Shown here: positions 1 through 64,000 of the stretch, in pieces
How positions within the stretch are numbered: the first letter of the stretch is position 1
Layout of the letters: every line of letters begins with the position of its first letter
Assembly: GCF_003367315.1 (NCBI RefSeq)
Contig: NZ_CP031415.1
Span: 1,362,001-1,426,000 of the forward strand
DNA: 64,000 nt
Direction of reading: 5' to 3'
DNA from: Saccharospirillum mangrovi
GTDB taxonomy: Bacteria; Pseudomonadota; Gammaproteobacteria; Pseudomonadales; Natronospirillaceae
Translations under genes and position numbers: made by a program
The notes under the pieces: model-generated
What the model was told of the DNA's origin: nothing
Seen by the model: only the letters and a program-made list of their open reading frames with translations
Database searches by the model: none

Positions 1-3000
1 ATCACCGGGAAGCCGGATTTGCAGCAGTGTGTGTTCGTTGAAAGCGGCACACAGAACCAGACTGTCAACGTAACCACCACCAACGTCACCGGCATTCAGA
101 TCAACTGCACTAACCGCACTTTCTCGATCGGCGGCAGCGTGACGGGTTTGTCGGGTGTACTGGGCATCAGCCTGAACGATGACGAAAACAACATCGTCAC
201 CTTAACCAGCGACTCGGACTTCACCTTTTCAGACCTGGCGGCGAATGCGTCTTACAGGCTGACAATCACCCAAATGCCGACCGCGCAGCAGTGTTTCTTC
301 CTCGACGGCGACACAAAGACAGAGAGCCTGACCGTTCCGGTAACCACCACCAACGTCACCGGCATTCAGATCAACTGCACTAACCGCACCTTCTCCATCC
401 GCGGCAGCGTGACGGGTTTGTCGGGTCCGATGTCCATCAACATTGGTGACACTCAGGTTTCCGTAACCGACTCGACGTTCACGTTTCCATTCCTGGCGGC
501 GAATAAAACCTACACCTTGGAAATCACCGGGAAGCCGGATTTGCAGCAGTGTGTGTTTGTTGAAGGTAACGCTGAGAGTCGGGACATTGCAGTGGGCATG
601 GCCGATGTCACCGGCATTCAGATCAACTGTGTTGACCGCACTTTCTCCATCCACGGTAGCGTGAGCGGTTTATTACGTGACCTGACAATCAGCATTGCCA
701 ATACCGATAAAACCGCATCCTTAACGACAGGCGACTCAACCTTCTCGTTGTCAGGTTTGGCACCCAATACTTCTTACACCCTGAACACCTTAAGCGCGTC
801 GGCTACAGATGATTCTACACAGGCGTGCTGGTTCGATAACCTCCACCAAGCAAGCCTAGCCGTCCCAGTGGGCACAACCGACGTCACCGGCCTTGAGGTG
901 GATTGCAATACTTACTACCCCGTTAAGGTCGTGATCACTGGCTGGGAAGGTGGCGAGTCGGGCAAGGTGACATTAACGTGGGGGCCTGGCGCGTCGTCCG
1001 GAAACGAAGCCCGGTCGTTGTCTCAAAATTTCACATTTTCTAAGCGCCTGCGCAGAGGCACGCCGTACACCATTGGACTGGCAGACGTTCCGGAAACGTT
1101 GGCCTGTGAACTCAATGGCGACCACACCAGCAACGAGGGTGGCATTACCGCCAGTGCGCTGGTCACCATTGCGTGCAGCAAGAAGGTCACGCTGTTCATG
1201 ACGATTCAGGGTTTGGTCGCGCCAACAATCATCACCGCACAGGTGAACGACCAGCCCGACAATGCGTACACCGCAAATAACACGTTCGACCTCGGTGTCA
1301 TAAAAACAGGCACATCAAACACTGTCACACTGTTTAGTGATGCCGTTACAGACCTGCCCCAAACCTGCAAAGTGGGTGACGATATAATCCCGCCTAAACC
1401 CAGTGATGGGCTTCAGCTTCCGTTCAATGCGGGTGTTTCCACCGATCAGTCAATTAACGTCCATTGTGAATTCGACGTTAGCGCGGCCGCACTCACCATG
1501 GTGCCGTCGGGCATCAAAACCCTCGAATTCAGTTGGCCATCGGACGCTCGCTTCAGCTATCGGCTGTTGGAGCGCATCGACGACCCAGACCCCAACAGCG
1601 GCGACTGGACGCCCATCCACCCCCATGCCCTGGCCGGTACCGGCGCTGAGATGAATTATCGCCATGAAGTGCCGCTCTATGCGCTCACTCACCGCGACTA
1701 CATCCTGGAAACCTGCTACACCGATACTGCCGGAAAAAACCACTGCCAAGGCAGCACCGAATTAACGACTCGAGGTGTTGAAGCGCAGTACAACTACCTG
1801 CTGGGCAGCATCGGTTATTTCAAAGGCGAGGACGCAACCAACGCGGGCAATCTGTTTGGTCGATCGGTCAGCCTGAGTGACGACGGCACCGTGATGGCCG
1901 TGGGCGCTTATGGTTTTGATCGTCAGCTTCCGTACCAGGAAAATTCTGGCGGCGTCTTTATCTTCCGTAAGACCGATGGCGTTTGGGCGCAGGAAGGCGC
2001 TGTCGCACTGGTGCCCAACCTTCCCCACGGTGAGGCCTATGACCACGTTGGCATGGCCGTCAGCCTGAGTGGCAATGGTGAGTACCTGGCTGTTGGCGCG
2101 CCGGATGAAGATGGTAGCGGTGAAAGGGTGAATCCTGCGCACGATAACAGCGACCTGGACTCTGGGGCGGTCTATATTTTTCACCACGAAAACGGTGACT
2201 GGGTGCAGCAGGCCTATCTAAAACCGCCTAACAAATTTTCGGTTGCTGACGGTTCATTCAGTCATAGATCAGGCGAACTCTATGGGTTAGCTCTCAGCTT
2301 GGACTACGAAGGGTCAACACTTGTCGTAGGTAAAAAGCGGGCTACCTATACGGCCCCTGTAGGAGAAAACGAAGATGTGGAACTCAGAGGCGCGGGCTAT
2401 CTGTACACCCGAAGCAATAACAACTGGTATTTTCGTACTGCGATCACTGGGCTTTCTGGAAAAAAAGCAAGAGTGGGGCATTCCGTCAGCATCAGCCGCA
2501 ATGGGAGAACGATTGCCCTGGGAGCACCACAAGCGCCCAATAACAATGCGATTGGGCGAGGTGCCGTTCAGGTGCATTTTTATCCCAACCCTGTTGGCGC
2601 ACCCGCGTACCTGACTGACCCAACCTTCATCCGATCCCCCGATCCAACCCCAGAGCAGGGCTTCTTTGGTGGCTCCGTCAGTCTGAGTGATGACGGGTCG
2701 GTGATCGCCATTGGTGACCCTTGGAGCAGCCGGCCGGGCGCGGGCATCAATCCAGCACAGGGCACTGCTTTTGACAAAGCAGGCTCCGTTTATATTTACC
2801 GTTGGCACGACGGCGATGGCTGGCAACAGGAAGTTCATATCAAGGCGGAACACCCGGGCAAAAACGATATGTTTGGCACGCAGGTCAGCCTGAGCAATGA
2901 CGGACGGCGGCTGGCCGTCAGCACCGGAGCGGATTTCGAATATGACGGGCCTCCTGATGCGACATACGAAGGGTCGGGCGAAGACAGCTCAGCCGTCGGC

Positions 3001-3282
3001 CTGAACGGCAATCAGTTGAACGATTCTGCGGCCGATTCCGGCGCGGTGTACACCTATGTGCAGGACGATGATGGGCAGTGGCATTTTGAGTCGTACATCA
3101 AAGCCTCCAACACTTCCTGGGAGCAGGCGTTTGGCCTGGGGCTGTCGTTAAGTGGCGATGGCAACACCCTGGCGGTGGGTGCCTTCGGTGAAGATGGTAA
3201 TGCGACAGGCGTTTCTTCTGGCGTCGGCCCGGGGACACCGCTGCCAACTGCTGCGCAATCGGGCGCGGTTTACCTGTACTGA
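1..3282 (+). CDS. FG-GAP beta-propeller surface protein, 5' end missing
   Basis: The reading frame is open from base 1, so the true start and any signal peptide lie outside the window. The N-terminal part holds about three Cys-containing repeats, marked by VTGIQINC near bases 82, 352 and 604 (spacing 270 then 252). The paired Cys (QQC and INC) in each repeat suggests a disulfide. A middle region (about 900-1780) resembles the same part of the protein at 47904-51491. From about 1790 to the end there are seven FG-GAP-like repeats of the form FGRSVSLSDDGTVMAVGA, as expected for one seven-bladed integrin-type propeller. The protein ends GAVYLY. It is probably exported and surface-attached, like its lipoprotein paralogue. 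Substrate or partner is unknown. Family call is firm; function is not. Confidence 0.8.
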   Translation: MTGKPDLQQCVFVESGTQNQTVNVTTTNVTGIQINCTNRTFSIGGSVTGLSGVLGISLNDDENNIVTLTSDSDFTFSDLAANASYRLTITQMPTAQQCFFLDGDTKTESLTVPVTTTNVTGIQINCTNRTFSIRGSVTGLSGPMSINIGDTQVSVTDSTFTFPFLAANKTYTLEITGKPDLQQCVFVEGNAESRDIAVGMADVTGIQINCVDRTFSIHGSVSGLLRDLTISIANTDKTASLTTGDSTFSLSGLAPNTSYTLNTLSASATDDSTQACWFDNLHQASLAVPVGTTDVTGLEVDCNTYYPVKVVITGWEGGESGKVTLTWGPGASSGNEARSLSQNFTFSKRLRRGTPYTIGLADVPETLACELNGDHTSNEGGITASALVTIACSKKVTLFMTIQGLVAPTIITAQVNDQPDNAYTANNTFDLGVIKTGTSNTVTLFSDAVTDLPQTCKVGDDIIPPKPSDGLQLPFNAGVSTDQSINVHCEFDVSAAALTMVPSGIKTLEFSWPSDARFSYRLLERIDDPDPNSGDWTPIHPHALAGTGAEMNYRHEVPLYALTHRDYILETCYTDTAGKNHCQGSTELTTRGVEAQYNYLLGSIGYFKGEDATNAGNLFGRSVSLSDDGTVMAVGAYGFDRQLPYQENSGGVFIFRKTDGVWAQEGAVALVPNLPHGEAYDHVGMAVSLSGNGEYLAVGAPDEDGSGERVNPAHDNSDLDSGAVYIFHHENGDWVQQAYLKPPNKFSVADGSFSHRSGELYGLALSLDYEGSTLVVGKKRATYTAPVGENEDVELRGAGYLYTRSNNNWYFRTAITGLSGKKARVGHSVSISRNGRTIALGAPQAPNNNAIGRGAVQVHFYPNPVGAPAYLTDPTFIRSPDPTPEQGFFGGSVSLSDDGSVIAIGDPWSSRPGAGINPAQGTAFDKAGSVYIYRWHDGDGWQQEVHIKAEHPGKNDMFGTQVSLSNDGRRLAVSTGADFEYDGPPDATYEGSGEDSSAVGLNGNQLNDSAADSGAVYTYVQDDDGQWHFESYIKASNTSWEQAFGLGLSLSGDGNTLAVGAFGEDGNATGVSSGVGPGTPLPTAAQSGAVYLY

Positions 3283-3370
3283 GGCTTGCCAGTGCCGTTG
3301 CATAAACTTCGTTCGCGGTTGGCATCACGTTCCCGCTGATCCGCGAAGAACAAAACGCGAAGAACAAAAA

Positions 3371-3390
3371 AAAGGGCCATGCGGCCCTTT
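3371..3390. terminator. Bidirectional intrinsic terminator
   Basis: An 8-bp stem (AAAGGGCC / GGCCCTTT) with loop ATGC is followed by a T-rich run on the + strand and, read on the other strand, by eight T. It sits between two convergent genes, the FG-GAP gene ending at 3282 and the kelch gene ending at 3493, and can serve both. Confidence 0.85.
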
Positions 3391-3492
3391 TATTTTTTTA
3401 TTGCGAGCGACTAACGCCCGTCGAACGCAACCTCTATCGGCTACCCCTTCTGGCAGGTTACACCATCGGCAGGGTGCCAGGCTGAGGTACGC

Positions 3493-6006
3493 TCAGCGGT
3501 TGGGGAAGTGAATATCGGCGCTTAATCCTTTTTGCCAGTTCGTACCATCGGTGGAAGACCAGACGTCGTTTTTGTAGTCGCTGTTGCCATAGCCGCCAAT
3601 CAGTACCAACCGTTCGTCGTTGCCGTCGTCGAAGGTCAGCAACTGGTGGCCCTGGCGCGGAGAGAAGCCGCCGGCCGGTGTGGTGACCAGAGTCCACTCA
3701 AAGCCGCTGTCGGAGACCCAGATGTCGGCGTTTTCTGCACCGTCATTGTCTGTGCCACCGAGTAGCCAGAGCTGGTCTTTGAAGGCGACGACCTGGTGTT
3801 CGCTGCGTGCGGTGAAGGCCAGCTCTTTTGTTTCGTCATTGTCATCCTTCGCGAAGGCGCGCGATTCCCAGTTGTTGCCGTCGTTGGCGACCCAGATATC
3901 CGCCACTACGCCGTCTTCGGTTTCACCCCCGAACAGCCAGGGTTGACCTTTCCAGACCACCACTTGATGGCCCTGGCGCGCGGTCAGGGTGAAATCGTTT
4001 TCGACGGTGGTTTCGTTGATCCAAGTGACGCCATCACGCGTGGACCACTCATCGCGGACCAGTGTTTGCACGGTGTTGCCTTCGTCATCTATAACGGTGG
4101 CGTAGCCGCCCACCAGCCAGAGCAGGCCCTTGAACACCACCAGTTGGTGGCCTGCGCGTGGCTCGAAACCTGGATCGTCGGTTTTCAGTTCCCAGTCGAT
4201 GCCGTTGCTGGAGGTCCAGACATCGTTCAGGTACTGGCCGGCTGCATCGTAACCGCCGACCAACCAGAGGGCGTTGTCGAAGACGATGACCTGGTGGCCA
4301 TCGCGGGCGGTAAAGGTGGTGTCCTGCTCGCTGATCTGCTGCGTCCACACCAGGCCGTCGGCCGACGACCAGACTTCGTTATTGGGCAGGCCATTGTTGC
4401 TGCCGCCGATCACCCAAAGCTGGCCATCGAAGGCGACCGCCTGATGTTGCTCGCGGGCGCCGAAGTCGGCATCGAGGGTTTGTTCCTGCCAGCTAACGCC
4501 ATCGGCCGAGGCCCAAACGTCGTCCTGAACGCTGCCGTCGTAACCGGCCAGCAACCAGAGCCGATCGTTGAATGCCACAAGCCGGTGGCCGTAGCGGCCG
4601 GAGAATTCAGCGAGCAGTTTTTCCTGGTGCCAGATTACGCCGTCGTCAGACCACCACAGCACGCTGTTGCCCACGCCGTTGTCACCGCTCACCAACCACA
4701 GCCGTTGCTTGCCGTCGTGGTTTCTGACCGCGACCTGATGGCTATAACGGGCAGAAAAATCGGCCTGGTTGGTTTCGAGTGTCCAGGTGATGCCGTTGGG
4801 TGACGACCAGATTTCATTGCTGGTGTCGGCACCGTCATCGTCGTCATCTTCGGCCAGGCCACTGAACAGCCAGAGCTTGTTGCCGGTGCTGCCGTCGTTA
4901 AACACCACCAGTTGGTGTTCAAGGCCGGGCAGGAAGTCGGCAATGTCGACGGTCGAGTCGCTGCTTTGCAGGTCGTTGGTGCGGTCGGTCCAGTTGTTGC
5001 CATCGGTCGATGAGTAGACGTCGCTGAACCGGTTGCCATCGACATCAACACCGCCAATCAACCAGAGTACGGGGTCTGCGGTGCCTTGCGGCGTGAAAAC
5101 AGCCACCTGATGGAAGGCTCGGTTGGAGAAGGTTGCATTGGCGTTGAGTTCGGTCCAGTCGATACCGTTTTTCGACGTCCAGACATCGTTTTCAACCGTG
5201 TCACCGTTGCCACCGCCGATCAGCAACAGGTTGTTTTGGAACACCACCAACTGGTGGCCGTGGCGCGCCGGTGGTGGCTTGGTGGAGTCGTGTTTTACCC
5301 AGCTCAGACCGTCGGCCGACGACCAGATGTCGGCCAGGTCGTTACCGTCGTTATCTCGACCGCCGACGATCCACAGTTGGTTATTGAAGGCTACGGCGTC
5401 GTGATCGTACCGGCCGGGAAACCGATGCGCGCTCAAGCCCGCTTTCACCTGGCGACCGCCAAAATTCAATTGGAAATAGCCGGGTTGTTGCAAGGTGGTG
5501 GCTGTGGTGTTCAGTAAGCTGCCGCTTCGGGCCAGCAGCGTTTGGCCGCCATCGCAACCGATGACTTGGTTGAAGTTGCAGTTCGGGTCGCTCGCGGCGG
5601 CGATTTCCACGCCATTCAGACCGGCCGACGGCAACAGCCGACTGCGGCTGGTGCCAACCCAGGCGCTGAGTGTGGCGTCGCGGTCGATCACTTCTACCGA
5701 AAAGCGGGCTGTGTCGGTGCGTTCACCCAGAGATTGCGTTGCCACGATATAGGCCTGACCGGCCGCCATTGCGGTGACTTCGCCGTTATCGTCCACGGTT
5801 GCTACTGCGGTGTTGGTGCTGCGAAAGTCGAGTGTGTCGTTGCCATTAATGGTGGGGTTGCGAAAGCGGTCGCCGACGACCAGCTGGGCAGTGCCTTCCT
5901 CTTCGAAACCAAGCTCGGGTGCGGTGCAACCGAATAAGGTGGTGAGTGATACAAACCAGAGTATGGATGCTGGTTTGGTGAACGGACGGATTAGTGATCG
6001 GATCAT
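3493..6006 (-). CDS. Kelch-repeat lipoprotein with Big2-like domain
   Basis: 837 residues. The N-terminus is a lipoprotein signal with lipobox LFGC (Cys27), so the mature protein should be membrane-anchored. Residues about 30-105 look like a bacterial Ig-like (Big2) domain, with the typical ATVDDNGEVTAMAAG stretch. A Cys-containing linker runs to about 190. The rest is 12 kelch-type repeats of 50-60 residues, each with a GHQLVVF strand, a W(L/V)(I/V)GG strand and a closing W(S/T)S.DG..W. Twelve repeats would fit two six-bladed propellers. The start ATG at 6006 has GAGG eight bases upstream. Kelch propellers usually bind protein or glycan; no catalytic residues were recognised. Probably an extracytoplasmic binding or adhesion protein. 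Confidence 0.8.
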   Translation of the reverse strand: MIRSLIRPFTKPASILWFVSLTTLFGCTAPELGFEEEGTAQLVVGDRFRNPTINGNDTLDFRSTNTAVATVDDNGEVTAMAAGQAYIVATQSLGERTDTARFSVEVIDRDATLSAWVGTSRSRLLPSAGLNGVEIAAASDPNCNFNQVIGCDGGQTLLARSGSLLNTTATTLQQPGYFQLNFGGRQVKAGLSAHRFPGRYDHDAVAFNNQLWIVGGRDNDGNDLADIWSSADGLSWVKHDSTKPPPARHGHQLVVFQNNLLLIGGGNGDTVENDVWTSKNGIDWTELNANATFSNRAFHQVAVFTPQGTADPVLWLIGGVDVDGNRFSDVYSSTDGNNWTDRTNDLQSSDSTVDIADFLPGLEHQLVVFNDGSTGNKLWLFSGLAEDDDDDGADTSNEIWSSPNGITWTLETNQADFSARYSHQVAVRNHDGKQRLWLVSGDNGVGNSVLWWSDDGVIWHQEKLLAEFSGRYGHRLVAFNDRLWLLAGYDGSVQDDVWASADGVSWQEQTLDADFGAREQHQAVAFDGQLWVIGGSNNGLPNNEVWSSADGLVWTQQISEQDTTFTARDGHQVIVFDNALWLVGGYDAAGQYLNDVWTSSNGIDWELKTDDPGFEPRAGHQLVVFKGLLWLVGGYATVIDDEGNTVQTLVRDEWSTRDGVTWINETTVENDFTLTARQGHQVVVWKGQPWLFGGETEDGVVADIWVANDGNNWESRAFAKDDNDETKELAFTARSEHQVVAFKDQLWLLGGTDNDGAENADIWVSDSGFEWTLVTTPAGGFSPRQGHQLLTFDDGNDERLVLIGGYGNSDYKNDVWSSTDGTNWQKGLSADIHFPNR

Positions 6007-6218
6007 TCCATTGCCCTCATGATGTATTGCTCTGTTGTTGCGGTATGCCGTTGTGCGGGAGCTAAGACGCCCACCGGGGCGCCTGAGGGGCTATTCATAC
6101 AGAGTGACCGTTTGAGAATTCGTTGGAATAAAAGTGGAAAATTGCAAACGCATGCTTAGGTTGAGACGTGCGTCACATATTTGTTGCGGAAGGTGGTGGT
6201 TTTGATTGAAGGGACATT

Positions 6219-6250
6219 GAAGGGGCTAAGAACCGAAGGGGCTAAGAACC
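6219..6250. repeat. 16-bp tandem repeat, two copies
   Basis: GAAGGGGCTAAGAACC occurs twice head to tail (6219-6234 and 6235-6250) with no mismatch. It lies in the non-coding gap between the kelch gene and fabB. Confidence 0.9.
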
Positions 6251-6377
6251 GACGAGCCAGGTGCTGTGGCGATTCATCGGTTAGGCCCACCGATTGCCGG
6301 ATATGAGGATTAACAGCAAATGCCTGGCAAAGCCGATGCGCTGGATCGCGCGCCGGCCTTAAAACGCGAGCAATAAA

Positions 6378-6397
6378 AAAGGGCCCGAAGGCCCTTT
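6378..6397 (-). terminator. Terminator of fabA-fabB
   Basis: Stem AAAGGGCC / GGCCCTTT with a stable TTCG loop on the minus strand, followed by TTTTTTATTG. It lies about 20 bases past the fabB stop. Confidence 0.85.
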
Positions 6398-6415
6398 GTT
6401 TATCTGGCTGAAATA

Positions 6416-7633
6416 TCAGCCTTCGTAACGCTGCATCACCAGGGTTGCGTTGGTGCCGCCAAAACCGAAGCTGTTCGACATGATGCGATTCAGCTTTACG
6501 TTTTCGCGCAGTTCGGTGACCACATTGGCGTCGCCGGCTTCCGGGTCGAGGGTTTCGACGTTGGCGCTGGCGGCGATGAAATCGCCTTGCATCATCAGCA
6601 AGCTGTAGATGGCTTCCTGCACGCCCGCAGCACCAAGGCTGTGGCCGGACAGAGATTTGGTGGAAGCCACCGGCGGCATCTCTTCGCCGAAAACGGTACG
6701 CACCGCATTCAGTTCGGTTACGTCGCCAGCCGGGGTGGAAGTGCCGTGGGCGTTGATGTAGTCGATGCTGCCTTCGACGTTTTGCAACGCCATCTGCATG
6801 CAGCGCACCGCGCCTTCACCACTTGGGGCAACCATGTTGTAGCCGTCGCTGGTGGCACCGTAGCCGACGATTTCCGCGTAGATTTTCGCGCCACGGGCCT
6901 TGGCGTGTTCCAACTCTTCCAACACCAACATGCCGCCGCCACCGGCGATCACAAAGCCATCGCGGTTGGCGTCGTAAGCGCGGCTGGCGCGCTCGGGGGT
7001 GTCGTTGTATTGGGTGGACAGCGCGCCCATGGCGTCGAACAGAGAACTCATCGTCCAGTGCTCGGCTTCAGCGCCGCCGGCGAACATTACATCCTGTTTG
7101 CCCAGCTGGATCAGTTCCATGGCGTTGCCAATGCAATGCGCGCTGGTGGAGCAGGCAGACGAAATCGAATAGTTCACGCCTTTGATCTGGAACGGCGTTG
7201 CCAGGCAGGCCGAAACAGTGGAACCCATGGTTTGGGTGACGCGATACGGGCCGACTCGTTTCAGGCCTTTTTCGCGCAGAATATCGGCCGCTTCGGTCTG
7301 GCTGCCGGAATCGGCACCGCCGGAACCGGCGATGATGCCAGTGCGGATGTTCGATACCTGATCGTCTGTTAAACCTGCATCGGCAATGGCTTGCTGCATG
7401 GAGACATAAGCGAAACCGGCGGCATCGCCCATAAAACGGATCGATTTGCGGTCGATGTGTTCAGCCAGGTCGATTTCCGGCGTGCCGGAAATGTGGCTGC
7501 GCATGCCCATGTCGGCATAGGTTTGGTTAAAGCGGATGCCCGAACGACCGGCGCGCAGGTTGGCGGCAACGGTGGCGGCATCGTTGCCCAGGCACGAAAC
7601 AATGCCCAGGCCGGTAATCACAACGCGTTTCAT
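6416..7633 (-). CDS. fabB: 3-oxoacyl-ACP synthase I
   Basis: 405 residues, the usual KAS I length. The enzyme condenses malonyl-ACP with acyl-ACP and is the synthase that elongates the cis-3-decenoyl intermediate in unsaturated fatty acid synthesis. The Cys-His-His triad is visible: Cys161 in [10 protein letters not shown], His296 in [11 protein letters not shown] and His331 in [11 protein letters not shown], with Lys326. The C-terminus carries the family's [12 protein letters not shown]. It is downstream of fabA in the same operon with a 5-base gap and ends at a strong terminator. The pairing with fabA excludes FabF as the better name. Confidence 0.96.
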
Positions 7634-7638
7634 CGGTG

Positions 7639-8160
7639 TCAGCCTCCCATCTGTTCAGGTTTGAACAGACCGACTTTGAGGTCTTTGGCGAAGTAGATGG
7701 GCTTGCCGTCGCATTCAACAACGCCATCGGCGATGCCCATGATCAAACGCGATTCCATAACGCGCTTGATGGTCAGTTTATAAGTCACCAGTTTGGCGTC
7801 CGGCTCGATCTGGCCTTTGAACGACAACTCGCCTACACCGAGTGCACGGCCGCGGCCTTCGTTGCCACGCCAGCCGAGGAAGAAGCCCACCAACTGCCAC
7901 ATGGCATCCAGGCCCAGACAGCCGGGCATCACCGGATCACCCGGGAAATGGCACTGGAAGAACCAGAGATCGGGATTGATATCCAGCTCCGCGATGATTT
8001 CGCCTTTGCCGTTTTCACCACCGGTATCGGTGATCAGGCGGATGCGATCCATCATCAGCATGTTATCGACCGGCAATTGCGCATTGCCCGGGCCGAACAT
8101 GCGCCCATAGCCGCACTCGATCAGGTCTGCTTTGTCGAATGAATTGGGGCGATCTGTCAT
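7639..8160 (-). CDS. fabA: 3-hydroxydecanoyl-ACP dehydratase/isomerase
   Basis: 173 residues from the ATG at 8160, matching the usual length of about 172. A longer frame to 8205 exists but adds a non-homologous tail. FabA dehydrates 3-hydroxydecanoyl-ACP and isomerises the trans-2 double bond to cis-3, the branch point to unsaturated fatty acids. The catalytic His71 lies in [11 protein letters not shown] and Asp85 in LGLDAMWQL. It is the first gene of a two-gene operon with fabB, the classical gammaproteobacterial arrangement, so co-regulation by a FadR/FabR-type system is expected; no clear FadR site was seen. Confidence 0.96.
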
Positions 8161-8258
8161 AAAAGTCGAATTCTCTGTCGTCAAAAAGGGGGATGGTGGG
8201 CGCACGATAGCTGAAAGGGGGTGGCTATTCCATGCCGTGGGGGAAAAAGTGAGTCAAG

Positions 8259-8264
8259 ATTATA
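8259..8264 (-). promoter_or_regulatory. fabA: Possible -10 box of fabA
   Basis: A perfect TATAAT on the minus strand lies about 95 bases upstream of the fabA ATG. No good -35 is seen at 16-18 bases, as is common for activator-dependent promoters. Weak call. Confidence 0.3.
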
Positions 8265-8284
8265 GGGGGTTAAGGCAATAAGGG

Positions 8285-8323
8285 AGGGCGGTTGAAGGTT
8301 GCCGTGATTTGACCAACCGCCCT
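8285..8323. other. 10-bp perfect inverted repeat after FecR gene
   Basis: AGGGCGGTTG (8285-8294) and CAACCGCCCT (8314-8323) can pair across a 19-base loop. It lies 30 bases past the stop of the FecR gene at 8353. There is no T run, so it may be a factor-assisted terminator, an mRNA-stabilising hairpin or an operator for fabA. Confidence 0.55.
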
Positions 8324-8352
8324 TACCAATCGCCTCTAAAAGTTGATGCCGG

Positions 8353-9948
8353 TTAATTGGATGTCGGCTCCAATAAAAAGACGCCGCTGGCGCTATCGGC
8401 GACGCTGTTGTCGCCCGGCCCATTAACGACCTCGGCGTTAAAACCACCAACGAAATCCTGCCCATTGCTGCCGGTAAACATGCCGCCCATGGCGCCGGTC
8501 AGCCCGTAGGCATTGTTGGTGGAGCCGTCGGTGACACTACTACCCCACAAGTTGGCCTCAACAAATGCCCCATCGGCCTGACCGGCGAATCGCATAAACC
8601 ACGTATCGTGAGCGGAATCTCCATCCGGACTTTCAGCGTAAAAACCGATGCTGCCGTTCACATTCAACGAGTCGAAATTGACGGTCATCGACACTTGCGG
8701 ATTGCCTACTGCCAAATCCAACGGCAACGAAGCACTGAAGTTGTTATCGACATCACTTAACGTGAACTGACGGGTACCGGACAAGCCGGCCGTTGCCACC
8801 GGATCGGCCTCAACATAAAAGAAGGGCGTGTCGATTGTTGCGATGCCATCGGCGCTGTGTCCCTGTGCCGGGTTGGCCGCGTCCACATCCCATATTCCCC
8901 AATCCACGTGATAACCATTGCCCAGATCGTGACTCGCCAAAGGTGTCGCACTCATGCCAGCCGGGCTGTGAATGACTGCAGTCGGCAAGCCGGTTTCCGG
9001 GTCGGCACCGTCGTTGTATTGGGCGTAGAACGTCGATCCGTTGAGTTGCGCGCCATAGACATAGTTGAGCGGACTGGCGTCGGGCGTAAGCAGAAAACCA
9101 AACTGGCCGTCTTGGTTCAACGCCGCCTGTTGCTCAGCCGAGAGCAACGACGACGAGGCGCCGGGGCTGTCTGGCAAACTGTTCTCAACGGTATTGAACG
9201 ACGGTTGTTTGTCGGTTGTGGGAATCTCAATCAGATTGTCCGGGTCGCTGTCTGGTCCGGTAGCCAAGTTGGCATCGGCCAGGAAAGTTGAGCCAGACGA
9301 TTCGCTTTGAGCACCCGACTGGCTCTGTCTGTCTGGTGTTTGGGCACCGTTCAACACGGCCGGGGCGATGAGCGTGCCTAGCGGCGCCTGGCCGGGACTG
9401 ACCTCGGCAAAATTGAAATTGCCACCCAGACCCAGCGCTAGCGAACCTTGGGCGTTGCTGACCACAATGCCACCTTCATAGACCCCAACCGCCAGACGGT
9501 CGTTCGTCAAAACCGCTTCATACTGCGTGCCACGGATGCCAATGCTGGCGTTGGGCGTATCGAGCCGGTACGCCTCGCGGTTGCTTTTGCCCAAGCTGCC
9601 ACTGATGGTGCGCAACCCACCCTCAAGCAAATTCATCAGTACCTGTTCTTGTTGCGTGTCGCTGCTGCCGTGATAGGCATCGATGCGCAAGCGCGACTGT
9701 TCGCGCAGTGCCAACACCGCATTGTCGGTAAAGCGCAATTGCAACTGGCTGTTGGCCTCGGTGATCAGGGTATCGCCTGCAAAAATTTCCGCCCGGCGAT
9801 ACAGCACCCGGTACTCGTTGTTGGTATCCAGGGCATAAACATTGCCCGAGGCAATGACGACCTTGCCAACGCTGGCCCATAACGGCAGCGACAGAATCAT
9901 CAAACCCGAAGTGAATAGTATCCGAAGGAGTGGTTTCAGCAGAGTCAT
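8353..9948 (-). CDS. Secreted FecR-domain protein, paralogue 1
   Basis: 531 residues. A Sec signal peptide ends LPLWA-SVG, with no lipobox. A FecR domain follows at about residues 25-150, including GDTLITEANSQLQLRF and PNASIGIRGTQYEAV. An acidic, low-complexity linker leads to a C-terminal region rich in beta strands with VNFDSLNVNGSIGF and GGMFTGSNGQDFVGGF. This resembles the small barrel found at the end of TbpB-like and hemophilin-like cargo of Slam translocons. It is the most divergent of four paralogues in the window and stands apart from the other three across a small lipoprotein gene. There is no FecA receptor or FecI sigma factor nearby, so classical iron signalling is unlikely. Function unknown. 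Confidence 0.75.
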   Translation of the reverse strand: MTLLKPLLRILFTSGLMILSLPLWASVGKVVIASGNVYALDTNNEYRVLYRRAEIFAGDTLITEANSQLQLRFTDNAVLALREQSRLRIDAYHGSSDTQQEQVLMNLLEGGLRTISGSLGKSNREAYRLDTPNASIGIRGTQYEAVLTNDRLAVGVYEGGIVVSNAQGSLALGLGGNFNFAEVSPGQAPLGTLIAPAVLNGAQTPDRQSQSGAQSESSGSTFLADANLATGPDSDPDNLIEIPTTDKQPSFNTVENSLPDSPGASSSLLSAEQQAALNQDGQFGFLLTPDASPLNYVYGAQLNGSTFYAQYNDGADPETGLPTAVIHSPAGMSATPLASHDLGNGYHVDWGIWDVDAANPAQGHSADGIATIDTPFFYVEADPVATAGLSGTRQFTLSDVDNNFSASLPLDLAVGNPQVSMTVNFDSLNVNGSIGFYAESPDGDSAHDTWFMRFAGQADGAFVEANLWGSSVTDGSTNNAYGLTGAMGGMFTGSNGQDFVGGFNAEVVNGPGDNSVADSASGVFLLEPTSN

Positions 9949-10104
9949 TATCGTCCAAGAACTGCAGCGCCCAGGCGCTTCTCAGCTTCCCGTTTGTGGT
10001 GAATGGGTCATTTATTGAGCGGCGATTCTGACCAGCCTGTTCAGACCGAGCTAGTGAACTCGTGGTTCAGTAGGTCGGTATTAGGGGGTTCTGGGGAATA
10101 AATT

Positions 10105-10143
10105 ATGAAAAAGATCACGCAATTATTAACTTGGATTGATTAA
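10105..10143 (+). CDS. Possible 12-residue small ORF
   Basis: ATG AAA AAG ... TAA encodes MKKITQLLTWID. A GGGG run lies eight bases before the ATG. It ends about 100 bases upstream of the lipoprotein at 10242 and could be a leader peptide. Such short frames arise easily by chance, so this is only a candidate. Confidence 0.2.
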   Translation: MKKITQLLTWID

Positions 10144-10241
10144 TATTGACCGGTTGGGCAGGAAACTCGCGTTCCTGGTCCAGTACCAGTGGGAGGGAGA
10201 CAACCCACTAACGTGTGAAATATCTATTCGGAGTAAGAAAT

Positions 10242-10979
10242 ATGAAGTACCCAGTAGTGGCCGTAATGCTGACTGCCGTCGTATTACAGGGATGCCAAGT
10301 GGAAGAAGACCAAGGGCCGACAATCGATGCCACCGGGCATTGGACGATGACCAGCCAGGTGAATGACGAACGTTCAAACATCATGGTGGTGGATGACAAC
10401 CGCTTCCTTATTCTGGAAGACGACGACAATAACGAACTGGACATTAACTTCAGCACCGGAACCATGAATCAGTCGGTCACTCGAGCGTCGGGCCAACTGA
10501 CCAGCGATGACTCCATTTGGTGTGACATCAATTTAGGCGCCGACGAATTCGACTGCGCCGACATGGACGTTACGATATCGGTGGAAAGCGCCACTCGCCT
10601 TACCGGCGAAACCCAAGTTGGTGATTTCAACAACAGCATCGTTCTGGAACCGAATGCGACGTTGAATAAAGAAGTTGGCGTTGATGATCTGGTGGGTTAC
10701 TGGGTGTACCTCGGCACTGCGTCACTCAGTATTCAGGCCGACGGTACCTTCACCGGAACCGATGCCAATAGCGACCCGATCAGCGGTGAGTTTTTTGACA
10801 TTGGACCCAACGAATTCAAATTCACCGTGAACGCCAGCATTGGCGATGGCAAGCGAGCCGACATACCGGGTCTGGCGTATCTGGATGATGACGGCCGACT
10901 CGTCGCCGGTGCCTATCGATTGTTTGATAACGGTGACCATTCCATTTTGGTTGCCTTCTATGAGCATCCGGCGCCTTGA
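10242..10979 (+). CDS. Hypothetical lipoprotein
   Basis: 245 residues. The ATG at 10242 is preferred over the upstream GTG at 10215 because GGAG lies eight bases before it and it starts a clean lipoprotein signal (AVVLQGC, Cys18 as lipid acceptor). The mature protein is acidic and strand-rich, with two similar halves starting near GHWTMTSQV and VGYWVYLGT, as in lipocalin-like or copper-homeostasis-like small barrels. No known family was recognised. It sits between FecR paralogues 1 and 2 on the opposite strand and has its own terminator, so a link to them is only positional. Confidence 0.7.
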   Translation: MKYPVVAVMLTAVVLQGCQVEEDQGPTIDATGHWTMTSQVNDERSNIMVVDDNRFLILEDDDNNELDINFSTGTMNQSVTRASGQLTSDDSIWCDINLGADEFDCADMDVTISVESATRLTGETQVGDFNNSIVLEPNATLNKEVGVDDLVGYWVYLGTASLSIQADGTFTGTDANSDPISGEFFDIGPNEFKFTVNASIGDGKRADIPGLAYLDDDGRLVAGAYRLFDNGDHSILVAFYEHPAP

Positions 10980-10997
10980 TGGGGTGGGGTTGAGTTA

Positions 10998-11027
10998 AAA
11001 AAATGCCGGCTTATGCCGGCATTTTTT
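10998..11027. terminator. Bidirectional intrinsic terminator
   Basis: A 13-bp perfect stem (AAAAAATGCCGGC / GCCGGCATTTTTT) with loop TTAT separates the convergent lipoprotein gene (stop 10979) and FecR paralogue 2 (stop 11050). T runs follow on both strands. Confidence 0.9.
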
Positions 11028-11049
11028 ATTTGGTTGAGGCTTGGGGTTT

Positions 11050-12765
11050 TTAGTCCACTCCTATTTCTTGTCCGGAGTATTCTTCCATTACGAAAACCCC
11101 ATAAACTTCATCATTGTTGTCAGTATCTACAGTTTCCGCACTAAACCCACCAACAAAATCAATATTTTCGCTTTCTCCAGTAAAGACGCCATTAACGCTA
11201 CCGGCTACCTCATATATTTCTGGAATCTGAAGTTCGACCGTATAGGTGCTGCTATCGAGAAGAGATGCATTTAAAACACTTCCATTTACCTGACCCTCGA
11301 AATCAAGAGACCAGGTTTCTACGAAATCGCTGTCACCAAATGTTAGGTTGCCATTGGCCACACCCGAATTAAAAGATGCTTCTAAATAGCCAGAGACATT
11401 ACTTCCAAAACTACTAAAACCCGTGCTTTCCAACATGCCCACATCTGGCCCTAAAGAAAAGAATCTAGTTCCACGTAGTTCTGCTTGTGTCGGCTCAGCT
11501 GTAATGTAGTAAAACGTTTCAATAACTTGCCCTGAGCCAAAGCCTGAATCGGATCCAGCTAAGGCCGTTGTAGGCTGTTCAACGTTGGCGTTCCATTCTT
11601 CCCAATATATATCCCCAAGTTCACCATAACTCCCATTGTCATCTGCGTAGCTACTGTCATCAGGCCTGATAACCAAGTTTGGTGAAACTAAATCCTGCTC
11701 TTGTTCATCTAAATTTTGCGAGCTAAAGGCGATAAAAAATGGGGAGTTGGTATCTTGTAAATTTTCAGTTATGCCTTGGTATCCAAATACTGGCCCACCA
11801 GGGAACATAAGTTCACCATCAGTCCCTGTAGTCGAAGGTGAAAACACTAAAATGACAGCGGTAGAATTATTATTAATTGCGGTTACTTCATCTTCCGTTA
11901 ATTCAACTACGCCTGGCCCGCTCTCACTCTCATCTTGTCGATTCAGCTCTTCCTCCAGCGCATCCTCTAACGCACTGAAATTAAAATCATCGGCAGTGAA
12001 ACCGCCAACGTCGTTCGCAACCGAAGCTGTATCGTTAGGGTTGTTATCGGGCGATTGATTGGCGGCGTCGTCATTTAAATCGCCATCGCTTTCGTCGCTG
12101 CCGTCATCCGATTCTTCTTCGTCGGATTCCTCGCCTTCTTCATCCGTTTGCGGCGTGTTTGGCACATTCAAATTCGCCGGCGGGTTCAGCAAGCCCTGGG
12201 GCAAATTGCCGGCCTGAACTTGTGCGAATACGAATTCGCTGTCGAGGCCGAGGTTTAATGAACCCTGGTCGTTGGTGAGCACGATGCCGCCTTCGTATAC
12301 GCCCACGCTCAAGGTGTTCGATTCAAATACGGCCTCGTAATGGGTACCGCGAATGCCGATGCTGGCATTGGGGGTGCGCACCTGGTAGGCGTCGCGTTCG
12401 GATTTGCCAAAGCTGCCGGAAATGGTGCGGAAACCGCCGCCGAGCAAGTCCATTAATACGCGTTCGGGTTGGGTGTCGCTGGCGCCGTGGTATTCGCTGA
12501 TGCGTAATTGGGAGTCGGCGCGTAAGGCAAGAATGGCGTTGTCTTCGAAGCGCAATTGCAACCGGCCGTCGGTGCCGGTGATCAGGGTGTCGCCTTCAAA
12601 CACATCGGCGCGTCGTTGAAGCGGTCGGCGTTCGTTCTGGGCGTTGACGGCGTAAACATCGCCTGCGGCGATGACGACTTTGCCAGCGGCCGCATAAAGC
12701 GGGAGGGGTAAAGCCAACAACAAACCAACAAGGAAAAGCTGCAACTTCTGACTTATGCAATCCAT
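11050..12765 (-). CDS. Secreted FecR-domain protein, paralogue 2
   Basis: 571 residues. The signal peptide ends LPLYA-AAGK, with no lipobox. The FecR domain (about 25-150) has EGDTLITG, LQLRFEDNAILALRA and TPNASIGIRGTHYEAV. A very acidic Ser/Asp/Glu linker (about 205-250) is followed by a variable region and a C-terminal barrel-like domain with NGVFTGESENIDFVGGFSAE. Bases 11050 to about 11960, which code the C-terminal half, are clearly richer in A+T than the N-terminal half, suggesting that the C-terminal domain has been exchanged. AGGAT precedes the ATG. Likely an exported protein handled by the TPR/barrel protein at 16616-18031. Confidence 0.75.
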   Translation of the reverse strand: MDCISQKLQLFLVGLLLALPLPLYAAAGKVVIAAGDVYAVNAQNERRPLQRRADVFEGDTLITGTDGRLQLRFEDNAILALRADSQLRISEYHGASDTQPERVLMDLLGGGFRTISGSFGKSERDAYQVRTPNASIGIRGTHYEAVFESNTLSVGVYEGGIVLTNDQGSLNLGLDSEFVFAQVQAGNLPQGLLNPPANLNVPNTPQTDEEGEESDEEESDDGSDESDGDLNDDAANQSPDNNPNDTASVANDVGGFTADDFNFSALEDALEEELNRQDESESGPGVVELTEDEVTAINNNSTAVILVFSPSTTGTDGELMFPGGPVFGYQGITENLQDTNSPFFIAFSSQNLDEQEQDLVSPNLVIRPDDSSYADDNGSYGELGDIYWEEWNANVEQPTTALAGSDSGFGSGQVIETFYYITAEPTQAELRGTRFFSLGPDVGMLESTGFSSFGSNVSGYLEASFNSGVANGNLTFGDSDFVETWSLDFEGQVNGSVLNASLLDSSTYTVELQIPEIYEVAGSVNGVFTGESENIDFVGGFSAETVDTDNNDEVYGVFVMEEYSGQEIGVD

Positions 12766-13073
12766 GGAGCATCCTGCTTAATTGAACTCAATCAGGCGAG
12801 TCTGAGTGTCCCTGTTGTTCGTCGCTATACAGACAATGCCTCAGTGCCGACGACGTCCTTGCCGCTCGGTGGTGTGGCGAATAGCGTGCCTGACTTCAGC
12901 CCTTTTCCACTGAAAGTTGACTGAAATTTGATCAAGCCTACGCCAGTGTACGACAGAATTCTGTTGGTCTTTGTAAGCAGAAACGACCGGATTTTCCGAC
13001 GGGGTCAAAATGCCGCCGGGAAATCCGGTGGGAAACATTGCGAGGCGTCAAGGGTTCGACGCCATCGATAACC
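12766..13073. other. Intergenic gap between FecR paralogues 2 and 3
   Basis: 308 bases without a convincing gene. A GGCGTC / GACGCC hairpin (13044-13063) lies just past the stop of paralogue 3 and may end its transcript. The rest should contain the promoter of paralogue 2. No clear -35/-10 pair was found. Confidence 0.5.
13044..13063 (-). terminator. Hairpin after FecR paralogue 3
   Basis: A 6-bp stem GGCGTC / GACGCC with an eight-base loop, ten bases past the stop. It lacks a T run, so intrinsic termination is doubtful. Confidence 0.3.
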
Positions 13074-14801
13074 TTAATTAACGCCTTCGCCTTCCGTCAG
13101 CAGGTAGACGCCGTAGAGTTCGTCGGTACTCACCGTCTGTGCATCCTGCGTGGTCAGGGGGTCGGCAATGGATGCATTCACGCCGCCGACAAATACCAGA
13201 TCGTCATCCGGGCCGGAGAAAATACCGTAGACGCCGCCGGTCAATGCGTACGAGTTCTGACTCTGGTCCACCAGATACGCCGACTCACCGCCAATCAAAC
13301 CCACCATTTGCGTGCCAATGATTACTCCTTCGTATTGAATGGACCATTGGTTTGAACTGGGCTCAATAAATGTCAGGTTGCCCTGTGCGGACAGGTCGCT
13401 GAAATTAACGTTGAGATCGCCCGAAAAACTGGTGCCCGTCGGCAGGTTTGAACTGAAACAACCGGACGAACATTCACCGCTGCTGAACGAGCGTTCGCCG
13501 CTCAATTGTGCCGTGGTCGAATCCGCCAGCACGTAATAAAACGGCTGGTCGATGGTGCCGGTTTGTGCGCCGGATTCGGTGTTGTGGTAGGTCTGCGCAG
13601 AGTGATTGTCCGAGGCGTTCCAGATGCCCCATTCCACAACGTCGCCATTGCTGAGCGTGAATTTTTCCAGCGTGGTCTGTGTCAGTCCTTCGGTTTTTAC
13701 GATGCCGACTACGGTGTCTGTTGCCGGGTCAACGTCGTCCAGCGGTAGCAGAACTTCTTCGGCTTCGTCGCTGAATATTCCGTAGAAGGTATTCCCGCCG
13801 GAGACGGCCGCAGCGTAACTAAATAACACGTTCAGCGTGGCAAACGAGTCGTCGTCAGAGGTGTTGGCGCTGTCGTTGAATGAGCCGGCTGCAAACACCA
13901 GAAAACCGGTCTGGTCGCTGCTCGCTAACGCCTGTTCTTCGGCGTCGGTTAAACGGGGGTCGCCGCGCAGTTGTTCGGCGCTGTCGTTCAACACATTTTC
14001 CAGGGTATTGATGGTGAATTCATCGGGGTTGGTGACGAGCGCATCGGGTTCGGGGTTGGTCGGACTGTCGGTGGATTCAACATCCGCATCGCTGAGTTCG
14101 CCGTCGTCGTCTTCGGTGTTTTCCGAGCCGTCGGTTTCGTCGTTATTTTCGCTGTCACTGTTGCCGTTGTTTTGCGGGCGCAAGCGTGTGCTCGGAATGT
14201 TCAAAATATCCGGCGGGTTCAACAGGCCGCGTGGGGTGTTGTTAGCGGCTACTTCGGCAAACAAAAAGTTGCTGTCGCGGCCCAGATTCAATTCACCGAA
14301 ATCGTTGCGAACCGAAACGCCGCCGTCGTACACACCGACGGTCAACGTATCGGATTGAAACACTGCTTCGTAATGCGTACCGCGAATGCCGATGCTGGCA
14401 TTGGGCGTACGCACCTGATACGCATCGCGCTCCGACTTGCCGAAGTGGCCGGAAATGGTTCGGAAACCACCGCTGACCAATTCCATCAACACACGCTCAC
14501 CGCGTTCTTCGGTGGCGCCGTGGTATTCGCTGATGCGCAGTTCTGAATTGGCGCGCAGTGCAAGAATGGCGTTGTCTTCAAAACGCAATTGCAATTGGCC
14601 GTCGTCGCCGGTGATCAACGTATCGCCTTCAAACACATCAGCACGTCGTTGCAGTTCCCGACGTTGGTTTTGCGCATCAACGGCAAACGCATCGCCTGCG
14701 GCAATGACTACTTTGCCTGCGGCAGCCAAGAGCGTGGAGGGTAGGAGTAAACAAAGAACAATAGCGAGACATGGCCCGGTAACGGGCAGCAATCGTTTCA
14801 T
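13074..14801 (-). CDS. Secreted FecR-domain protein, paralogue 3
   Basis: 575 residues. The signal peptide ends STLLA-AAGK and AAGGAT precedes the ATG. The FecR domain is near-identical in plan to paralogues 2 and 4 (LQLRFEDNAILALRANSELRISEYHGA, read as two shorter blocks, then PNASIGIRGTHYEAV). An Asn/Asp/Glu-rich linker is followed by a strand-rich C-terminal domain containing a Cys pair (GECSSGCF) and the closing GIFSGPDDDLVFVGGV. The 'G.F.G....F.GG' ending recalls the GxFxGPxAxELGG signature of Slam-dependent barrels. The gene lies 103 bases downstream of paralogue 4 on the same strand and could be transcribed with it. Confidence 0.75.
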   Translation of the reverse strand: MKRLLPVTGPCLAIVLCLLLPSTLLAAAGKVVIAAGDAFAVDAQNQRRELQRRADVFEGDTLITGDDGQLQLRFEDNAILALRANSELRISEYHGATEERGERVLMELVSGGFRTISGHFGKSERDAYQVRTPNASIGIRGTHYEAVFQSDTLTVGVYDGGVSVRNDFGELNLGRDSNFLFAEVAANNTPRGLLNPPDILNIPSTRLRPQNNGNSDSENNDETDGSENTEDDDGELSDADVESTDSPTNPEPDALVTNPDEFTINTLENVLNDSAEQLRGDPRLTDAEEQALASSDQTGFLVFAAGSFNDSANTSDDDSFATLNVLFSYAAAVSGGNTFYGIFSDEAEEVLLPLDDVDPATDTVVGIVKTEGLTQTTLEKFTLSNGDVVEWGIWNASDNHSAQTYHNTESGAQTGTIDQPFYYVLADSTTAQLSGERSFSSGECSSGCFSSNLPTGTSFSGDLNVNFSDLSAQGNLTFIEPSSNQWSIQYEGVIIGTQMVGLIGGESAYLVDQSQNSYALTGGVYGIFSGPDDDLVFVGGVNASIADPLTTQDAQTVSTDELYGVYLLTEGEGVN

Positions 14802-14904
14802 ACAACATCCTTCACAAAACGATGGTTAATTTTAAGAGTTAAGTTTTAGGTTGCGCATCCCTAGCGCGGGTGGGGTGACAAAGCCAGAAATTAAGAGTTG
14901 GGAA

Positions 14905-16605
14905 TTATTCTATCTCCGAAGGAATTCCATTCGTTTGATCCATGGTGAAAATGCCATAGGCTGCGGACGATCCGTCGCCATTTTCAGCGCTGAATCCGCC
15001 TACAAAATCTATGGCACCACTGGTGCCGGTAAAAATTCCACTGACATTTCCAGACAGGGAATCTGAACCACCAATTTGACTGCTGAAAGTATCGGTGTTG
15101 CCGCCGCCCCAATTGATCGATACAGAATCGACGAGCGACGCGTTTAGCACCGTTCCATTGATGTCGCCTTCAAAGCCCATTTCCCAGACTCCTGAATCGG
15201 ATTGGAACTGTAGAAATCCATCTGCATCAAGGTTCTGGAAATCGACCTTTAATCCGCCAGCCGCTTCTGAAATTCCACCCATACCATCGACAGCAAAGCA
15301 GCCATCACACATTGAAAAATTCATCGTGCCAGAGAGTTTGGCCTGTGTGGGTTCGGCCTGGATAAAAAAGAATTGCGATGCGCTACCGCTACCGGAATCG
15401 AAATCCGACGTGCTGCCAACCTCGATATCAACGGATTCGTCCCAATGTTCCCAATTCACTGATTCGGCTAACCCACTGCCGATTTCATCGGCACCGGACG
15501 TTCCGGCAAGTCCATCCGGCCGCAACACCAGATTGGGCAGATAAAAACTGCCGTCTAATTCAGTGCCGTTTTGGGTTTCATAAGCGACATAAAGGTTGCT
15601 GATGTTTTGCCCACCAACCTGAGCGCTGTAGGCAATGATCGGGCCTTGGCCCGATGGCGATTGCCCCGGCGCAAACACCAGAATTCCAGTTACGGCGACG
15701 TCACTTTTCAGCGCATTAATCTCACTGGTCGTTAACGCCACCACGCTGTTGGGATCCTGCTGATCGATTTTTTCATCCAGGTCGTCTTCGATGGCGCTGA
15801 AATTAAAATCGTCGTCGCTGATGTCGTCCGCGTCAGGTATCGGCAGGTTGGTGTTGTCCGGGTTATTGCTTGGCGGCGGGTTGTCCGACGGGTCGTTTAT
15901 GTCGGGCAGCGGCGCTTCTTCGCTGCCATCGGATTCATCGTCGCTGGCTTCGTCGGATTCTTCGCCATCGTCTGCTGGTGGCGCGTCAGCTTGTGGCGTG
16001 TTCGGTACGTTCAAGTTGGCTGGCGGGTTCAGTAAACCTTGCGGTAGGGCGCCCGATTGAACCTGGGCGTAGAGGAAGTCGCTGTCTAAACCAAGGTTAA
16101 TGGTGCCCAACTCGTTGGTGACCGAAATGCCGCCTTCGTATACGCCCACACTCAGGGTGTTGGAATCAAACACCGCTTCGTAGTGCGTGCCGCGAATACC
16201 GATGCTGGCGGTGGGCGTGCGGACTTGATACGCATCGCGATCCGTTTTGCCGAAACTGCCGCTGATGGTACGGAAGCCGCCGGCCAGTAAATCCATCAAC
16301 ACGCGCTCGCCCTGGGCACCGTCGGCGCCGTGGTATTCGCTAATACGCAGTTGTGAATTGGCGCGTAACGCCAGAATGGCGTTGTCTTCGAAGCGCAGTT
16401 GCAGTGTGCCGTCGGCGCCGGTGATCAGGGTGTCGCCTTCAAACACGTCGGAACGACGTTGCAGCAGCCGGCGTTGTTCCTGGGCGTTTACCGCAAAGAC
16501 GTCACCGGTGGCGATGACTACTTTGCCGGCGGCCGCCCACAACGGTGCCGGTGTCAGCAGCACCAACAGCAGCAATAAAAGGTGTGGGCGTAATAATCCT
16601 TTCAT
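14905..16605 (-). CDS. Secreted FecR-domain protein, paralogue 4
   Basis: 566 residues. The signal peptide ends APLWA-AAGK; AGGAG lies before the ATG. The FecR domain covers about 25-150, then an acidic and Pro-rich linker, then a strand-rich domain with a Cys pair (MCDGCF) and the terminal VSGIFTGTSGAIDFVGGF. It starts 10 bases after the stop of the TPR/outer-membrane-barrel gene, so the two form one operon. That is the best evidence that this FecR family is cargo or partner of the barrel protein. There is no iron-uptake receptor or ECF sigma gene nearby. Confidence 0.78.
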   Translation of the reverse strand: MKGLLRPHLLLLLLVLLTPAPLWAAAGKVVIATGDVFAVNAQEQRRLLQRRSDVFEGDTLITGADGTLQLRFEDNAILALRANSQLRISEYHGADGAQGERVLMDLLAGGFRTISGSFGKTDRDAYQVRTPTASIGIRGTHYEAVFDSNTLSVGVYEGGISVTNELGTINLGLDSDFLYAQVQSGALPQGLLNPPANLNVPNTPQADAPPADDGEESDEASDDESDGSEEAPLPDINDPSDNPPPSNNPDNTNLPIPDADDISDDDFNFSAIEDDLDEKIDQQDPNSVVALTTSEINALKSDVAVTGILVFAPGQSPSGQGPIIAYSAQVGGQNISNLYVAYETQNGTELDGSFYLPNLVLRPDGLAGTSGADEIGSGLAESVNWEHWDESVDIEVGSTSDFDSGSGSASQFFFIQAEPTQAKLSGTMNFSMCDGCFAVDGMGGISEAAGGLKVDFQNLDADGFLQFQSDSGVWEMGFEGDINGTVLNASLVDSVSINWGGGNTDTFSSQIGGSDSLSGNVSGIFTGTSGAIDFVGGFSAENGDGSSAAYGIFTMDQTNGIPSEIE

Positions 16606-16615
16606 GACACGACTC

Positions 16616-18031
16616 CTAGAACGTCAGCGTGACTGATTGATTGATCACCAACCGGTCCCGCTCATAGGCATTGATGTTCGAATCCAGCCATTCAAACCGA
16701 CTGCCAGTGCGGGTTTGTAACCAGGATGCCGGTTGCCAGCTCAGCCCTATGTCGGCGGTGATGAGTTGGTCTTTGCGCACCTTAGTTTGGTTGTTGCTGT
16801 TGTTTTGCAAAAACAGCAGGTCGTCGTCCTGGTAGGTGCGCAGGTCGTGACGGAAGGCTACGTCGGTGGTCCATTTGCCAGATAACTGCCAGCCCAGGCT
16901 GTAGCGGTTGCTGATGCCGTTCCATTCCAGATGGCCGTCGTTGTTGCCGCCCCGACGGAAACGCACGAATTGGCTGTCGAAGCGATGGCGGCGATTGTTT
17001 TCAGCCGCAGTAAACAGAACGCCAATGGCGTCGGTGCTGCTGTCGGAAGCGTCGTCGCTCTGGGCAAAACCCATATTGAGCTGGGCCGCCAGTCCGCCTT
17101 CCAACGACGCGAATAACGGCGTCGTGGCCTGGCCGCTTAAGGCCGCCGAGAACTGATAGGCTTCGCCGCCGAGCAGGCTTTGGCTCAGGTTGGTCGATAT
17201 CTGCGCACGCGATTTACGCGGCAAAGCGCGTTGCAGGCGGTATTGGCCGGTGATTCGGGTTTGGTTGAAAGAATCGTCTTCCAGGTACTGCGTGGCCTGG
17301 CCGAGGAAGCCGAAAACGTGGCCGGTTTTTAAGCTGGTCGGTTGCACCAGACGGGCGCCAAAACGGTACTGGGTGTAGGCGCTTTCGATGGCCAGCGACT
17401 CGTCACTCAAGTCGGTCAGGCCGAGCAGGTTCGGATCGAGCTGCCCATCCAGATTGCCGCCGCCATTGATGTTGGTGTCGTAGCCGCCTTCAACGCCAGC
17501 GAACAGATTGAACTGACGGTCACGGGCGCGTTCGATGGCGGTGATGCGATCCAGAAACGCCTCGATGTTGGTGCGCACCTGCGGCGGCGGATTGGTCTCC
17601 AGAACGCGTTCAAATTCGGTTCGTGCCCGCACCAGGTTGTTGTTGGCGTAATAGGCCCGCGCCAGATCGAGCCGGGCGCGGTGCTGTTCCGGTTGCATGA
17701 TCAGCACCCGTTCGAGCGCAAAAATGGCTTCGCGGGTTTCGCCGTCGTGCAGCAGCAACTGGGCGTAGAAGAAGTCGAAACGGGGCGTGCCTTCGAAGCG
17801 ATCCAGCAGCTCCGGTGCCATGATGCGCGCTGGCTCCCAATCACCGGCACGAATCATGCTGATAAACTCTTCGAGCACGGGGCCGTTAACATCCTGGTCC
17901 AGTGCGACAACTGGACCATTTGAATTGGGTGTGGATTGAGATTCGGCCATGGCCGAAAGCGGCAGGGAAACAACCAGGGTGACGCTCCAGGCAAGGGCAG
18001 GGCGTCGGCCAAAAAAGGAAGAGAGGGCCAT
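16616..18031 (-). CDS. TPR plus outer-membrane barrel protein, Slam/T11SS-like
   Basis: 471 residues from the ATG at 18031; a TTG-started frame to 18094 lacks a signal at its very end. The signal peptide ends LSAMA-ESQ. TPR helices span about 50-165, including HRARLDLARAYYANNNL and NPPPQVRTNIEAFLDRI. From about 172 on, alternating strands begin with FAGVEGGYDTNIN and end LVINQSVTLTF, with the terminal Phe of outer-membrane barrels. A soluble TPR domain followed by a barrel starting at a 'YDTNIN'-type motif is the plan of Slam proteins (DUF560, type XI secretion), which move proteins with small C-terminal barrels to the cell surface or outside. Alternatives are a PgaA-like export pore. It is first in an operon with FecR paralogue 4. 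Confidence 0.68.
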   Translation of the reverse strand: MALSSFFGRRPALAWSVTLVVSLPLSAMAESQSTPNSNGPVVALDQDVNGPVLEEFISMIRAGDWEPARIMAPELLDRFEGTPRFDFFYAQLLLHDGETREAIFALERVLIMQPEQHRARLDLARAYYANNNLVRARTEFERVLETNPPPQVRTNIEAFLDRITAIERARDRQFNLFAGVEGGYDTNINGGGNLDGQLDPNLLGLTDLSDESLAIESAYTQYRFGARLVQPTSLKTGHVFGFLGQATQYLEDDSFNQTRITGQYRLQRALPRKSRAQISTNLSQSLLGGEAYQFSAALSGQATTPLFASLEGGLAAQLNMGFAQSDDASDSSTDAIGVLFTAAENNRRHRFDSQFVRFRRGGNNDGHLEWNGISNRYSLGWQLSGKWTTDVAFRHDLRTYQDDDLLFLQNNSNNQTKVRKDQLITADIGLSWQPASWLQTRTGSRFEWLDSNINAYERDRLVINQSVTLTF

Positions 18032-18305
18032 GTTACATCGTCCGTGGTCAGTGCTCTCGCCCCAGAACGCAGTTTGGCGTGCCGATAACTGCAATAATCG
18101 GGCAGGGAACTACTTAAGTTGTGCGTTGGTTGCTATGCTTAGACGCAGTTTGTCTATCAGTTCGCAAAGTAGTCCGAAAAACTGCGACCAACATGCGGTC
18201 AGTCCATTTTTTGAAAAAGAAATTGACCACTTTGTGATCAGTTTAACAGTGAACCCATTTCGTTGAGAACCCCTGGGTCACTGGAGCAGTAACAAAGGAG
18301 CCCTA

Positions 18306-19961
18306 ATGGGTTTGGACTTATCAGATTCGCTGAATAAGCACGTTTTACTGGTCGACGATTTTGCCAACGTGCGTAAGTCGATTAAGAGCATGATTACCTC
18401 CATCGGGCTGCGCAACGTCTTTGAAGCGGCACATGGCAACGAAGCAACCCGCATTGTGCGGGAACAAAAGCTCGATATCGTCATGTGCGACTACAACCTG
18501 GAAAAGGGCAAAAACGGCTCGCAGCTGCTCGAAGAGTGGCGCAAGCGCGGTTGGCTGTCGCACGAAACCTTCTTTGTGATGATCACCGCAGAAACCTCGC
18601 GCGACCGCGTTATGGGCACGCTCGAATTCCAGCCGGATGACTACCTTGCCAAACCCTTTGCTCTGGACACGCTCAAGCAGCGACTGGTGCGTTGGATGGA
18701 CCGCCAGGAAGAGTTGCGGCCAGTCAATGCCGCTCTCGACCGTGGCAACTGGGAAGAAGTGGCTAAGATGTGCCGCGACCTGATCAAGAACAAGAGCCGC
18801 TACCGGCCCTGGGCGCAGCGTAAATACCACCAGGCGTTGCTGAAAACCGACCGTCTGGACGATGCCACCAAGTTCCTCGGCATGGTGTTGAAAGAACGCG
18901 AATACCCCTGGGCACGGCTGGAAGTGCACCGCATTCAGGTGGCGCGCAAGGAATTGCCAAAAGCCGAAAAAGGCTTGCGCACGCTGATCAGCAAAGAACC
19001 CAACCTGATCGATGCTTACGACCTGCTGGCGCAGGTGCAGAACATGCTCAAGCAACCTGAGCATGTGCAGCACACGCTGGAGCAGGCGTTGGAGCGCTCC
19101 CCGCTGAACATTCCGCGTCAGCGCAGCCTGGCGAAAGTCGCCACCGGTAATGGCGACCTGGCGACGGCTACCCGCGCTTATAAAGAAGTGGTCAATCTGT
19201 CCGAAGGCACCATGCATGACTCGCCCGACGTCTACAAAGACGCCCTGCGCGCCACCCGGACCCGCATGGCGCTGGAAACCAACGAAGCCCAGCGGCGTCG
19301 GTTGCGGCTCGATGCGATGACCTACTTAAAGAAGTTGATGAAGAACTTCCCGGACGATGCCGATGGCGATTTGGTGTCGCGTGCATACCGGGCCTTTTTG
19401 AACGATCCGCAGGACGTTCGTGCCCGCGCCGACGGCTTTATTAAAGAGCTGGCGCAAAAGGCGTCGCGCAAGATGGAAGAGTTGTCGCAGGACAGCGCCG
19501 TGGATATCGCCGAGATCATTTATGAAAAGGGCGAGAACGAACTGGCCGACGAATTGATCGACAAACTGCGCGATTATCACCGTTCGTCCAAGGCTTTCCT
19601 CGATCGCCTGAATCAGGTTCAGACCGAGCCAAAGACCACCGCCGAGATGCGCGAAAAGGCGCACCACCTGAACATTCAGGGCATCGAGCACTACAAGAAA
19701 AAACGCTACTCCGAAGCGGTGGGCCAGTTCGAAGAAGCGCTGGAACATTCGCCACGCCACCCCGGCATTATTCTCAACCTGGTGCAGTCGAGCCTGTTGG
19801 AAGTGGGTACGGGTACGCCGTCGAAACAGCGCCTGGATCAGTGCGTGGAGTTGGTCAAACGGATCAGTTATTTGCCGCGTGACCACTATCAGTACGAACG
19901 CTATCTGACCATTCGCACCAAACTCAATGATTTGACCGACGGCGCTGTTGTCGCGCAATGA
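18306..19961 (+). CDS. Response regulator with TPR output
   Basis: 551 residues. A receiver domain occupies about residues 10-130, with acidic pair VDD near 17-18, phospho-acceptor Asp62 in MCDYNLE and Lys116 in YLAKPF. No DNA-binding domain follows; instead there are tetratricopeptide-like helices at about 140-320 and again at 440-520, which normally mediate protein contacts. AAAGGAG lies before the ATG. The next gene is a small histidine kinase overlapping by four bases, so the two should form a two-component pair. The output is likely a protein interaction. The gene is divergent from the FecR/barrel operon, which makes a regulatory link possible but unproved. Confidence 0.85.
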   Translation: MGLDLSDSLNKHVLLVDDFANVRKSIKSMITSIGLRNVFEAAHGNEATRIVREQKLDIVMCDYNLEKGKNGSQLLEEWRKRGWLSHETFFVMITAETSRDRVMGTLEFQPDDYLAKPFALDTLKQRLVRWMDRQEELRPVNAALDRGNWEEVAKMCRDLIKNKSRYRPWAQRKYHQALLKTDRLDDATKFLGMVLKEREYPWARLEVHRIQVARKELPKAEKGLRTLISKEPNLIDAYDLLAQVQNMLKQPEHVQHTLEQALERSPLNIPRQRSLAKVATGNGDLATATRAYKEVVNLSEGTMHDSPDVYKDALRATRTRMALETNEAQRRRLRLDAMTYLKKLMKNFPDDADGDLVSRAYRAFLNDPQDVRARADGFIKELAQKASRKMEELSQDSAVDIAEIIYEKGENELADELIDKLRDYHRSSKAFLDRLNQVQTEPKTTAEMREKAHHLNIQGIEHYKKKRYSEAVGQFEEALEHSPRHPGIILNLVQSSLLEVGTGTPSKQRLDQCVELVKRISYLPRDHYQYERYLTIRTKLNDLTDGAVVAQ

Positions 19962-19972
19962 CGAGGCAAACG

Positions 19973-20665
19973 ATGAGCAAGCTCGAACTCGATATGAACA
20001 CCATCATGGCCTCGACCGTCCATGATGTGAAAAACGCCCTCAGCCTGATCGACGATCAGATTCGCGACGTCATGCAGGAAGTGGCGCAGGTGAGCCCGGA
20101 AGGTGCGGCCTATCTGAATCGCATCCGGCTGGAAACCGGCCGCATCAACAACGATCTGGTGCACATGCTGGGTTTGTATCGCATGCACCAGAACACCTTC
20201 CATCCGAGTTTCGACGACGTGCCGGTGGAAGAGGTGGTGCAGGACGCCAGCTCGCGTTACACCGAAAGCCTGACGGCTCTGGGCATTGAATTGAACATCC
20301 AGATGGATGACCCGGACTGCGTCTGGTACATGGACCCGGCGCTGATCGAAAGCGTGCTGGCGAATATCCTGACCAACTGCATTCGCTATACCCGCGACCG
20401 GGTGGATGTGTTTGTCAGCGAACGCGACGGCGGTTTGTCGATTCGGGTTGTCGACAACGGCGATGGTTACCCGGAAAAATTGCTCAATTTTATGGGCACC
20501 GAAGAAGAGCAGGGTAGCGTGAATTTCCAGACCGGCAGCACCGGCCTGGGCTTGTTCTTCTGCCATCAGATTGCCGGCCTGCACCGCAACGGTGATCGCC
20601 AGGGCACCATTCAATTGACCAACGATCCCAAAGGCGGCGCCAGCTTCGAACTCTGGCTGCCCTGA
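19973..20665 (+). CDS. Small cytosolic sensor histidine kinase
   Basis: 230 residues from ATG 19973, chosen because GAGG lies six bases before it; an ATG at 19958 overlaps the previous stop as ATGA. The H box is STVHDVKNALS (His17). The HATPase domain shows the N box (ANILTNCIRYT), G1 (DNGDGYP) and G2 (GSTGLGLFF). There is no membrane segment and no sensory domain, so the input must come from another protein, perhaps through the TPRs of the partner response regulator encoded just upstream. It is translationally coupled to that gene. Confidence 0.85.
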   Translation: MSKLELDMNTIMASTVHDVKNALSLIDDQIRDVMQEVAQVSPEGAAYLNRIRLETGRINNDLVHMLGLYRMHQNTFHPSFDDVPVEEVVQDASSRYTESLTALGIELNIQMDDPDCVWYMDPALIESVLANILTNCIRYTRDRVDVFVSERDGGLSIRVVDNGDGYPEKLLNFMGTEEEQGSVNFQTGSTGLGLFFCHQIAGLHRNGDRQGTIQLTNDPKGGASFELWLP

Positions 20666-20702
20666 TTTCGGCTTCGATCCCTGTTGCCCTTCGATTTGCA
20701 GA

Positions 20703-20720
20703 GTTGACCAAGAGGTCAAC
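20703..20720. promoter_or_regulatory. RutR-type operator in guaD promoter
   Basis: Perfect 7-bp inverted repeat GTTGACC-AAGA-GGTCAAC. The known E. coli RutR consensus is TTGACCAnnTGGTCAA; this site differs at a single position in the inner arm. It overlaps the guaD -35 element, and a RutR-like regulator is encoded immediately after guaD. Binding there would repress guaD. Confidence 0.75.
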
Positions 20721-20731
20721 TTTGCTATCCT
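20704..20731 (+). promoter_or_regulatory. guaD: guaD promoter
   Basis: TTGACC (20704-20709) and TATCCT (20726-20731) are 16 bases apart, giving a sigma-70-type promoter that would start transcription about 20 bases before the guaD ATG. The -35 is inside the palindromic operator. Confidence 0.55.
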
Positions 20732-20760
20732 TGCGCCGTATCAACTACCCCCAGGCCGTC

Positions 20761-22080
20761 ATGAACCAGACCGCCCCTTTGACCGGCGCCGTGTTGCTGC
20801 TGGCTCAAACACTGGATTTTCCCACCCCGTCTGACTGTCGCCATCAGCCCCAAGGCGCCTTAGTGATTCAACAAGGCCGTATTCTCTGGCACGGCGACCG
20901 CGCCGATTTGCCCTGGCCGCGCGACCAATTTGACGCCGTTTACGATTATGGCAACGCCTGGCTGTTGCCGGGTTTTATCGATAGCCACGTGCACGCTGCC
21001 CAGATGCCGGTGATCGCCAGTTGGGGGGAACAATTGCTCGATTGGCTGGAGCGCTACACCTTTCCGGCCGAGCGTCGCTTTGAAGACCCGGCGGTCGCAC
21101 GCAGCGCCAGCGGTGCCTTTCTCGATTCATTGCTGGCGCACGGCACCACCACTGCGTTGGTGTTCGGCACCGTGCACGAAGACGCCACGGATGCCTTGTT
21201 CGAAGCCGCGCAAACGCGTGGCATGGCGATGATCGCCGGCAAGGTGTTGATGGATCGCAACTGCCCCGATTTTCTCAGCGACACCGCCCAAAGCGGTTAC
21301 GACGCCAGCGCCCGGCTGATTCAACGCTGGCACGGCACCGACCGTTTGCGTTACGCAGTTACGCCGCGTTTTGCGCCCACCTCGACCGAGGCACAACTGG
21401 AAGGCGCTGGTGCGTTGATGTCGCTCGCCGAGGGCCTGTACAGCCAGACCCATGTGTCGGAAAACCCGGCCGAAGTGGCTTGGGTGAAATCGCTGTTTCC
21501 AAACGCGCGCGATTACGTCGATGTCTATGAACGCTACGGTTTGCTGAACGATCACGCTGTTCTGGCGCACGGTTTGCACCTGACGGATCGCGAGTGGCAG
21601 TCGCTGGCGAACACCGGCGCGCGACTGGCCGTGTGCCCGACCTCCAATACGTTTTTGGGCAGCGGTTTGTTCGACTTCCAACGCGCCGAAGACGAGGGCG
21701 TGGCCTTGAGTCTGGCGACCGATGTCGGCGGTGGCACCTCGCTGTCGCAACTGGTGTCGGCGGCCGAGGCTTATAAAGTCGCGCAATTGAAAGGCAAAAA
21801 ACTCTCGGCCAACTGGCTGTTGCACCGCATCACCCAAGGCAACGCCGAGGCGCTGCATCTGGGTGCTGAGATTGGCACTCTGGATGTCGACAAGCAGGCG
21901 GATCTGGTGGTGTTGAACCCGGTGGCGAGTCAGAATCTGGCGGCGCGGCTGGACGGCATCGAGGCGTTGGATGAGCGTTTATTCGCGCTGGTGATTCTCG
22001 GTGATGAACGTTTAACGCAGGCAACCTGGGTTGCTGGTCAGCGCCGTTATTGCAATGGTCAGACAACACCCATAAGCTAA
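20761..22080 (+). CDS. guaD: Guanine deaminase
   Basis: 439 residues from ATG 20761; the frame upstream to 20704 runs through the promoter and operator and is not coding. The enzyme hydrolyses guanine to xanthine and ammonia. Amidohydrolase metal ligands are visible: DSHVHAAQ (HxH), THVSEN, LAHGLHL and SLATDVGGG. The substrate-type motif PRFAPTST is that of guanine deaminases. A RutR-like operator overlaps its promoter and a RutR-like regulator follows 56 bases downstream, so expression probably responds to a pyrimidine or purine signal. Confidence 0.92.
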   Translation: MNQTAPLTGAVLLLAQTLDFPTPSDCRHQPQGALVIQQGRILWHGDRADLPWPRDQFDAVYDYGNAWLLPGFIDSHVHAAQMPVIASWGEQLLDWLERYTFPAERRFEDPAVARSASGAFLDSLLAHGTTTALVFGTVHEDATDALFEAAQTRGMAMIAGKVLMDRNCPDFLSDTAQSGYDASARLIQRWHGTDRLRYAVTPRFAPTSTEAQLEGAGALMSLAEGLYSQTHVSENPAEVAWVKSLFPNARDYVDVYERYGLLNDHAVLAHGLHLTDREWQSLANTGARLAVCPTSNTFLGSGLFDFQRAEDEGVALSLATDVGGGTSLSQLVSAAEAYKVAQLKGKKLSANWLLHRITQGNAEALHLGAEIGTLDVDKQADLVVLNPVASQNLAARLDGIEALDERLFALVILGDERLTQATWVAGQRRYCNGQTTPIS

Positions 22081-22136
22081 AAACAGCGCTGAATCAGTGA
22101 GTTAGCGTTCCATTCAACCGCAGTGTAGGAAACTCA

Positions 22137-22796
22137 ATGGTCGATCAAGCCCAGAAACGGCTGAAGGAAGAATTCCAGACCAAGGAAAAAGCGGGTCGTA
22201 TTCGTCAACAAAACGAAGCCGTTATTCTCAGCGCGGCCGAAACGGAATTTGCTCAGCACGGCTTTAAAGGGGCGTCGTTGAACGCTATTGCCGAACGCGC
22301 CGGTCTGCCCAAATCCAACATCCTGTATTACTTCCAGAATAAGGCCGGTTTATACGGTGCGGTGTTGTCGGACATCCTCGGTATGTGGAACCAGGCGTTT
22401 AACGACGCCACTGTGGATGACGATCCGGCCGAGGCCATCGGCGCTTATATTCGCGCCAAAATCCGTTATTCGCGCAGCCATCCTTTGGCGTCGAAAATCT
22501 TTGCCATCGAAGTGATTCAGGGCGCGCCGCATCTGAAAAAATACCTGGCGGATGAACTGCACATCTGGGCGCGTGGTCGTGCGAAAGTGATTCAGGCCTG
22601 GATCGACGCTGGCAAAATGGACGCGGTCGATCCACTGCATCTGATGTTTCTGATCTGGGGTGCCACTCAGCATTACGCCGACTTTGCCACTCAGGTGCAG
22701 TGGGCGTTGGATGCCGAAGAGTTGTCGGATGCCGATTACGACACCGCCATCGCTACGGTTACCCAAGTGGTGCTCAAAGGCATCGGCTTGGGCTGA
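22137..22796 (+). CDS. rutR: TetR-family regulator, RutR-like
   Basis: 219 residues. The N-terminal helix-turn-helix (LNAIAERAGLPKSNILYYF) and the C-terminal domain (AIGAYIRAKIRYSRSHPLASKIFA, read in two parts) match the RutR/YcdC subfamily of TetR regulators. In E. coli RutR binds uracil or thymine and controls pyrimidine degradation and parts of purine metabolism. AGGA precedes the ATG. The operator found over the guaD promoter fits the RutR consensus, so guaD is its probable target here. There are no rutA-G genes in the window. The symbol rests on family resemblance plus the operator. Confidence 0.8.
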   Translation: MVDQAQKRLKEEFQTKEKAGRIRQQNEAVILSAAETEFAQHGFKGASLNAIAERAGLPKSNILYYFQNKAGLYGAVLSDILGMWNQAFNDATVDDDPAEAIGAYIRAKIRYSRSHPLASKIFAIEVIQGAPHLKKYLADELHIWARGRAKVIQAWIDAGKMDAVDPLHLMFLIWGATQHYADFATQVQWALDAEELSDADYDTAIATVTQVVLKGIGLG

Positions 22797-23411
22797 TCAG
22801 CGCGGGTTGGTGTTTTTGTCGTGCTGAATCAGTAATTCGTCGAGCGTCAGTTGGTAGGACTCAACGAAGTGGGTCATAAAATAATCCACTTCCGGGTGTG
22901 CCAGCTGGCGAATCTTGCGTTCAATCTCCACTGCCGCCCGGGAAAATTCCTGATTATTGGCGTTCAGTTCGCTCTGGCATTTCAAATAAGCGCTGATTAA
23001 ATCGGCCGCCTTCACTAAGTCCGCTACTTCCTCGTCCATGTCCTGATGTCGCAAAAACGGCGCGTAGGCGTTTTGCATCCAGGCCGGTAATTGCGCCAGC
23101 ATTTCCTGTTCGGCTTCGTCTTCGATGGCTTTGTAAGCGGCGGTGATGGTGCTGGAGTGGTACTTGATTGGCGACGGCAAATCGCCGGTGATGATTTCGC
23201 TGACGTCGTGATACAGCGCGGCGGTGGCAACGCGTTCTGGCGAACAGCCGCCACCGAACTGTTCGTTGCGAATCACCGCTAACGCATGAGCGATGGTGGC
23301 GACCTGCCAGGAATGCTCCATGACGTTTTCTTCAATGACGTTGCGCTTGAGCCCCCAGCGTTTTATCCAGCGCAGCCGGCCGAGATAGGCGAAGAATCGG
23401 TAGGTGGTCAT
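22797..23411 (-). CDS. yfbR: 5'-deoxynucleotidase YfbR
   Basis: 204 residues from ATG 23411. HD-domain phosphohydrolase that removes phosphate from deoxyribonucleoside 5'-monophosphates. The catalytic and metal residues stand at the same numbers as in E. coli YfbR: His33 (MEHSWQVA), His68-Asp69 (YHDVSE), Glu72, Asp77 (TGDLPSP) and Asp137 (AADLIS). It overlaps the end of the upstream SufR-like regulator by four bases (ATGA), so both are one transcript. It converges directly on the RutR gene with no gap. Confidence 0.92.
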   Translation of the reverse strand: MTTYRFFAYLGRLRWIKRWGLKRNVIEENVMEHSWQVATIAHALAVIRNEQFGGGCSPERVATAALYHDVSEIITGDLPSPIKYHSSTITAAYKAIEDEAEQEMLAQLPAWMQNAYAPFLRHQDMDEEVADLVKAADLISAYLKCQSELNANNQEFSRAAVEIERKIRQLAHPEVDYFMTHFVESYQLTLDELLIQHDKNTNPR

Positions 23412-24037
23412 TCGTCCTCCCGGCGCTTGATGGCGTAGCGGCAACGTTGGCCATCGCTGAGTAAATGCTCGGCGCGTTCCACTTCGTAATCCGGTCCCAG
23501 GCTGTCGCGAAACACCGTCAATTCGGAGCGGCAAAAATTCTGGCAGGTTTCGGCGGCGGCGCAGATCGGGCAGTGGTGTTCAATCAATTCCCAGCCGCCA
23601 TCGGTGGCGATAACTTCGGCCATGTAGCCTTCGCGCGAGCGTTCGGCGGCGAGTGCGTCGAGTTTGGCTTGTGGCGAATCGGGCACCTGACGCAAGGCAT
23701 TTTGGTAACGCGTGCGCTGTTGTTGTTCGCGTTCGCCGATCAGACGATTCAGGCCGTCGTCGCCAAACAATTGCCGCACCTGGCCGATCAGTTCGACCGT
23801 TAAGCGGTCGTGACGATCACCAAAGCGGTCGTGGCCGTCGCGCGTTAAGCGCCACAAACGCCGTGGCCGACCGCGACCGTGAGGCGTTTCCTGCCACTGC
23901 ACCAGACCATCGCGTTCCAGTCGCTCCAGATGGCCGCGCGCGCCCATGCTGGTCAAGCCGGTGGCGTCGCCAACATCGGCGGCGGTCAAGGCGTCGCTTT
24001 GCTTGAGCAATTGGAGAATGTCGTCGCGGGCACTCAT
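23408..24037 (-). CDS. SufR-like winged-helix regulator with Cys motif
   Basis: 209 residues from ATG 24037; the frame extends to 24166 but the extra part is unlike the family and runs into the divergent gene's promoter. The N-terminal wHTH (ALTAADVGDATGLTSMGARG) is followed by a wing with RGRPRRLWRLT. The C-terminal half has HHCPICAAAETCQNFC, then EHLLSDGQRCRYAI. This arrangement is typical of the SufR-type regulators, in which the Cys residues hold a 4Fe-4S cluster. It is divergent from the LD-carboxypeptidase and co-transcribed with yfbR. No suf or isc genes are nearby, so its targets are unknown. Confidence 0.82.
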   Translation of the reverse strand: MSARDDILQLLKQSDALTAADVGDATGLTSMGARGHLERLERDGLVQWQETPHGRGRPRRLWRLTRDGHDRFGDRHDRLTVELIGQVRQLFGDDGLNRLIGEREQQQRTRYQNALRQVPDSPQAKLDALAAERSREGYMAEVIATDGGWELIEHHCPICAAAETCQNFCRSELTVFRDSLGPDYEVERAEHLLSDGQRCRYAIKRREDE

Positions 24038-24181
24038 GGAATGGCAGATCTCGTTCACAACCTCGGCCCAACGGGCCAGCCGCTTAAGTCTGGGGGCTGA
24101 CTCCTTGACTGGCAAGCGCCGAGCTGGCTCTGGCACCGGATAAATGTTGAGATAAATGCATCGCATTGATAGGAGAGATTA

Positions 24182-25234
24182 ATGTTGCCGTTGCAAATTC
24201 CCCGCGCATTGCGCGCTGGTGACCGCCTGGCTGCGGTCAGTTTGTCCTGGGGTGGGCCGGGAGTGTTTCCGCACCAGTACGAATTGGGCAAGCGCCAATT
24301 GGAGGCTGAATTCGGTGTTGAACTGGTGGCTATGCCGAATGCGTTGCGCGACGCCGATTGGCTGGCGCAAAACCCAGCGGCCCGGGCGGACGATTTAATG
24401 CAGGCGTTTGCCGACGCCAACATTCACGGCATTGTTTCCACCATCGGCGGTGACGATTCGATTCGGTTATTGCCGCATCTCGATCTCGACGTGGTGCGCC
24501 AAAACCCCAAAATTTTTCTCGGTTATTCCGACACCACCGTCAGCCATCTGGTCTGTCTGAAAGCCGGGCTGCGTTCTTATTACGGACCGTCGATCATGGC
24601 TGGCTTTGGCGAACGCGGCGGCCTGTTGCCGTTGATGGTCGATAGCGTGCGCGCGACCTTGTTCGAGCCAGAGCCCAACTGGACATTGCCAGCCAACACC
24701 GGCGCCTGGTCAACCGACGTTGTGGACTGGGCGATTCCAGTGGAAGGCAGCCCGACCCGGCCGCGTGAGCAACCCACGCAATGGCATTGGTTGCAAGGCG
24801 ATGGCCGGGTGCACGGTCATCTGCTCGGTGGCTGCATGGATTCGCTGAACGAATTACCCGGCACGCCGTTGTGGCCGACGCTTGAGCACTGGCAGGACGC
24901 AGTGCTGTTTATGGAAACGTCGGAAGAAGCACCGCCGCCGGGTCAGTTGCTGCGCTTTATCCGCGCGCTGGATGCGATGGGCGTGTTGCGGCGCTTAAAA
25001 GCGATTTTGCTGGGCCGCCCCGGCGGGTGTCGGCCGGAGCAATTTGCCGATTACGACGCGGCGCTGCTGCGCGGTGTGCGCGACGAAGCCGGGCTTGATC
25101 TGCCGTTGGTCACGCACCTCGACTTCGGCCATACCGATCCGATGTGGGTGTTGCCGATGGGCGCGGAGATCGAGATCGATTGCAACGCCCAAACGTTACG
25201 CCTGTGCGAACTGGCAACGCGGCCAAGTGACTGA
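24182..25234 (+). CDS. LD-carboxypeptidase, S66 family (MccF-like)
   Basis: 350 residues. S66 serine peptidases cleave the L,D bond of murein tetrapeptides (LdcA) or detoxify microcin C-type nucleotides (MccF). The triad is visible: Ser116 in FLGYSDTT, Glu in LFMETSEE and His in LDFGHTDPM. AGGAGA lies seven bases before the ATG. Length and the substrate loop (PVEGSPTRPREQPTQW) look closer to the MccF-like branch than to E. coli LdcA, so the precise substrate is open. It is monocistronic or heads a transcript with the acyltransferase at 25292. Confidence 0.85.
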   Translation: MLPLQIPRALRAGDRLAAVSLSWGGPGVFPHQYELGKRQLEAEFGVELVAMPNALRDADWLAQNPAARADDLMQAFADANIHGIVSTIGGDDSIRLLPHLDLDVVRQNPKIFLGYSDTTVSHLVCLKAGLRSYYGPSIMAGFGERGGLLPLMVDSVRATLFEPEPNWTLPANTGAWSTDVVDWAIPVEGSPTRPREQPTQWHWLQGDGRVHGHLLGGCMDSLNELPGTPLWPTLEHWQDAVLFMETSEEAPPPGQLLRFIRALDAMGVLRRLKAILLGRPGGCRPEQFADYDAALLRGVRDEAGLDLPLVTHLDFGHTDPMWVLPMGAEIEIDCNAQTLRLCELATRPSD

Positions 25235-25291
25235 TTTTGCAAAGGACATAAGGTAGAGTAGGCCGATTCAATTGACTGCGAACCGGCCTTT

Positions 25292-26449
25292 ATGACCACC
25301 GAATTTGACGACATTCGCCCTTACCACGACGACGAAGTACCGGCCATTCTCAAAGCCACGGTGAATGACGTCGAATTGCACAGCGCCATTGGCTCCTGGC
25401 TGGCGCCGGGCGTGAATCGCAAAGCGCCCTGGCTGATTCGCCCGCTGGTGAAACTGGCGCTGAAATGGCAGTTCCGCGGTGTGCGCCGGGTGGATGATTT
25501 TCAGCCGCGCCTGCGCGGTTTCGTCAAACGCATTCTCGATAAGTCGGTGTCGGATTTGCAGGTGCGCGGCCTCGATAAACTCGACCCCAACAAAGCCTAT
25601 CTGTTTGTCTCCAACCATCGTGACATCGTGATGGATCCGGCCATGGTCAACTGGGCCTTGTACCACGCCGGTTTCCAGACCGTGCGCATCGCCATCGGCG
25701 ACAACCTGCTGAGCAAACCCTTTGCCTCGCATCTGATGCGGCTGAACAAAAGTTTCATCGTGCGGCGCTCGGTTAAGGGCGTGAAAGCCAAGTGGCAGGC
25801 GGCGCAAACGCTGTCGCGCTACATCCATCATTGCATCACTGTCGATAACGCCAACGTCTGGATTGCCCAGCGCGAAGGCCGCGCCAAAGACGGTTACGAC
25901 CGCACCAATTCAGCGGTGATCAATATGTTCAGTCTGAGCAAACCGGCCGACCGCGATTTCGCCAGTTACGTGCGTGAACTGAACATCGTGCCGGTGTGCA
26001 TCAGCTACGAGCTTGACCCGCTGGATTTGGCAAAGGCGCGCGAGCTGCACGCTCAGGAACAAAAGGGCGGTTATCGCAAACGCGCGCATGAAGACATTCA
26101 ATCCATCGCGCGCGGCATGACCGGCTGGAAAGGCCGGGTGCAACTGACCTTTGGCGATGTGCTGGATGGTGATTTCGAGTCGGACGAGGCGGTCGCCAAA
26201 GCCATCGATGAACAGGTTCATCAGCTGTATCGCGTCTTTGAAACCAACGACTGGGCGTATGCAACGCTGAACGGCGAAACGCCTGCGCCGGCCAATGCGG
26301 AAGTGGAGTTGTTAGCTAAACGCGTTGGCAGCGCGCGCGATGCGCTCAAGCCTTATCTGCTGCGTCAATACGCCAACGCGGTGCGCATGAAACGCGGCGA
26401 AACACCGTTGGTGTCGGCGGTGGCCGAGGCGTCCGAGCCGACTCAGTAA
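25292..26449 (+). CDS. PlsC-like acyltransferase
   Basis: 385 residues. The acyltransferase core lies at about 90-260, with the block SNHRDIVMD and a later IAQREGRAKDG (EGxR-type motif III). The His-Asp motif reads NH-x5-D rather than the usual NH-x4-D. It should transfer an acyl chain to a glycerophosphate-type acceptor at the cytoplasmic face of the membrane; no clear membrane helix is seen. The C-terminal 100 residues are Ala/Lys-rich and unlike canonical PlsC (about 245 residues), so it may be a second, specialised enzyme. It converges on the aldolase-like gene and overlaps it by seven bases. Confidence 0.8.
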   Translation: MTTEFDDIRPYHDDEVPAILKATVNDVELHSAIGSWLAPGVNRKAPWLIRPLVKLALKWQFRGVRRVDDFQPRLRGFVKRILDKSVSDLQVRGLDKLDPNKAYLFVSNHRDIVMDPAMVNWALYHAGFQTVRIAIGDNLLSKPFASHLMRLNKSFIVRRSVKGVKAKWQAAQTLSRYIHHCITVDNANVWIAQREGRAKDGYDRTNSAVINMFSLSKPADRDFASYVRELNIVPVCISYELDPLDLAKARELHAQEQKGGYRKRAHEDIQSIARGMTGWKGRVQLTFGDVLDGDFESDEAVAKAIDEQVHQLYRVFETNDWAYATLNGETPAPANAEVELLAKRVGSARDALKPYLLRQYANAVRMKRGETPLVSAVAEASEPTQ

Positions 26450-27093
26450 GGTCGGCTGTCTTCCGGTAACTCGCCGTTGACGAAACGCGCGGCGGCGGCT
26501 TTTTCGTCGTTGATCAGGCGTCGGTTGGCGATAACGCGCACCAGCCAGGGCAGGGGTTTTACGCGCTGGCCGGTGGCCGCTGCCAGCACATAGGCCTTGG
26601 CGCATTTCTCGAACAATTCTGCGTTCAACACCAGGCGATTCGCGCTCATGCCCAGCAGCAACGGCTGACCGGCGAGCCAATGAACGTTCCCGCCCAGCTC
26701 CAATGCCGCCACATCGTTGCGAGCGCTGGCGCGCATTTTTCCCAGATGACGCACCTGTTCGTCGAACACGCCTGGCATCCGGCCGTGCACATCAAACAGG
26801 TGCTGACCGTAGCGACCGCAGCCGGTGGCGATGGCACCAACATCAGGGCGGCTGCGCAACAGGTGTGCGGCCAGGGTGGCGTTACCGTTGCCGGCGATGG
26901 GCATCCACTGCGGCTGGTCGGCGTCGCTGCTGCCAAACCAGAAACCATCGACACCCGGTACCCGCAGCGCCAGCCAGGCGCTGGGCGTTTGCAGCAATTG
27001 CCTGGCACGCAAGCGGTGCAGGCTGGTGCGCCATTCCTGCTGTAACTGTTGTTTGAGGGCGTTCTGCAAGGCGGCCTGAGGGCTGATGTTCAT
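26443..27093 (-). CDS. Class II aldolase-like protein without zinc HxH
   Basis: 216 residues. The overall pattern of class II aldolase/adducin proteins is present: PDVGAIATGCGRYG where the zinc-binding HxH normally lies, then PGVFDEQVRHLG, and a C-terminus with ELFEKCAKAYVLAAATG. The HxH is replaced by TGC, so zinc-dependent catalysis is doubtful. It overlaps the true class II aldolase gene upstream by four bases and is last in the operon. It may be a regulatory or structural partner of that enzyme. Confidence 0.65.
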   Translation of the reverse strand: MNISPQAALQNALKQQLQQEWRTSLHRLRARQLLQTPSAWLALRVPGVDGFWFGSSDADQPQWMPIAGNGNATLAAHLLRSRPDVGAIATGCGRYGQHLFDVHGRMPGVFDEQVRHLGKMRASARNDVAALELGGNVHWLAGQPLLLGMSANRLVLNAELFEKCAKAYVLAAATGQRVKPLPWLVRVIANRRLINDEKAAAARFVNGELPEDSRPY

Positions 27094-27743
27094 AACGCCG
27101 CCTCCTGTTGCAGATCGTTCTGCAACACCGCCAGGGCATCACGTTTGGCGGGCGGCATTCGTTCCAGTCGCTGACCGATCAACCGATTCAGATGCGCAGC
27201 GGCCAATCGTTCCAACGCTTCAATAGCCGCCAGGGCGGTATCGCTGTCGGCCGCTGCGCACAGCACACCGTGATTGCGCATCAGCCAGGCGTGGCTGTGA
27301 GCATCGACTGCCCGCTCCAGACGCCGCGCCAGCAAGGTCGTTCCGGAAGGCGCGTAACCGACCACCGGCACACGTTTGCCCAGCAGCGGCTGTTGTTCGG
27401 CTGGCACGTCCAGCGGTGCACCGAGTAATGCGCAGGCGCTGGCCAGGGGTTGGTGGGTGTGAATGCTGCACTGCAAATCCGCTCGGCGACGCAGCACGCG
27501 AGCGTGCAGACTGGATTCGACCGATGGCGAGCGCTGCGCTTCAACCACCGAAAGATCACTCAAGTTGAGCACGCAGACATCGGCGGCGCTCAGGCTGGCG
27601 TAGTCGGTCGCTGATGGGGTAACGGCCACCTGGCGCGCGTCCAGACGCAACATCAGGTTGCCCCCGGTGGCGGCAAAAAATCCGCGTTGCGACAGCTGCT
27701 GGCACAGCTCAACGACCGTTTGGCGTTCGGTTTCAAACAGCAT
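27090..27743 (-). CDS. Class II aldolase/adducin family enzyme
   Basis: 217 residues from ATG 27743, which has AGGAGA seven bases upstream; the longer frame to 27947 overlaps the glpD-like gene. Motifs: GGFFAATGGNLMLR, zinc ligands in SIHTHQPLASA and the third His in MRNHGVL, with an acidic residue in PSVESSLHA. Enzymes of this fold include fuculose-phosphate aldolase, ribulose-5-phosphate 4-epimerase and methylthioribulose-1-phosphate dehydratase; the last is plausible by length. It lies in an operon with a sugar-kinase-like phosphotransferase and a glycerol-3-phosphate dehydrogenase homologue, so a phosphorylated polyol or sugar substrate is likely. Confidence 0.8.
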   Translation of the reverse strand: MLFETERQTVVELCQQLSQRGFFAATGGNLMLRLDARQVAVTPSATDYASLSAADVCVLNLSDLSVVEAQRSPSVESSLHARVLRRRADLQCSIHTHQPLASACALLGAPLDVPAEQQPLLGKRVPVVGYAPSGTTLLARRLERAVDAHSHAWLMRNHGVLCAAADSDTALAAIEALERLAAAHLNRLIGQRLERMPPAKRDALAVLQNDLQQEAAL

Positions 27744-29382
27744 CCCGGTTCTCCTTGCTGACTTTGTCCTTGGTACTGCCCGGCACATCCTCAGTGCCGT
27801 CAGGTACACCATAGTACCGATGCCAAAGTTCGCTATACCGATGCCATTCTTCTTGCCATTTTGTGTCGTCCCACCCCAACGCCGGTTGCACCAGCTTGCG
27901 AATGGGCTGCTGCAAACCGGCGCCACCGTGCGCCAGCAGCAAGCCAATTCGGGTGCGCCGCAGCAGTAAGTCGTCGAGTTTCACCACCGCTTCGTGCCGG
28001 GCGCACCAGGGCAATTCGGCCCAAAGCGTGTCGGTGCCTGGAATGATGTTCAACGTTTTCGCATCGGCCGACGCCAGAAATTCACCCAGCCGCTCGCCGT
28101 AGCGCCCGGCCAGTCGTTTGAATTGAGCGTCGTTGAGTGCGCTGGGTTTATCCGGCCAATGGCTCGGCATCGACAACGGCGGCCCCGCGCGGTGCAGGCG
28201 TTTGAGTTCGGGAAACTTGTCGCGTACCCGGCGCAGGGCATCGCGCGCGATGTGCTGGAAGGTGGTCAGTTTGCCGCCGCCAATGGTGATCAGTTCGTGT
28301 TCTTCCCAAACGGCGTGGTCGCGCGCTTCTTTGGACGGGTCATCTGCGCCGCTGTCGACCACCGGGCGCACGCCGGAGAAGGTCGCCAGGATGTCGTTGC
28401 GCTGTAAGTTGAGCGACGGGAAATAGTGGTTCACCGACGCCAGCAGATAATCGACTTCGGCGTCGGTAATGGCCGCGTCCTGTTGCAAGTCCTGCCGGTG
28501 GTCCAGGTCGGTGTTGCCGACGATGACGCGGCCTTGAAACGGCGTGATAAAACCCGGGCGGCGGTCGTGCGGGTGTTCGGTGATCAACGTACCGCGCACC
28601 GGCAGACGGGCCGCGTCGAACACCAGATGGCTGCCGCGCAATGGCCGAATGCGTGGCGCGTTGGCCTGGCTGGATTGCACGCGTAGCCGATCGGCCCAGG
28701 CGCCGGTCGCGGCGATGACCTGGCGCGCCGGTATCCGCGTTGGTTGGGCATCTCCCAGATCAACATAAACGCCGCGCACCGGTGTTTTGCCGGCCGACTC
28801 CGGCTGGTACAGCCCGGTCACTTCGGCGTAATTTAGTGCAATGGCGCCGCTGCTTTCGGCGGCCTGAATCAACCGCAACGTCAGCCGGGCGTCGTCGGTC
28901 TGGCCTTCGTAAAAACACAGTGCGCCATCGAGGTTCGGTACCTCGAGTCCGGGAAACATTTCATGCAGCCGCGTCAGCGACACCGGATGGCGGCGCCGTT
29001 TACCGGCCATTCGATCGTACAGCCAAAGGCCGGCGCGGATGATCAGCGAACCTTTCCAATCGCGTCGATACAGCGGCCAGTGCATGCCTTCGATGTCGAT
29101 CAGGCCGGGCAGTTGGGCGCACAGCTTGTCGCGCTCGCGCACTGCGTGCCAGGTGGTCAGCAGTTGGCCTTGCTTGATGTAACGCAAGCCGCCGTGCACC
29201 CATTTGCCGGAACGGCTGGACGCGCCCCAGGCGAAGTCGCGCTGTTCCAACAGCAGGCAACGCAAACCCAGACGCGACGCCTCACGCAAGACGGCGGCGC
29301 CGGTGATGCCGCCGCCGATGACGATCAAATCCCAATCTTGTGCACTGAGCCAGGCCGGTTCAGGTCGAAACATCGGTGCCAT
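27733..29382 (-). CDS. glpD: FAD-dependent glycerol-3-phosphate dehydrogenase
   Basis: 549 residues from ATG 29382 (ATG 29373 is also possible). It oxidises sn-glycerol 3-phosphate to dihydroxyacetone phosphate and passes electrons to quinone at the inner membrane. The FAD-binding GGGITGAAVLREASRLGL, the GlpD signature WGASSRSGKWVHGGLRYI and the C-terminal helical domain are present. It is somewhat longer than E. coli GlpD (501) because of a basic/acidic tail after about 520. The gene sits between a phosphotransferase and a class II aldolase rather than with glpF/glpK, so its true substrate could be a different phosphopolyol. It overlaps the aldolase gene by 11 bases. Confidence 0.85.
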   Translation of the reverse strand: MAPMFRPEPAWLSAQDWDLIVIGGGITGAAVLREASRLGLRCLLLEQRDFAWGASSRSGKWVHGGLRYIKQGQLLTTWHAVRERDKLCAQLPGLIDIEGMHWPLYRRDWKGSLIIRAGLWLYDRMAGKRRRHPVSLTRLHEMFPGLEVPNLDGALCFYEGQTDDARLTLRLIQAAESSGAIALNYAEVTGLYQPESAGKTPVRGVYVDLGDAQPTRIPARQVIAATGAWADRLRVQSSQANAPRIRPLRGSHLVFDAARLPVRGTLITEHPHDRRPGFITPFQGRVIVGNTDLDHRQDLQQDAAITDAEVDYLLASVNHYFPSLNLQRNDILATFSGVRPVVDSGADDPSKEARDHAVWEEHELITIGGGKLTTFQHIARDALRRVRDKFPELKRLHRAGPPLSMPSHWPDKPSALNDAQFKRLAGRYGERLGEFLASADAKTLNIIPGTDTLWAELPWCARHEAVVKLDDLLLRRTRIGLLLAHGGAGLQQPIRKLVQPALGWDDTKWQEEWHRYSELWHRYYGVPDGTEDVPGSTKDKVSKENRDAV

Positions 29383-29401
29383 CCATTCAGACCCTGTTGA
29401 G

Positions 29402-30256
29402 TTACGCCGGCAATGCCTCGATGCCGGCACGGATTTGTTGTTGCAGCGGTTCAATTTCCGTCGGTGCCTGCCACAGCGCCAGGCGGCTGGCGCGAATCGG
29501 CAGCATCCAGGCGTCGATCTGCTGGTTGATCCAGGCCGGGTCGAGCTGACGCAGCCGCGCGTAATGTTTGAAATAACGGCGGTAAATGTTCAGCCGAAAA
29601 CGGCCGTACAGCCATTCTTTGAATTTGCTGATGCCGGGAAACAATTCGGCTTCGTGAAACAGAAAATGCGTCATGGCAAGGTCGGCCCCGACATGGCCGC
29701 GTGCGGCCGTCGCCCAGTCGATAACCGTTTCCAGGTGCGGATTCACCAGAATATTTTCGGTGTGGAAATCCATGTGCAGCAGGGTATTGCCGTCGGGCAA
29801 TTGATCCAGATAACGGTGCAGACGCGCGCGCTGGGCATCGCTGAGAAAATCCAGCGCGGCGGTGTCGATGTGTTGATGAATCTGGCTTTTCACATCCGGC
29901 AGTTGATCGGTTTCGGCGGCGTGCACCCGAGCGTGTTGCACCGCCATACGGCGCGGAATGCTGAGAAAATTCAGCGGGTTGTGGTCCAGACTGCCGGTCA
30001 GGGTGGTGCCGTCGATGCGGTTCATCACCAGACCAAAACGACCGTCCAGGTTAACCATACCCAGGCACTCAATGGCGGTGGCGCCTTTGGCGTGGGCTTC
30101 TTCGGCGTTGCGGCGTTCGAGGTCGGCCATGCTCTGGTCGTATTCGGCGTGGAAAAGTTTCACGATCTGGCCAGCTTGCCAGGCATAGATGTCGGCAGAA
30201 CGGGCCGATACCAGGGGTTGACCCAGGTCGGTCATGGTCAGGCTTTGGGTGGTCAT
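29402..30256 (-). CDS. APH/choline-kinase-type phosphotransferase
   Basis: 284 residues. The catalytic loop HMDFHTENIL (Brenner motif HxDxxxxN) and the metal-binding VIDWATAARGH are clear. The family includes aminoglycoside, homoserine, choline and fructosamine kinases. No resistance context is seen; it is first in an operon with a GlpD-like dehydrogenase and class II aldolase, so phosphorylation of a small polyol or amino alcohol before oxidation and cleavage is a reasonable inference. The stop is 19 bases before the glpD start. The ATG at 30256 has only a weak ribosome site; ATG 30235 is an alternative. Confidence 0.8.
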   Translation of the reverse strand: MTTQSLTMTDLGQPLVSARSADIYAWQAGQIVKLFHAEYDQSMADLERRNAEEAHAKGATAIECLGMVNLDGRFGLVMNRIDGTTLTGSLDHNPLNFLSIPRRMAVQHARVHAAETDQLPDVKSQIHQHIDTAALDFLSDAQRARLHRYLDQLPDGNTLLHMDFHTENILVNPHLETVIDWATAARGHVGADLAMTHFLFHEAELFPGISKFKEWLYGRFRLNIYRRYFKHYARLRQLDPAWINQQIDAWMLPIRASRLALWQAPTEIEPLQQQIRAGIEALPA

Positions 30257-30370
30257 GGTTGCGTCCGGTCTGGCTCGACGGCTGTTGTGGTTTGGCGCTT
30301 GGGTGCCGTGCGAGCCGTTGTTGTTGTTTTACGCCGGATCGAATCATGGCACTCTGCCCCCGCGTTGGTA

Positions 30371-30387
30371 TTGTCATTTGGTGACAA
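30371..30387. promoter_or_regulatory. Palindrome between divergent operon and AraC gene
   Basis: TTGTCA-TTTGG-TGACAA is a perfect 6-bp inverted repeat. It lies in the 160-base gap between the phosphotransferase operon and the divergent AraC-type regulator, where an operator controlling both would be expected. Confidence 0.5.
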
Positions 30388-30420
30388 AATGGCGCGACCC
30401 GAACAACCGGCTAAGGAGTC

Positions 30421-31458
30421 GTGGTTTTGGCAACCGACATGATTCAAGCCCGCGCCTTGCTGGGCTTTGCCGAGCTGCTGAGCGATGTCAACGCCGACCC
30501 AATGCCGCTGTTGGACTGCGCGAAGATCCCGCGCGAGGCGCTGCACGAACCGGAACGGCCGATTTCACTGGATGCGCTGGCGCGGCTTTATGACCTGACA
30601 GCCGGACAACTGGGCATGGCCGATTTCGGCTTGCGATTGTCGACCTATCAGGACGCTTCGCTCTACGGCCCCTTGGCGTTGATTGCGCTGAACGCCCACA
30701 GCGTTGGCGAAGCGCTCGACGGCCTGACGCGGAATTTCGCGTATCACACCCCCGGTGCGCATTTCGATGTTGGCCCGTCGGACGATGGCCGCTGGTTGGG
30801 TGTGCAGTATCGGTTGCGTCTGAGCGCGAACATCGATGGCCGCCAGATCATCGAACAGTCGTACGCCATGGCGTTCAAATTGTGGTCGATGGTCGCGCCG
30901 CAACGCGTTCAGGAAGCGCACATTATTTTGCGCCACGCGCCGGTTTTGCCGTTGGCAACTTACGCGAATTACTTCGGTTGTCCACTCAGTTTTGACCAAC
31001 CGCAAGATGCGATTTTGTTGCCGCTCGACGCCCTGGCGACGCCACTGGCGCAGACCGATGACTCGTTGCGGGCGACGGCCGAGCGTTATGTGGCGCACAT
31101 CATCCGCCGTCATCCGTTGGATGTCGGGCGACAGGTGGAACAGTTGATCGATCAGCAACTGGCCGTCGGCGGCGCCCGCATTGACGCCATTGCCCGGCAA
31201 TTGGGTTTGCATCGTCGCACGCTGCAACGGCGTTTAGCCGAACAATCGCTGGTATTTGATCAATTGCTCGACCAGCGCCGCCAGGCGCACGCCCGACGTT
31301 ACCTGGCCGACGATCAACTCAGCCTGGCGCGGGTAACGACGCTGCTCGGTTACAACGAACAAAGTTCCTTTATCCGCGCCTGCAAACGCTGGTCGGGCCT
31401 GGCACCGGGGCCGTGGCGGCGGCAACTGATGGCGGCGTCGATTGGCTCGGATCAATAG
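30421..31458 (+). CDS. AraC-family transcriptional regulator
   Basis: 345 residues. The N-terminal domain (about 15-200) is of the 'arabinose-binding' type found in OruR/ArgR-like AraC regulators. The C-terminal double HTH has ARQLGLHRRTLQRRL and VTTLLGYNEQSSFIRACKRW. The start is ambiguous: AAGGAG (30413-30418) is only two bases before GTG 30421, eight before an in-frame TTG 30427 and twenty before ATG 30439; spacing favours TTG. It is divergent from the kinase-glpD-aldolase operon and is probably its regulator. It converges on lolB. Confidence 0.87.
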   Translation: MVLATDMIQARALLGFAELLSDVNADPMPLLDCAKIPREALHEPERPISLDALARLYDLTAGQLGMADFGLRLSTYQDASLYGPLALIALNAHSVGEALDGLTRNFAYHTPGAHFDVGPSDDGRWLGVQYRLRLSANIDGRQIIEQSYAMAFKLWSMVAPQRVQEAHIILRHAPVLPLATYANYFGCPLSFDQPQDAILLPLDALATPLAQTDDSLRATAERYVAHIIRRHPLDVGRQVEQLIDQQLAVGGARIDAIARQLGLHRRTLQRRLAEQSLVFDQLLDQRRQAHARRYLADDQLSLARVTTLLGYNEQSSFIRACKRWSGLAPGPWRRQLMAASIGSDQ

Positions 31459-31480
31459 GTATACCGTTATCTTGCCAGAG

Positions 31481-31520
31481 GCTTTTGCGCTTTTGCGCTT
31501 TTGCGCTTTTGCGCTTGTGC
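31481..31520. repeat. Five tandem copies of an 8-mer
   Basis: GCTTTTGC is repeated four times exactly and once with one substitution (GCTTGTGC). It lies just past the AraC stop, in the gap before the convergent lolB stop. A number of this size could vary by slippage. It may also act as a pairing structure, since GC...GC arms alternate. Confidence 0.9.
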
Positions 31521-31597
31521 GTGGGGCGGTGATCGTGTGTGGTCCGTCAGTGTGGAAGGGTAGATATTGGCCGTCGGCTGACGGCCTGAGCGGATGC

Positions 31598-32158
31598 TTA
31601 GCTGGCGTCGGCGAGCCAGCTGCGAATCACCAGTCGGCCGCTGGCGTCGTCGCGTTCAAAGTCGATGCGTTGCGGCAGGGCGTCCGGGCCGTCGCCGTAG
31701 TAAGCCGGGAAGTTCACTGTCCAGCCGGACTGTTGCAGGCGCGTCATGCGGCCTTGGTCGTCCAGCGTCAGCGTGCCGATGTCGCGCGGCGAAGCGCGGC
31801 CTCGTACCCAATATTGCAGGTGATCGAGCGGCAGGTTCATGTCGGCCAGACGTTGGCCGAGTTCGGTCAGGCTGCGTGCGTGCCAGACGTCTTCGCCCTG
31901 GCGCAGCGTCACCCGGCCCGGACGACCGGCCACTTCAACCCGGCCCTGGCCCAGCGGGCCGGAAAGTTCAATCTCGAACGAGGCTTGCGATTGCACCCAG
32001 TCGACATTGAAACTGCTGGCTTCGCGCGCGTTGCGTACCGCCATTTTGCCGCTGAACGCCCAGGTTTCGGTTAAGTCGGCGTAATCGGGTTGGGTGTCGT
32101 TGTTGGCACAACCCACCAGCAACAGCGCGACGGCGCCCAGCGCCAGCCAGATTTTCAC
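31598..32158 (-). CDS. lolB: Outer membrane lipoprotein receptor LolB
   Basis: 186 residues. LolB accepts lipoproteins from the periplasmic carrier LolA and inserts them into the outer membrane. Lipobox LLVGC gives lipidated Cys17. The family pattern is present in W.FSGKMAVRN, the hydrophobic loop region LSGPLGQGRVEV, and the conserved YWVRG and PQRIDF. Its start overlaps the stop of the TPR lipoprotein gene by four bases. Unlike the usual lolB-ispE-prs order, no ispE follows; an AraC gene on the other strand does. Confidence 0.92.
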   Translation of the reverse strand: MKIWLALGAVALLLVGCANNDTQPDYADLTETWAFSGKMAVRNAREASSFNVDWVQSQASFEIELSGPLGQGRVEVAGRPGRVTLRQGEDVWHARSLTELGQRLADMNLPLDHLQYWVRGRASPRDIGTLTLDDQGRMTRLQQSGWTVNFPAYYGDGPDALPQRIDFERDDASGRLVIRSWLADAS

Positions 32159-33912
32159 AGGTCCACCTTAAAGCGATCGACCACACCAGTGGCAGTCGGG
32201 CTGTCGGCGTTCAGTTCAAAGGCGTGGCGCAACCAGCGGCGCGCTTCTTCCTGTTCGCCTTGCACCCACAACACCTCGGCCAGATGGGCAGCCACTTCGT
32301 CGTTGTCGAACGCGCCTAACGCTTTGCGCAGCCAGTCTTCGGCGACGGATAGATTGCCCAGTCGATATTCGATCCAGCCTTTGGAATCCATAATCGCCGG
32401 GTCTTCCGGTTCCAGTGCCAGCGCGCGGTCGATGTAGTCCTGCGCTTGCGCCAGGTTCAGATTGCGGTCTGCCCAGGTGTAACCCAGCGCATTCAGTGCT
32501 GAGGCGTTGTTCGGGTCCAGTTCCAGCACGGTGCTGAGATTGGCGTCGGCCAGTTCAAAGCGCTCCAGGCTGGTGGCGATTAACGCCTGGTCGTACAGCA
32601 GGCTGATGTCGCGCGGGTTCTGGTCCAGGCCCTGGTCAAGAATGGATATCGCCTGTTCGGCGTCGCCACGGCTGCGCAACGCACCGGCTTCAAGACGCCA
32701 CAAGATGGCGTTTTGCTCGGGGAAGTTAACGCGTGCCTGTGCCAGTTGCTGGCGCAGTTCGTCCAGTCGGTCCTGCGCCCAGAGTTCGGTCAGTTCGGCC
32801 AGCGCCGAGATCAGATACGGCGGTTGCTGCACGGCGAGAAAATGCTCGGCAGCGAGTTCCGGGCGAGCGTTTTCAACGTTGATGCGGCCGAGGTAATACT
32901 GCGCCTCGTCGGCATGAGCGCTTTGGACCAAGCGTTTGAACAACGCTTCGGCGGTGTCGTAATCGCCGGCTTCAAAGGATTCGCGTGCGAAAGTGCGCAC
33001 GATCAACGGCTCGTTCGGGAAGCGGTTGAACAGCGACTCCAATACTTCGGATTTGTCCGCCATGCCCTGGCTGTAAGCGAAGCTGGCGTAAGCGCTGGCG
33101 ACCTGGCTGTTGTCCGGATATTGCTCAGCGAGATCGGCAATCAATTCGTGGGCGGCGTCGAGTTCGTTGCGTTCCAGATGAATGCGGTACGCCAGCAGGC
33201 CTGCACCGGGGCTGTCGGACAACTGCCGCGACCGGGTGACTTCGGTGTAGGCGGTGTCGAAATCGCCGGCCTCGGTCAGCAAACGGGCGGCGCCGTAGGG
33301 CAGTGCGGCCGAACGCGGGTATTGGCTTTGCAGCCGTTGATAGATAGCCGCCAGTTCCAGCTTGCGATCAGTCGGCAAATAACCCGTGCCGATTAAAGCG
33401 GTTTCTGCCGGTGCCTGCGGGAACCGCGTCAGCCATTCATTCAACGCCTGTTCGCCGGTGACAAAATCGCCGTTGGCAAAACTCGATACCGCCAACGCCT
33501 GCCAGGCTTCGGCCACTTCCGGTTCCAGTTGTACCCAGTGGCTGGCGTGCGGCTGCATGCGGCCGTAGTCGTTGACCAGTTGCATCAAGGCCGAGGCACG
33601 GCGGGCAATTTGTGCGTCGTCGGTGCGGTTGTCGAGATGGCTGTACAGTTCAGCGGCGGCACCAAAATCGCCTCTATTAGTCGCGATCTCGGCCAGCAAC
33701 AATTGATAGAAGCTCTGGCCGTCGAGCGGAGTGGTGGCGATCTCGGGTGCGGCTGGCTCGGTCGGTTGCGGCGCGCTGCGCGGGCTCGGTGACGCTGTAC
33801 TGCCAGGAACGGTCAGGCCGGAGGCGCAGCCGCTGAGTATCAAGCTGAGCAAAACCAGGGTGACCAACGAGCGGAAAGCGTACGGACGGTGTTCGGTGTG
33901 GGCTGACTTCAT
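32155..33912 (-). CDS. TPR lipoprotein
   Basis: 585 residues from ATG 33912, chosen because it begins a clean lipoprotein signal (LILSGC, Cys29); in-frame ATGs farther upstream add only polar residues. After a Ser/Pro-rich linker there are at least nine tetratricopeptide-like repeats from about 60 to 570, including the canonical ALNALGYTWADRNLNL and DSKGWIEYRLGNL. Such proteins next to lolB in pseudomonads are of unknown function and are presumed outer-membrane scaffolds. It is divergent from hemA with about 200 bases between the starts. Confidence 0.88.
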   Translation of the reverse strand: MKSAHTEHRPYAFRSLVTLVLLSLILSGCASGLTVPGSTASPSPRSAPQPTEPAAPEIATTPLDGQSFYQLLLAEIATNRGDFGAAAELYSHLDNRTDDAQIARRASALMQLVNDYGRMQPHASHWVQLEPEVAEAWQALAVSSFANGDFVTGEQALNEWLTRFPQAPAETALIGTGYLPTDRKLELAAIYQRLQSQYPRSAALPYGAARLLTEAGDFDTAYTEVTRSRQLSDSPGAGLLAYRIHLERNELDAAHELIADLAEQYPDNSQVASAYASFAYSQGMADKSEVLESLFNRFPNEPLIVRTFARESFEAGDYDTAEALFKRLVQSAHADEAQYYLGRINVENARPELAAEHFLAVQQPPYLISALAELTELWAQDRLDELRQQLAQARVNFPEQNAILWRLEAGALRSRGDAEQAISILDQGLDQNPRDISLLYDQALIATSLERFELADANLSTVLELDPNNASALNALGYTWADRNLNLAQAQDYIDRALALEPEDPAIMDSKGWIEYRLGNLSVAEDWLRKALGAFDNDEVAAHLAEVLWVQGEQEEARRWLRHAFELNADSPTATGVVDRFKVDL

Positions 33913-34116
33913 GCGATAACGGCTGTCCTGATGAGTAGGTAACGGCATGACTGCGCGGCTCATTGTGCCAGATGGGAACCGCAGTGTCCCATGCGTGCCC
34001 AAGCCACTGTGGATGGGTCTTGTAAAGGTGTGCATTGCCGGTAGGGATGTCGCCTCGAACGGTGAAAATCGGTAGACTACGCGCCTTCCAGCGACAGTGA
34101 GTGGACCCCGCCTCAG

Positions 34117-35373
34117 ATGTCTTTAGTGGCCATCGGCATCAATCACCAAACCGCACCGATCGACATTCGGGAAAAGGTCAGCTTTGCGCCTGAAACCATG
34201 TCGGAGTCGCTGGCGGCGGTCCTGGCGCTGCCGGGTATCGACGAAACCGTCATCCTGTCTACCTGCAACCGCAGTGAAATCTATTGCGCCGCCGACGAAC
34301 GCAGCATCGAAGCGGTGGTGCAATGGCTGGCGGATTATCACAACGTTGAAATCAACCAGCTGCGCGACGCGCTCTACATTCACATCGACCGGCCGGCCAT
34401 CGAACATCTTGGCCGTGTCGCCGCCGGGCTCGATTCGATGGTGCTGGGCGAGCCACAGATTCTCGGCCAACTGAAATCCGCCTTCGCCGTCGCGCAGGAA
34501 TACGATTCGGTCGGCCAGCAATTGAACCAACTGTTCCAGCACAGTTTCCGCGTCGCCAAAAACGTTCGCACCCAGACCGCCATTGGCGAAAACGCCGTCA
34601 GCGTCGCCTTTGCGGCGGTCAGTCTCAGTACCCGTATTTTCGACAAACTCAGCGAGTGCCGCGCCTTGCTGGTTGGCGCGGGCGAAACCATCGATCTGGT
34701 CGCCCGGCATTTATTGGAAAAAGGCGTCACCGATCTGGTTGTTGCCAACCGCACCTTGACCCGCGCGCAGGAATTGGCCGAGCGTTTCGGCGCGCGTGCA
34801 GTCTTGCTGTCGGACATTCCCGATGAATTGCCGGCGGCCGACATTGTGATCAGTTCCACCGCCAGCCAGTTGCCGATCATCGGCAAGGGCATGGTCGAGC
34901 GGGCGCTGAAAAAACGCCGCCACCGGCCTATGTTCATGGTCGATATCGCAGTACCGCGCGACATCGAAGCCGAAGTTGGCGATTTGGGCGACATCTATCT
35001 GTACACCGTTGACGATCTGAAATCGGTCATCGAAGCCAATGTGCGCAGCCGCCGCGAAGCCGCCAAAGAAGCGTTGCAGATTATTGGCCGCTCCACCGAT
35101 GCGTTCAGTCAGTCGCTGAAAGAACGCCAGGCGGCGGATGTGATTCGCCAACTGCGTGCCAAAACCGAAACCCTGAAAAGCACCGAACTGGACAAAGCCC
35201 GTCGCGCTCTGGCGCAAGGCGGCGACCCGGAGCAGGTGCTGGAACAACTGGCGCGTGGCCTGACCAACAAACTGCTGCACGCCCCGACCGTCGCTCTGCG
35301 CAAGGCGCACGGCGAGGGCGAAGCCGAAGCGCGCGACTGGGTAACGCGGCTGTTTGATCTGGAAGATTCTTAG
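34117..35373 (+). CDS. hemA: Glutamyl-tRNA reductase
   Basis: 418 residues. It reduces glutamyl-tRNA(Glu) to glutamate-1-semialdehyde with NADPH, the first step of the C5 haem pathway. Catalytic Cys50 lies in ILSTCNRSEIY, with GINHQTAPIDIREK at the N-terminus. The NADPH site is LLVGAGETIDLVARHL and the C-terminal dimerisation helix is present. It is followed by prfA and prmC as in most gammaproteobacteria and is divergent from the TPR-lolB pair. Confidence 0.97.
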   Translation: MSLVAIGINHQTAPIDIREKVSFAPETMSESLAAVLALPGIDETVILSTCNRSEIYCAADERSIEAVVQWLADYHNVEINQLRDALYIHIDRPAIEHLGRVAAGLDSMVLGEPQILGQLKSAFAVAQEYDSVGQQLNQLFQHSFRVAKNVRTQTAIGENAVSVAFAAVSLSTRIFDKLSECRALLVGAGETIDLVARHLLEKGVTDLVVANRTLTRAQELAERFGARAVLLSDIPDELPAADIVISSTASQLPIIGKGMVERALKKRRHRPMFMVDIAVPRDIEAEVGDLGDIYLYTVDDLKSVIEANVRSRREAAKEALQIIGRSTDAFSQSLKERQAADVIRQLRAKTETLKSTELDKARRALAQGGDPEQVLEQLARGLTNKLLHAPTVALRKAHGEGEAEARDWVTRLFDLEDS

Positions 35374-35456
35374 CGGCGCTCACGCCACCGACGCTGAATG
35401 TCTCCGGCATTGACTGAGTTAAATGCCCACCGCGATCTGATTTGGACTGCACATCT

Positions 35457-36539
35457 ATGAAAGATTCCATCCGCCACAAACTGGCCGATTTGACCGAACG
35501 CTATCAGGAACTGGCGCGTTTGCTGGCCGAACCGGAAGTCATTAACGACCAGTCTCGTTTCCGCAGCTATTCGCAGGAATACGCCGAACTCGAAGAAGTG
35601 GTGAACTGCTTTGCCGACTATCAACGCTGCGAATCCGACCGCGACGCTGGCCGCGCCATGCTCGACGACAGCGACGCCGAGATGCGCGAACTGGGCAAAG
35701 AAGAAGTGCGCAACGCCGACGCCAGACTGGCCGACCTGAGCGAACAACTGGAAGTGCTGTTGCTGCCCAAAGATCCGAACGACGGCAAAAACGTCTTCCT
35801 GGAAATCCGCGCTGGCACCGGCGGCGATGAAGCGGCGCTGTTCGCCGGCGATCTGTACCGCATGTACGCACGCTACGCCGAAGCCGAAGGCTGGCGCTTG
35901 GAAATTCTCTCGGCCAGCGACGGTGAACACGGCGGCTATAAAGAAGTGATTACCCGCATCAGCGGCGAGCGGGTGTATTCGCGGCTCAAATTTGAATCCG
36001 GCGCACACCGGGTGCAGCGCGTGCCGGCGACTGAAAGCCAGGGCCGCATTCACACCTCAGCCTGCACCGTGGCGGTGATGCCCGAAGCCGACGAACTGGC
36101 GGAAATCGAAATCGACAAAAGCCAGTTGCGCATCGACACCTTCCGCGCTTCCGGCGCGGGCGGTCAGCACGTCAACAAAACCGACTCGGCCATCCGCATC
36201 ACGCACTTGCCGACCGGCATTGTGGTCGAATGTCAGGACGAACGTTCGCAGCACAAAAACCGCGCCCGGGCGATGTCGTTGCTGGCAGCGCGGCTGCAAG
36301 ACGCCCAGCAAAGCGCGGCGGCCAAAGAACAGGCCGACACCCGGCGTTCACTGGTTGGCAGCGGCGACCGTTCCGAGCGCATCCGCACCTACAATTTTCC
36401 GCAAGGTCGCATCACCGACCACCGCATCAACCTGACGTTGTACAAGCTCGATGAAGTGATGACCGGCGATCTCGATCCGGTCATCGTGCCGCTGGTGCAG
36501 GAAGATCAGGCGCGGCGATTGGCGGAGATGGCGTCGTGA
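35457..36539 (+). CDS. prfA: Peptide chain release factor 1
   Basis: 360 residues from ATG 35457, the standard length; a TTG five codons upstream is not needed. RF1 reads UAA and UAG and releases the peptide. The stop-codon recognition tripeptide Pro190-Ala-Thr lies in [10 protein letters not shown] and the catalytic GGQ (Gln237) in [10 protein letters not shown]. The next gene, prmC, overlaps the stop and encodes the methyltransferase that modifies this Gln. Confidence 0.97.
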
Positions 36540-37366
36540 CGGATCACACCAACAGCGTCAAAGCCGTGCGTCAGTCGGCGATTGAGCGCGGCCTCGATGC
36601 GCTCGACGCCGATTTGCTGCTTGCCCGCGCGCTCGGTCAAACCCGCACCTGGCTGTTCACCTGGCCCGACAAAACCGTCGAACCCGGCCCGTTGGCAACC
36701 TTTGCAGCCCTGGCAGAACGACGTCTCGCTGGCGAGCCGGTGGCGCACATTCTGGGTGAGAAAGAATTCTGGTCGCTGCCGCTGGCCGTCAACGCCTCGA
36801 CTTTGGTGCCAAGGCCCGACACCGAAACGCTGGTTGCTGCGGTGCTCGACCGTTTCGGCCCGGCCCCCATCGACCTGGCCGACTTGGGCACCGGCACTGG
36901 CGCCATCGCGCTGGCACTTGCTAGCGAACGGCCGAACTGGCGCATCACCGCCATTGATCGCATTGCCGATGCCGTGGCCTTAGCCAAACACAACGCCGAG
37001 CAACTGGGTTTGCCGGTCACCGTTGTGGACGGCGATTGGGCCGCGCCCTTAGCCGACAGCCGTCTGGACGTTCTGGTCAGCAACCCGCCGTACATTGATG
37101 CTGCCGATCCGCATCTGGCGCAAGGCGATGTGCGTTTTGAGCCGCGTTCGGCGTTGGTGGCAGACGATCAGGGCCTGGCCGATTTGCGGCGTATCGTCGG
37201 CGAAGGCCGGCGTGTGTTGAAGTCAGGCGGTTGGGTGTTTCTCGAACACGGCTGGCAGCAGGGCGCGGCGGTGCGTCGGTTGCTCAAAGAAGCGGGTTAT
37301 CACCAGATCAAGACATTGCACGATTTGGCTGACCGCGAACGGGTCAGCCTGGGGCGTTGGGACTGA
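36536..37366 (+). CDS. prmC: Release factor glutamine methyltransferase
   Basis: 276 residues. It N5-methylates the GGQ glutamine of RF1 and RF2 using S-adenosylmethionine. The SAM loop is [13 protein letters not shown] (about 116-128) and the catalytic NPPY stands at 183-186. The GTG start overlaps the prfA stop by four bases (GTGA), showing translational coupling with its substrate's gene. Confidence 0.96.
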
Positions 37367-37372
37367 ACGGAA

Positions 37373-38044
37373 TCAGTACACCAACCGAATCACGGTCTGG
37401 GCGACACAGGCCGGGCGGCGCAGGTTTTCGATCTCAACGGTAATTTCTTCGGTCACTTCCAGACCACGCTGCACGATCTTCACTTCGACAATTTTCTTAG
37501 TGCCGCGCACGCGGCTGCCAGCGCGCAACGGGTAGGGGAACCGCACCCGGTTCAGACCCATGTTGACCACCATCTTGGCGCCTTTGTACGGCGGGTTATT
37601 CGGATCGACGGCATTAATCAAACGCGGAATCAGCGACAGCGTTAAAAAGCCGTGCGCAATGGTCGCTTTGAACGGCGATTCTTCAGCGGCGCGTTCCGGG
37701 TCGGTGTGAATCCATTGGCGGTCTTCGGTGATTTCGGCGAATTGGTTGATGCGGTGTTGATCGACCGTCATCCAGTCGCCGATATAAATCACTGTATCCA
37801 ACTGTGCCAGCAATTGCTGACGCATGGCTTCGGCTTCGGGGCTGTCGCAGACCGGCTGGGCTTCTTCGTCGGCGAGGCTGCGCTGGTCGCTGTCGAGAAT
37901 CCAGTTTACCCACTGATGATTGCGCGCGCTTTGCCACAATTCGGCCCAATAGCCGCGCCATTGCGGCGCAATCAGATCGCGGAATTCCGCCTGATTACGG
38001 GTTAGACGTTCGGTCTTTTCTTTCAATAAATCGATGACATTCAT
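37373..38044 (-). CDS. MaoC-family dehydratase
   Basis: 223 residues. The C-terminal hot-dog domain carries the hydratase motif FAEITEDRQWIHTD followed by PFKATIAHGFLTLSL, with the usual Asp/His pair of (R)-specific enoyl-CoA hydratases. The first 80 residues are an extra helical segment of unknown role. The product is probably a cytoplasmic (R)-3-hydroxyacyl-CoA or related thioester dehydratase. It converges on prmC, six bases apart, and stands alone on its strand. Confidence 0.82.
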   Translation of the reverse strand: MNVIDLLKEKTERLTRNQAEFRDLIAPQWRGYWAELWQSARNHQWVNWILDSDQRSLADEEAQPVCDSPEAEAMRQQLLAQLDTVIYIGDWMTVDQHRINQFAEITEDRQWIHTDPERAAEESPFKATIAHGFLTLSLIPRLINAVDPNNPPYKGAKMVVNMGLNRVRFPYPLRAGSRVRGTKKIVEVKIVQRGLEVTEEITVEIENLRRPACVAQTVIRLVY

Positions 38045-38199
38045 CCGGCTTCACCTGTTGTACTGGTTAACAGTCCGGTTAAGAGCCGAGCGGTAACAAC
38101 GGGCAGAACAACACCCACCGGGGCTGGATTGGCTGATAAAGCAGAAATAATGCCACATTAGTGATCGCTATTCTTGGCCACAAGTCACAACTCCACGGC

Positions 38200-39135
38200 C
38201 TATCGGTCTTCCAGCCAGGTTGTCAGCTTGGTTTCAATCTGTCGCAACAGTGTGCTCATGGCTTCGTTCGAGGCCCAGGCCACGTGCGGCGTCAAAATCA
38301 CCCGCGGGTGTTCGGCCAGACGCCAGATGGTGTCCGAAGGCAGCGGCGGTTCGTTGGTCGCCACGTCCAGACCGGCACCCCCGAGCTGGCCGCTGCGCAA
38401 CGCATCCAGCACCGCGCTTTCGTCGATCAGGCCGCCACGGCCGGTGTTGATCAGCACGCAGCCGGGCTTGACCTGCGCCAGCGTGCGGGCGTTGATCAGA
38501 TGCCGGGTTTCCGGCGTCAGCGGGCAGTGCAGGCTGAGCACATCGGCCTGGCTCAGAGCGCTGGCGAAGTCGGTGAAACCGGGCCGAACCTGAGCGGCAC
38601 CGGGGCGCTCGGCGTAGCAGATGGACATGCCCAGCGCCTGCGCCCGTTGCGCCAGACCTTCGCCCAGTACGCCCCGACCAATCACAGTCAAAGTCCGGCC
38701 GGCGAGGTTTTGAATCGGCGCGACGCGATTGAGGAAAAACGGACTGTCGGACCAACCCTGCTGGTCGGCATCGGCCAGGTATTCTTTGAGGTTGCGCATT
38801 AACGCCAGCATCAGCATTAAGGCGTGTTCACTGACAGATTCTTCGGCGTAGCCGGTGGCGTTGAACACGGCGATGCCCGCTTCGGCGCAATAATCGAGAT
38901 CGACGTTGTTGGTGCCGGTGGCGGTGACGGCGATGGCTTTCAATTCAGGCAACTGGCGCAACAGGTCGGCATCGAGCATCACCTTGTTGGTGACCGCCAG
39001 CGTGCAACCGGCCAGGCGTTCGTAGCGTTGTTCGGGTTGGGTGAGGCGGTATTCGGTCCAGTCGGTGATGGCGGCGGGCGGTTGCAACGCCAGCTCATCA
39101 GGGAAGGTACCGCGGTCGAGAAAGGCGCCTTTCAT
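38200..39135 (-). CDS. D-2-hydroxyacid dehydrogenase
   Basis: 311 residues. NAD-dependent oxidoreductase of the glycerate/hydroxypyruvate type. The Rossmann motif is VIGRGVLGEGLA; active-site Arg lies in INTGRGGLID, Glu in the VATNEPPLP block and His in LTPHVAWAS. The N-terminal half has VTATGTNNVDLDY. Length and the HVAWAS form resemble HprA-type glycerate dehydrogenases. It reads in the same direction as the chemoreceptor but is separate from it. Confidence 0.88.
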   Translation of the reverse strand: MKGAFLDRGTFPDELALQPPAAITDWTEYRLTQPEQRYERLAGCTLAVTNKVMLDADLLRQLPELKAIAVTATGTNNVDLDYCAEAGIAVFNATGYAEESVSEHALMLMLALMRNLKEYLADADQQGWSDSPFFLNRVAPIQNLAGRTLTVIGRGVLGEGLAQRAQALGMSICYAERPGAAQVRPGFTDFASALSQADVLSLHCPLTPETRHLINARTLAQVKPGCVLINTGRGGLIDESAVLDALRSGQLGGAGLDVATNEPPLPSDTIWRLAEHPRVILTPHVAWASNEAMSTLLRQIETKLTTWLEDR

Positions 39136-39224
39136 GTGGGCATCCCGTGTCGCAGTCGAAGGAGCGCCTACCTTAACGGTTGGCTGGGCGACACGGAAGC
39201 CGGTCGCCGCAACCGTCCAGCGTT

Positions 39225-41072
39225 TTAAGTGCGGAACCGCGACAGATGCTGGCGAATGGTGTCGCTCAACTGATGCAATTGATCCGACTGACTGGTGGCC
39301 TGGCGCACGTTGCTGGCGAGCCGGTCGGACGCATCCTGAATGGCGGTGGCAATGCGGCTGATTTCCTCAGTGGCGGTGTTCTGCTCACGCGATGCCTCGG
39401 CGATGGTCTGAGCGCGTTGGGTAATGTCGGTGATCGAGCTGGCTACGATGTCCAGGCTGGCGGTCACGCCTTGCGCACTTTCGGCCGTGGCGGCGGTCAG
39501 TTCTTTGCTGGTGCCCATCAGATCGACCGCTTGCTGGGTTTGGTCCTGCAACGCTTCGATCATCGTCTGAATTTCGCCGGTGGCGTCGTGGGTGCGTTTT
39601 GACAGCGCCCGCACTTCGTCGGCCACCACAGCAAAACCCCGGCCCTGATCGCCGGCACGCGCCGCTTCGATGGCTGCGTTCAGCGCCAGTAAGTTGGTCT
39701 GTTCGGCGATGTCCTGAATGGTCGAAAGAATGGTGTTGATTTGCTGTGCCTGAGCATTGAGCTGACCAATAACGCCAGTAGCGGTGTCGATCTGCTCGGT
39801 CAGCCGGCCCATGCGCTGGCGGTTTTCGCCGGCGCCAACCGAGCCTTTCTTGCCTTCTTCGTTGGCCTGTTGGGCGGCCGTGGCGGTGTCGGCGGCGTTG
39901 CTGGCCACTTCGGCAGCGGTGGACGACATCTCGTTAATGGCCGCTGCAACCTGGCTGATTTCCGATTGCTGCAACTGAATCGCTTCGTTGTTGGCCTGAG
40001 CGCGGTCGCGCGCTGATTCCGACATCTTCGCCAGTTGCTGGGCCGAATCGAGACTGTTCGCCACCAGATCGTGAATCGATTCGATGAAGTGATTGAACGA
40101 CTGGCTCAGCCGGCCAACTTCATCGGCGCGCACCACATCCAGCCGACGGGTCAGATCGGCCTCGCCCTGAGCAATGTCCGACATGGCGGTGTTGACCTGG
40201 CTGAGCGGTTTCAGCAACAGCGAAATCACCACGCCGCACACCAGCGTCACCACGATGATGGTCAAGGCCGACACCACAGTATTGCTGCGCGCCAGGTTGA
40301 ACAGTTCGGCAAAGGCTTCGTTGCGCGGTGCCAGCAACGCCATGCGCCATTGGGTGCCGGCAATCGGGTAGCTGGCGCCGAGCCAGGCTTCGCCATTGAG
40401 CGTTATCGCCTTGGGCGATTCACCGAGGCTGGTGTTGCCAATCAACTCGGTCAGCGGGGTATCCAGCAGGGTTTCGTCCGGATGCACGATGAACGTGCCG
40501 TTGCCGTCGATCACCGCCGCATAGCCCGACTCCCACAATTGCACGCCGAGCACTTCGTTAACGATTTCAGTCAGCGCCACATCGGCCGCCAGTACGCCGT
40601 TGGCGGCCGGGCGGGCAAAGCTCATCACCAGATCGCCACTGGAGGCATCGACATAAGGCGGCGTCAGAATGTGGCCGCCGCGTGCCTGCGCCTGGCTGTA
40701 CCAGGGACGGGTGCGGGGGTCGTAATCGTCGGGCAGGGCGGTTTCGGGTTGGATCAACATGCGCCCGGCAGCGGTGCCGAGATACATATAAAGGAAGTCG
40801 CCCGAGCGGGCGCCCTGCGCCACCACCGGCAAAATAGCGCCGCCGGTTTCCAGCGCATCGGCGGCGCCATCGAGTACGGCCTGTTTGGCGACCAGCCAGT
40901 TGGCAACGAATCGGCTGGCGGCGGTGCCGGAGCGGTGAATGCGGTCATCCACCGTTTCACTCAAATTGTTGCGTGCCTGCAAATAATTAAAGGCGCCGTT
41001 GATGGCGACCAGCACCAGCACCGTCAGTGCCACGCTGCCCATCAACCGCGCCCGAATACTCAGGGATTTCAT
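39225..41072 (-). CDS. Methyl-accepting chemotaxis protein, Cache type
   Basis: 615 residues. A first membrane helix at about 10-30 and a second at about 265-290 ([17 protein letters not shown]) enclose a periplasmic double-Cache domain with the [10 protein letters not shown] and [17 protein letters not shown] blocks typical of small-molecule receptors. HAMP follows, then the signalling domain with hairpin [20 protein letters not shown]. The DPRTRPWY pattern is common in amino acid and carboxylate receptors. Next to the acetate genes, but no link is shown. Confidence 0.93.
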
Positions 41073-41149
41073 GCATCCGTTCTCCGTGAAATCGACGTAT
41101 TACGTTCAATATAGCTGCCAATTTCAGTAAAACTTCAGCGAGTCCTAAT

Positions 41150-43288
41150 TTATTGCGGGTTCTGTGCCGCCTGAATCGCCGTCAGCGCGATGGTGTACAG
41201 AATGTCTTCGACGCCCGCGCCACGCGACAAATCGTTCACCGGCTTGCGCAAACCCTGCAACATCGGCCCGATGCTGACCACGTTCGCGCTGCGTTGCACG
41301 GCCTTGTACGTGGTGTTGCCGGTGTTCAGGTCGGGGAACACAAACACATTGGCGCGCCCGGCCACCGGGCTGTTCGGTGCCTTGCCTTTGGCGACGCTCG
41401 GCGTGCTGGCGGCGTCGTATTGCAGCGGGCCATCGATCAACAAGTCCGGGCGTTTTTGCTGGGCGATTTTGGTCGCCTCGCGCACTTTTTCGACGTCGCT
41501 GCCAGCACCGGATTCGCCGGTGGAATAACTGATCATGGCGATGCGCGGTTCGATGCCGAAGGCGCGCGCGGAATCGCCCGACTGAATGGCGATGTCGGCC
41601 AGCTCGCTGGCGTTTGGATCGGGGTTCACCGCGCAGTCGCCGTACACCACCGCCTGATCGGGCAGCAGCATAAAGAACACCGACGACACCAGCGCCGCGT
41701 CCGGTTTGGTTTTAATCAACTGCAACGCCGGGCGAATGGTGTTGGCGGTGGTGTGCACCGCGCCAGACACCAGGCCATCGACTTCATCCTGCGCCAGCAT
41801 CATCGTTGCCAGCACCACGGTGTCTTCCAGTTGCGCTTCGGCCATCGGCTCGGTCAGACCTTTGTGTTTGCGCAACTCGACCATGGGGCCGATGTATTGG
41901 TCGCGCACCGTTTCCGGATCGATGATTTCCAGATCGTCCGGCAGTGTCAGGTTCTGGCTGGCAGCGACGCGCTGCACTTCGTCCGGCCGGCCCAGCAATA
42001 CGCAACGCGCCATGCCTTTGCGGTGGCACATCACCGCCGCCTGAATGGTGCGCGGCTCTTCGCCTTCGGGCAGCACAATACGCTTGTTGGCGGCGCGGGC
42101 CTGCTGCACCAAACGGTGTCGGAACGCCGGTGGCGACAGGCGTTTTTCCATTTCCAGGCTGGCCCGTTTCATCAGCCAGTCGCTGTCGATGTCGGCCGCC
42201 ACGGCATTCATTACCGCTTCCATGCGGGCAACGTCGTCGGTCGGCACTTCGGTGTTCAGAGCGTTCAGACGTTGCGCGGTGGTGAAGGTGTTGGACGGCA
42301 CCTGCATCACCGGCAGGCCGGTGTTAAACGCCGCCTGACACAAATCCAGAACCGCTGCATCAGGCGTGATGCCGCCGGTAAACACCAGGCCGGCCAGCGG
42401 CACGCCGTTCAATGCGGCCATGCAACTGGCAAGCAGAATGTCTTCACGGTCGCCCGGTGTGACCACTAGCGTGCCGGCGCGCAGCGTATGCAGCATATTG
42501 CGCATGGTGCGCGCACAGACGGTGATGGTTTGCACCCGGCGCTCGGCCAATTGGCCTTCGTACAAAAGCTTGGCGTTGAGGTGGCGTTGCACGTCCAGCG
42601 CGCGCGGCGCGACCAGCAACGGGTCCCACTGAATGGTGCCCAGGCAATGAAACCGCTCGTTGAACACATTCAGCGAACGGGCGGTCACGCGCACATCCGG
42701 CACGCTGGCCTGGGCGGGCGGGTCTTCACCGGCCAGCACCTGTTGGCTGTCTTCACTCGGCGCGCCGACTTTGTTGAGAATGCAGCCGAGCACACGTTCG
42801 TTGTCGGTGCCGCCGAACAGGCTGGCGGTCATGCGGATGCGTTCGGCCAGCGTGCTCCAGTCGTCGTCGTTGCGCGCGCCGACCAGAATCACATCGGCGT
42901 CCAGCGCGCGCGCCAGATTCACATTCAGTTTGCCGATGTAGCTTTCGTCGGCCACCGGCACCAGGCCTTCAACAATCACCACGTCGGCATCGCCAGCCGA
43001 TTGCTGGAACACTTGTATGACTTCTTCCATCAACGCATCGGTGCGGTTTTGCGCCAACTGTTGTTGGGCGTAACCGAGCGATAATGGCTGCGCCGGTTCC
43101 AGTCCAAGTGTGGCTTTAATCAGATGCGTCGAGCGTTCCGGCCCGGCGTCGCGGTTTTGGGTCTGGGCGATGGGTTTGCAAAACGCGACTTTGACGCCGC
43201 GCTGTTCCAACGCCCGAACCAGGCCCAGACAGACCGACGTCAAACCCGTGCCGGTGCCGGTGGCGGTAACAAAAAAACTGTGCTGCAT
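41150..43288 (-). CDS. pta: Phosphate acetyltransferase
   Basis: 712 residues, the long three-domain form (E. coli 714). It interconverts acetyl-CoA and acetyl phosphate. The N-terminal P-loop-like domain (TATGTGTGLTSVCLG) covers about 1-200, a DRTGG domain about 220-330, and the catalytic PTA/PTB domain about 390-705, with VMCHRKGMARCVLLG and SYSTGESGAGSDVEKVREA. It lies nine bases after ackA in the same operon. Confidence 0.96.
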   Translation of the reverse strand: MQHSFFVTATGTGTGLTSVCLGLVRALEQRGVKVAFCKPIAQTQNRDAGPERSTHLIKATLGLEPAQPLSLGYAQQQLAQNRTDALMEEVIQVFQQSAGDADVVIVEGLVPVADESYIGKLNVNLARALDADVILVGARNDDDWSTLAERIRMTASLFGGTDNERVLGCILNKVGAPSEDSQQVLAGEDPPAQASVPDVRVTARSLNVFNERFHCLGTIQWDPLLVAPRALDVQRHLNAKLLYEGQLAERRVQTITVCARTMRNMLHTLRAGTLVVTPGDREDILLASCMAALNGVPLAGLVFTGGITPDAAVLDLCQAAFNTGLPVMQVPSNTFTTAQRLNALNTEVPTDDVARMEAVMNAVAADIDSDWLMKRASLEMEKRLSPPAFRHRLVQQARAANKRIVLPEGEEPRTIQAAVMCHRKGMARCVLLGRPDEVQRVAASQNLTLPDDLEIIDPETVRDQYIGPMVELRKHKGLTEPMAEAQLEDTVVLATMMLAQDEVDGLVSGAVHTTANTIRPALQLIKTKPDAALVSSVFFMLLPDQAVVYGDCAVNPDPNASELADIAIQSGDSARAFGIEPRIAMISYSTGESGAGSDVEKVREATKIAQQKRPDLLIDGPLQYDAASTPSVAKGKAPNSPVAGRANVFVFPDLNTGNTTYKAVQRSANVVSIGPMLQGLRKPVNDLSRGAGVEDILYTIALTAIQAAQNPQ

Positions 43289-43297
43289 GGCGAATTC

Positions 43298-44491
43298 CTA
43301 GCGTTGCGTCAGTCGTTGGGTGTCTTGGGCGATCATGAATTCTTCGCGCGTCGGAATAACCAGCGCGGCGGTGGAGTCGGCTCGGGTAATGCGGACGTGT
43401 TCGCCCGGTTTCAGGTTGGCGGCTTCGTCGCATTCAAAACCGAGCACACCCAAATGCGCCAGCACGCGGCTGCGAATCGGTGCTGCGTTTTCGCCAATGC
43501 CGCCAGTGAACACCAGCGCATCGAGACGGCTCAGGCTCATCGCCAGGCCGCCGATTTTGCGCGCCAGACGGAAGCAGAACACATCGATTGCCAGTTCAGC
43601 ATCGGCGTTGCCCGCGTCGGCGGCTTCAATCAGGGTGCGCATATCGTTCGACAACCCCGACAAACCCAGCAAGCCGCTTTGGCGATTCAGTGCGTCATTA
43701 ATTTGCGCCAACGACCAGCCCAAACGGTCGGCCAGATAGGCGTGCAAACCCGGGTCAACATCGCCCGAGCGCGTGCCCATCACCAAGCCTTCCAGCGGCG
43801 TTAAACCCATGGTTGTGTCAACAGCGCGGCCGTTTTTCACGGCGGTCGCGCTGCAACCGTTACCCAGATGCGCGCTGATCACGCCGTGGTCGTTCGGGTC
43901 GAGCGCCAGCCGTTGCACGGCTTCGCCCGCCACATAACGATGGCTGGTGCCATGAAAGCCGTAGCGGCGCACACCGAGGTTTGTGTACCAGTCTTTCGGC
44001 ACCGCATAGAGGAAGGCTTCGGGCGCCAACGTCTGGTGAAAAGCGGTGTCGAACACCGCCACTTGCGGCACTTGGGGGTAAAGCGATTGTAAAGCCCGAA
44101 TGCCCAACAAGGCGGGCGGATTGTGCAGCGGCGCCAGGCTGGCGCAGGCCTCTATACCGGCAATTACGCCAGCGTCGATCAGCACCGATTCAGTAAACGC
44201 TTCGCCGCCGTGCACCACCCGGTGGCCGATGGCAAAAGGCGCGCCGTAGTCGGCTTCCAGCCGTTTGGCGATGGCCGACAACGCCGCTGAATGGTCGCCA
44301 CCGTCGAGTGATTCGCGCTGCTTTCCAGCCGACGCTTGCCATGTTAAAACCGCCTCCGGCGTGCCCAGACGTTCGGCCAGTCCGCTTAACAGTTCGTCGC
44401 TGAACAGGTGTCCACCGAACAGCGAAAACTTCACAGACGATGAGCCAGAATTGATTACCAGAATAAAAGTCGTCGACGCCAAACCAGTCAC
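43298..44491 (-). CDS. ackA: Acetate kinase
   Basis: 397 residues. It makes ATP and acetate from acetyl phosphate. Motifs: VINSGSSSVKFSLF, HRVVHGGEAF, FDTAFHQTL, YGFHGTSHRYV, HLGNGCSATAV and FTGGIGENAAPIRS. The start is GTG at 44491 with no strong ribosome site; the family's usual N-terminus begins a few residues later, so the first residues are uncertain. It is upstream of pta, as in E. coli, and divergent from the M23-hydrolase gene with only 27 bases between. Confidence 0.95.
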   Translation of the reverse strand: MTGLASTTFILVINSGSSSVKFSLFGGHLFSDELLSGLAERLGTPEAVLTWQASAGKQRESLDGGDHSAALSAIAKRLEADYGAPFAIGHRVVHGGEAFTESVLIDAGVIAGIEACASLAPLHNPPALLGIRALQSLYPQVPQVAVFDTAFHQTLAPEAFLYAVPKDWYTNLGVRRYGFHGTSHRYVAGEAVQRLALDPNDHGVISAHLGNGCSATAVKNGRAVDTTMGLTPLEGLVMGTRSGDVDPGLHAYLADRLGWSLAQINDALNRQSGLLGLSGLSNDMRTLIEAADAGNADAELAIDVFCFRLARKIGGLAMSLSRLDALVFTGGIGENAAPIRSRVLAHLGVLGFECDEAANLKPGEHVRITRADSTAALVIPTREEFMIAQDTQRLTQR

Positions 44492-44518
44492 CCGATTAAA
44501 AAATGAGAAGGGGAAGTC

Positions 44519-46030
44519 GTGCCCGAAGTGTATAAGAGCGCTGTTGTGAAAGGTATGGCTCGGTTACTGAGTTGCGTCATGCTTTTGGGTGTTTCGCTGG
44601 CGGCCGATGCGGCCGAACAACCGGAGGGTTTTGGTCAGTGGGTCAGTGGTGGATTTTTTATCGGCCACACCCAGGCCGGCAGCCGGGTTGTGTTCAACGG
44701 CATCGATATCGACGTGGATGCCGACGGTTATTATTTGCTGCCGTTCGAGCGTGAACAGCACGGCGAACAGGCGTTAAGCATCACCCTCGCCAGCGGCGAC
44801 GTTCAGCATTATCAACCCATTGTTCGCGACCGCGATTTCAACATTCAACGCATCAACGGCCTCGACCCGAATCAGGTAGACCCGCCGCCCGAAGTGATCG
44901 ACCGCATTGTCGCCGAAGCCGAACGCAACACCGCGGCGCGTGCGCAAGTCGTTGCGGCCGACGATTGGCGGGAACCGTTCATCTGGCCGATTCGCGGCCG
45001 CATTTCCGGCGTGTACGGCAGCCAGCGCATTCTCAACGGCGAACCGCGCCAGCCGCATTGGGGCATCGATCTGGCACGGCCAACCGGCACGCCGGTGCGT
45101 GCGCCCGCCGGGGGTGTGATCACGCTGGCTGAACCCGATCAGTATTTCAGCGGCGGCACGGTGATGTTGAATCACGGTGCGGGTTTATCGTCGAGTTTTC
45201 TGCATTTGTCGCGCGTCGATGTTGCGGTCGGTCAGCGTGTAGAGCAGGGCGATTTAATCGGCGCCGTGGGTGCCACCGGCCGCGCCACTGGCCCGCATCT
45301 GGATTGGCGCATCAACGCTGGCCCGGCGCGTATCGACGCCGCTTATTGGGTGCCGCCGCAAGACGAACTGTGCCAGCCGGAAGGCGAAGGCCGCGAAGCC
45401 ATTTTGTTGCTGCACGGCCTCGGTCGCACCGAAGGTTCAATGAACGCGCTGGCGGAAGATTTGCGCGCCGCCGGTTATGTTACCTGCAACCAACCGTACC
45501 CCAGCCGCGAACTCAGCCTGCCGGAATTGGCTGGCTACGCGGCCAATGCGTTGGATGGTTTGGAGCAGGCCGGCTACGAACGCGTGCATCTGGTTACGCA
45601 TTCAATGGGCGGCATTCTGGCGCGCTATTTATTGCAATTCCGCGCCTTGCCCGGCGAAGGCAATCTGGTGATGCTGAGCCCGCCCAACCACGGCAGCGAA
45701 ATCATCGATGCGTTTGGTGATTACGGCTGGTTCCAATGGTTGATGGGGCCGGCGGCAGCGCAACTGGCGACCGACGATGCTTCGCTGGTTAACCGCCTGC
45801 AACCGATCGACACCCGCACCGGCATCATCACCGGCACCCGTTCCAGCGACCCCTGGTTCAACTTTTTGTTCGACGGTGAACACGACGGCAAAGTATCGGT
45901 CGATAGCGCCCGGCTGAGCGAAGCCGAGGGTTTTCGTCTGGTCGATGCCGGCCACACCTTCATCATGCGCGATGCGCAAGTGCGGGCGTTGGTGATCGAA
46001 TTCCTGCGCGATGGGGCGTTTTCGAACTAG
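44519..46030 (+). CDS. Exported M23 peptidase fused to alpha/beta hydrolase
   Basis: 503 residues from GTG 44519; ATG 44555 would start directly at the signal peptide (LLGVSLAADA-AEQ). Residues about 150-270 are an M23/LytM domain: zinc ligands His180 and Asp184 in HWGIDLA, His229 in SFLHLS, and GPHLDW, where the usual final HxH is His260-x-Asp262. Residues about 290-500 are an alpha/beta hydrolase: LLLHGLG oxyanion loop, nucleophile Ser362 in THSMGGILARY, and likely catalytic His in DAGHTFIM. One chain thus joins a murein endopeptidase to a lipase/esterase-like unit in the periplasm. No frameshift is needed. This architecture is unfamiliar to me. Confidence 0.85.
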   Translation: MPEVYKSAVVKGMARLLSCVMLLGVSLAADAAEQPEGFGQWVSGGFFIGHTQAGSRVVFNGIDIDVDADGYYLLPFEREQHGEQALSITLASGDVQHYQPIVRDRDFNIQRINGLDPNQVDPPPEVIDRIVAEAERNTAARAQVVAADDWREPFIWPIRGRISGVYGSQRILNGEPRQPHWGIDLARPTGTPVRAPAGGVITLAEPDQYFSGGTVMLNHGAGLSSSFLHLSRVDVAVGQRVEQGDLIGAVGATGRATGPHLDWRINAGPARIDAAYWVPPQDELCQPEGEGREAILLLHGLGRTEGSMNALAEDLRAAGYVTCNQPYPSRELSLPELAGYAANALDGLEQAGYERVHLVTHSMGGILARYLLQFRALPGEGNLVMLSPPNHGSEIIDAFGDYGWFQWLMGPAAAQLATDDASLVNRLQPIDTRTGIITGTRSSDPWFNFLFDGEHDGKVSVDSARLSEAEGFRLVDAGHTFIMRDAQVRALVIEFLRDGAFSN

Positions 46031-46390
46031 GGCGGCCAGTGTTTAGAGCGAGTTTCATGAGAGAGTTTCGTGAGGTGTTTTGCTCGTCCGCCTGAACATG
46101 GGATTGAACAAAACACCTCACTATTTTGCGTTATTTTGCCCAAAGAAATTTAAGCAGTTGCTAATTTGGATAATTATTCAACCTGACCGAAGGTTCCGGT
46201 TTCAGTTTGTTTTCGCCGTTCTTTGACAAGTGAAATCCGAACGCACAATAAGCAACTCGCGATTCGCTCATGTAACTGTGCGCAAAGCCCGCGCTAGAGC
46301 CAGTCGGCCCCTTGTATTTCTGAGTGAAACTCCGCAACATGGCCGGGTCCGTCCCTTCGGGGAATGACCAACCCTTTGCGAGAGAGACTC
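46031..46390. other. Upstream region of liv binding-protein gene
   Basis: 360 bases without a convincing gene. It probably carries the promoter and a long 5' leader of the substrate-binding protein. TTGACA at 46223-46228 with CACAAT at 46244-46249 (15-base spacing) is a weak promoter candidate. No riboswitch fold was recognised. Confidence 0.45.
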
Positions 46391-47614
46391 ATGAATAAAA
46401 AACTTACCATTGGCGCCATCGTGGTCGCCGTTGTGATTGTGCTGGCCGTCGTTTTCGTCCAGCAATCACGTCCTCAAGAAGTCAAAATTGGCTTCCTCGG
46501 TGGTTTCACCGGTCCGATTGAAAGCCTGGCTCCGCCGATCTTCTCTGGCGCTGAACTGGCTGTTGCTCAAGTGAACGCCCAAGGCGGCATCCTCGACGGC
46601 GAAACGCTGTTGATCCCGAGTGCCGACACTTCCTGTGCCGACGCATCCGTCGCTGTAAGCGGTGCTGACCGTCTGGTGAACACCGAAGGCGTTACCGCCA
46701 TCGTGGGTGCTTTGTGCTCTGGCGCTACCATTGCTGCGGCCAATCAGGTTGCCGTACCGGCTAACGTGGTGATGATTTCTCCGGCTTCTACTTCCCCGGC
46801 GCTGACCACCCTGGCTGATAACGACTTGGTTTACCGCACGCCGCCGTCAGACGCCTACCAAGGTGAAGTGCTGGCGCAATTGCTGATCAGCAAAGGCATC
46901 GAAGACGCCGCGGTCACCTACGTGAACAACGACTACGGCAAAGGCCTGGCCGATGCATTCGCCGCTGCCTTTGAAGCCCGTGGTGGTGACGTGACTGCCA
47001 ACCTGGCGCACGAAGACGGCAAAGCCGACTACCGCGCTGAAATCGGTTCTCTGACTGGCAGCGGTTCTGAAAACCTGGTCGTACTGGCGTATGCCGACGG
47101 TTCAGGCCAGACCATTCTGCGTCAAGCCTATGAAAGCGGTGCTTTCTCTACCTACATCGGTGCCGATGGCATGGTGGGTGACGCCCTGGTTGCCGCCGTT
47201 GGCGCCGACGTACTGGCAGGCATGATCGCCACTCGTCCGGGTACACCGGAACTGCCGGGTGCCGACCTGTTCGCTGCCCAGGCTGAAGAAGCTGGTTTCG
47301 ACCCGAACGCTGTGTTCGCCGGCCAAGCCTACGACGCTGCCTTCATGCTGGCCCTGGCCATCGAGAAGAACGGCAGCAACAGCCGCGACGGCCTGAGCGC
47401 TGCACTGCGTGACATTGCGTCCGCTCCGGGTGAAGTGATCCTGCCGGGCGAATGGGAAAAAGCGAAGCGTCTGATCGCCGCCGGCACCGACATCAACTAC
47501 GAAGGTGCCACTGGCTCCCACGAGTTCGATGCCAACGGTGACGTACCGGGCGTGATTGTAGAAATGACCGTCCGTGGCGGCCGTTTCGTAGAAGTGGGCC
47601 GCGCCGGTAACTGA
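46391..47614 (+). CDS. Branched-chain amino acid-type ABC binding protein
   Basis: 407 residues from ATG 46391 with GAGAG before it. The periplasmic type I binding fold (Peripla_BP_6) is clear: VKIGFLGGFTGPIESL, VGALCSGATIAAAN, ISPASTSPALT and YVNNDYGKGLADAF. The N-terminal hydrophobic stretch (about 7-24) has no clear cleavage site or lipobox, so the protein may stay membrane-anchored. It should deliver a branched-chain amino acid, amide or similar ligand to the permease encoded at 51862-55632. Unlike most such systems, its gene lies on the opposite strand and is separated by an FG-GAP gene. Confidence 0.87.
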   Translation: MNKKLTIGAIVVAVVIVLAVVFVQQSRPQEVKIGFLGGFTGPIESLAPPIFSGAELAVAQVNAQGGILDGETLLIPSADTSCADASVAVSGADRLVNTEGVTAIVGALCSGATIAAANQVAVPANVVMISPASTSPALTTLADNDLVYRTPPSDAYQGEVLAQLLISKGIEDAAVTYVNNDYGKGLADAFAAAFEARGGDVTANLAHEDGKADYRAEIGSLTGSGSENLVVLAYADGSGQTILRQAYESGAFSTYIGADGMVGDALVAAVGADVLAGMIATRPGTPELPGADLFAAQAEEAGFDPNAVFAGQAYDAAFMLALAIEKNGSNSRDGLSAALRDIASAPGEVILPGEWEKAKRLIAAGTDINYEGATGSHEFDANGDVPGVIVEMTVRGGRFVEVGRAGN

Positions 47615-47646
47615 TCGCGCGGACCGCTTGATGAACTGTTTGACGT

Positions 47647-47670
47647 GTTAAAACGTTAGTTAAAACGTTA
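47647..47670. repeat. 12-bp tandem repeat, two copies
   Basis: GTTAAAACGTTA is present twice head to tail between the binding-protein stop and its terminator. Confidence 0.85.
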
Positions 47671-47678
47671 AACACAAG

Positions 47679-47698
47679 AAGCCGGCGAAAGCCGGCTT
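47679..47698 (+). terminator. Terminator of binding-protein gene
   Basis: Stem AAGCCGGC / GCCGGCTT with GAAA loop followed by six more T, 65 bases past the stop. Confidence 0.9.
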
Positions 47699-47857
47699 TT
47701 TTTTGTTCACTCATTCGTGAGGAAGAAAAACGGTGCATCACGAATAAACGGAGAAAACTCAGCTTGCGCAATCAAACAGGCCCATTGTCCGCCCTGGCAG
47801 GATTAAGGCATTCATTCACTGGAACCAATTTCCCGAGTTCACGATGAGCAAAAAAAA

Positions 47858-47877
47858 GGCCCTGTTTACACAGGGCC
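47858..47877 (-). terminator. Terminator of FG-GAP lipoprotein gene
   Basis: On the minus strand a 7-bp stem GGCCCTG / CAGGGCC is followed by eight T. It lies 27 bases past the stop of the FG-GAP gene. Confidence 0.88.
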
Positions 47878-47903
47878 AAGGTATTCACCAGAAGTGGAAA
47901 TGA

Positions 47904-50900
47904 TCAGTACAGGTAGACGGCTCCGGCTTGGGGCGCGTTCGTATTCGAATCGCCAGCGCCAGTACCGATATTCCAAGCGATACCATATCCTGAACTATCT
48001 TCACCGAAGGCACCCACGGCCAGGGTATTGCCATCGCCACTTAACGACAGCGCTTCGCCGAATGCCTGCTCAAAGGCGGTGTTGGAGGCTTTGATATACG
48101 ATTCAAATACCCATCCATCACTGTTGCTCAGAACATAGGTATACACGGCACCGGGGTCGGACAGGCTGTTGTCGTTGCGGTTGCCATTCAGGCCGATGGC
48201 ATTGCTATCCTCGCCAGATTTTGTGGTGGTTGATGGTGGCTCATCGTACGCATAGTCTGCACCGGTACCAACGGCCAAACGCATACCATCGTTGCTTAGG
48301 CTGATAGTGCGACCAAAATTATCATTGGCGTCCGCGTTTTCAGCTTTGATATGGGCTTGCTGTACCCAGCCTTGTTCTTGGGTCCAGCGGAAAACGTAAG
48401 CTGAGCCGGAATTAGGCAAGTTATTACCGGAATCGACAGGGTTAACACCCGTACCTGGCCGGCTGCTCAAGCTATCCCCAACGGCAATAACTGCACCGTT
48501 ACCACTTACACTGACAGACGAACCAAAGAAGCCGGTTGCATCCTGCGAAACCTCACTGGATTTGATGACTTTGGGTGTGCCCCAGTCATGGGTGGATTTG
48601 TTGTTGCGGAAATAAACATAAACGCTTCCGCGTCCACTAGTCGCAGGGGCGTTACTGAAATCGTGCGGGGCGCCAATGGCGAGGGTTTGCCCTGCATTAC
48701 TGAGGCTGACAGACATCCCGAATCTTGCACCGTCACTCATTCCGGTTGGCAAAAGTTGAGTACCTGATGTAAGCCAACTATCGTTTTGGCGATAGTAAAT
48801 ATAAACCGCACCCCTGTCGTCGTTGCCTTGAAGCCTGGCTCCCACAGCGAGTGTTGATCCGTCTTCATCAAAGCTGAGCGAAAGTCCAAAGAAAGAACTT
48901 GTCTCTGGGCTTGTCGCTTTTAGGTAAGCCTGCCGTGTCCACGTATTATTGTCGGTGTTGTGATGGAAGACATATACGGCTCCGGATTTGGTAGTCCCAT
49001 TAGTGACGGTTGGATTCACCCAAGAACCGCTACCGTCTTCATCCGGCGTTCCGACAGCCAGGTACTCACCGTTGCCGCTCAGGCTGACGGCCATGCCAAC
49101 ATGGTCCTGCGCCTCGGCAATATTAGGCACAAGCACTGACCCCTCTTGAGCCCAAACGCCATCGGTCTTGCGGAAGATAAAAACGCCACCGGTGTTGTCA
49201 TTTGGATCAGACCCAACATCATAGCCAAAAGCCCCTACGGCCATCACAGTGCCATCGTCACTCAGGCTGACTGATCGACCAAACAGGTTGCCCGCGTTGG
49301 TTGTATCCCCGCCTTTGAAATAACCGATGCTGCCCAGCAGGTAGTTGTACTGATCCTGATCTTCAGCACCTCGGGTAGTTAATATGGCGCTGTATTGGCA
49401 GTGGTTTTTTTCGTTGGTATCGGTGTAGCAGGTTTGCAGTACGTAGTCGCGGTGAGCGAGCGCATAGAGCGGCACTTCATGGCGATAAATCATCTCAGCG
49501 CCGGTACCGGCCAGGGTATGGGGGTGGATGGGCGTCCAATCGCCGCTGTTGGGGTCTGGGTCGTTGATGAGTTCCGACAGCCGATAGGTGAAGCGAGCAT
49601 CCGACGACCAACGGAATACGAGGTTTTTGATGCCCCACGGTGTCATGGTGAGTTCGGCCGGGCTAAAGTCGAATACACAGCGGACTTCAATTACCCGATC
49701 CGTGGCAGTGGAAACACCCGCATCGAACTGAAGCTGAAGCCCCTCACTGGATTCAGACGGGATTGTATCCTCACCCACTTTACAGGTTTGGGGCAGGGTT
49801 GTGGCTGTATCGGCGGTATCCCTCAGACCACTAAACAGTGTGACGGTGTATGACGTGTCTGTCTCCATGTAACTGAGCTTGAGTGTGTTATCTGCGGTGT
49901 ACTTGATAGTCTTGTCGTTCACCTTTGCGGTGATGATTGTTGGCGATACCAAACCCTGAATATCTATGGACAGCTTTGGCTTCTCGCTGCACGCGATGGT
50001 GACCGTCACGTTCGCTTGGATGCCGGTTGTCGTGTTGGTGCTGTTGTTACTCAAGGCACACGTCGTCATCGATTCAGGAAGGGGGGAGCCAATAGTTAGG
50101 GTATAGGGCGTACCCCGGAGCAGCGGGGTCTGGAAGGTGAATGCGTCATTTCCAGATACATCCAGAGTTTGCCCTTGCGCTGAACCGTCAGATAATTTCA
50201 GTTGGCCGGTGTCAGTACCCACCCAGCCGCTGATGTTGGCTGTGACGGTGTAGGTGGGTATGTCGGAGCATGTCACGGCAATACCCGACACATTCTCCGT
50301 CTCCACTGAGACTGTCTGAGTATCGGTTTTGCTGGTGTCGAACTCGCAGTGTTGAGTGCCCGGATTGCTGGCAATGGATAGCGTGTAATTTGCATTAACG
50401 GGCAGCTCATCAAAGGTGAAATCTGTATTCGGGTTGTCAGAGTTCACCTCTTCGCTGCCGTGCGGAGTGTTATTGCTATCTTTGATATTGACATCCATTA
50501 GACCCGTTAAACCACTAACGCTGCCGCTGATGGAGACGGTGAGGTCAGTGCAACTGATCTGAATACCGGTGACGCTTTCAGCGCCCAGGGTGCCGGGTTT
50601 CTCCTCTGAGTTGTTGTCAAACAAGCACTGCTGCGCAGTGGGTTGCTCGGTAATTTTCAGAATGTAAGAAGTATTGGCCGTTATACCTTGAAAGGTGAAA
50701 CCTTGGCTGGGGCGGGTGCTTTTAATTTCGGCATTACGGAGCTCATTACCAGCGTTATCTGTGAGAGCTAATTTCAATGTCCCCGACAAATTCACCACGC
50801 CGCCGCTGATGGAGAAGGTGCGGTCAACACAGGTGATCTGAATGCCGGTGACATCTACGGTAGTCACGTCAACGATCCGCTCATTCTCATTGTTGTTATC

Positions 50901-51491
50901 GAATGAGCACAGTTGTGTAGTCGGTGCATTGGAAATTTTCAGAGTATGAGATGTATTCGCTGCCAGTTCTGAAAACGTGAAATCCAAGTCGCTCGGGGCG
51001 GTTACGGTTTGGCTGGTTTCACCAATGCTGACAGTCAGGCTACCTGATAAATCCACCACACTGCCGCTGATCGAAACTGGATCAGGAGTGACGACGACAT
51101 CCGAACAAGTCACGTTTAAATCGGTGACGTTTTCAGCGCCCAAGGTGCCGGATTTCTGCTTCGAGTCGTTGTCAAAAAGGCATTGTTGGCCGGACGGTGG
51201 CGTAACAATGCTGAGGCTGTATTGCGTGTTTTCTTCCAGTTGGGTCTGGAATTCAAACGTACCGTCACCTGTGTGGGTGAGGCTTTCTTCGCTGTTATGG
51301 AGATTGAGCGTTAATTGGCCGGTCGATCCGGAAATGGTTCCGCCCAGGGTGAAGGTGTTGGTCTGCGGTGGTGCCGGTGGCGGCGATTTTTTCGGCGGGT
51401 CATCGGGGCTGCTACAGCCGGCCAGGACTAATGCTAAAGAAAACAACAGACTGGGGAGCCAGAAACGGCTCCCGATATTTGATTGAGGCAT
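47904..51491 (-). CDS. FG-GAP beta-propeller lipoprotein
   Basis: 1195 residues from ATG 51491 (GGAG eight bases upstream). Lipobox LVLAGC gives lipidated Cys26; a Pro/Lys-rich spacer follows. Residues about 45-440 hold five Cys-paired repeats of about 80 residues of the type 'SISGSV..LSG.L...I', each ending with VTCSD or a variant. A linker region (about 440-760) has further strand-rich units. The last 430 residues have seven FG-GAP repeats (FGRSVSLSDDGTVMAVGA and so on), a complete integrin-like propeller. It closely resembles the truncated protein at 1-3282, especially at the C-terminus, also at DNA level. Likely a surface adhesin or recognition protein. It interrupts the liv gene group. 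Confidence 0.82.
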   Translation of the reverse strand: MPQSNIGSRFWLPSLLFSLALVLAGCSSPDDPPKKSPPPAPPQTNTFTLGGTISGSTGQLTLNLHNSEESLTHTGDGTFEFQTQLEENTQYSLSIVTPPSGQQCLFDNDSKQKSGTLGAENVTDLNVTCSDVVVTPDPVSISGSVVDLSGSLTVSIGETSQTVTAPSDLDFTFSELAANTSHTLKISNAPTTQLCSFDNNNENERIVDVTTVDVTGIQITCVDRTFSISGGVVNLSGTLKLALTDNAGNELRNAEIKSTRPSQGFTFQGITANTSYILKITEQPTAQQCLFDNNSEEKPGTLGAESVTGIQISCTDLTVSISGSVSGLTGLMDVNIKDSNNTPHGSEEVNSDNPNTDFTFDELPVNANYTLSIASNPGTQHCEFDTSKTDTQTVSVETENVSGIAVTCSDIPTYTVTANISGWVGTDTGQLKLSDGSAQGQTLDVSGNDAFTFQTPLLRGTPYTLTIGSPLPESMTTCALSNNSTNTTTGIQANVTVTIACSEKPKLSIDIQGLVSPTIITAKVNDKTIKYTADNTLKLSYMETDTSYTVTLFSGLRDTADTATTLPQTCKVGEDTIPSESSEGLQLQFDAGVSTATDRVIEVRCVFDFSPAELTMTPWGIKNLVFRWSSDARFTYRLSELINDPDPNSGDWTPIHPHTLAGTGAEMIYRHEVPLYALAHRDYVLQTCYTDTNEKNHCQYSAILTTRGAEDQDQYNYLLGSIGYFKGGDTTNAGNLFGRSVSLSDDGTVMAVGAFGYDVGSDPNDNTGGVFIFRKTDGVWAQEGSVLVPNIAEAQDHVGMAVSLSGNGEYLAVGTPDEDGSGSWVNPTVTNGTTKSGAVYVFHHNTDNNTWTRQAYLKATSPETSSFFGLSLSFDEDGSTLAVGARLQGNDDRGAVYIYYRQNDSWLTSGTQLLPTGMSDGARFGMSVSLSNAGQTLAIGAPHDFSNAPATSGRGSVYVYFRNNKSTHDWGTPKVIKSSEVSQDATGFFGSSVSVSGNGAVIAVGDSLSSRPGTGVNPVDSGNNLPNSGSAYVFRWTQEQGWVQQAHIKAENADANDNFGRTISLSNDGMRLAVGTGADYAYDEPPSTTTKSGEDSNAIGLNGNRNDNSLSDPGAVYTYVLSNSDGWVFESYIKASNTAFEQAFGEALSLSGDGNTLAVGAFGEDSSGYGIAWNIGTGAGDSNTNAPQAGAVYLY

Positions 51492-51695
51492 GAGCGGATC
51501 TCCAGGACTTCTTTTATTCGTGGTTGGATGTGCACGGTTAAGTTCGGAACGGCGCAATATCCCAATTGCCGACATAACCTGGAGAGACGATAAAGGGGTG
51601 CCGTTTGAAAAATCGTTTTGCTGATGGTGGTTTTTTTGGGCGAAACGTTTGAAAAAATGAGGTTTTAACGGCTAATTGGTTTGAATTGCCAAGGG

Positions 51696-51712
51696 CGTCA
51701 CAAAACGTGACG
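51696..51712. promoter_or_regulatory. CGTCAC/GTGACG palindrome
   Basis: Perfect 6-bp arms around AAAAC, about 205 bases upstream of the FG-GAP lipoprotein start, followed by another GCGTCA. It could be an operator. A similar GCGTCAC lies upstream of the kelch gene (near 6169). Confidence 0.3.
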
Positions 51713-51824
51713 TTGCGTCATGTACTGACTTCACGTTTTTGAATGTTGGCGAAGGAAAAACAGCGAAGGAAAAAGCAGCTAAAAAAGCAGCGAAGAGAGA
51801 CGTTGGCGATGGGCAGGAAGTGTT

Positions 51825-51854
51825 GTGCCCCGGTATCAGTAAACACCGGGGCAC
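51825..51854 (-). terminator. Hairpin after livM
   Basis: 10-bp perfect stem GTGCCCCGGT / ACCGGGGCAC with a ten-base loop, seven bases past the livM stop. No T run follows, so it may protect the mRNA 3' end or need a factor. Confidence 0.5.
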
Positions 51855-51861
51855 GTTGCAA

Positions 51862-53130
51862 TTAACTGTGGTGTTTCACCTGTTCGGGAATCAACCCTTT
51901 GGGCGCATAGCGCAGCACTAAAGAAATGATCAGACCAATCACAAACACCCGCGCTTGCAATGCGCGGCTGTCTAAATCGCTCGGCGCTTGCCAGCCGAAC
52001 CAGGCATCACCCAGGTGGCGAACAATGTCGAGCAGCAGTAACGCCACGGGTTCAGACATGGTCCAGACCACATAAACGAACACGGCACCGAACAAGGTGC
52101 CCAGGTTGTTACCCGGGCCACCGAGAATCACCATCACCCAAATCAGGAAGGTGTGGTTCAACGGCAGGAAACCACTGGGGTCGAAGATGCCGTTAAAGGT
52201 GATCAACGCCGCACCGCCAATGCCCATCAACACCGAGCCGAGCACAAACACTTCCAGGCGACGTCCGTTGACGTCTTTACCCATGGCGGCCGACGACAGT
52301 TCGTTGTCGCGAATCGAGCGCATGGTGCGGCCCCAGGGCGCGTTGTAGGCACGGTGCAGCAGGAAGAACAAGCCGGCAATGATGACGGCCGTCAGCGACA
52401 AATACGCTGCACGCGCGCCAATAAAGCCGATGTCAGCCGGGCCGGGCACCGGCCACGGAATTGGCGATACCGTTAAGGTGCCGCGCGTCAGCCAGTCGGC
52501 ATTTTTCAAAAAGGCTTTGATGATTTCGGCGATGCCGAGTGTGGCAATGGCTAAATAATCGGAACGCAAACCCAAACAGATGTGGCCGATAAAGTACGCC
52601 ACCGCACCGGCGAGTGCGCCACCCACCAGCCAGCCGAGCCAGACTGGCAATCCCAAACCGCCAATAAAACCGGCTTGCGATTCAATGGCCGAAGCCACCG
52701 GGTCGAGTGAAACCTTGATCCACAAATAACCGAGCAGGCCGACGATGATGCCAAGCCAGGCGCCGAGTTTTTTCGGTGCGCCGAAACGCTTCAATTGCGT
52801 CAGTCCGACGACGACGGCGATCACCAACACGGCTTTCAGAATAACGCCGCCCAATTGGCCGGGCAGGTCGGTAGACCAGAAGTCGTCGTTGATGGGGAAG
52901 CCGAGCAGCACCGACATATAACCGCCGAGTGCGACAAAACCCATGATGCCGGCGTTGAACAAACCGGCGTAGCCCCACTGAATGGTCAGGCCCAATGCCA
53001 GAATGGCGTAGCAGGCGGCTTCGGCGAGCAGACGAATGCTGAACGGCGCGCCCATAAAGGCGAACACCAACGCAAACAACAGCGCCAGGCCACCGAACAG
53101 ATACAGAGTTTTTTCGGATTGATTCATCAC
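51862..53130 (-). CDS. livM: Branched-chain amino acid ABC permease LivM
   Basis: 422 residues with about ten hydrophobic segments. The family signature GYAGLFNAGIMGFVALGGY and the permease loop RDNELSSAAMGKDVNGRRLEVF are visible. It forms the membrane channel together with LivH. A longer insert (about 90-140) holds extra membrane segments. It is last in the operon livG-livF-livH-livM and overlaps livH by four bases. Confidence 0.93.
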   Translation of the reverse strand: MMNQSEKTLYLFGGLALLFALVFAFMGAPFSIRLLAEAACYAILALGLTIQWGYAGLFNAGIMGFVALGGYMSVLLGFPINDDFWSTDLPGQLGGVILKAVLVIAVVVGLTQLKRFGAPKKLGAWLGIIVGLLGYLWIKVSLDPVASAIESQAGFIGGLGLPVWLGWLVGGALAGAVAYFIGHICLGLRSDYLAIATLGIAEIIKAFLKNADWLTRGTLTVSPIPWPVPGPADIGFIGARAAYLSLTAVIIAGLFFLLHRAYNAPWGRTMRSIRDNELSSAAMGKDVNGRRLEVFVLGSVLMGIGGAALITFNGIFDPSGFLPLNHTFLIWVMVILGGPGNNLGTLFGAVFVYVVWTMSEPVALLLLDIVRHLGDAWFGWQAPSDLDSRALQARVFVIGLIISLVLRYAPKGLIPEQVKHHS

Positions 53131-54119
53131 AGAACCTTCCCTTTCAGGATGCCGGTCGGGCGCCAGACCAGAATCGCCACCAGAATGAAGAACGGAATGG
53201 TGATTTTGTATTCAGTCGGTACGAACGCCAGGTTAGCTGGCAGTTCCCAACCGAAGGTGGTTGCCAGCGGGCGCAGCAAAATGGACCAGTTGAACACCGC
53301 CAGTGTTTCGGCAAAGCCGACCACAAAACCGCCGACCAAAGCGCCATACGGATGGCCGACACCGCCGACAATGGCGGCGGCAAAAATGGGCAACAGAATC
53401 ATGAACGACAAGTCGGGTTTCAGTGTTACGTCGAGCGACAACAAGGTTCCCGCGGCGCAGGCGAGCGCACCGGCAATGACCCAGGTAACGCCAACGACGG
53501 TGTTGGTGTTGATGCCGGAAACGCGAGCCAGATCCGGGTTGTCGGACATGGCGCGCATGGCTTTGCCCAAACGGGTGCGGTTCAGAAAAACGTGCAACGC
53601 GACGACTGCCAGAATCGTGAACACGAACAGCAAAATTTGCGGCTCGGTGATGACGATTTTTTCCGAGGCTTCGGTTAAGCCAAAACTGAAAATGCTTTTG
53701 CGATCGTCGATGTACAGGCTTTGCGAGCCGGTGCCGGCGAAGAAGCGAATCACGCCTTGCAGCATCAGGGTGACGCCGACGGAGGCCATTACCATTACCA
53801 CCGGCTTGACGTTGTTTTCGCGCAGCGGTTTGTAGAAGGCTTTGTCGAGGCCGATGGCGATAACGGCGGTCGCCGCCATGGCAACCGGCATCATCACGAA
53901 CGCCGTCGGCAAACCGATGGCCGGGCCGACCGCCGGGAACAGGGCGGTGAGAATCAGCACTAAAAAAGTACCCATTGTCATCATGTCGGCGTGGGCAAAA
54001 TGCGCGAAGCGCAGAATGCCGAAAATCAGCGTTACGCCGATGGCGCCAATGGCGTAAATGGAACCGATCACGGCTCCGGAAATCAGCACGAAATTGATGA
54101 AGAAAATCAGCTCGTTCAA
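53127..54119 (-). CDS. livH: Branched-chain amino acid ABC permease LivH
   Basis: 330 residues, multi-spanning. Signatures: GAIGVTLIFGILRFAHFAHADMM (in parts), MASVGVTLMLQG and AMSDNPDLARVSGIN. It pairs with LivM. The stop overlaps the livM start and the gene lies 18 bases downstream of livF. Confidence 0.94.
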   Translation of the reverse strand: MNELIFFINFVLISGAVIGSIYAIGAIGVTLIFGILRFAHFAHADMMTMGTFLVLILTALFPAVGPAIGLPTAFVMMPVAMAATAVIAIGLDKAFYKPLRENNVKPVVMVMASVGVTLMLQGVIRFFAGTGSQSLYIDDRKSIFSFGLTEASEKIVITEPQILLFVFTILAVVALHVFLNRTRLGKAMRAMSDNPDLARVSGINTNTVVGVTWVIAGALACAAGTLLSLDVTLKPDLSFMILLPIFAAAIVGGVGHPYGALVGGFVVGFAETLAVFNWSILLRPLATTFGWELPANLAFVPTEYKITIPFFILVAILVWRPTGILKGKVL

Positions 54120-54137
54120 AACGGACTCCTTGTAACC

Positions 54138-54842
54138 TCAACCACCCAGGAAGCTTTTCGCCACTTCCGGGTCGGCGAGCAAATTGGCGCCGGTGTCTGT
54201 GTAACGGTTCTGGCCGGCGGCCAATACGAACCCCTTGTGCGCAATGCGCAGTGCCTGCTTGGCGTTTTGTTCCACCATCAGCACACCGACACCGCTTTTG
54301 TTCACGGCCACAACACGCTCGAAAATTTCGTTCATGTACAGCGGCGACAATCCGGCGGTCGGTTCGTCCAGCAACAGCAAGCTGGGTTCGACCATCAGCG
54401 CGCGGCCCATGGCAACCATCTGACGTTGGCCGCCAGAAAGTTCACCGGCCGGTTGGCGGCGTTTGTCTTTTAAGTCCGGGAAGAAGGAGTAGACGCGTTC
54501 GAGCATGTAGCTGTAATCGTCTTTGCGCGTGAAGGCGCCCATTTCCAGGTTTTCTTCCACGCTCAGGCTGACGAACACATTGTGTTCCTGCGGCACGAAC
54601 GCCATGCCTTTGCGCACCAGCGCGTCGGGCGCGTTGTTGGTGATGTCGTCACCGCGCAGGGTGATGTTGCCTTCGCTGATGTTGAGCAGGCCGAAAATGG
54701 CTTTCAGCGTGGTCGATTTGCCGGCGCCGTTGGGGCCGACGATGACGCCAATTTCATCCTGCTCGATGCTCATGTTGACGCCGTTCAAGATGTTCATGCC
54801 GCCGTAGCCGGCGAAGATATTGTTGGTTTCAAGCAGGGCCAT
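54138..54842 (-). CDS. livF: Branched-chain amino acid ABC ATPase LivF
   Basis: 234 residues. Walker A is GPNGAGKSTT, signature LSGGQRQMVAMGRAL, Walker B LLLLDEPTAGLSP and the H loop region VEQNAKQALRIAH. LivF-type length and C-terminus. It overlaps livG by 14 bases. Confidence 0.95.
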   Translation of the reverse strand: MALLETNNIFAGYGGMNILNGVNMSIEQDEIGVIVGPNGAGKSTTLKAIFGLLNISEGNITLRGDDITNNAPDALVRKGMAFVPQEHNVFVSLSVEENLEMGAFTRKDDYSYMLERVYSFFPDLKDKRRQPAGELSGGQRQMVAMGRALMVEPSLLLLDEPTAGLSPLYMNEIFERVVAVNKSGVGVLMVEQNAKQALRIAHKGFVLAAGQNRYTDTGANLLADPEVAKSFLGG

Positions 54843-55632
54843 TGGACGCTCCGGTTGCGGGCTCGGTCGGGTCGCTGCCGAAATAGGCTTCGATGACGGC
54901 GGGGTTGTTCTGAATTTCTTCGATGGTGCCTTCGACCATCACGCTGCCTTGCGCCAGCACGATCACCGGGTCGCACAGTTCGGCAATCATGTCCATGTCG
55001 TGCTCGATCACCAGGAAGGAATAACCCAGTTCTTTATTCAGTCGCTGGATGTTGCGCACCAGATCTTTCAACAACGTGCGGTTTACGCCGGCGGCGATTT
55101 CGTCGAGCAGCACGACCTTGGCATCGACCATCATGGTGCGGCCCAGTTCGAGCAGCTTTTTCTGGCCGCCCGACAAGTTGCCCGCCAGTTCGTTGCGCAC
55201 GTGGCTGAGGCCAATAAAGTCGATCACATCAATGGCTTTCTGGCGCACCTCGGCTTCGCGCGCGGCCACTAAGCCAGGGCGGAACCAGGTGTTGAAGATG
55301 TTTTCGCCCGGTTGTGCCGGCGGCACCATCATCAGGTTTTCCAGAGCGCTCAGATGACTGAATTCCTGGGCAATCTGGAAAGTCCGCAACAGGCCTTTGC
55401 CGAACAATTGCTGCGACGGCAGGTTGGTGATGTCTTCGCCGTCCAGCGTGATGCGACCGCTGTCGACCGGAAAGGTGCCAGCAATCAAATTGAACAACGT
55501 GGATTTACCGGCGCCATTGGGGCCGATCAGCCCGGTGATGGAGCCTTTCTCAACGCTGATTGAACAGTCGTTGATGACTTGCAGCGCGCCGAAGGCTTTC
55601 GACACTCCGCTGACGTCAATGATGGAACTCAT
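54829..55632 (-). CDS. livG: Branched-chain amino acid ABC ATPase LivG
   Basis: 267 residues from ATG 55632, which has GGGAGG eight bases upstream; the frame extends to 55878 but that part is non-homologous. Walker A is GPNGAGKSTLFN, signature LSGGQKKLLELGRTMM, Walker B VVLLDEIAAGVN and H loop VIEHDMDMIAEL. The extra LivG helix region (EVRQKAIDVIDFIGLSHV) is present. It is the first gene of the livGFHM transcript. Confidence 0.95.
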   Translation of the reverse strand: MSSIIDVSGVSKAFGALQVINDCSISVEKGSITGLIGPNGAGKSTLFNLIAGTFPVDSGRITLDGEDITNLPSQQLFGKGLLRTFQIAQEFSHLSALENLMMVPPAQPGENIFNTWFRPGLVAAREAEVRQKAIDVIDFIGLSHVRNELAGNLSGGQKKLLELGRTMMVDAKVVLLDEIAAGVNRTLLKDLVRNIQRLNKELGYSFLVIEHDMDMIAELCDPVIVLAQGSVMVEGTIEEIQNNPAVIEAYFGSDPTEPATGASNGPA

Positions 55633-55957
55633 TAACCCTCCCGCATTTTTGGGTTGGCCGTCGCTCTGCGGCAACTGGCCGTCTGGATTGGCGTGCATGG
55701 TGCTGAGCCGCAGGTCGGTCGGTGATTTTGCCCAACAGCAAAACCGGCCGGGCAAGGCCCAACGGGAAAGACACGCTCGAGACAGTGATCGTGATGCGCC
55801 AGTGAGGACGCCGGACGCTTCGGCCAGGCCGTGCGTCTCTTGTGAGTGTTTTGGTGGGGTTTGTGAACCGCCGCTCAAAATCCGGGCGATTCTACACGGT
55901 TCAGGCCGGGAAATGAACGCGCCAGGCCGTTGTGGCGGGCCTGGCGCGGTTAAAAAG
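55633..55957. other. Gap between lnt and livG
   Basis: 325 bases that should carry the livGFHM promoter. A perfect 10-bp hairpin lies at 55919-55947 next to the lnt stop. No convincing gene or promoter pair was found. Confidence 0.5.
55919..55947 (-). terminator. Hairpin after lnt
   Basis: GCGCCAGGCC (55919-55928) pairs with GGCCTGGCGC (55938-55947) across a nine-base loop, ten bases past the lnt stop. No T run follows on the minus strand. Confidence 0.5.
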
Positions 55958-57499
55958 TCAATCGGCTGTGGCGGGGCGCACCGGTCGGCTTAAGCACACC
56001 GCGAGCAACGCCAGTGGCAGCAACAACCAGAGCGGCCCGCCCCAGCGCTGATAGGGCGTGCGGCCGGTGCGCAATTCGACCTCGCCGGTAACCGTCGCCA
56101 CTTCAAACTGGGCGCTGCGCTGCAACACCCGGCCGCGCGCGTCGATCAACGCCGAAATGCCGTTTTGAGTGGCGCGCACCAGGTCGCGACCGTTTTCGAT
56201 GGCGCGCATCCGGGTAATCTGCAAATGCTGGTGCGGCGCCAGCGAATCGCCAAACCAGGCGTCGTTGCTGACCATCACCAGCAAATCCGAATCGCGCGCC
56301 AGCTTGCGCACCAAACCGGGGTAGGCCGCTTCGTAACAGATGACCGGCGCCAGTTGGCGGGTCACGCCGCGATAACTCCAGGGCATGGTGCCTTGCGCGG
56401 TTTGCGCCGGAGACATGGTTGACATCGGAATGCTGAAGAAACTGATCAGGCCGCGCAGTTGCGCCTCAAACGGCAGGTATTCGCCAAACGGCACCAGATG
56501 CTGTTTGCGGTATTCGCCCGAGGCCGTGCCGAACCCCAACAGACTGTTAAAGAAGCGGCCGTCTTCGCTGGTGATGATGCCGGTAATAATGCCCTGCTGG
56601 CGGTCTAGGCCCAGCGCATCCAACTGGCTTAAGTAGGTAGCCAGCCGATCCGGCCGTGCAGTGAGCGCCGCTTCCGGCCAGATCATCAAATCGGCTTCGA
56701 TCTGAGTGCGTGCCTGTTGGGCGTAAAAATCGAGCGTCGGCCGCAGTTGGGCGGCGCGCCATTTGTCGCGCTGGGCGATGTTCGATTGCACCGCCACGGC
56801 CAGAATGCGATCGCTCGGTTCGGTCCAGCGGTCGGCCGGTAACAAGGCTCCGGCGATATAACCGACCAACGTCAACACCGCCGCCGCGATAACACCCGCA
56901 CGGGCCGGTGCGCCCTGGACTAACACCCGCGCCAACTGAGCCGCACCGAGCGCCAGCAGCAAGCTGATGCCATACACGCTGACCAACGCCGACAACTGCC
57001 CAAGCCAGGTGCTGGTTTGCGAATAACCGATCAGCAGCCACGGCATGCCGGTGAACAGCCAGGACCGCAGCCACTCGAACAACACCCACAGCATGGGCGC
57101 GGCCAGCGTTAACGCCCAGGCGCGCGGTTTCAAAAAGCGCTGATAAAGCCAGGCCTGAATGGCCGACAACAACGCAAAGCCGAAGCAGAACCCGGTGGTC
57201 AGCAACAGCGATAAAAACACCCCGGTCTCGACGGTGCGCATCGAAGCGAACACCCAGGAAATACCCAGCCCGAACATGCCGGCGCCAAAACTCAAACCCA
57301 GCCAGAACGCCTGCCGTCCACTGTGCGCCTGATGCGCCAGCCAGAAAAACCCCGCCAGACTGACCCAGGCCAGCGGCCACAGATAAAACGGCGCCAGCGA
57401 CAGCGGCAACAACAAACCCAGCAACAAGGCGATCAGCAATAGCAGCCGCGGACGGTCGGAAAGGCGATGCAGTGCAGCGGTAACAGGGGCAAACGGCAT
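55958..57499 (-). CDS. lnt: Apolipoprotein N-acyltransferase
   Basis: 513 residues. It adds the third acyl chain to the N-terminal Cys of lipoproteins at the inner membrane, which in proteobacteria is needed for Lol-dependent sorting. The first half has about six membrane helices. The nitrilase-like domain carries the catalytic Glu in IWPEAAL, Lys in YRKQHLVPFGEYLPF and Cys in VICYEAAYP. A last membrane helix precedes the C-terminus. The usual partner corC/ybeX is not adjacent. Confidence 0.94.
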   Translation of the reverse strand: MPFAPVTAALHRLSDRPRLLLLIALLLGLLLPLSLAPFYLWPLAWVSLAGFFWLAHQAHSGRQAFWLGLSFGAGMFGLGISWVFASMRTVETGVFLSLLLTTGFCFGFALLSAIQAWLYQRFLKPRAWALTLAAPMLWVLFEWLRSWLFTGMPWLLIGYSQTSTWLGQLSALVSVYGISLLLALGAAQLARVLVQGAPARAGVIAAAVLTLVGYIAGALLPADRWTEPSDRILAVAVQSNIAQRDKWRAAQLRPTLDFYAQQARTQIEADLMIWPEAALTARPDRLATYLSQLDALGLDRQQGIITGIITSEDGRFFNSLLGFGTASGEYRKQHLVPFGEYLPFEAQLRGLISFFSIPMSTMSPAQTAQGTMPWSYRGVTRQLAPVICYEAAYPGLVRKLARDSDLLVMVSNDAWFGDSLAPHQHLQITRMRAIENGRDLVRATQNGISALIDARGRVLQRSAQFEVATVTGEVELRTGRTPYQRWGGPLWLLLPLALLAVCLSRPVRPATAD

Positions 57500-57657
57500 G
57501 GCGGCTCCTCAACCGCTGAACGAAGCCCGCATCATGCCCTGAGCGCATGGCGTTTTAAAGTCGATACAGTGCGCTTGGCCGGGGCTTGAGATCGGTCATT
57601 AAATTGCGCGTCAACGCGTGCTAGGCTGGCCGCCGGTTAACCGAACAGGGATTTGCA

Positions 57658-58395
57658 ATGAAAGGCTTATTAGCGACCTTGATCCTGCTGGCCATGGGTT
57701 TGCCCGCCTGGGCTGAAACCTCGCCGAGCGCCGACGAACTGCTGCAACGCATGGACACGCTCTACCAACAGAATTCCGCGCACGCGGTGATGTCGATGAC
57801 GGTGGTCACGCCCGATTACGAACGCACCATGCAACTGGAAAGCTGGTCGCTGGGGTTGGATTTCGCGCTGGTCAAAGTGCTCGAACCCGTGCGTGAACGT
57901 GGCGTCGCCACGCTCAAGCGCGACGCCGATATGTGGAACTTTTTGCCCAAGATCAACAAGGTGGTAAAGGTGCCGCCGTCGATGATGATGGGTTCCTGGA
58001 TGGGATCGGATTTCACCAACGACGACCTGATGCGCGAAACCTCCTGGACCGAAGAATACGCCGTCACGCTCAGCGAAACCGACACCACTTACGAGCTGCA
58101 ACTGACGCCCTTCGAAAACACCGTCACCGTTTGGGGCGGCATGACGCTGAGCATTCGCAAAGACAATTTACTGCCCATCGAGCAACGTTATTTCGACGAA
58201 GACGGCCGCGAAATGCGCGTGATGACGTTCTCCGACATCACCGATTTCAACGGCACCGAATTGCCCGCCACCATGCGATTAACGCCGCTGAATAAAGACG
58301 ACCAGTACACCGAAGTGAATTATCAGCAACTCGAATTCGACACCGACCTGACCACCGACTTTTTTACGCTGCAAAATTTGCGGCGTCGTAATTAA
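57658..58395 (+). CDS. LolA-like outer-membrane lipoprotein-sorting protein
   Basis: 245 residues. A Sec signal peptide ends GLPAWA-ETS. The mature protein fits the LolA-like family (PF17131 type): ADELLQRMDTLYQ at the start, then DADMWNFLPKINKVVKVPPSMM and FTNDDLMRETSW. Such proteins are periplasmic and thought to carry a lipid or lipoprotein. It is followed by two FtsX/MacB-type permeases, an ATPase and an outer-membrane-type protein, so it is probably the periplasmic carrier of a Lol-like exporter. Confidence 0.85.
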   Translation: MKGLLATLILLAMGLPAWAETSPSADELLQRMDTLYQQNSAHAVMSMTVVTPDYERTMQLESWSLGLDFALVKVLEPVRERGVATLKRDADMWNFLPKINKVVKVPPSMMMGSWMGSDFTNDDLMRETSWTEEYAVTLSETDTTYELQLTPFENTVTVWGGMTLSIRKDNLLPIEQRYFDEDGREMRVMTFSDITDFNGTELPATMRLTPLNKDDQYTEVNYQQLEFDTDLTTDFFTLQNLRRRN

Positions 58396-58408
58396 TGGAG
58401 GCGCGTCT

Positions 58409-59644
58409 GTGCTGATGCTCAAACTGGCGCTGCGCAATGTGTTGCGCAATCGCCGCCGTACCTTGCTCACGCTGCTCAGCCTTGGCGGTGGTTATGCCTT
58501 GATGGTGCTGCAACTGTCGGTCACCGAAGGCAGTTACGACCAGATGCTCGGTACCTACACCCGCGACACCACCGGCCATGTGCAGATTACCGCGACCGGC
58601 TACGTCGAAACGCCGCGCCTGTACGACAGCCTGGCGCTGACCAATGCCGACCTTGACGAACTGAGCCAGCAAAACGGCGTCGTCGCAGTAACGCCGCGCA
58701 TCGAAAGCAGCGCGCTGGCTTACGGCGAAACACAGAGTTTTCCGGTCGAAGTGTTGGGCATTGATCCGCAACGCGAAGCGGCGTTGTCGTATCTGACCGA
58801 CAAGATTTCACGCGGCGATTATTTCACCGCCGCGCCCGATGCCGATGGTTATTTCCCGGCGATGATCGGCGTTACCGTGGCGCGTCAATTAAAGCTCGAT
58901 GTCGGCGGCGAACTGGTGTTGGTGTCGCAAGGCGCCGACGGTTCACTGGCGAACGATTTGTATCGCATCACCGCCATTGTCGGTTCCGGTGACAGCGTTG
59001 AAGCGCGGCGCGTCTATTTGCCGTTGCAGGCGGCGCAGTTGTTTTACGCCATGCCCGGCAAGGTGCACCGAATTATCGTGTTGGGCAGCGATTATCGCCG
59101 CGCGCCGCAACTGGCAACGCGACTGAACGAATGGACGCAAGCGCATTGGCCGGCGGCGGAGGTGGAAGCCACATCCTGGCAAGTGGTGGCGGCCGATTTT
59201 TATCGCACCATGCAGGCCGATAAATCGGGCGGCCAGGTGACGATGTTGATTCTGGTGTTTCTGGTGTGCGTGGGCGTGCTGAACACCATCTTGATGTCGG
59301 TGATGGAACGCACGGGCGAGTTCGGTGTGTTGAAAGCCATTGGCACTGCGCCGGGCCGATTGTTCCGCTTGATTCTGCTTGAAGCCCTGTTGCTGGCGTT
59401 GATCGCCTGCGTCGTCGCGATGCTGATTATTTTGCCGATCAACGCCTGGTTCACCTGGGTTGGATTGGAGATCGAACCGATCGAATTTTCTGGTCTGGTG
59501 TTCACTCGTTATGTCGGGCAGATGTCGCTCTTTGTGTTTGCGCAACCGGCGCTGCTGGTGATTGTCGCCACCTTGTTTGTTGCGCTCTGGCCGGCCTGGC
59601 GCGCGGCGAAACTGGTGCCGGTGGAGGCGATGCGAAAGTTATGA
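58409..59644 (+). CDS. ABC permease, FtsX/LolE type (first copy)
   Basis: 411 residues. GTG 58409 is chosen as start because GGAGG lies seven bases before it. A first membrane helix follows the basic RNVLRNRRRTLLTLLSLGG, then a periplasmic MacB-type domain (about 40-250), then three helices in the FtsX domain, including VGVLNTILMSVMERTGEFGVLKAIG. This is the layout of LolC/LolE and MacB permeases. Its stop overlaps the start of the second permease gene. Confidence 0.9.
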   Translation: MLMLKLALRNVLRNRRRTLLTLLSLGGGYALMVLQLSVTEGSYDQMLGTYTRDTTGHVQITATGYVETPRLYDSLALTNADLDELSQQNGVVAVTPRIESSALAYGETQSFPVEVLGIDPQREAALSYLTDKISRGDYFTAAPDADGYFPAMIGVTVARQLKLDVGGELVLVSQGADGSLANDLYRITAIVGSGDSVEARRVYLPLQAAQLFYAMPGKVHRIIVLGSDYRRAPQLATRLNEWTQAHWPAAEVEATSWQVVAADFYRTMQADKSGGQVTMLILVFLVCVGVLNTILMSVMERTGEFGVLKAIGTAPGRLFRLILLEALLLALIACVVAMLIILPINAWFTWVGLEIEPIEFSGLVFTRYVGQMSLFVFAQPALLVIVATLFVALWPAWRAAKLVPVEAMRKL

Positions 59645-60891
59645 CGACCTTTATCACAACCTTTATTACGACCTGGAAACTCGCCCTGCGAAACTTAGCG
59701 CGCAACCGCCGCCGCACGGCGCTGACGGCGATGATCATCAGCCTCAGTCTGGCGGCGCTGGTATTGACCGATGGCGTGATTGCGGCGATGGGCGACACCC
59801 TGGTGCGCTCGGCCACGCGTCTGTACGGCGGCGATGCGCAAGTGCATCAACGCGGTTATCTCGACGCCCGCGATGAAGCGCTGACGCTGCAACAGCCGGA
59901 CGAAATACTGCAACAACTCGATCAGCAAACGCTGGTGGAAGCCGCGACGCCGCGCGCGCTGGCGCTCGGTATGGTGTCGAGTTCGGCTAACAACCGGGCG
60001 GTGCAGGTAACCGGCATTAACGCCGCACGCGAAGCGCGGGTATCGAAACTCGAAAGCGTGATTGTTGCGGGCCAGTATTTGAACGACGACGGCGACGAAA
60101 CGCAGATATTAATCGGCGAACGCCTGGCCGATTTATTGGAAGTGGAACTGGGCGACCGGCTGGTGTTGTCGTTGCACAATCAACGCGACCAGACCGCCGA
60201 ACAACAACTGTTTCGCGTGTCCGGCGTGTTCCGTTTCGACGCCCGCGAATTCGATGAAAATTCCGTCTTTATTTTATTACCGCGCGCGCAACAGATGTTG
60301 GGCATCGGCAACAGTGTGCACGAGGTCGCGTTTAATCTGACCGAAGCCTCGCTGGCCGGTCAGGCCGATTTACCGCTCTTTGCGCAATTGAGCAACGACG
60401 ACCGCGTTGCCGAAGGCTGGCCGCAATTGATGCCGCAATTATCCGGCATGTTGGCGATGACCAATGTCTCGACAATTATTGTCGGCGTCATTTTATTTGT
60501 GTTGTCGGCTCTGGGTGTGATCAACGGTTTATTCATGTCGATTTATGAACGCACTTGGGAGTTCGGCGTGTTGCTCGCCATCGGCACGCGACGGCGAAAA
60601 TTATTCGCGCTGATTCTGGCCGAAGGTCTGTTACTGGGGATTGGCGCCATTATTGTCGGCTTGGTGTTGGGCGTGGTGATTACGCTGTGGGTGGCGCACG
60701 TCGGCATCGATTACGGCGGTATGGAAGTGGCCGGTGTGGCGCTGAACGAAATGATTCGGCCGGGCATCACCGCCAGCCATTTAATTACCTTACCCCTGTG
60801 GGTGTTGGCGTTGACGCTGGTGGCGTGTTTGTACCCGGCGGCACACGCGGCGCGCATCGTGCCGGCGACGGCTTTGCACAAAAGTTTATAA
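59641..60891 (+). CDS. ABC permease, FtsX/LolC type (second copy)
   Basis: 416 residues. Same plan as the preceding gene: LALRNLARNRRRTALTAMI near the N-terminus, periplasmic domain, then helices with GVINGLFMSIYERTWEFGVL. Two different FtsX-type subunits with one ATPase suggests a heterodimer as in LolCDE. The ATG overlaps the previous stop (ATGA) and the ATPase gene begins 12 bases downstream. Confidence 0.9.
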   Translation: MTTFITTFITTWKLALRNLARNRRRTALTAMIISLSLAALVLTDGVIAAMGDTLVRSATRLYGGDAQVHQRGYLDARDEALTLQQPDEILQQLDQQTLVEAATPRALALGMVSSSANNRAVQVTGINAAREARVSKLESVIVAGQYLNDDGDETQILIGERLADLLEVELGDRLVLSLHNQRDQTAEQQLFRVSGVFRFDAREFDENSVFILLPRAQQMLGIGNSVHEVAFNLTEASLAGQADLPLFAQLSNDDRVAEGWPQLMPQLSGMLAMTNVSTIIVGVILFVLSALGVINGLFMSIYERTWEFGVLLAIGTRRRKLFALILAEGLLLGIGAIIVGLVLGVVITLWVAHVGIDYGGMEVAGVALNEMIRPGITASHLITLPLWVLALTLVACLYPAAHAARIVPATALHKSL

Positions 60892-60903
60892 AAGGAGTTT
60901 TCC

Positions 60904-61593
60904 ATGACGGTAGTGATCGAAACGGTCGGTTTGAGTCGGCATTACGGCAGCGGCGATACTCTGGTGAAAGCGCTGGACGCGGTGGATTTGCGCATCGAGG
61001 CGGGCGAATTTACCGCCATTGTCGGGCCGTCTGGTTCGGGTAAATCGACCTTGCTGCAATTGCTCGGCGGTCTCGACCGACCCAGTGCCGGCGACGTGCA
61101 TTTGGCGGGCCAGCCGATTTCCAGTTACAGCGGTCGGCAATTGTCGGATTTTCGCCGCGACCACATCGGTTTTATTTTCCAGGCCTACAACTTGATTCCG
61201 GTGTTGAGCGCAGCGGAAAACTGCGAATACATCATGCTGCTGCAAGGCGTGAAAACCGATGAACGTCGGCAACGCGTGGCGGCCATGTTGGAGCAGGTCG
61301 GGCTGGCCGGACGCGAAGACCGCCGCCCGGCGCAACTCTCCGGCGGGCAACAACAGCGAGTCGCCGTGGCGCGCGCCATGGTCAGTCAGCCGGACATTAT
61401 TCTGGCTGACGAGCCGACTGCGAATCTGGATTCGCAAACCGGCATGGACTTGCTCGACATGATGGTCGATCTGAACCGCAACCAGGGCATGACCTTTGTG
61501 TTTTCCACGCACGATCCGAAAATTATGGAGCGTGCGCGGCGGCTGATTTATCTGCGTGACGGCGTTGTTGAACGGGAGGAACGGCGTGATTAA
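60904..61593 (+). CDS. ABC ATPase, LolD/MacB type
   Basis: 229 residues. Walker A GPSGSGKSTLLQLLGG, signature LSGGQQQRVAVARAM, Walker B IILADEPTANLDS and H loop FSTHDP. The short length and Q loop FIFQAYNLIPVLSA match the LolD family. AAGGAG precedes the ATG. It energises the two permeases encoded upstream. Its last eight bases overlap the next gene. Confidence 0.94.
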   Translation: MTVVIETVGLSRHYGSGDTLVKALDAVDLRIEAGEFTAIVGPSGSGKSTLLQLLGGLDRPSAGDVHLAGQPISSYSGRQLSDFRRDHIGFIFQAYNLIPVLSAAENCEYIMLLQGVKTDERRQRVAAMLEQVGLAGREDRRPAQLSGGQQQRVAVARAMVSQPDIILADEPTANLDSQTGMDLLDMMVDLNRNQGMTFVFSTHDPKIMERARRLIYLRDGVVEREERRD

Positions 61594-62722
61594 TGGTGTT
61601 CGTTCCGTCACGCTGTTGTGTCTGTTACCGCTGTCGGCACTGGCCGATAACGAAGTCTGGTTGGATGTCGGCGCGGGCTTTGATCAGCAATGGCTGCCCG
61701 AATCAGAAGACGCCAGCGTGCAGCATCTTGAAGCTCGCTTTAACACCATCTGGTACCCGCAAGGGCCGTTCGAATTCGGTGTGCAATACGGTCTGGAACA
61801 ACGCGCGTTTCTGGCTGGCAGCGCGACCGACACCGAACCGACCACGGCTGATTTCCGTCTGGCCGATCTCGATGCGGCGTTAATCGAAGACGACGACATC
61901 GCGCTCTACCAAAACCTGGATCGACTCTACGGCCAGTGGTACAGCCCGGTGGGCGACATCACACTCGGCCGCCAGGCGATTGGCTTTGGCCTGGCGAAAC
62001 GTTTCTCGCCGGTCGATGTGGTGCAACCGGCTGGCTTGCGTGCGACCGAGCGACGCTACCGCCCCGGTGTCGATGCCGTGCGTTGGTTGATACCCGCCGG
62101 TGTGGTCAGCGAAGTCGATTTGGGTTGGGTGTTTGGCGACGACGAACTGTTGTTTGCGCGCGGCTACAGCCAGGTTGGTGCTACCTCGCTGGAACTGACG
62201 GCGCTGACGTTGAACCGGGAACAGCAGCTTTACGGGGTTGGCGCGCAAGGCTCGCTTGGTCTGTTCGGGGTGTGGCAGGAAACGGCTTGGCTGACTGACG
62301 ACAACGAAGACGGCTTGCGGCTGACGGTCGGTGCCGATCATCTGATCTGGCGCGATATTTATCTGCAATTTGAATATCACTTTAACGGCCTGGGCGCCGA
62401 CGACAGTGACGATTACGACGGTTTGTCCGACAGCGCTTTTTATCGCAGCGGTCTGGTGCTGCCGCTGGCGCAGCATTATGCCTCGACGCAGGTGGTGGGT
62501 TCGTTGGGCGCTTTGTATCAGTTTCAGCTCGGCACGGATTACAACCTGATTGACGGCTCGGAGCTGAACACCGCCAGCCTGGTGCGCAGCCTGGGCGACA
62601 ACACCGAACTGACGCTGGCGCTGTCGTTTCCGTTTGAACGAAAAAAAGTGGACTCGAATAACAGCACAGAATTCGGAGTGTATCCGACGGTGTTTTCAGT
62701 AAACTGGTCCACCGTTTTCTAG
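61586..62722 (+). CDS. Putative outer-membrane beta-barrel protein
   Basis: 378 residues from GTG 61586, chosen because GGGAGG lies six bases upstream and the start gives a signal peptide ending LSALA-DNE. The mature protein has alternating aromatic/polar strands (FEFGVQYGLEQRAF, GDITLGRQAIGFGLAKRFSP, YLQFEYHFNGLG) and ends VFSVNWSTVF, with the terminal Phe of outer-membrane barrels. No named family was recognised. It is translationally coupled to the ABC ATPase, so it is likely the outer-membrane partner of this exporter. Confidence 0.75.
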   Translation: MINGVRSVTLLCLLPLSALADNEVWLDVGAGFDQQWLPESEDASVQHLEARFNTIWYPQGPFEFGVQYGLEQRAFLAGSATDTEPTTADFRLADLDAALIEDDDIALYQNLDRLYGQWYSPVGDITLGRQAIGFGLAKRFSPVDVVQPAGLRATERRYRPGVDAVRWLIPAGVVSEVDLGWVFGDDELLFARGYSQVGATSLELTALTLNREQQLYGVGAQGSLGLFGVWQETAWLTDDNEDGLRLTVGADHLIWRDIYLQFEYHFNGLGADDSDDYDGLSDSAFYRSGLVLPLAQHYASTQVVGSLGALYQFQLGTDYNLIDGSELNTASLVRSLGDNTELTLALSFPFERKKVDSNNSTEFGVYPTVFSVNWSTVF

Positions 62723-62744
62723 TCACCGTTTTTTGGATGGGTTC

Positions 62745-63155
62745 ATGTTTAAACAGTGGGAAGCCGCACCGGCCGGTACCGAATTGTCGCTGACCGAGGT
62801 GCTGGATCAGATTCAATTCAACGAGGCGGGCTTAGTGCCAGCCATCGCCCAGCAGCACGACAGCGGCGAAGTGCTGATGCTGGCCTGGATGAACCGCGAT
62901 TCCATTATCGAGACCCTGCAAACCGGCCAGGTCTGTTACTGGTCGCGCTCACGCCAGACCTATTGGCGCAAGGGCGAATCGTCCGGGCATCGGCAGCGGC
63001 TGTGTGAAATGCGGTTGGATTGCGACGGTGATGCGGTGCTGTTGCTGGTCGATCAGCAAGGCCCGGCGTGCCATACCGACCGCCGCGATTGTTTTTATGT
63101 GTCCTTGAGTGCCAACGGCGCTCGCATCCTCACCGACCCCGCTTCGGGTCGCTGA
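62745..63155 (+). CDS. hisI: Phosphoribosyl-AMP cyclohydrolase
   Basis: 136 residues from ATG 62745 (GGATGG just upstream); a TTG four codons earlier is not needed. It opens the purine ring of phosphoribosyl-AMP in histidine synthesis. Motifs: VLMLAWMNRDS, YWSRSRQTYWRKGESSGH, the Asp-rich metal site MRLDCDGDAVLLLVDQ and the Cys ligands GPACHTDRRDCFY. It is the HisI-only form without a fused HisE domain, and no other his gene is in view. Confidence 0.94.
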   Translation: MFKQWEAAPAGTELSLTEVLDQIQFNEAGLVPAIAQQHDSGEVLMLAWMNRDSIIETLQTGQVCYWSRSRQTYWRKGESSGHRQRLCEMRLDCDGDAVLLLVDQQGPACHTDRRDCFYVSLSANGARILTDPASGR

Positions 63156-63200
63156 TCCTCGTCATCGTTGTACCGCGCATTGCGCGGAGTTGGAGTTCAG

Positions 63201-64000
63201 ATGTCTGCCATTGATGCCGGTCGGCTGTTGTTGCTGTCCACGTTGTGGGGCGTGTCGTTTTTGTTTATGCGCGTGGCGGCGCCGGAGTTTGGTCCGGTTG
63301 CGTTGATTTTTGTGCGCATGGGCGTGGCGGCATTGGTGTTGTTGCCGATTTTGAGCCGTCGTCGTAACCGCGAACTCTTTGTGCAATACGCCGGGCGTCT
63401 GGCGGTGTTGTCGATCACTAATCATGTGGTTCCGTTCAGTCTGCTGGCCTGGGCGACGCTCAGTCTGGAAGCCGGTTTTACGTCGTTGATCAACGCCACC
63501 ACACCGCTGTTTACCGCCTTGATTGGTGCCGCCTTGTTCGCCACGCCGGTGCAGCGCCAGCAGTATCTGGGCCTGGCGATTGCCTTTGTCGGGGTGTACG
63601 TGCTGTCGGCGAATCGGCTCGATTTCTCGGCCGGCGGCGATGGCTGGGCCATTGTCGCGGCTTTGGCTGCGACTTTCAGTTACGGCATCGCCGGGAATTT
63701 CTCCAAGGCGCAATTGGCGCATCTGCCGGCGCAGGTGGTTGCCAGCGGTTCGACCTTGATGTCGGCGTTGATTCTGTTGATTCCGGGCGTCTTGCTGTGG
63801 CCGGACAGCGCGCCATCGGCAATCGCCTGGGGCAATGTGCTGGCGTTGGCGGTGTTCAGCACTGCGCTCGCGTTCTTCTTTTATTTCCAGTTGCTCGCCA
63901 GTGCTGGCGCGACGGCAACCTCTACCGTGACCTTTTTAGTGCCGGTCAGTGCGTTGGCCTGGGGCTATTTGATTCTCGGAGAAGTGCTGAGCGTGCAGGT
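63201..64000 (+). CDS. EamA/DMT-family transporter, 3' end missing
   Basis: The frame starts at ATG 63201 with GGAG before it and stays open to the right edge (266 codons visible). It begins MSAIDAGRLLLLSTLWGVSF and has about nine hydrophobic segments, with the two EamA repeats: first with TLWGVSFLFMRVAAPEFGPV, second with ALAATFSYGIAGNFSKAQL. The C-terminal repeat ends with VPVSALAWGYLILGE. An inner-membrane drug/metabolite exporter of unknown substrate. It may be co-transcribed with hisI. Confidence 0.9.
   Translation, partial: MSAIDAGRLLLLSTLWGVSFLFMRVAAPEFGPVALIFVRMGVAALVLLPILSRRRNRELFVQYAGRLAVLSITNHVVPFSLLAWATLSLEAGFTSLINATTPLFTALIGAALFATPVQRQQYLGLAIAFVGVYVLSANRLDFSAGGDGWAIVAALAATFSYGIAGNFSKAQLAHLPAQVVASGSTLMSALILLIPGVLLWPDSAPSAIAWGNVLALAVFSTALAFFFYFQLLASAGATATSTVTFLVPVSALAWGYLILGEVLSVQ

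Follow-up and report, generated by a model that had tools for sequence, protein, structure and literature searches.

The window, a 64,000-nt stretch of contig NZ_CP031415.1 of Saccharospirillum mangrovi, contains a gene for a TPR/barrel protein with genes for FecR-domain proteins beside it, and this translocon-FecR pair recurs in many proteobacteria. Profile comparisons and structural models make it very likely that the two kinds of protein are a translocon and its cargo. The scheme that we favor as probable is a type 11-like translocon whose cargo would be kept on the cell by a retention-like domain at the N-terminus and not by a lipid, with transport as well as anchoring inferred from the kinships described below. 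To judge from profile-profile comparison, the cargo FecR domain begins with a stretch homologous to the LapA-type module by which giant type 1-secreted adhesins are retained on cells, a relationship that is new here.

Locus layout and recurrence across genomes

The four FecR open reading frames and the TPR/barrel frame predicted originally are all present on the minus strand (Table 1), the order of the barrel gene and its nearest FecR neighbor is confirmed from the ORFs, and a plus-strand gene (10215-10979) separates cargo 4 from the other cargo genes. A FecR domain had been proposed for each of the four proteins, and all of them score 48.8-54.7 bits with Pfam FecR (PF04773; cut-off 24); they account for all FecR matches in the whole 3.69 Mb genome. 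Pfam TPR matches were found in the barrel protein. Inspection by eye agrees with the proposed Sec-type signal without a lipobox in all four cargo, and a simple pattern search found no lipobox in 72 of the 73 cargo of the 80-locus set described below. The acidic linker ascribed to every cargo is strong in three of them (21-24 D/E and 0-2 K/R per 75 residues) and weak in the protein 8353-9948 (10 D/E, 2 K/R). Promoter-like sites at the locus are fewer than in shuffled sequences (2 vs a mean of 6.5); terminator-like sites numbered 20, with 14 in shuffles, and neither count was used as evidence. A plasmid origin was rejected, the barrel protein having no match in the plasmid collection.

Table 1. 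Features of the translocon-FecR locus, in window coordinates
Feature	Position	Strand	Remarks
Translocon candidate, type 11-like (Slam/DUF560-related)	16616..18031	-	471 aa: signal region, TPR, 14-stranded barrel
TPR region of translocon candidate	17522..17884	-	residues 50-170; seven helices in model
14-stranded barrel of translocon candidate	16622..17515	-	residues 173-470; model and profile match to SlipAM
Putative FecR cargo 1	14905..16605	-	566 aa; ten bases downstream of translocon gene
FecR/retention-like N-terminal domain, cargo 1	16033..16533	-	residues 25-191; ~22-91 match retention modules
Acidic disordered linker, cargo 1	15802..16020	-	residues 196-268; pLDDT <50 for 203-263
Handle-like region with WxxW motif, cargo 1	15346..15738	-	residues ~290-420; low to middling model confidence
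C-terminal 8-stranded barrel, cargo 1, TbpB/NHBA-like	14932..15327	-	residues 427-558
Putative FecR cargo 2	13074..14801	-	575 aa; sequence basis
Putative FecR cargo 3	11050..12765	-	571 aa; sequence basis
Putative FecR cargo 4	8353..9948	-	531 aa; outside run of four genes; sequence basis

A survey of FecR genes beside translocon genes had been suggested with the original prediction, and in 67 of 80 loci, drawn from 291, the gene that follows the barrel gene directly downstream encodes a FecR protein, which is more than chance would give. In a second set, with a looser distance rule, 25 of 33 loci have a FecR gene downstream; the two sets share about ten genomes. At nine of the 80 loci the sequence continues past the barrel gene but contains no FecR gene: in L123, L136, L137, L140, L141 and L156 the next plus-strand frame of at least 130 aa, 0.6-1.1 kb further on, is aminotransferase-like (by eye), L144 has a protease-like gene, L120 has none, and in L152 the barrel frame is cut. 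No substitute cargo was recognized in these nine loci. Such pairs are not confined to this branch, since FecR genes also occur within 1.5 kb of one, but only one, of the 13 SlipAM genes scoring above 80 bits and near the weaker SlipAM genes at six of 18 loci.

The translocon candidate and the barrel of its putative cargo

The AlphaFold2 model of the protein 16616-18031 (pLDDT 89.9) comprises seven helices and 14 strands. For sequence comparison we aligned 77 barrels, i.e. 76 of the 79 long barrel frames from the 80-locus set with the window protein placed first, and this profile matched a profile of 11 SlipAM proteins (L070 and L068 left out) with E = 2.7e-29 over 287 columns. Five of six single SlipAM proteins matched the barrel profile at E = 1.7e-7 or better, the sixth at 0.02, and the reversed control gave E = 0.0017, which indicates that barrels align somewhat even without homology. 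The proposed kinship with Slam/DUF560 is thus borne out by the SlipAM profile, with the PgaA and BcsC sequences of E. coli unmatched. The DUF560 HMM search suggested at the outset gave a divided answer: PF04575 is matched at E<=0.01 by 32 of the 77 aligned barrel sequences, but not by the window protein, which falls below it, nor by anything else in its genome. In a quick tree the translocon branch stands mostly apart from the SlipAM proteins, with a support of 89 that is under the 95 mark; L184 was left out of this tree, L189 and L186 form long branches, and the frame used for L185, which lies on the strand opposite to the listed match and has a very long branch, was probably chosen wrongly.

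The predicted eight-stranded C-terminal barrel of the TbpB/HphA kind was found in cargo 1, the one that we modeled, where the block of strands has a pLDDT of 82-94 with one loop at 58. Foldseek matches of cargo 1 in the PDB are, in order, NHBA (E = 5.0e-5), TbpB, HphA (2.7e-3) and haemophilin (4.4e-3), and a profile search of PDB sequences with the cargo found TbpB at 1.4e-6 and NHBA at 0.012. A profile of the 46 usable C-termini among 61 cargo matched TbpB_B_D at E = 1.1e-5 (0.32 reversed; 0.24 for the best of 30 column shuffles), and with only the 11 nearest cargo sequences the same comparison gave 1.1e-4 (0.025 reversed); the TbpB set leaves out L204 and L207-L219. The Pfam family TbpB_B_D itself is matched by just one of the 61 cargo at E<=0.05, and the match of the C-terminus of cargo 4 (8353-9948) is weak (E = 0.17). 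The C-terminal domain can be aligned across all four window cargo, which we added to two cargo alignments comprising 57 and 39 of the 73 cargo of the set, and the expected motif 'G.F.G....FVGG' is visible by eye at the C-terminal end of each.

The barrel occurs as one to seven tandem modules per cargo, and some cargo are giant and repetitive. Among the four paralogues of the window the mean identity is 69% in the FecR part, 24% in the handle and 33% in the barrel; with FecR conserved and the other two regions variable, the four proteins probably display different binding surfaces.

The FecR domain as a possible anchor

Comparison of 69 cargo FecR domains with LapA-type retention modules gave a profile-profile E of 1.2e-11 over 69 columns (reversed 0.46); the retention profile was built from seven of the ten loci above cut-off, L224, L229 and L230 being left out. 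The structure annotated as "cell surface anchoring domain" (PDB 5ix9) also matches cargo 1, both by Foldseek (E = 5.6e-3, TMt 0.83) and by profile (8.3e-5). With E<=0.001 as the threshold, the retention_LapA model (NF033682) picks up 38 of the 61 cargo; the window cargo score 28.4-34.3 bits, under the NCBIfam cut-off of 50, over only about the first half of the model, and many other open frames score alike, with matches in 70 of 185 genomes of the class, 10 of them above the cut-off. By its profile the cargo FecR domain is homologous to NF033682, but is not filed as a member.

A further observation concerns the translocons, six of which in a 35-protein set have a FecR domain fused ahead of the TPR, so that FecR probably acts in the periplasm; the fusion is rare in the 80-locus set (one of 81 translocons, a gene already counted among the six). 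The FecR domain seems to us to resemble an anchor rather than a displayed passenger, an idea absent from the original prediction, and we tentatively assign it an anchoring role. By the same token it may be, although we would not press the point, that a widespread branch of type 11 systems anchors its cargo by a domain homologous to the LapA retention module, that the unrelated secretion routes of types 1 and 11 share an anchoring fold, and that one to seven TbpB-like lobes are displayed. Release of the LapG-dependent kind was rejected for the window's genome, in which no gene for the LapG protease (PF06035) was found.

In the proposed mechanism the cargo would cross the inner membrane by Sec and be cleaved by signal peptidase I, as the signals suggest. 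The TPR/barrel protein, as a one-protein translocon for four dedicated cargo, would then recognize the C-terminal eight-stranded barrel and move the cargo outside, as might be expected from the homology with TbpB, NHBA and HphA, while the acidic linker would thread through the pore. The N-terminal FecR domain would fold in the periplasm and, unable to pass, keep the protein on the cell, thereby doing the job that a lipid anchor does for Slam cargo of the classical kind.

In a different reading, which we regard as unlikely, the system would also be type 11-like, but the FecR domain would be exported as the displayed or ligand-binding part, and the protein would be released or kept by some other contact. 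The evidence from translocon and barrel is equally compatible with it, a passage in PMC12282271 labels the N-terminal domain of predicted classical cargo a putative effector, and Lsa33, a surface adhesin of Leptospira, is matched weakly but often, by 44 of 61 cargo. The Lsa33 match is, however, nonspecific, as the anti-sigma FecR of E. coli gives it too, and neither the conservation of FecR, the most conserved region of the paralogues and in this unlike an exposed effector, nor its occurrence ahead of the TPR in certain translocons, nor its homology to a periplasmic retention module favors export. A rather improbable variant would make the FecR domain a docking piece, which pairs with a translocon FecR, fused or present as a small separate upstream protein, so that the cargo is brought to the pore, and provides no lasting anchoring. 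The FecR-TPR-barrel fusions would fit such docking, as would L089, where a free-standing FecR protein of 267 aa is encoded immediately ahead of the translocon, but an own FecR domain is absent from 29 of 35 translocons (that of the window included) and from 80 of 81 in the other set, and the window's genome has no FecR proteins other than the four cargo.

Other interpretations and relationship to known systems

It is very improbable that the protein 16616-18031 exports a polysaccharide, as pores of the BcsC/PgaA type do, with the FecR proteins as its periplasmic or wall-bound partners. BcsC is the top Foldseek match in the PDB (E = 4.3e-9) and PelBC the sixth, TPR and barrel are common to both kinds of protein, and no Slam structure is among the best 50 matches listed; the fit to BcsC is poor, however (TMq 0.48, rmsd 9.9), the modeled barrel has 14 strands, and a scan of 26 window proteins revealed neither a glycosyltransferase nor a polysaccharide synthase. 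A match to such a pore instead of DUF560 had been named as the outcome that would speak against the original prediction; what we found is E = 0.09-0.3 for single PgaA and BcsC sequences of E. coli vs 2.7e-29 for SlipAM, and we rejected the pore on this profile evidence despite the lead of BcsC in the structure search. That the proteins are classical FecR anti-sigma regulators, as the PF04773 match might suggest, is scarcely credible and was rejected, given that the N-terminus is a signal peptide and not a cytoplasmic anti-sigma domain, that a long linker and a barrel follow, and that the cargo FecR profile does not match E. coli FecR (E = 0.21, a weak test with a single sequence). The original argument for Slam-type cargo over regulators was the absence of a FecI or FecA partner, and none was seen among the 26 window proteins scanned; the translocon profile and the barrel model now support the same assignment of FecR as an N-terminal module of such cargo. 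The proteins do share the PF04773 domain with FecR/PupR regulators, and PupR is among the Foldseek matches (E = 0.025), but they lack a cytoplasmic domain and, by eye, any hydrophobic segment beyond the signal, and no sigma factor was seen nearby.

The locus resembles type 11 systems (TXISS/T11SS; Slam, NilB, DUF560/PF04575) in its TPR and 14-stranded barrel and in the neighboring cargo with a C-terminal eight-stranded barrel of the TbpB/NHBA/HphA type. It differs from them in the N-terminal FecR/retention-like domain of the cargo, which lack a lipobox, and in that the scan of 26 window proteins turned up neither a TonB receptor nor a haem gene. Passages in PMC8406197 and PMC12282271 state, respectively, that nine of ten DUF560 clusters are without a characterized protein and that verified T11SS cargo come from cluster 1 only; those T11SS papers that we checked do not mention FecR in their main text, and the cargo type of the translocon-FecR pair seems to be undescribed. 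Through such loci, a family of cargo in environmental beta- and gammaproteobacteria would become recognizable by sequence, with the translocon adjoining; the loci offer a candidate answer to how lipid-less type 11 cargo may stay on the cell, and they link FecR domains to the retention modules of adhesins.

The FecR domain of the cargo is homologous to the LapA-type retention module along its first 70 residues, and the position is N-terminal in both, but the cargo domain goes on as FecR (PF04773) beyond the homologous part. Like LapA-type adhesins, some FecR cargo are of giant size; unlike them, FecR cargo have a signal peptide and another exit through the outer membrane, and the genome is without LapG. 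TbpB has two lobes. The FecR cargo share the C-terminal barrel and the multi-lobe build with TbpB, NHBA and haemophilin, whereas their lobes number one to seven and a FecR domain would take the place of the lipid anchor.

Gene content of the locus

By architecture and homology the locus is a new form of type 11 secretion (T11SS, Slam), in which transport and anchoring are putative. Open frames were found where the original prediction had placed the barrel protein and the four FecR genes. The barrel gene (471-aa product) is separated by ten bases from the first FecR gene, two FecR paralogues come next on the same strand, and the fourth follows beyond a gene on the other strand. Each of the four FecR proteins exceeds the Pfam FecR cut-off, and they are the sole FecR matches in the genome (a single contig, 3.69 Mb), in which the barrel protein matches itself alone. 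Its closest named relative, among the best 80 of 291 loci, is from Saccharospirillum sp. MSK14-1 (82% identity), which suggests that the window belongs to that genus or one very close to it. Divergent from the translocon gene are a TPR-containing response regulator and a histidine-kinase-like ATPase; since relatives of both occur around that gene in eight named loci (Saccharospirillum, Reinekea, Natronospirillum), the pair may regulate it. Among three large proteins encoded in the window, two have FG-GAP repeats and one kelch.

Features of the window
Position	Strand	Feature
16616-18031	-	candidate translocon (barrel) protein
14905-16605	-	FecR cargo 1
13074-14801	-	FecR cargo 2
11050-12765	-	FecR cargo 3
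10215-10979	+	small protein between cargo 3 and 4; lipobox-like LQGC (by eye); no Pfam match at E 1
8353-9948	-	FecR cargo 4
18306-19961 and 19958-20665	+	regulator/kinase-like pair
19-3282	+	large protein
3493-6006	-	large protein
47904-51575	-	large protein

FecR-type cargo is probably, not certainly, new, because supplements and most subscription papers fall outside the literature scope: among the papers listed by full-text search, none connects FecR to DUF560, Slam or T11SS in its title or the start of its abstract. Some of those listed contain both "slam" and "FecR" and, judged by title, concern other subjects; by term count, FecR does not occur in the main text of a 2025 cargo survey (PMC12282271) or a 2021 paper (PMC8406197).

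Family of the candidate translocon and its linkage to FecR genes

The proposed membership of the barrel protein in DUF560 (SlipAM, PF04575) holds for the profile of its family and not for the protein alone. Neither it nor anything else in its genome reaches PF04575, and its TPR matches include TPR_Slam at 22.3 bits, below the cut-off of 35.2. The barrel part of an alignment of 77 barrel proteins, the window's included, nevertheless matches 11 SlipAM proteins in profile-profile comparison with E 2.7e-29 over 287 columns (reversed control 0.0017), and single SlipAM proteins with E 1.7e-7 or better in five of six tries (the sixth 0.02). Of the 77, 32 match PF04575 at E<=0.01; a generic porin model is matched by 45 and TPR_Slam by 20. 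Seven homologues in related genomes exceed the curated PF04575 cut-off, and a FecR gene adjoins five of them. A polysaccharide-export pore, named originally as a refuting outcome, is disfavoured: single E. coli PgaA and BcsC sequences give E 0.09-0.3 and no profile match, although BcsC still heads the Foldseek PDB matches of the AlphaFold2 model (seven helices and 14 strands, pLDDT 89.9), aligning poorly with it (TMq 0.48, rmsd 9.9). The 50 matches listed include no Slam structure.

The expected association with FecR genes recurs widely. Among the best 80 of 291 loci fetched by the window barrel protein (the first set), 67 have a same-strand FecR gene directly downstream of the barrel gene, at a median gap of 14 bases (starts estimated). 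As for the other 13, the contig ends in two, FecR is only upstream in one (L124), a FecR frame adjoins the barrel gene yet falls outside the start rule in another (L099), and nine have no FecR gene. In a second set of further relatives, which shares about ten genomes with the first, FecR is adjacent in 25 of 33 loci by a looser rule. Within 1.5 kb flanks, a FecR gene is near one of 13 SlipAM genes scoring over 80 bits, and six were seen near 18 weaker ones. Most FecR-linked proteins fall together in a quick tree (72 of 81 rows, support 89), and most SlipAM proteins fall in its other part (21 of 24 rows); the tree is only a sketch, because the sample was drawn by similarity to the window protein and the L185 row is probably a wrong frame. 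At one locus (L105:9255-13387) the FecR part and barrel modules are split over successive overlapping or neighbouring frames, perhaps by a frameshift in a draft genome.

Predicted C-terminal barrels of the putative cargo

The eight-stranded barrel predicted for the cargo C-terminus appears in the structure model of the one protein modelled, cargo 1 (mean pLDDT 73): the last eight strands (427-558) are confident, with 10-residue means of 82-94 and one loop at 58, as is most of the FecR part; the middle region is weak, and the linker (203-263) disordered. Its first eight Foldseek matches are NHBA (E 5.0e-5, best of three entries), TbpB (3.3e-4), HphA (2.7e-3) and haemophilin (4.4e-3), three matches in all having E <=0.001. 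The 2025 survey (PMC12282271) gives TbpB, HphA and haemophilin as T11SS cargo. As general background, NHBA is a Slam-type cargo. A profile of 43 cargo, four of them from the window, matches 13 PDB sequences. Seven are transferrin-binding proteins (best 1.4e-6) and three are NHBA chains (best 0.012); one is 5ix9, an antifreeze adhesin chain (8.3e-5, at profile positions 31-83), and the remaining two are at chance level. Compared with a set of 16 TbpB_B_D sequences, a C-terminal profile built from 46 sequences gives E 1.1e-5, against 0.32 reversed and 0.24 for the best of 30 column shuffles; the 11 nearest sequences alone give 1.1e-4 (reversed 0.025). The Pfam model of TbpB_B_D, a cargo-barrel domain, is itself reached by only one of 61 cargo.

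Of 73 first-set cargo, 54 contain the C-terminal module according to its HMM, and 13 of the 19 without it reach a contig end. Thirteen cargo, of which L146 and L147 alone contributed rows to the HMM, have at least two copies: L094 (2346 aa) has seven, L145 six, L107 four and several others three. Beyond cargo, the module occurs in five of 2822 frames scanned, each at a locus with a FecR frame adjoining the translocon gene. Past the FecR domain, the linker of three long cargo is EP-rich (L107) or acidic (L097, L113). In G091, a related genome that encodes a SlipAM protein, TbpB_B_D frames occur in tandem, and multi-lobe cargo therefore extends beyond the FecR branch; segment C60:8418-19380 of this genome holds ten copies, spread over open frames 396-1770 aa long and outside the FecR type.

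The FecR domain as a putative anchor

The cargo FecR domain may be a periplasmic anchor, because five lines point there. First, 69 cargo FecR domains match seven over-cut-off LapA retention modules with E 1.2e-11 over 69 collinear columns at 26% identity (reversed control 0.46). Second, 5ix9, titled as a cell surface anchoring domain, is matched by structure (E 5.6e-3, TMt 0.83, rmsd 2.1, 74 columns), by the cargo profile and, weakly, by single sequence (E 0.02; next match 0.43). On its own, the E. coli FecR sequence matches PupR and neither 5ix9 nor the retention model. Third, by a simple pattern 72 of 73 first-set cargo have no lipobox. Fourth, FecR is fused ahead of TPR, a site that should be periplasmic, in six of 35 second-set translocons; the one such fusion among 81 in the first set is also one of these six. 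Fifth, the four paralogues are 69% identical in the FecR part, against 24% in the handle and 33% in the barrel. Against an anchor, many other open frames score like cargo on the retention model; the window cargo miss its cut-off, the match covering only about the model's first half. No LapG was found in the window genome; the LapG cleavage site is reported to adjoin the retention module. Unfolded TbpB passes Slam1 proteoliposomes, according to PMC9090332.

A separate 267-aa FecR protein without the barrel module is encoded just upstream of one translocon gene (L089:7019-7822), and L169 has a comparable frame on the upstream side of a SlipAM gene.
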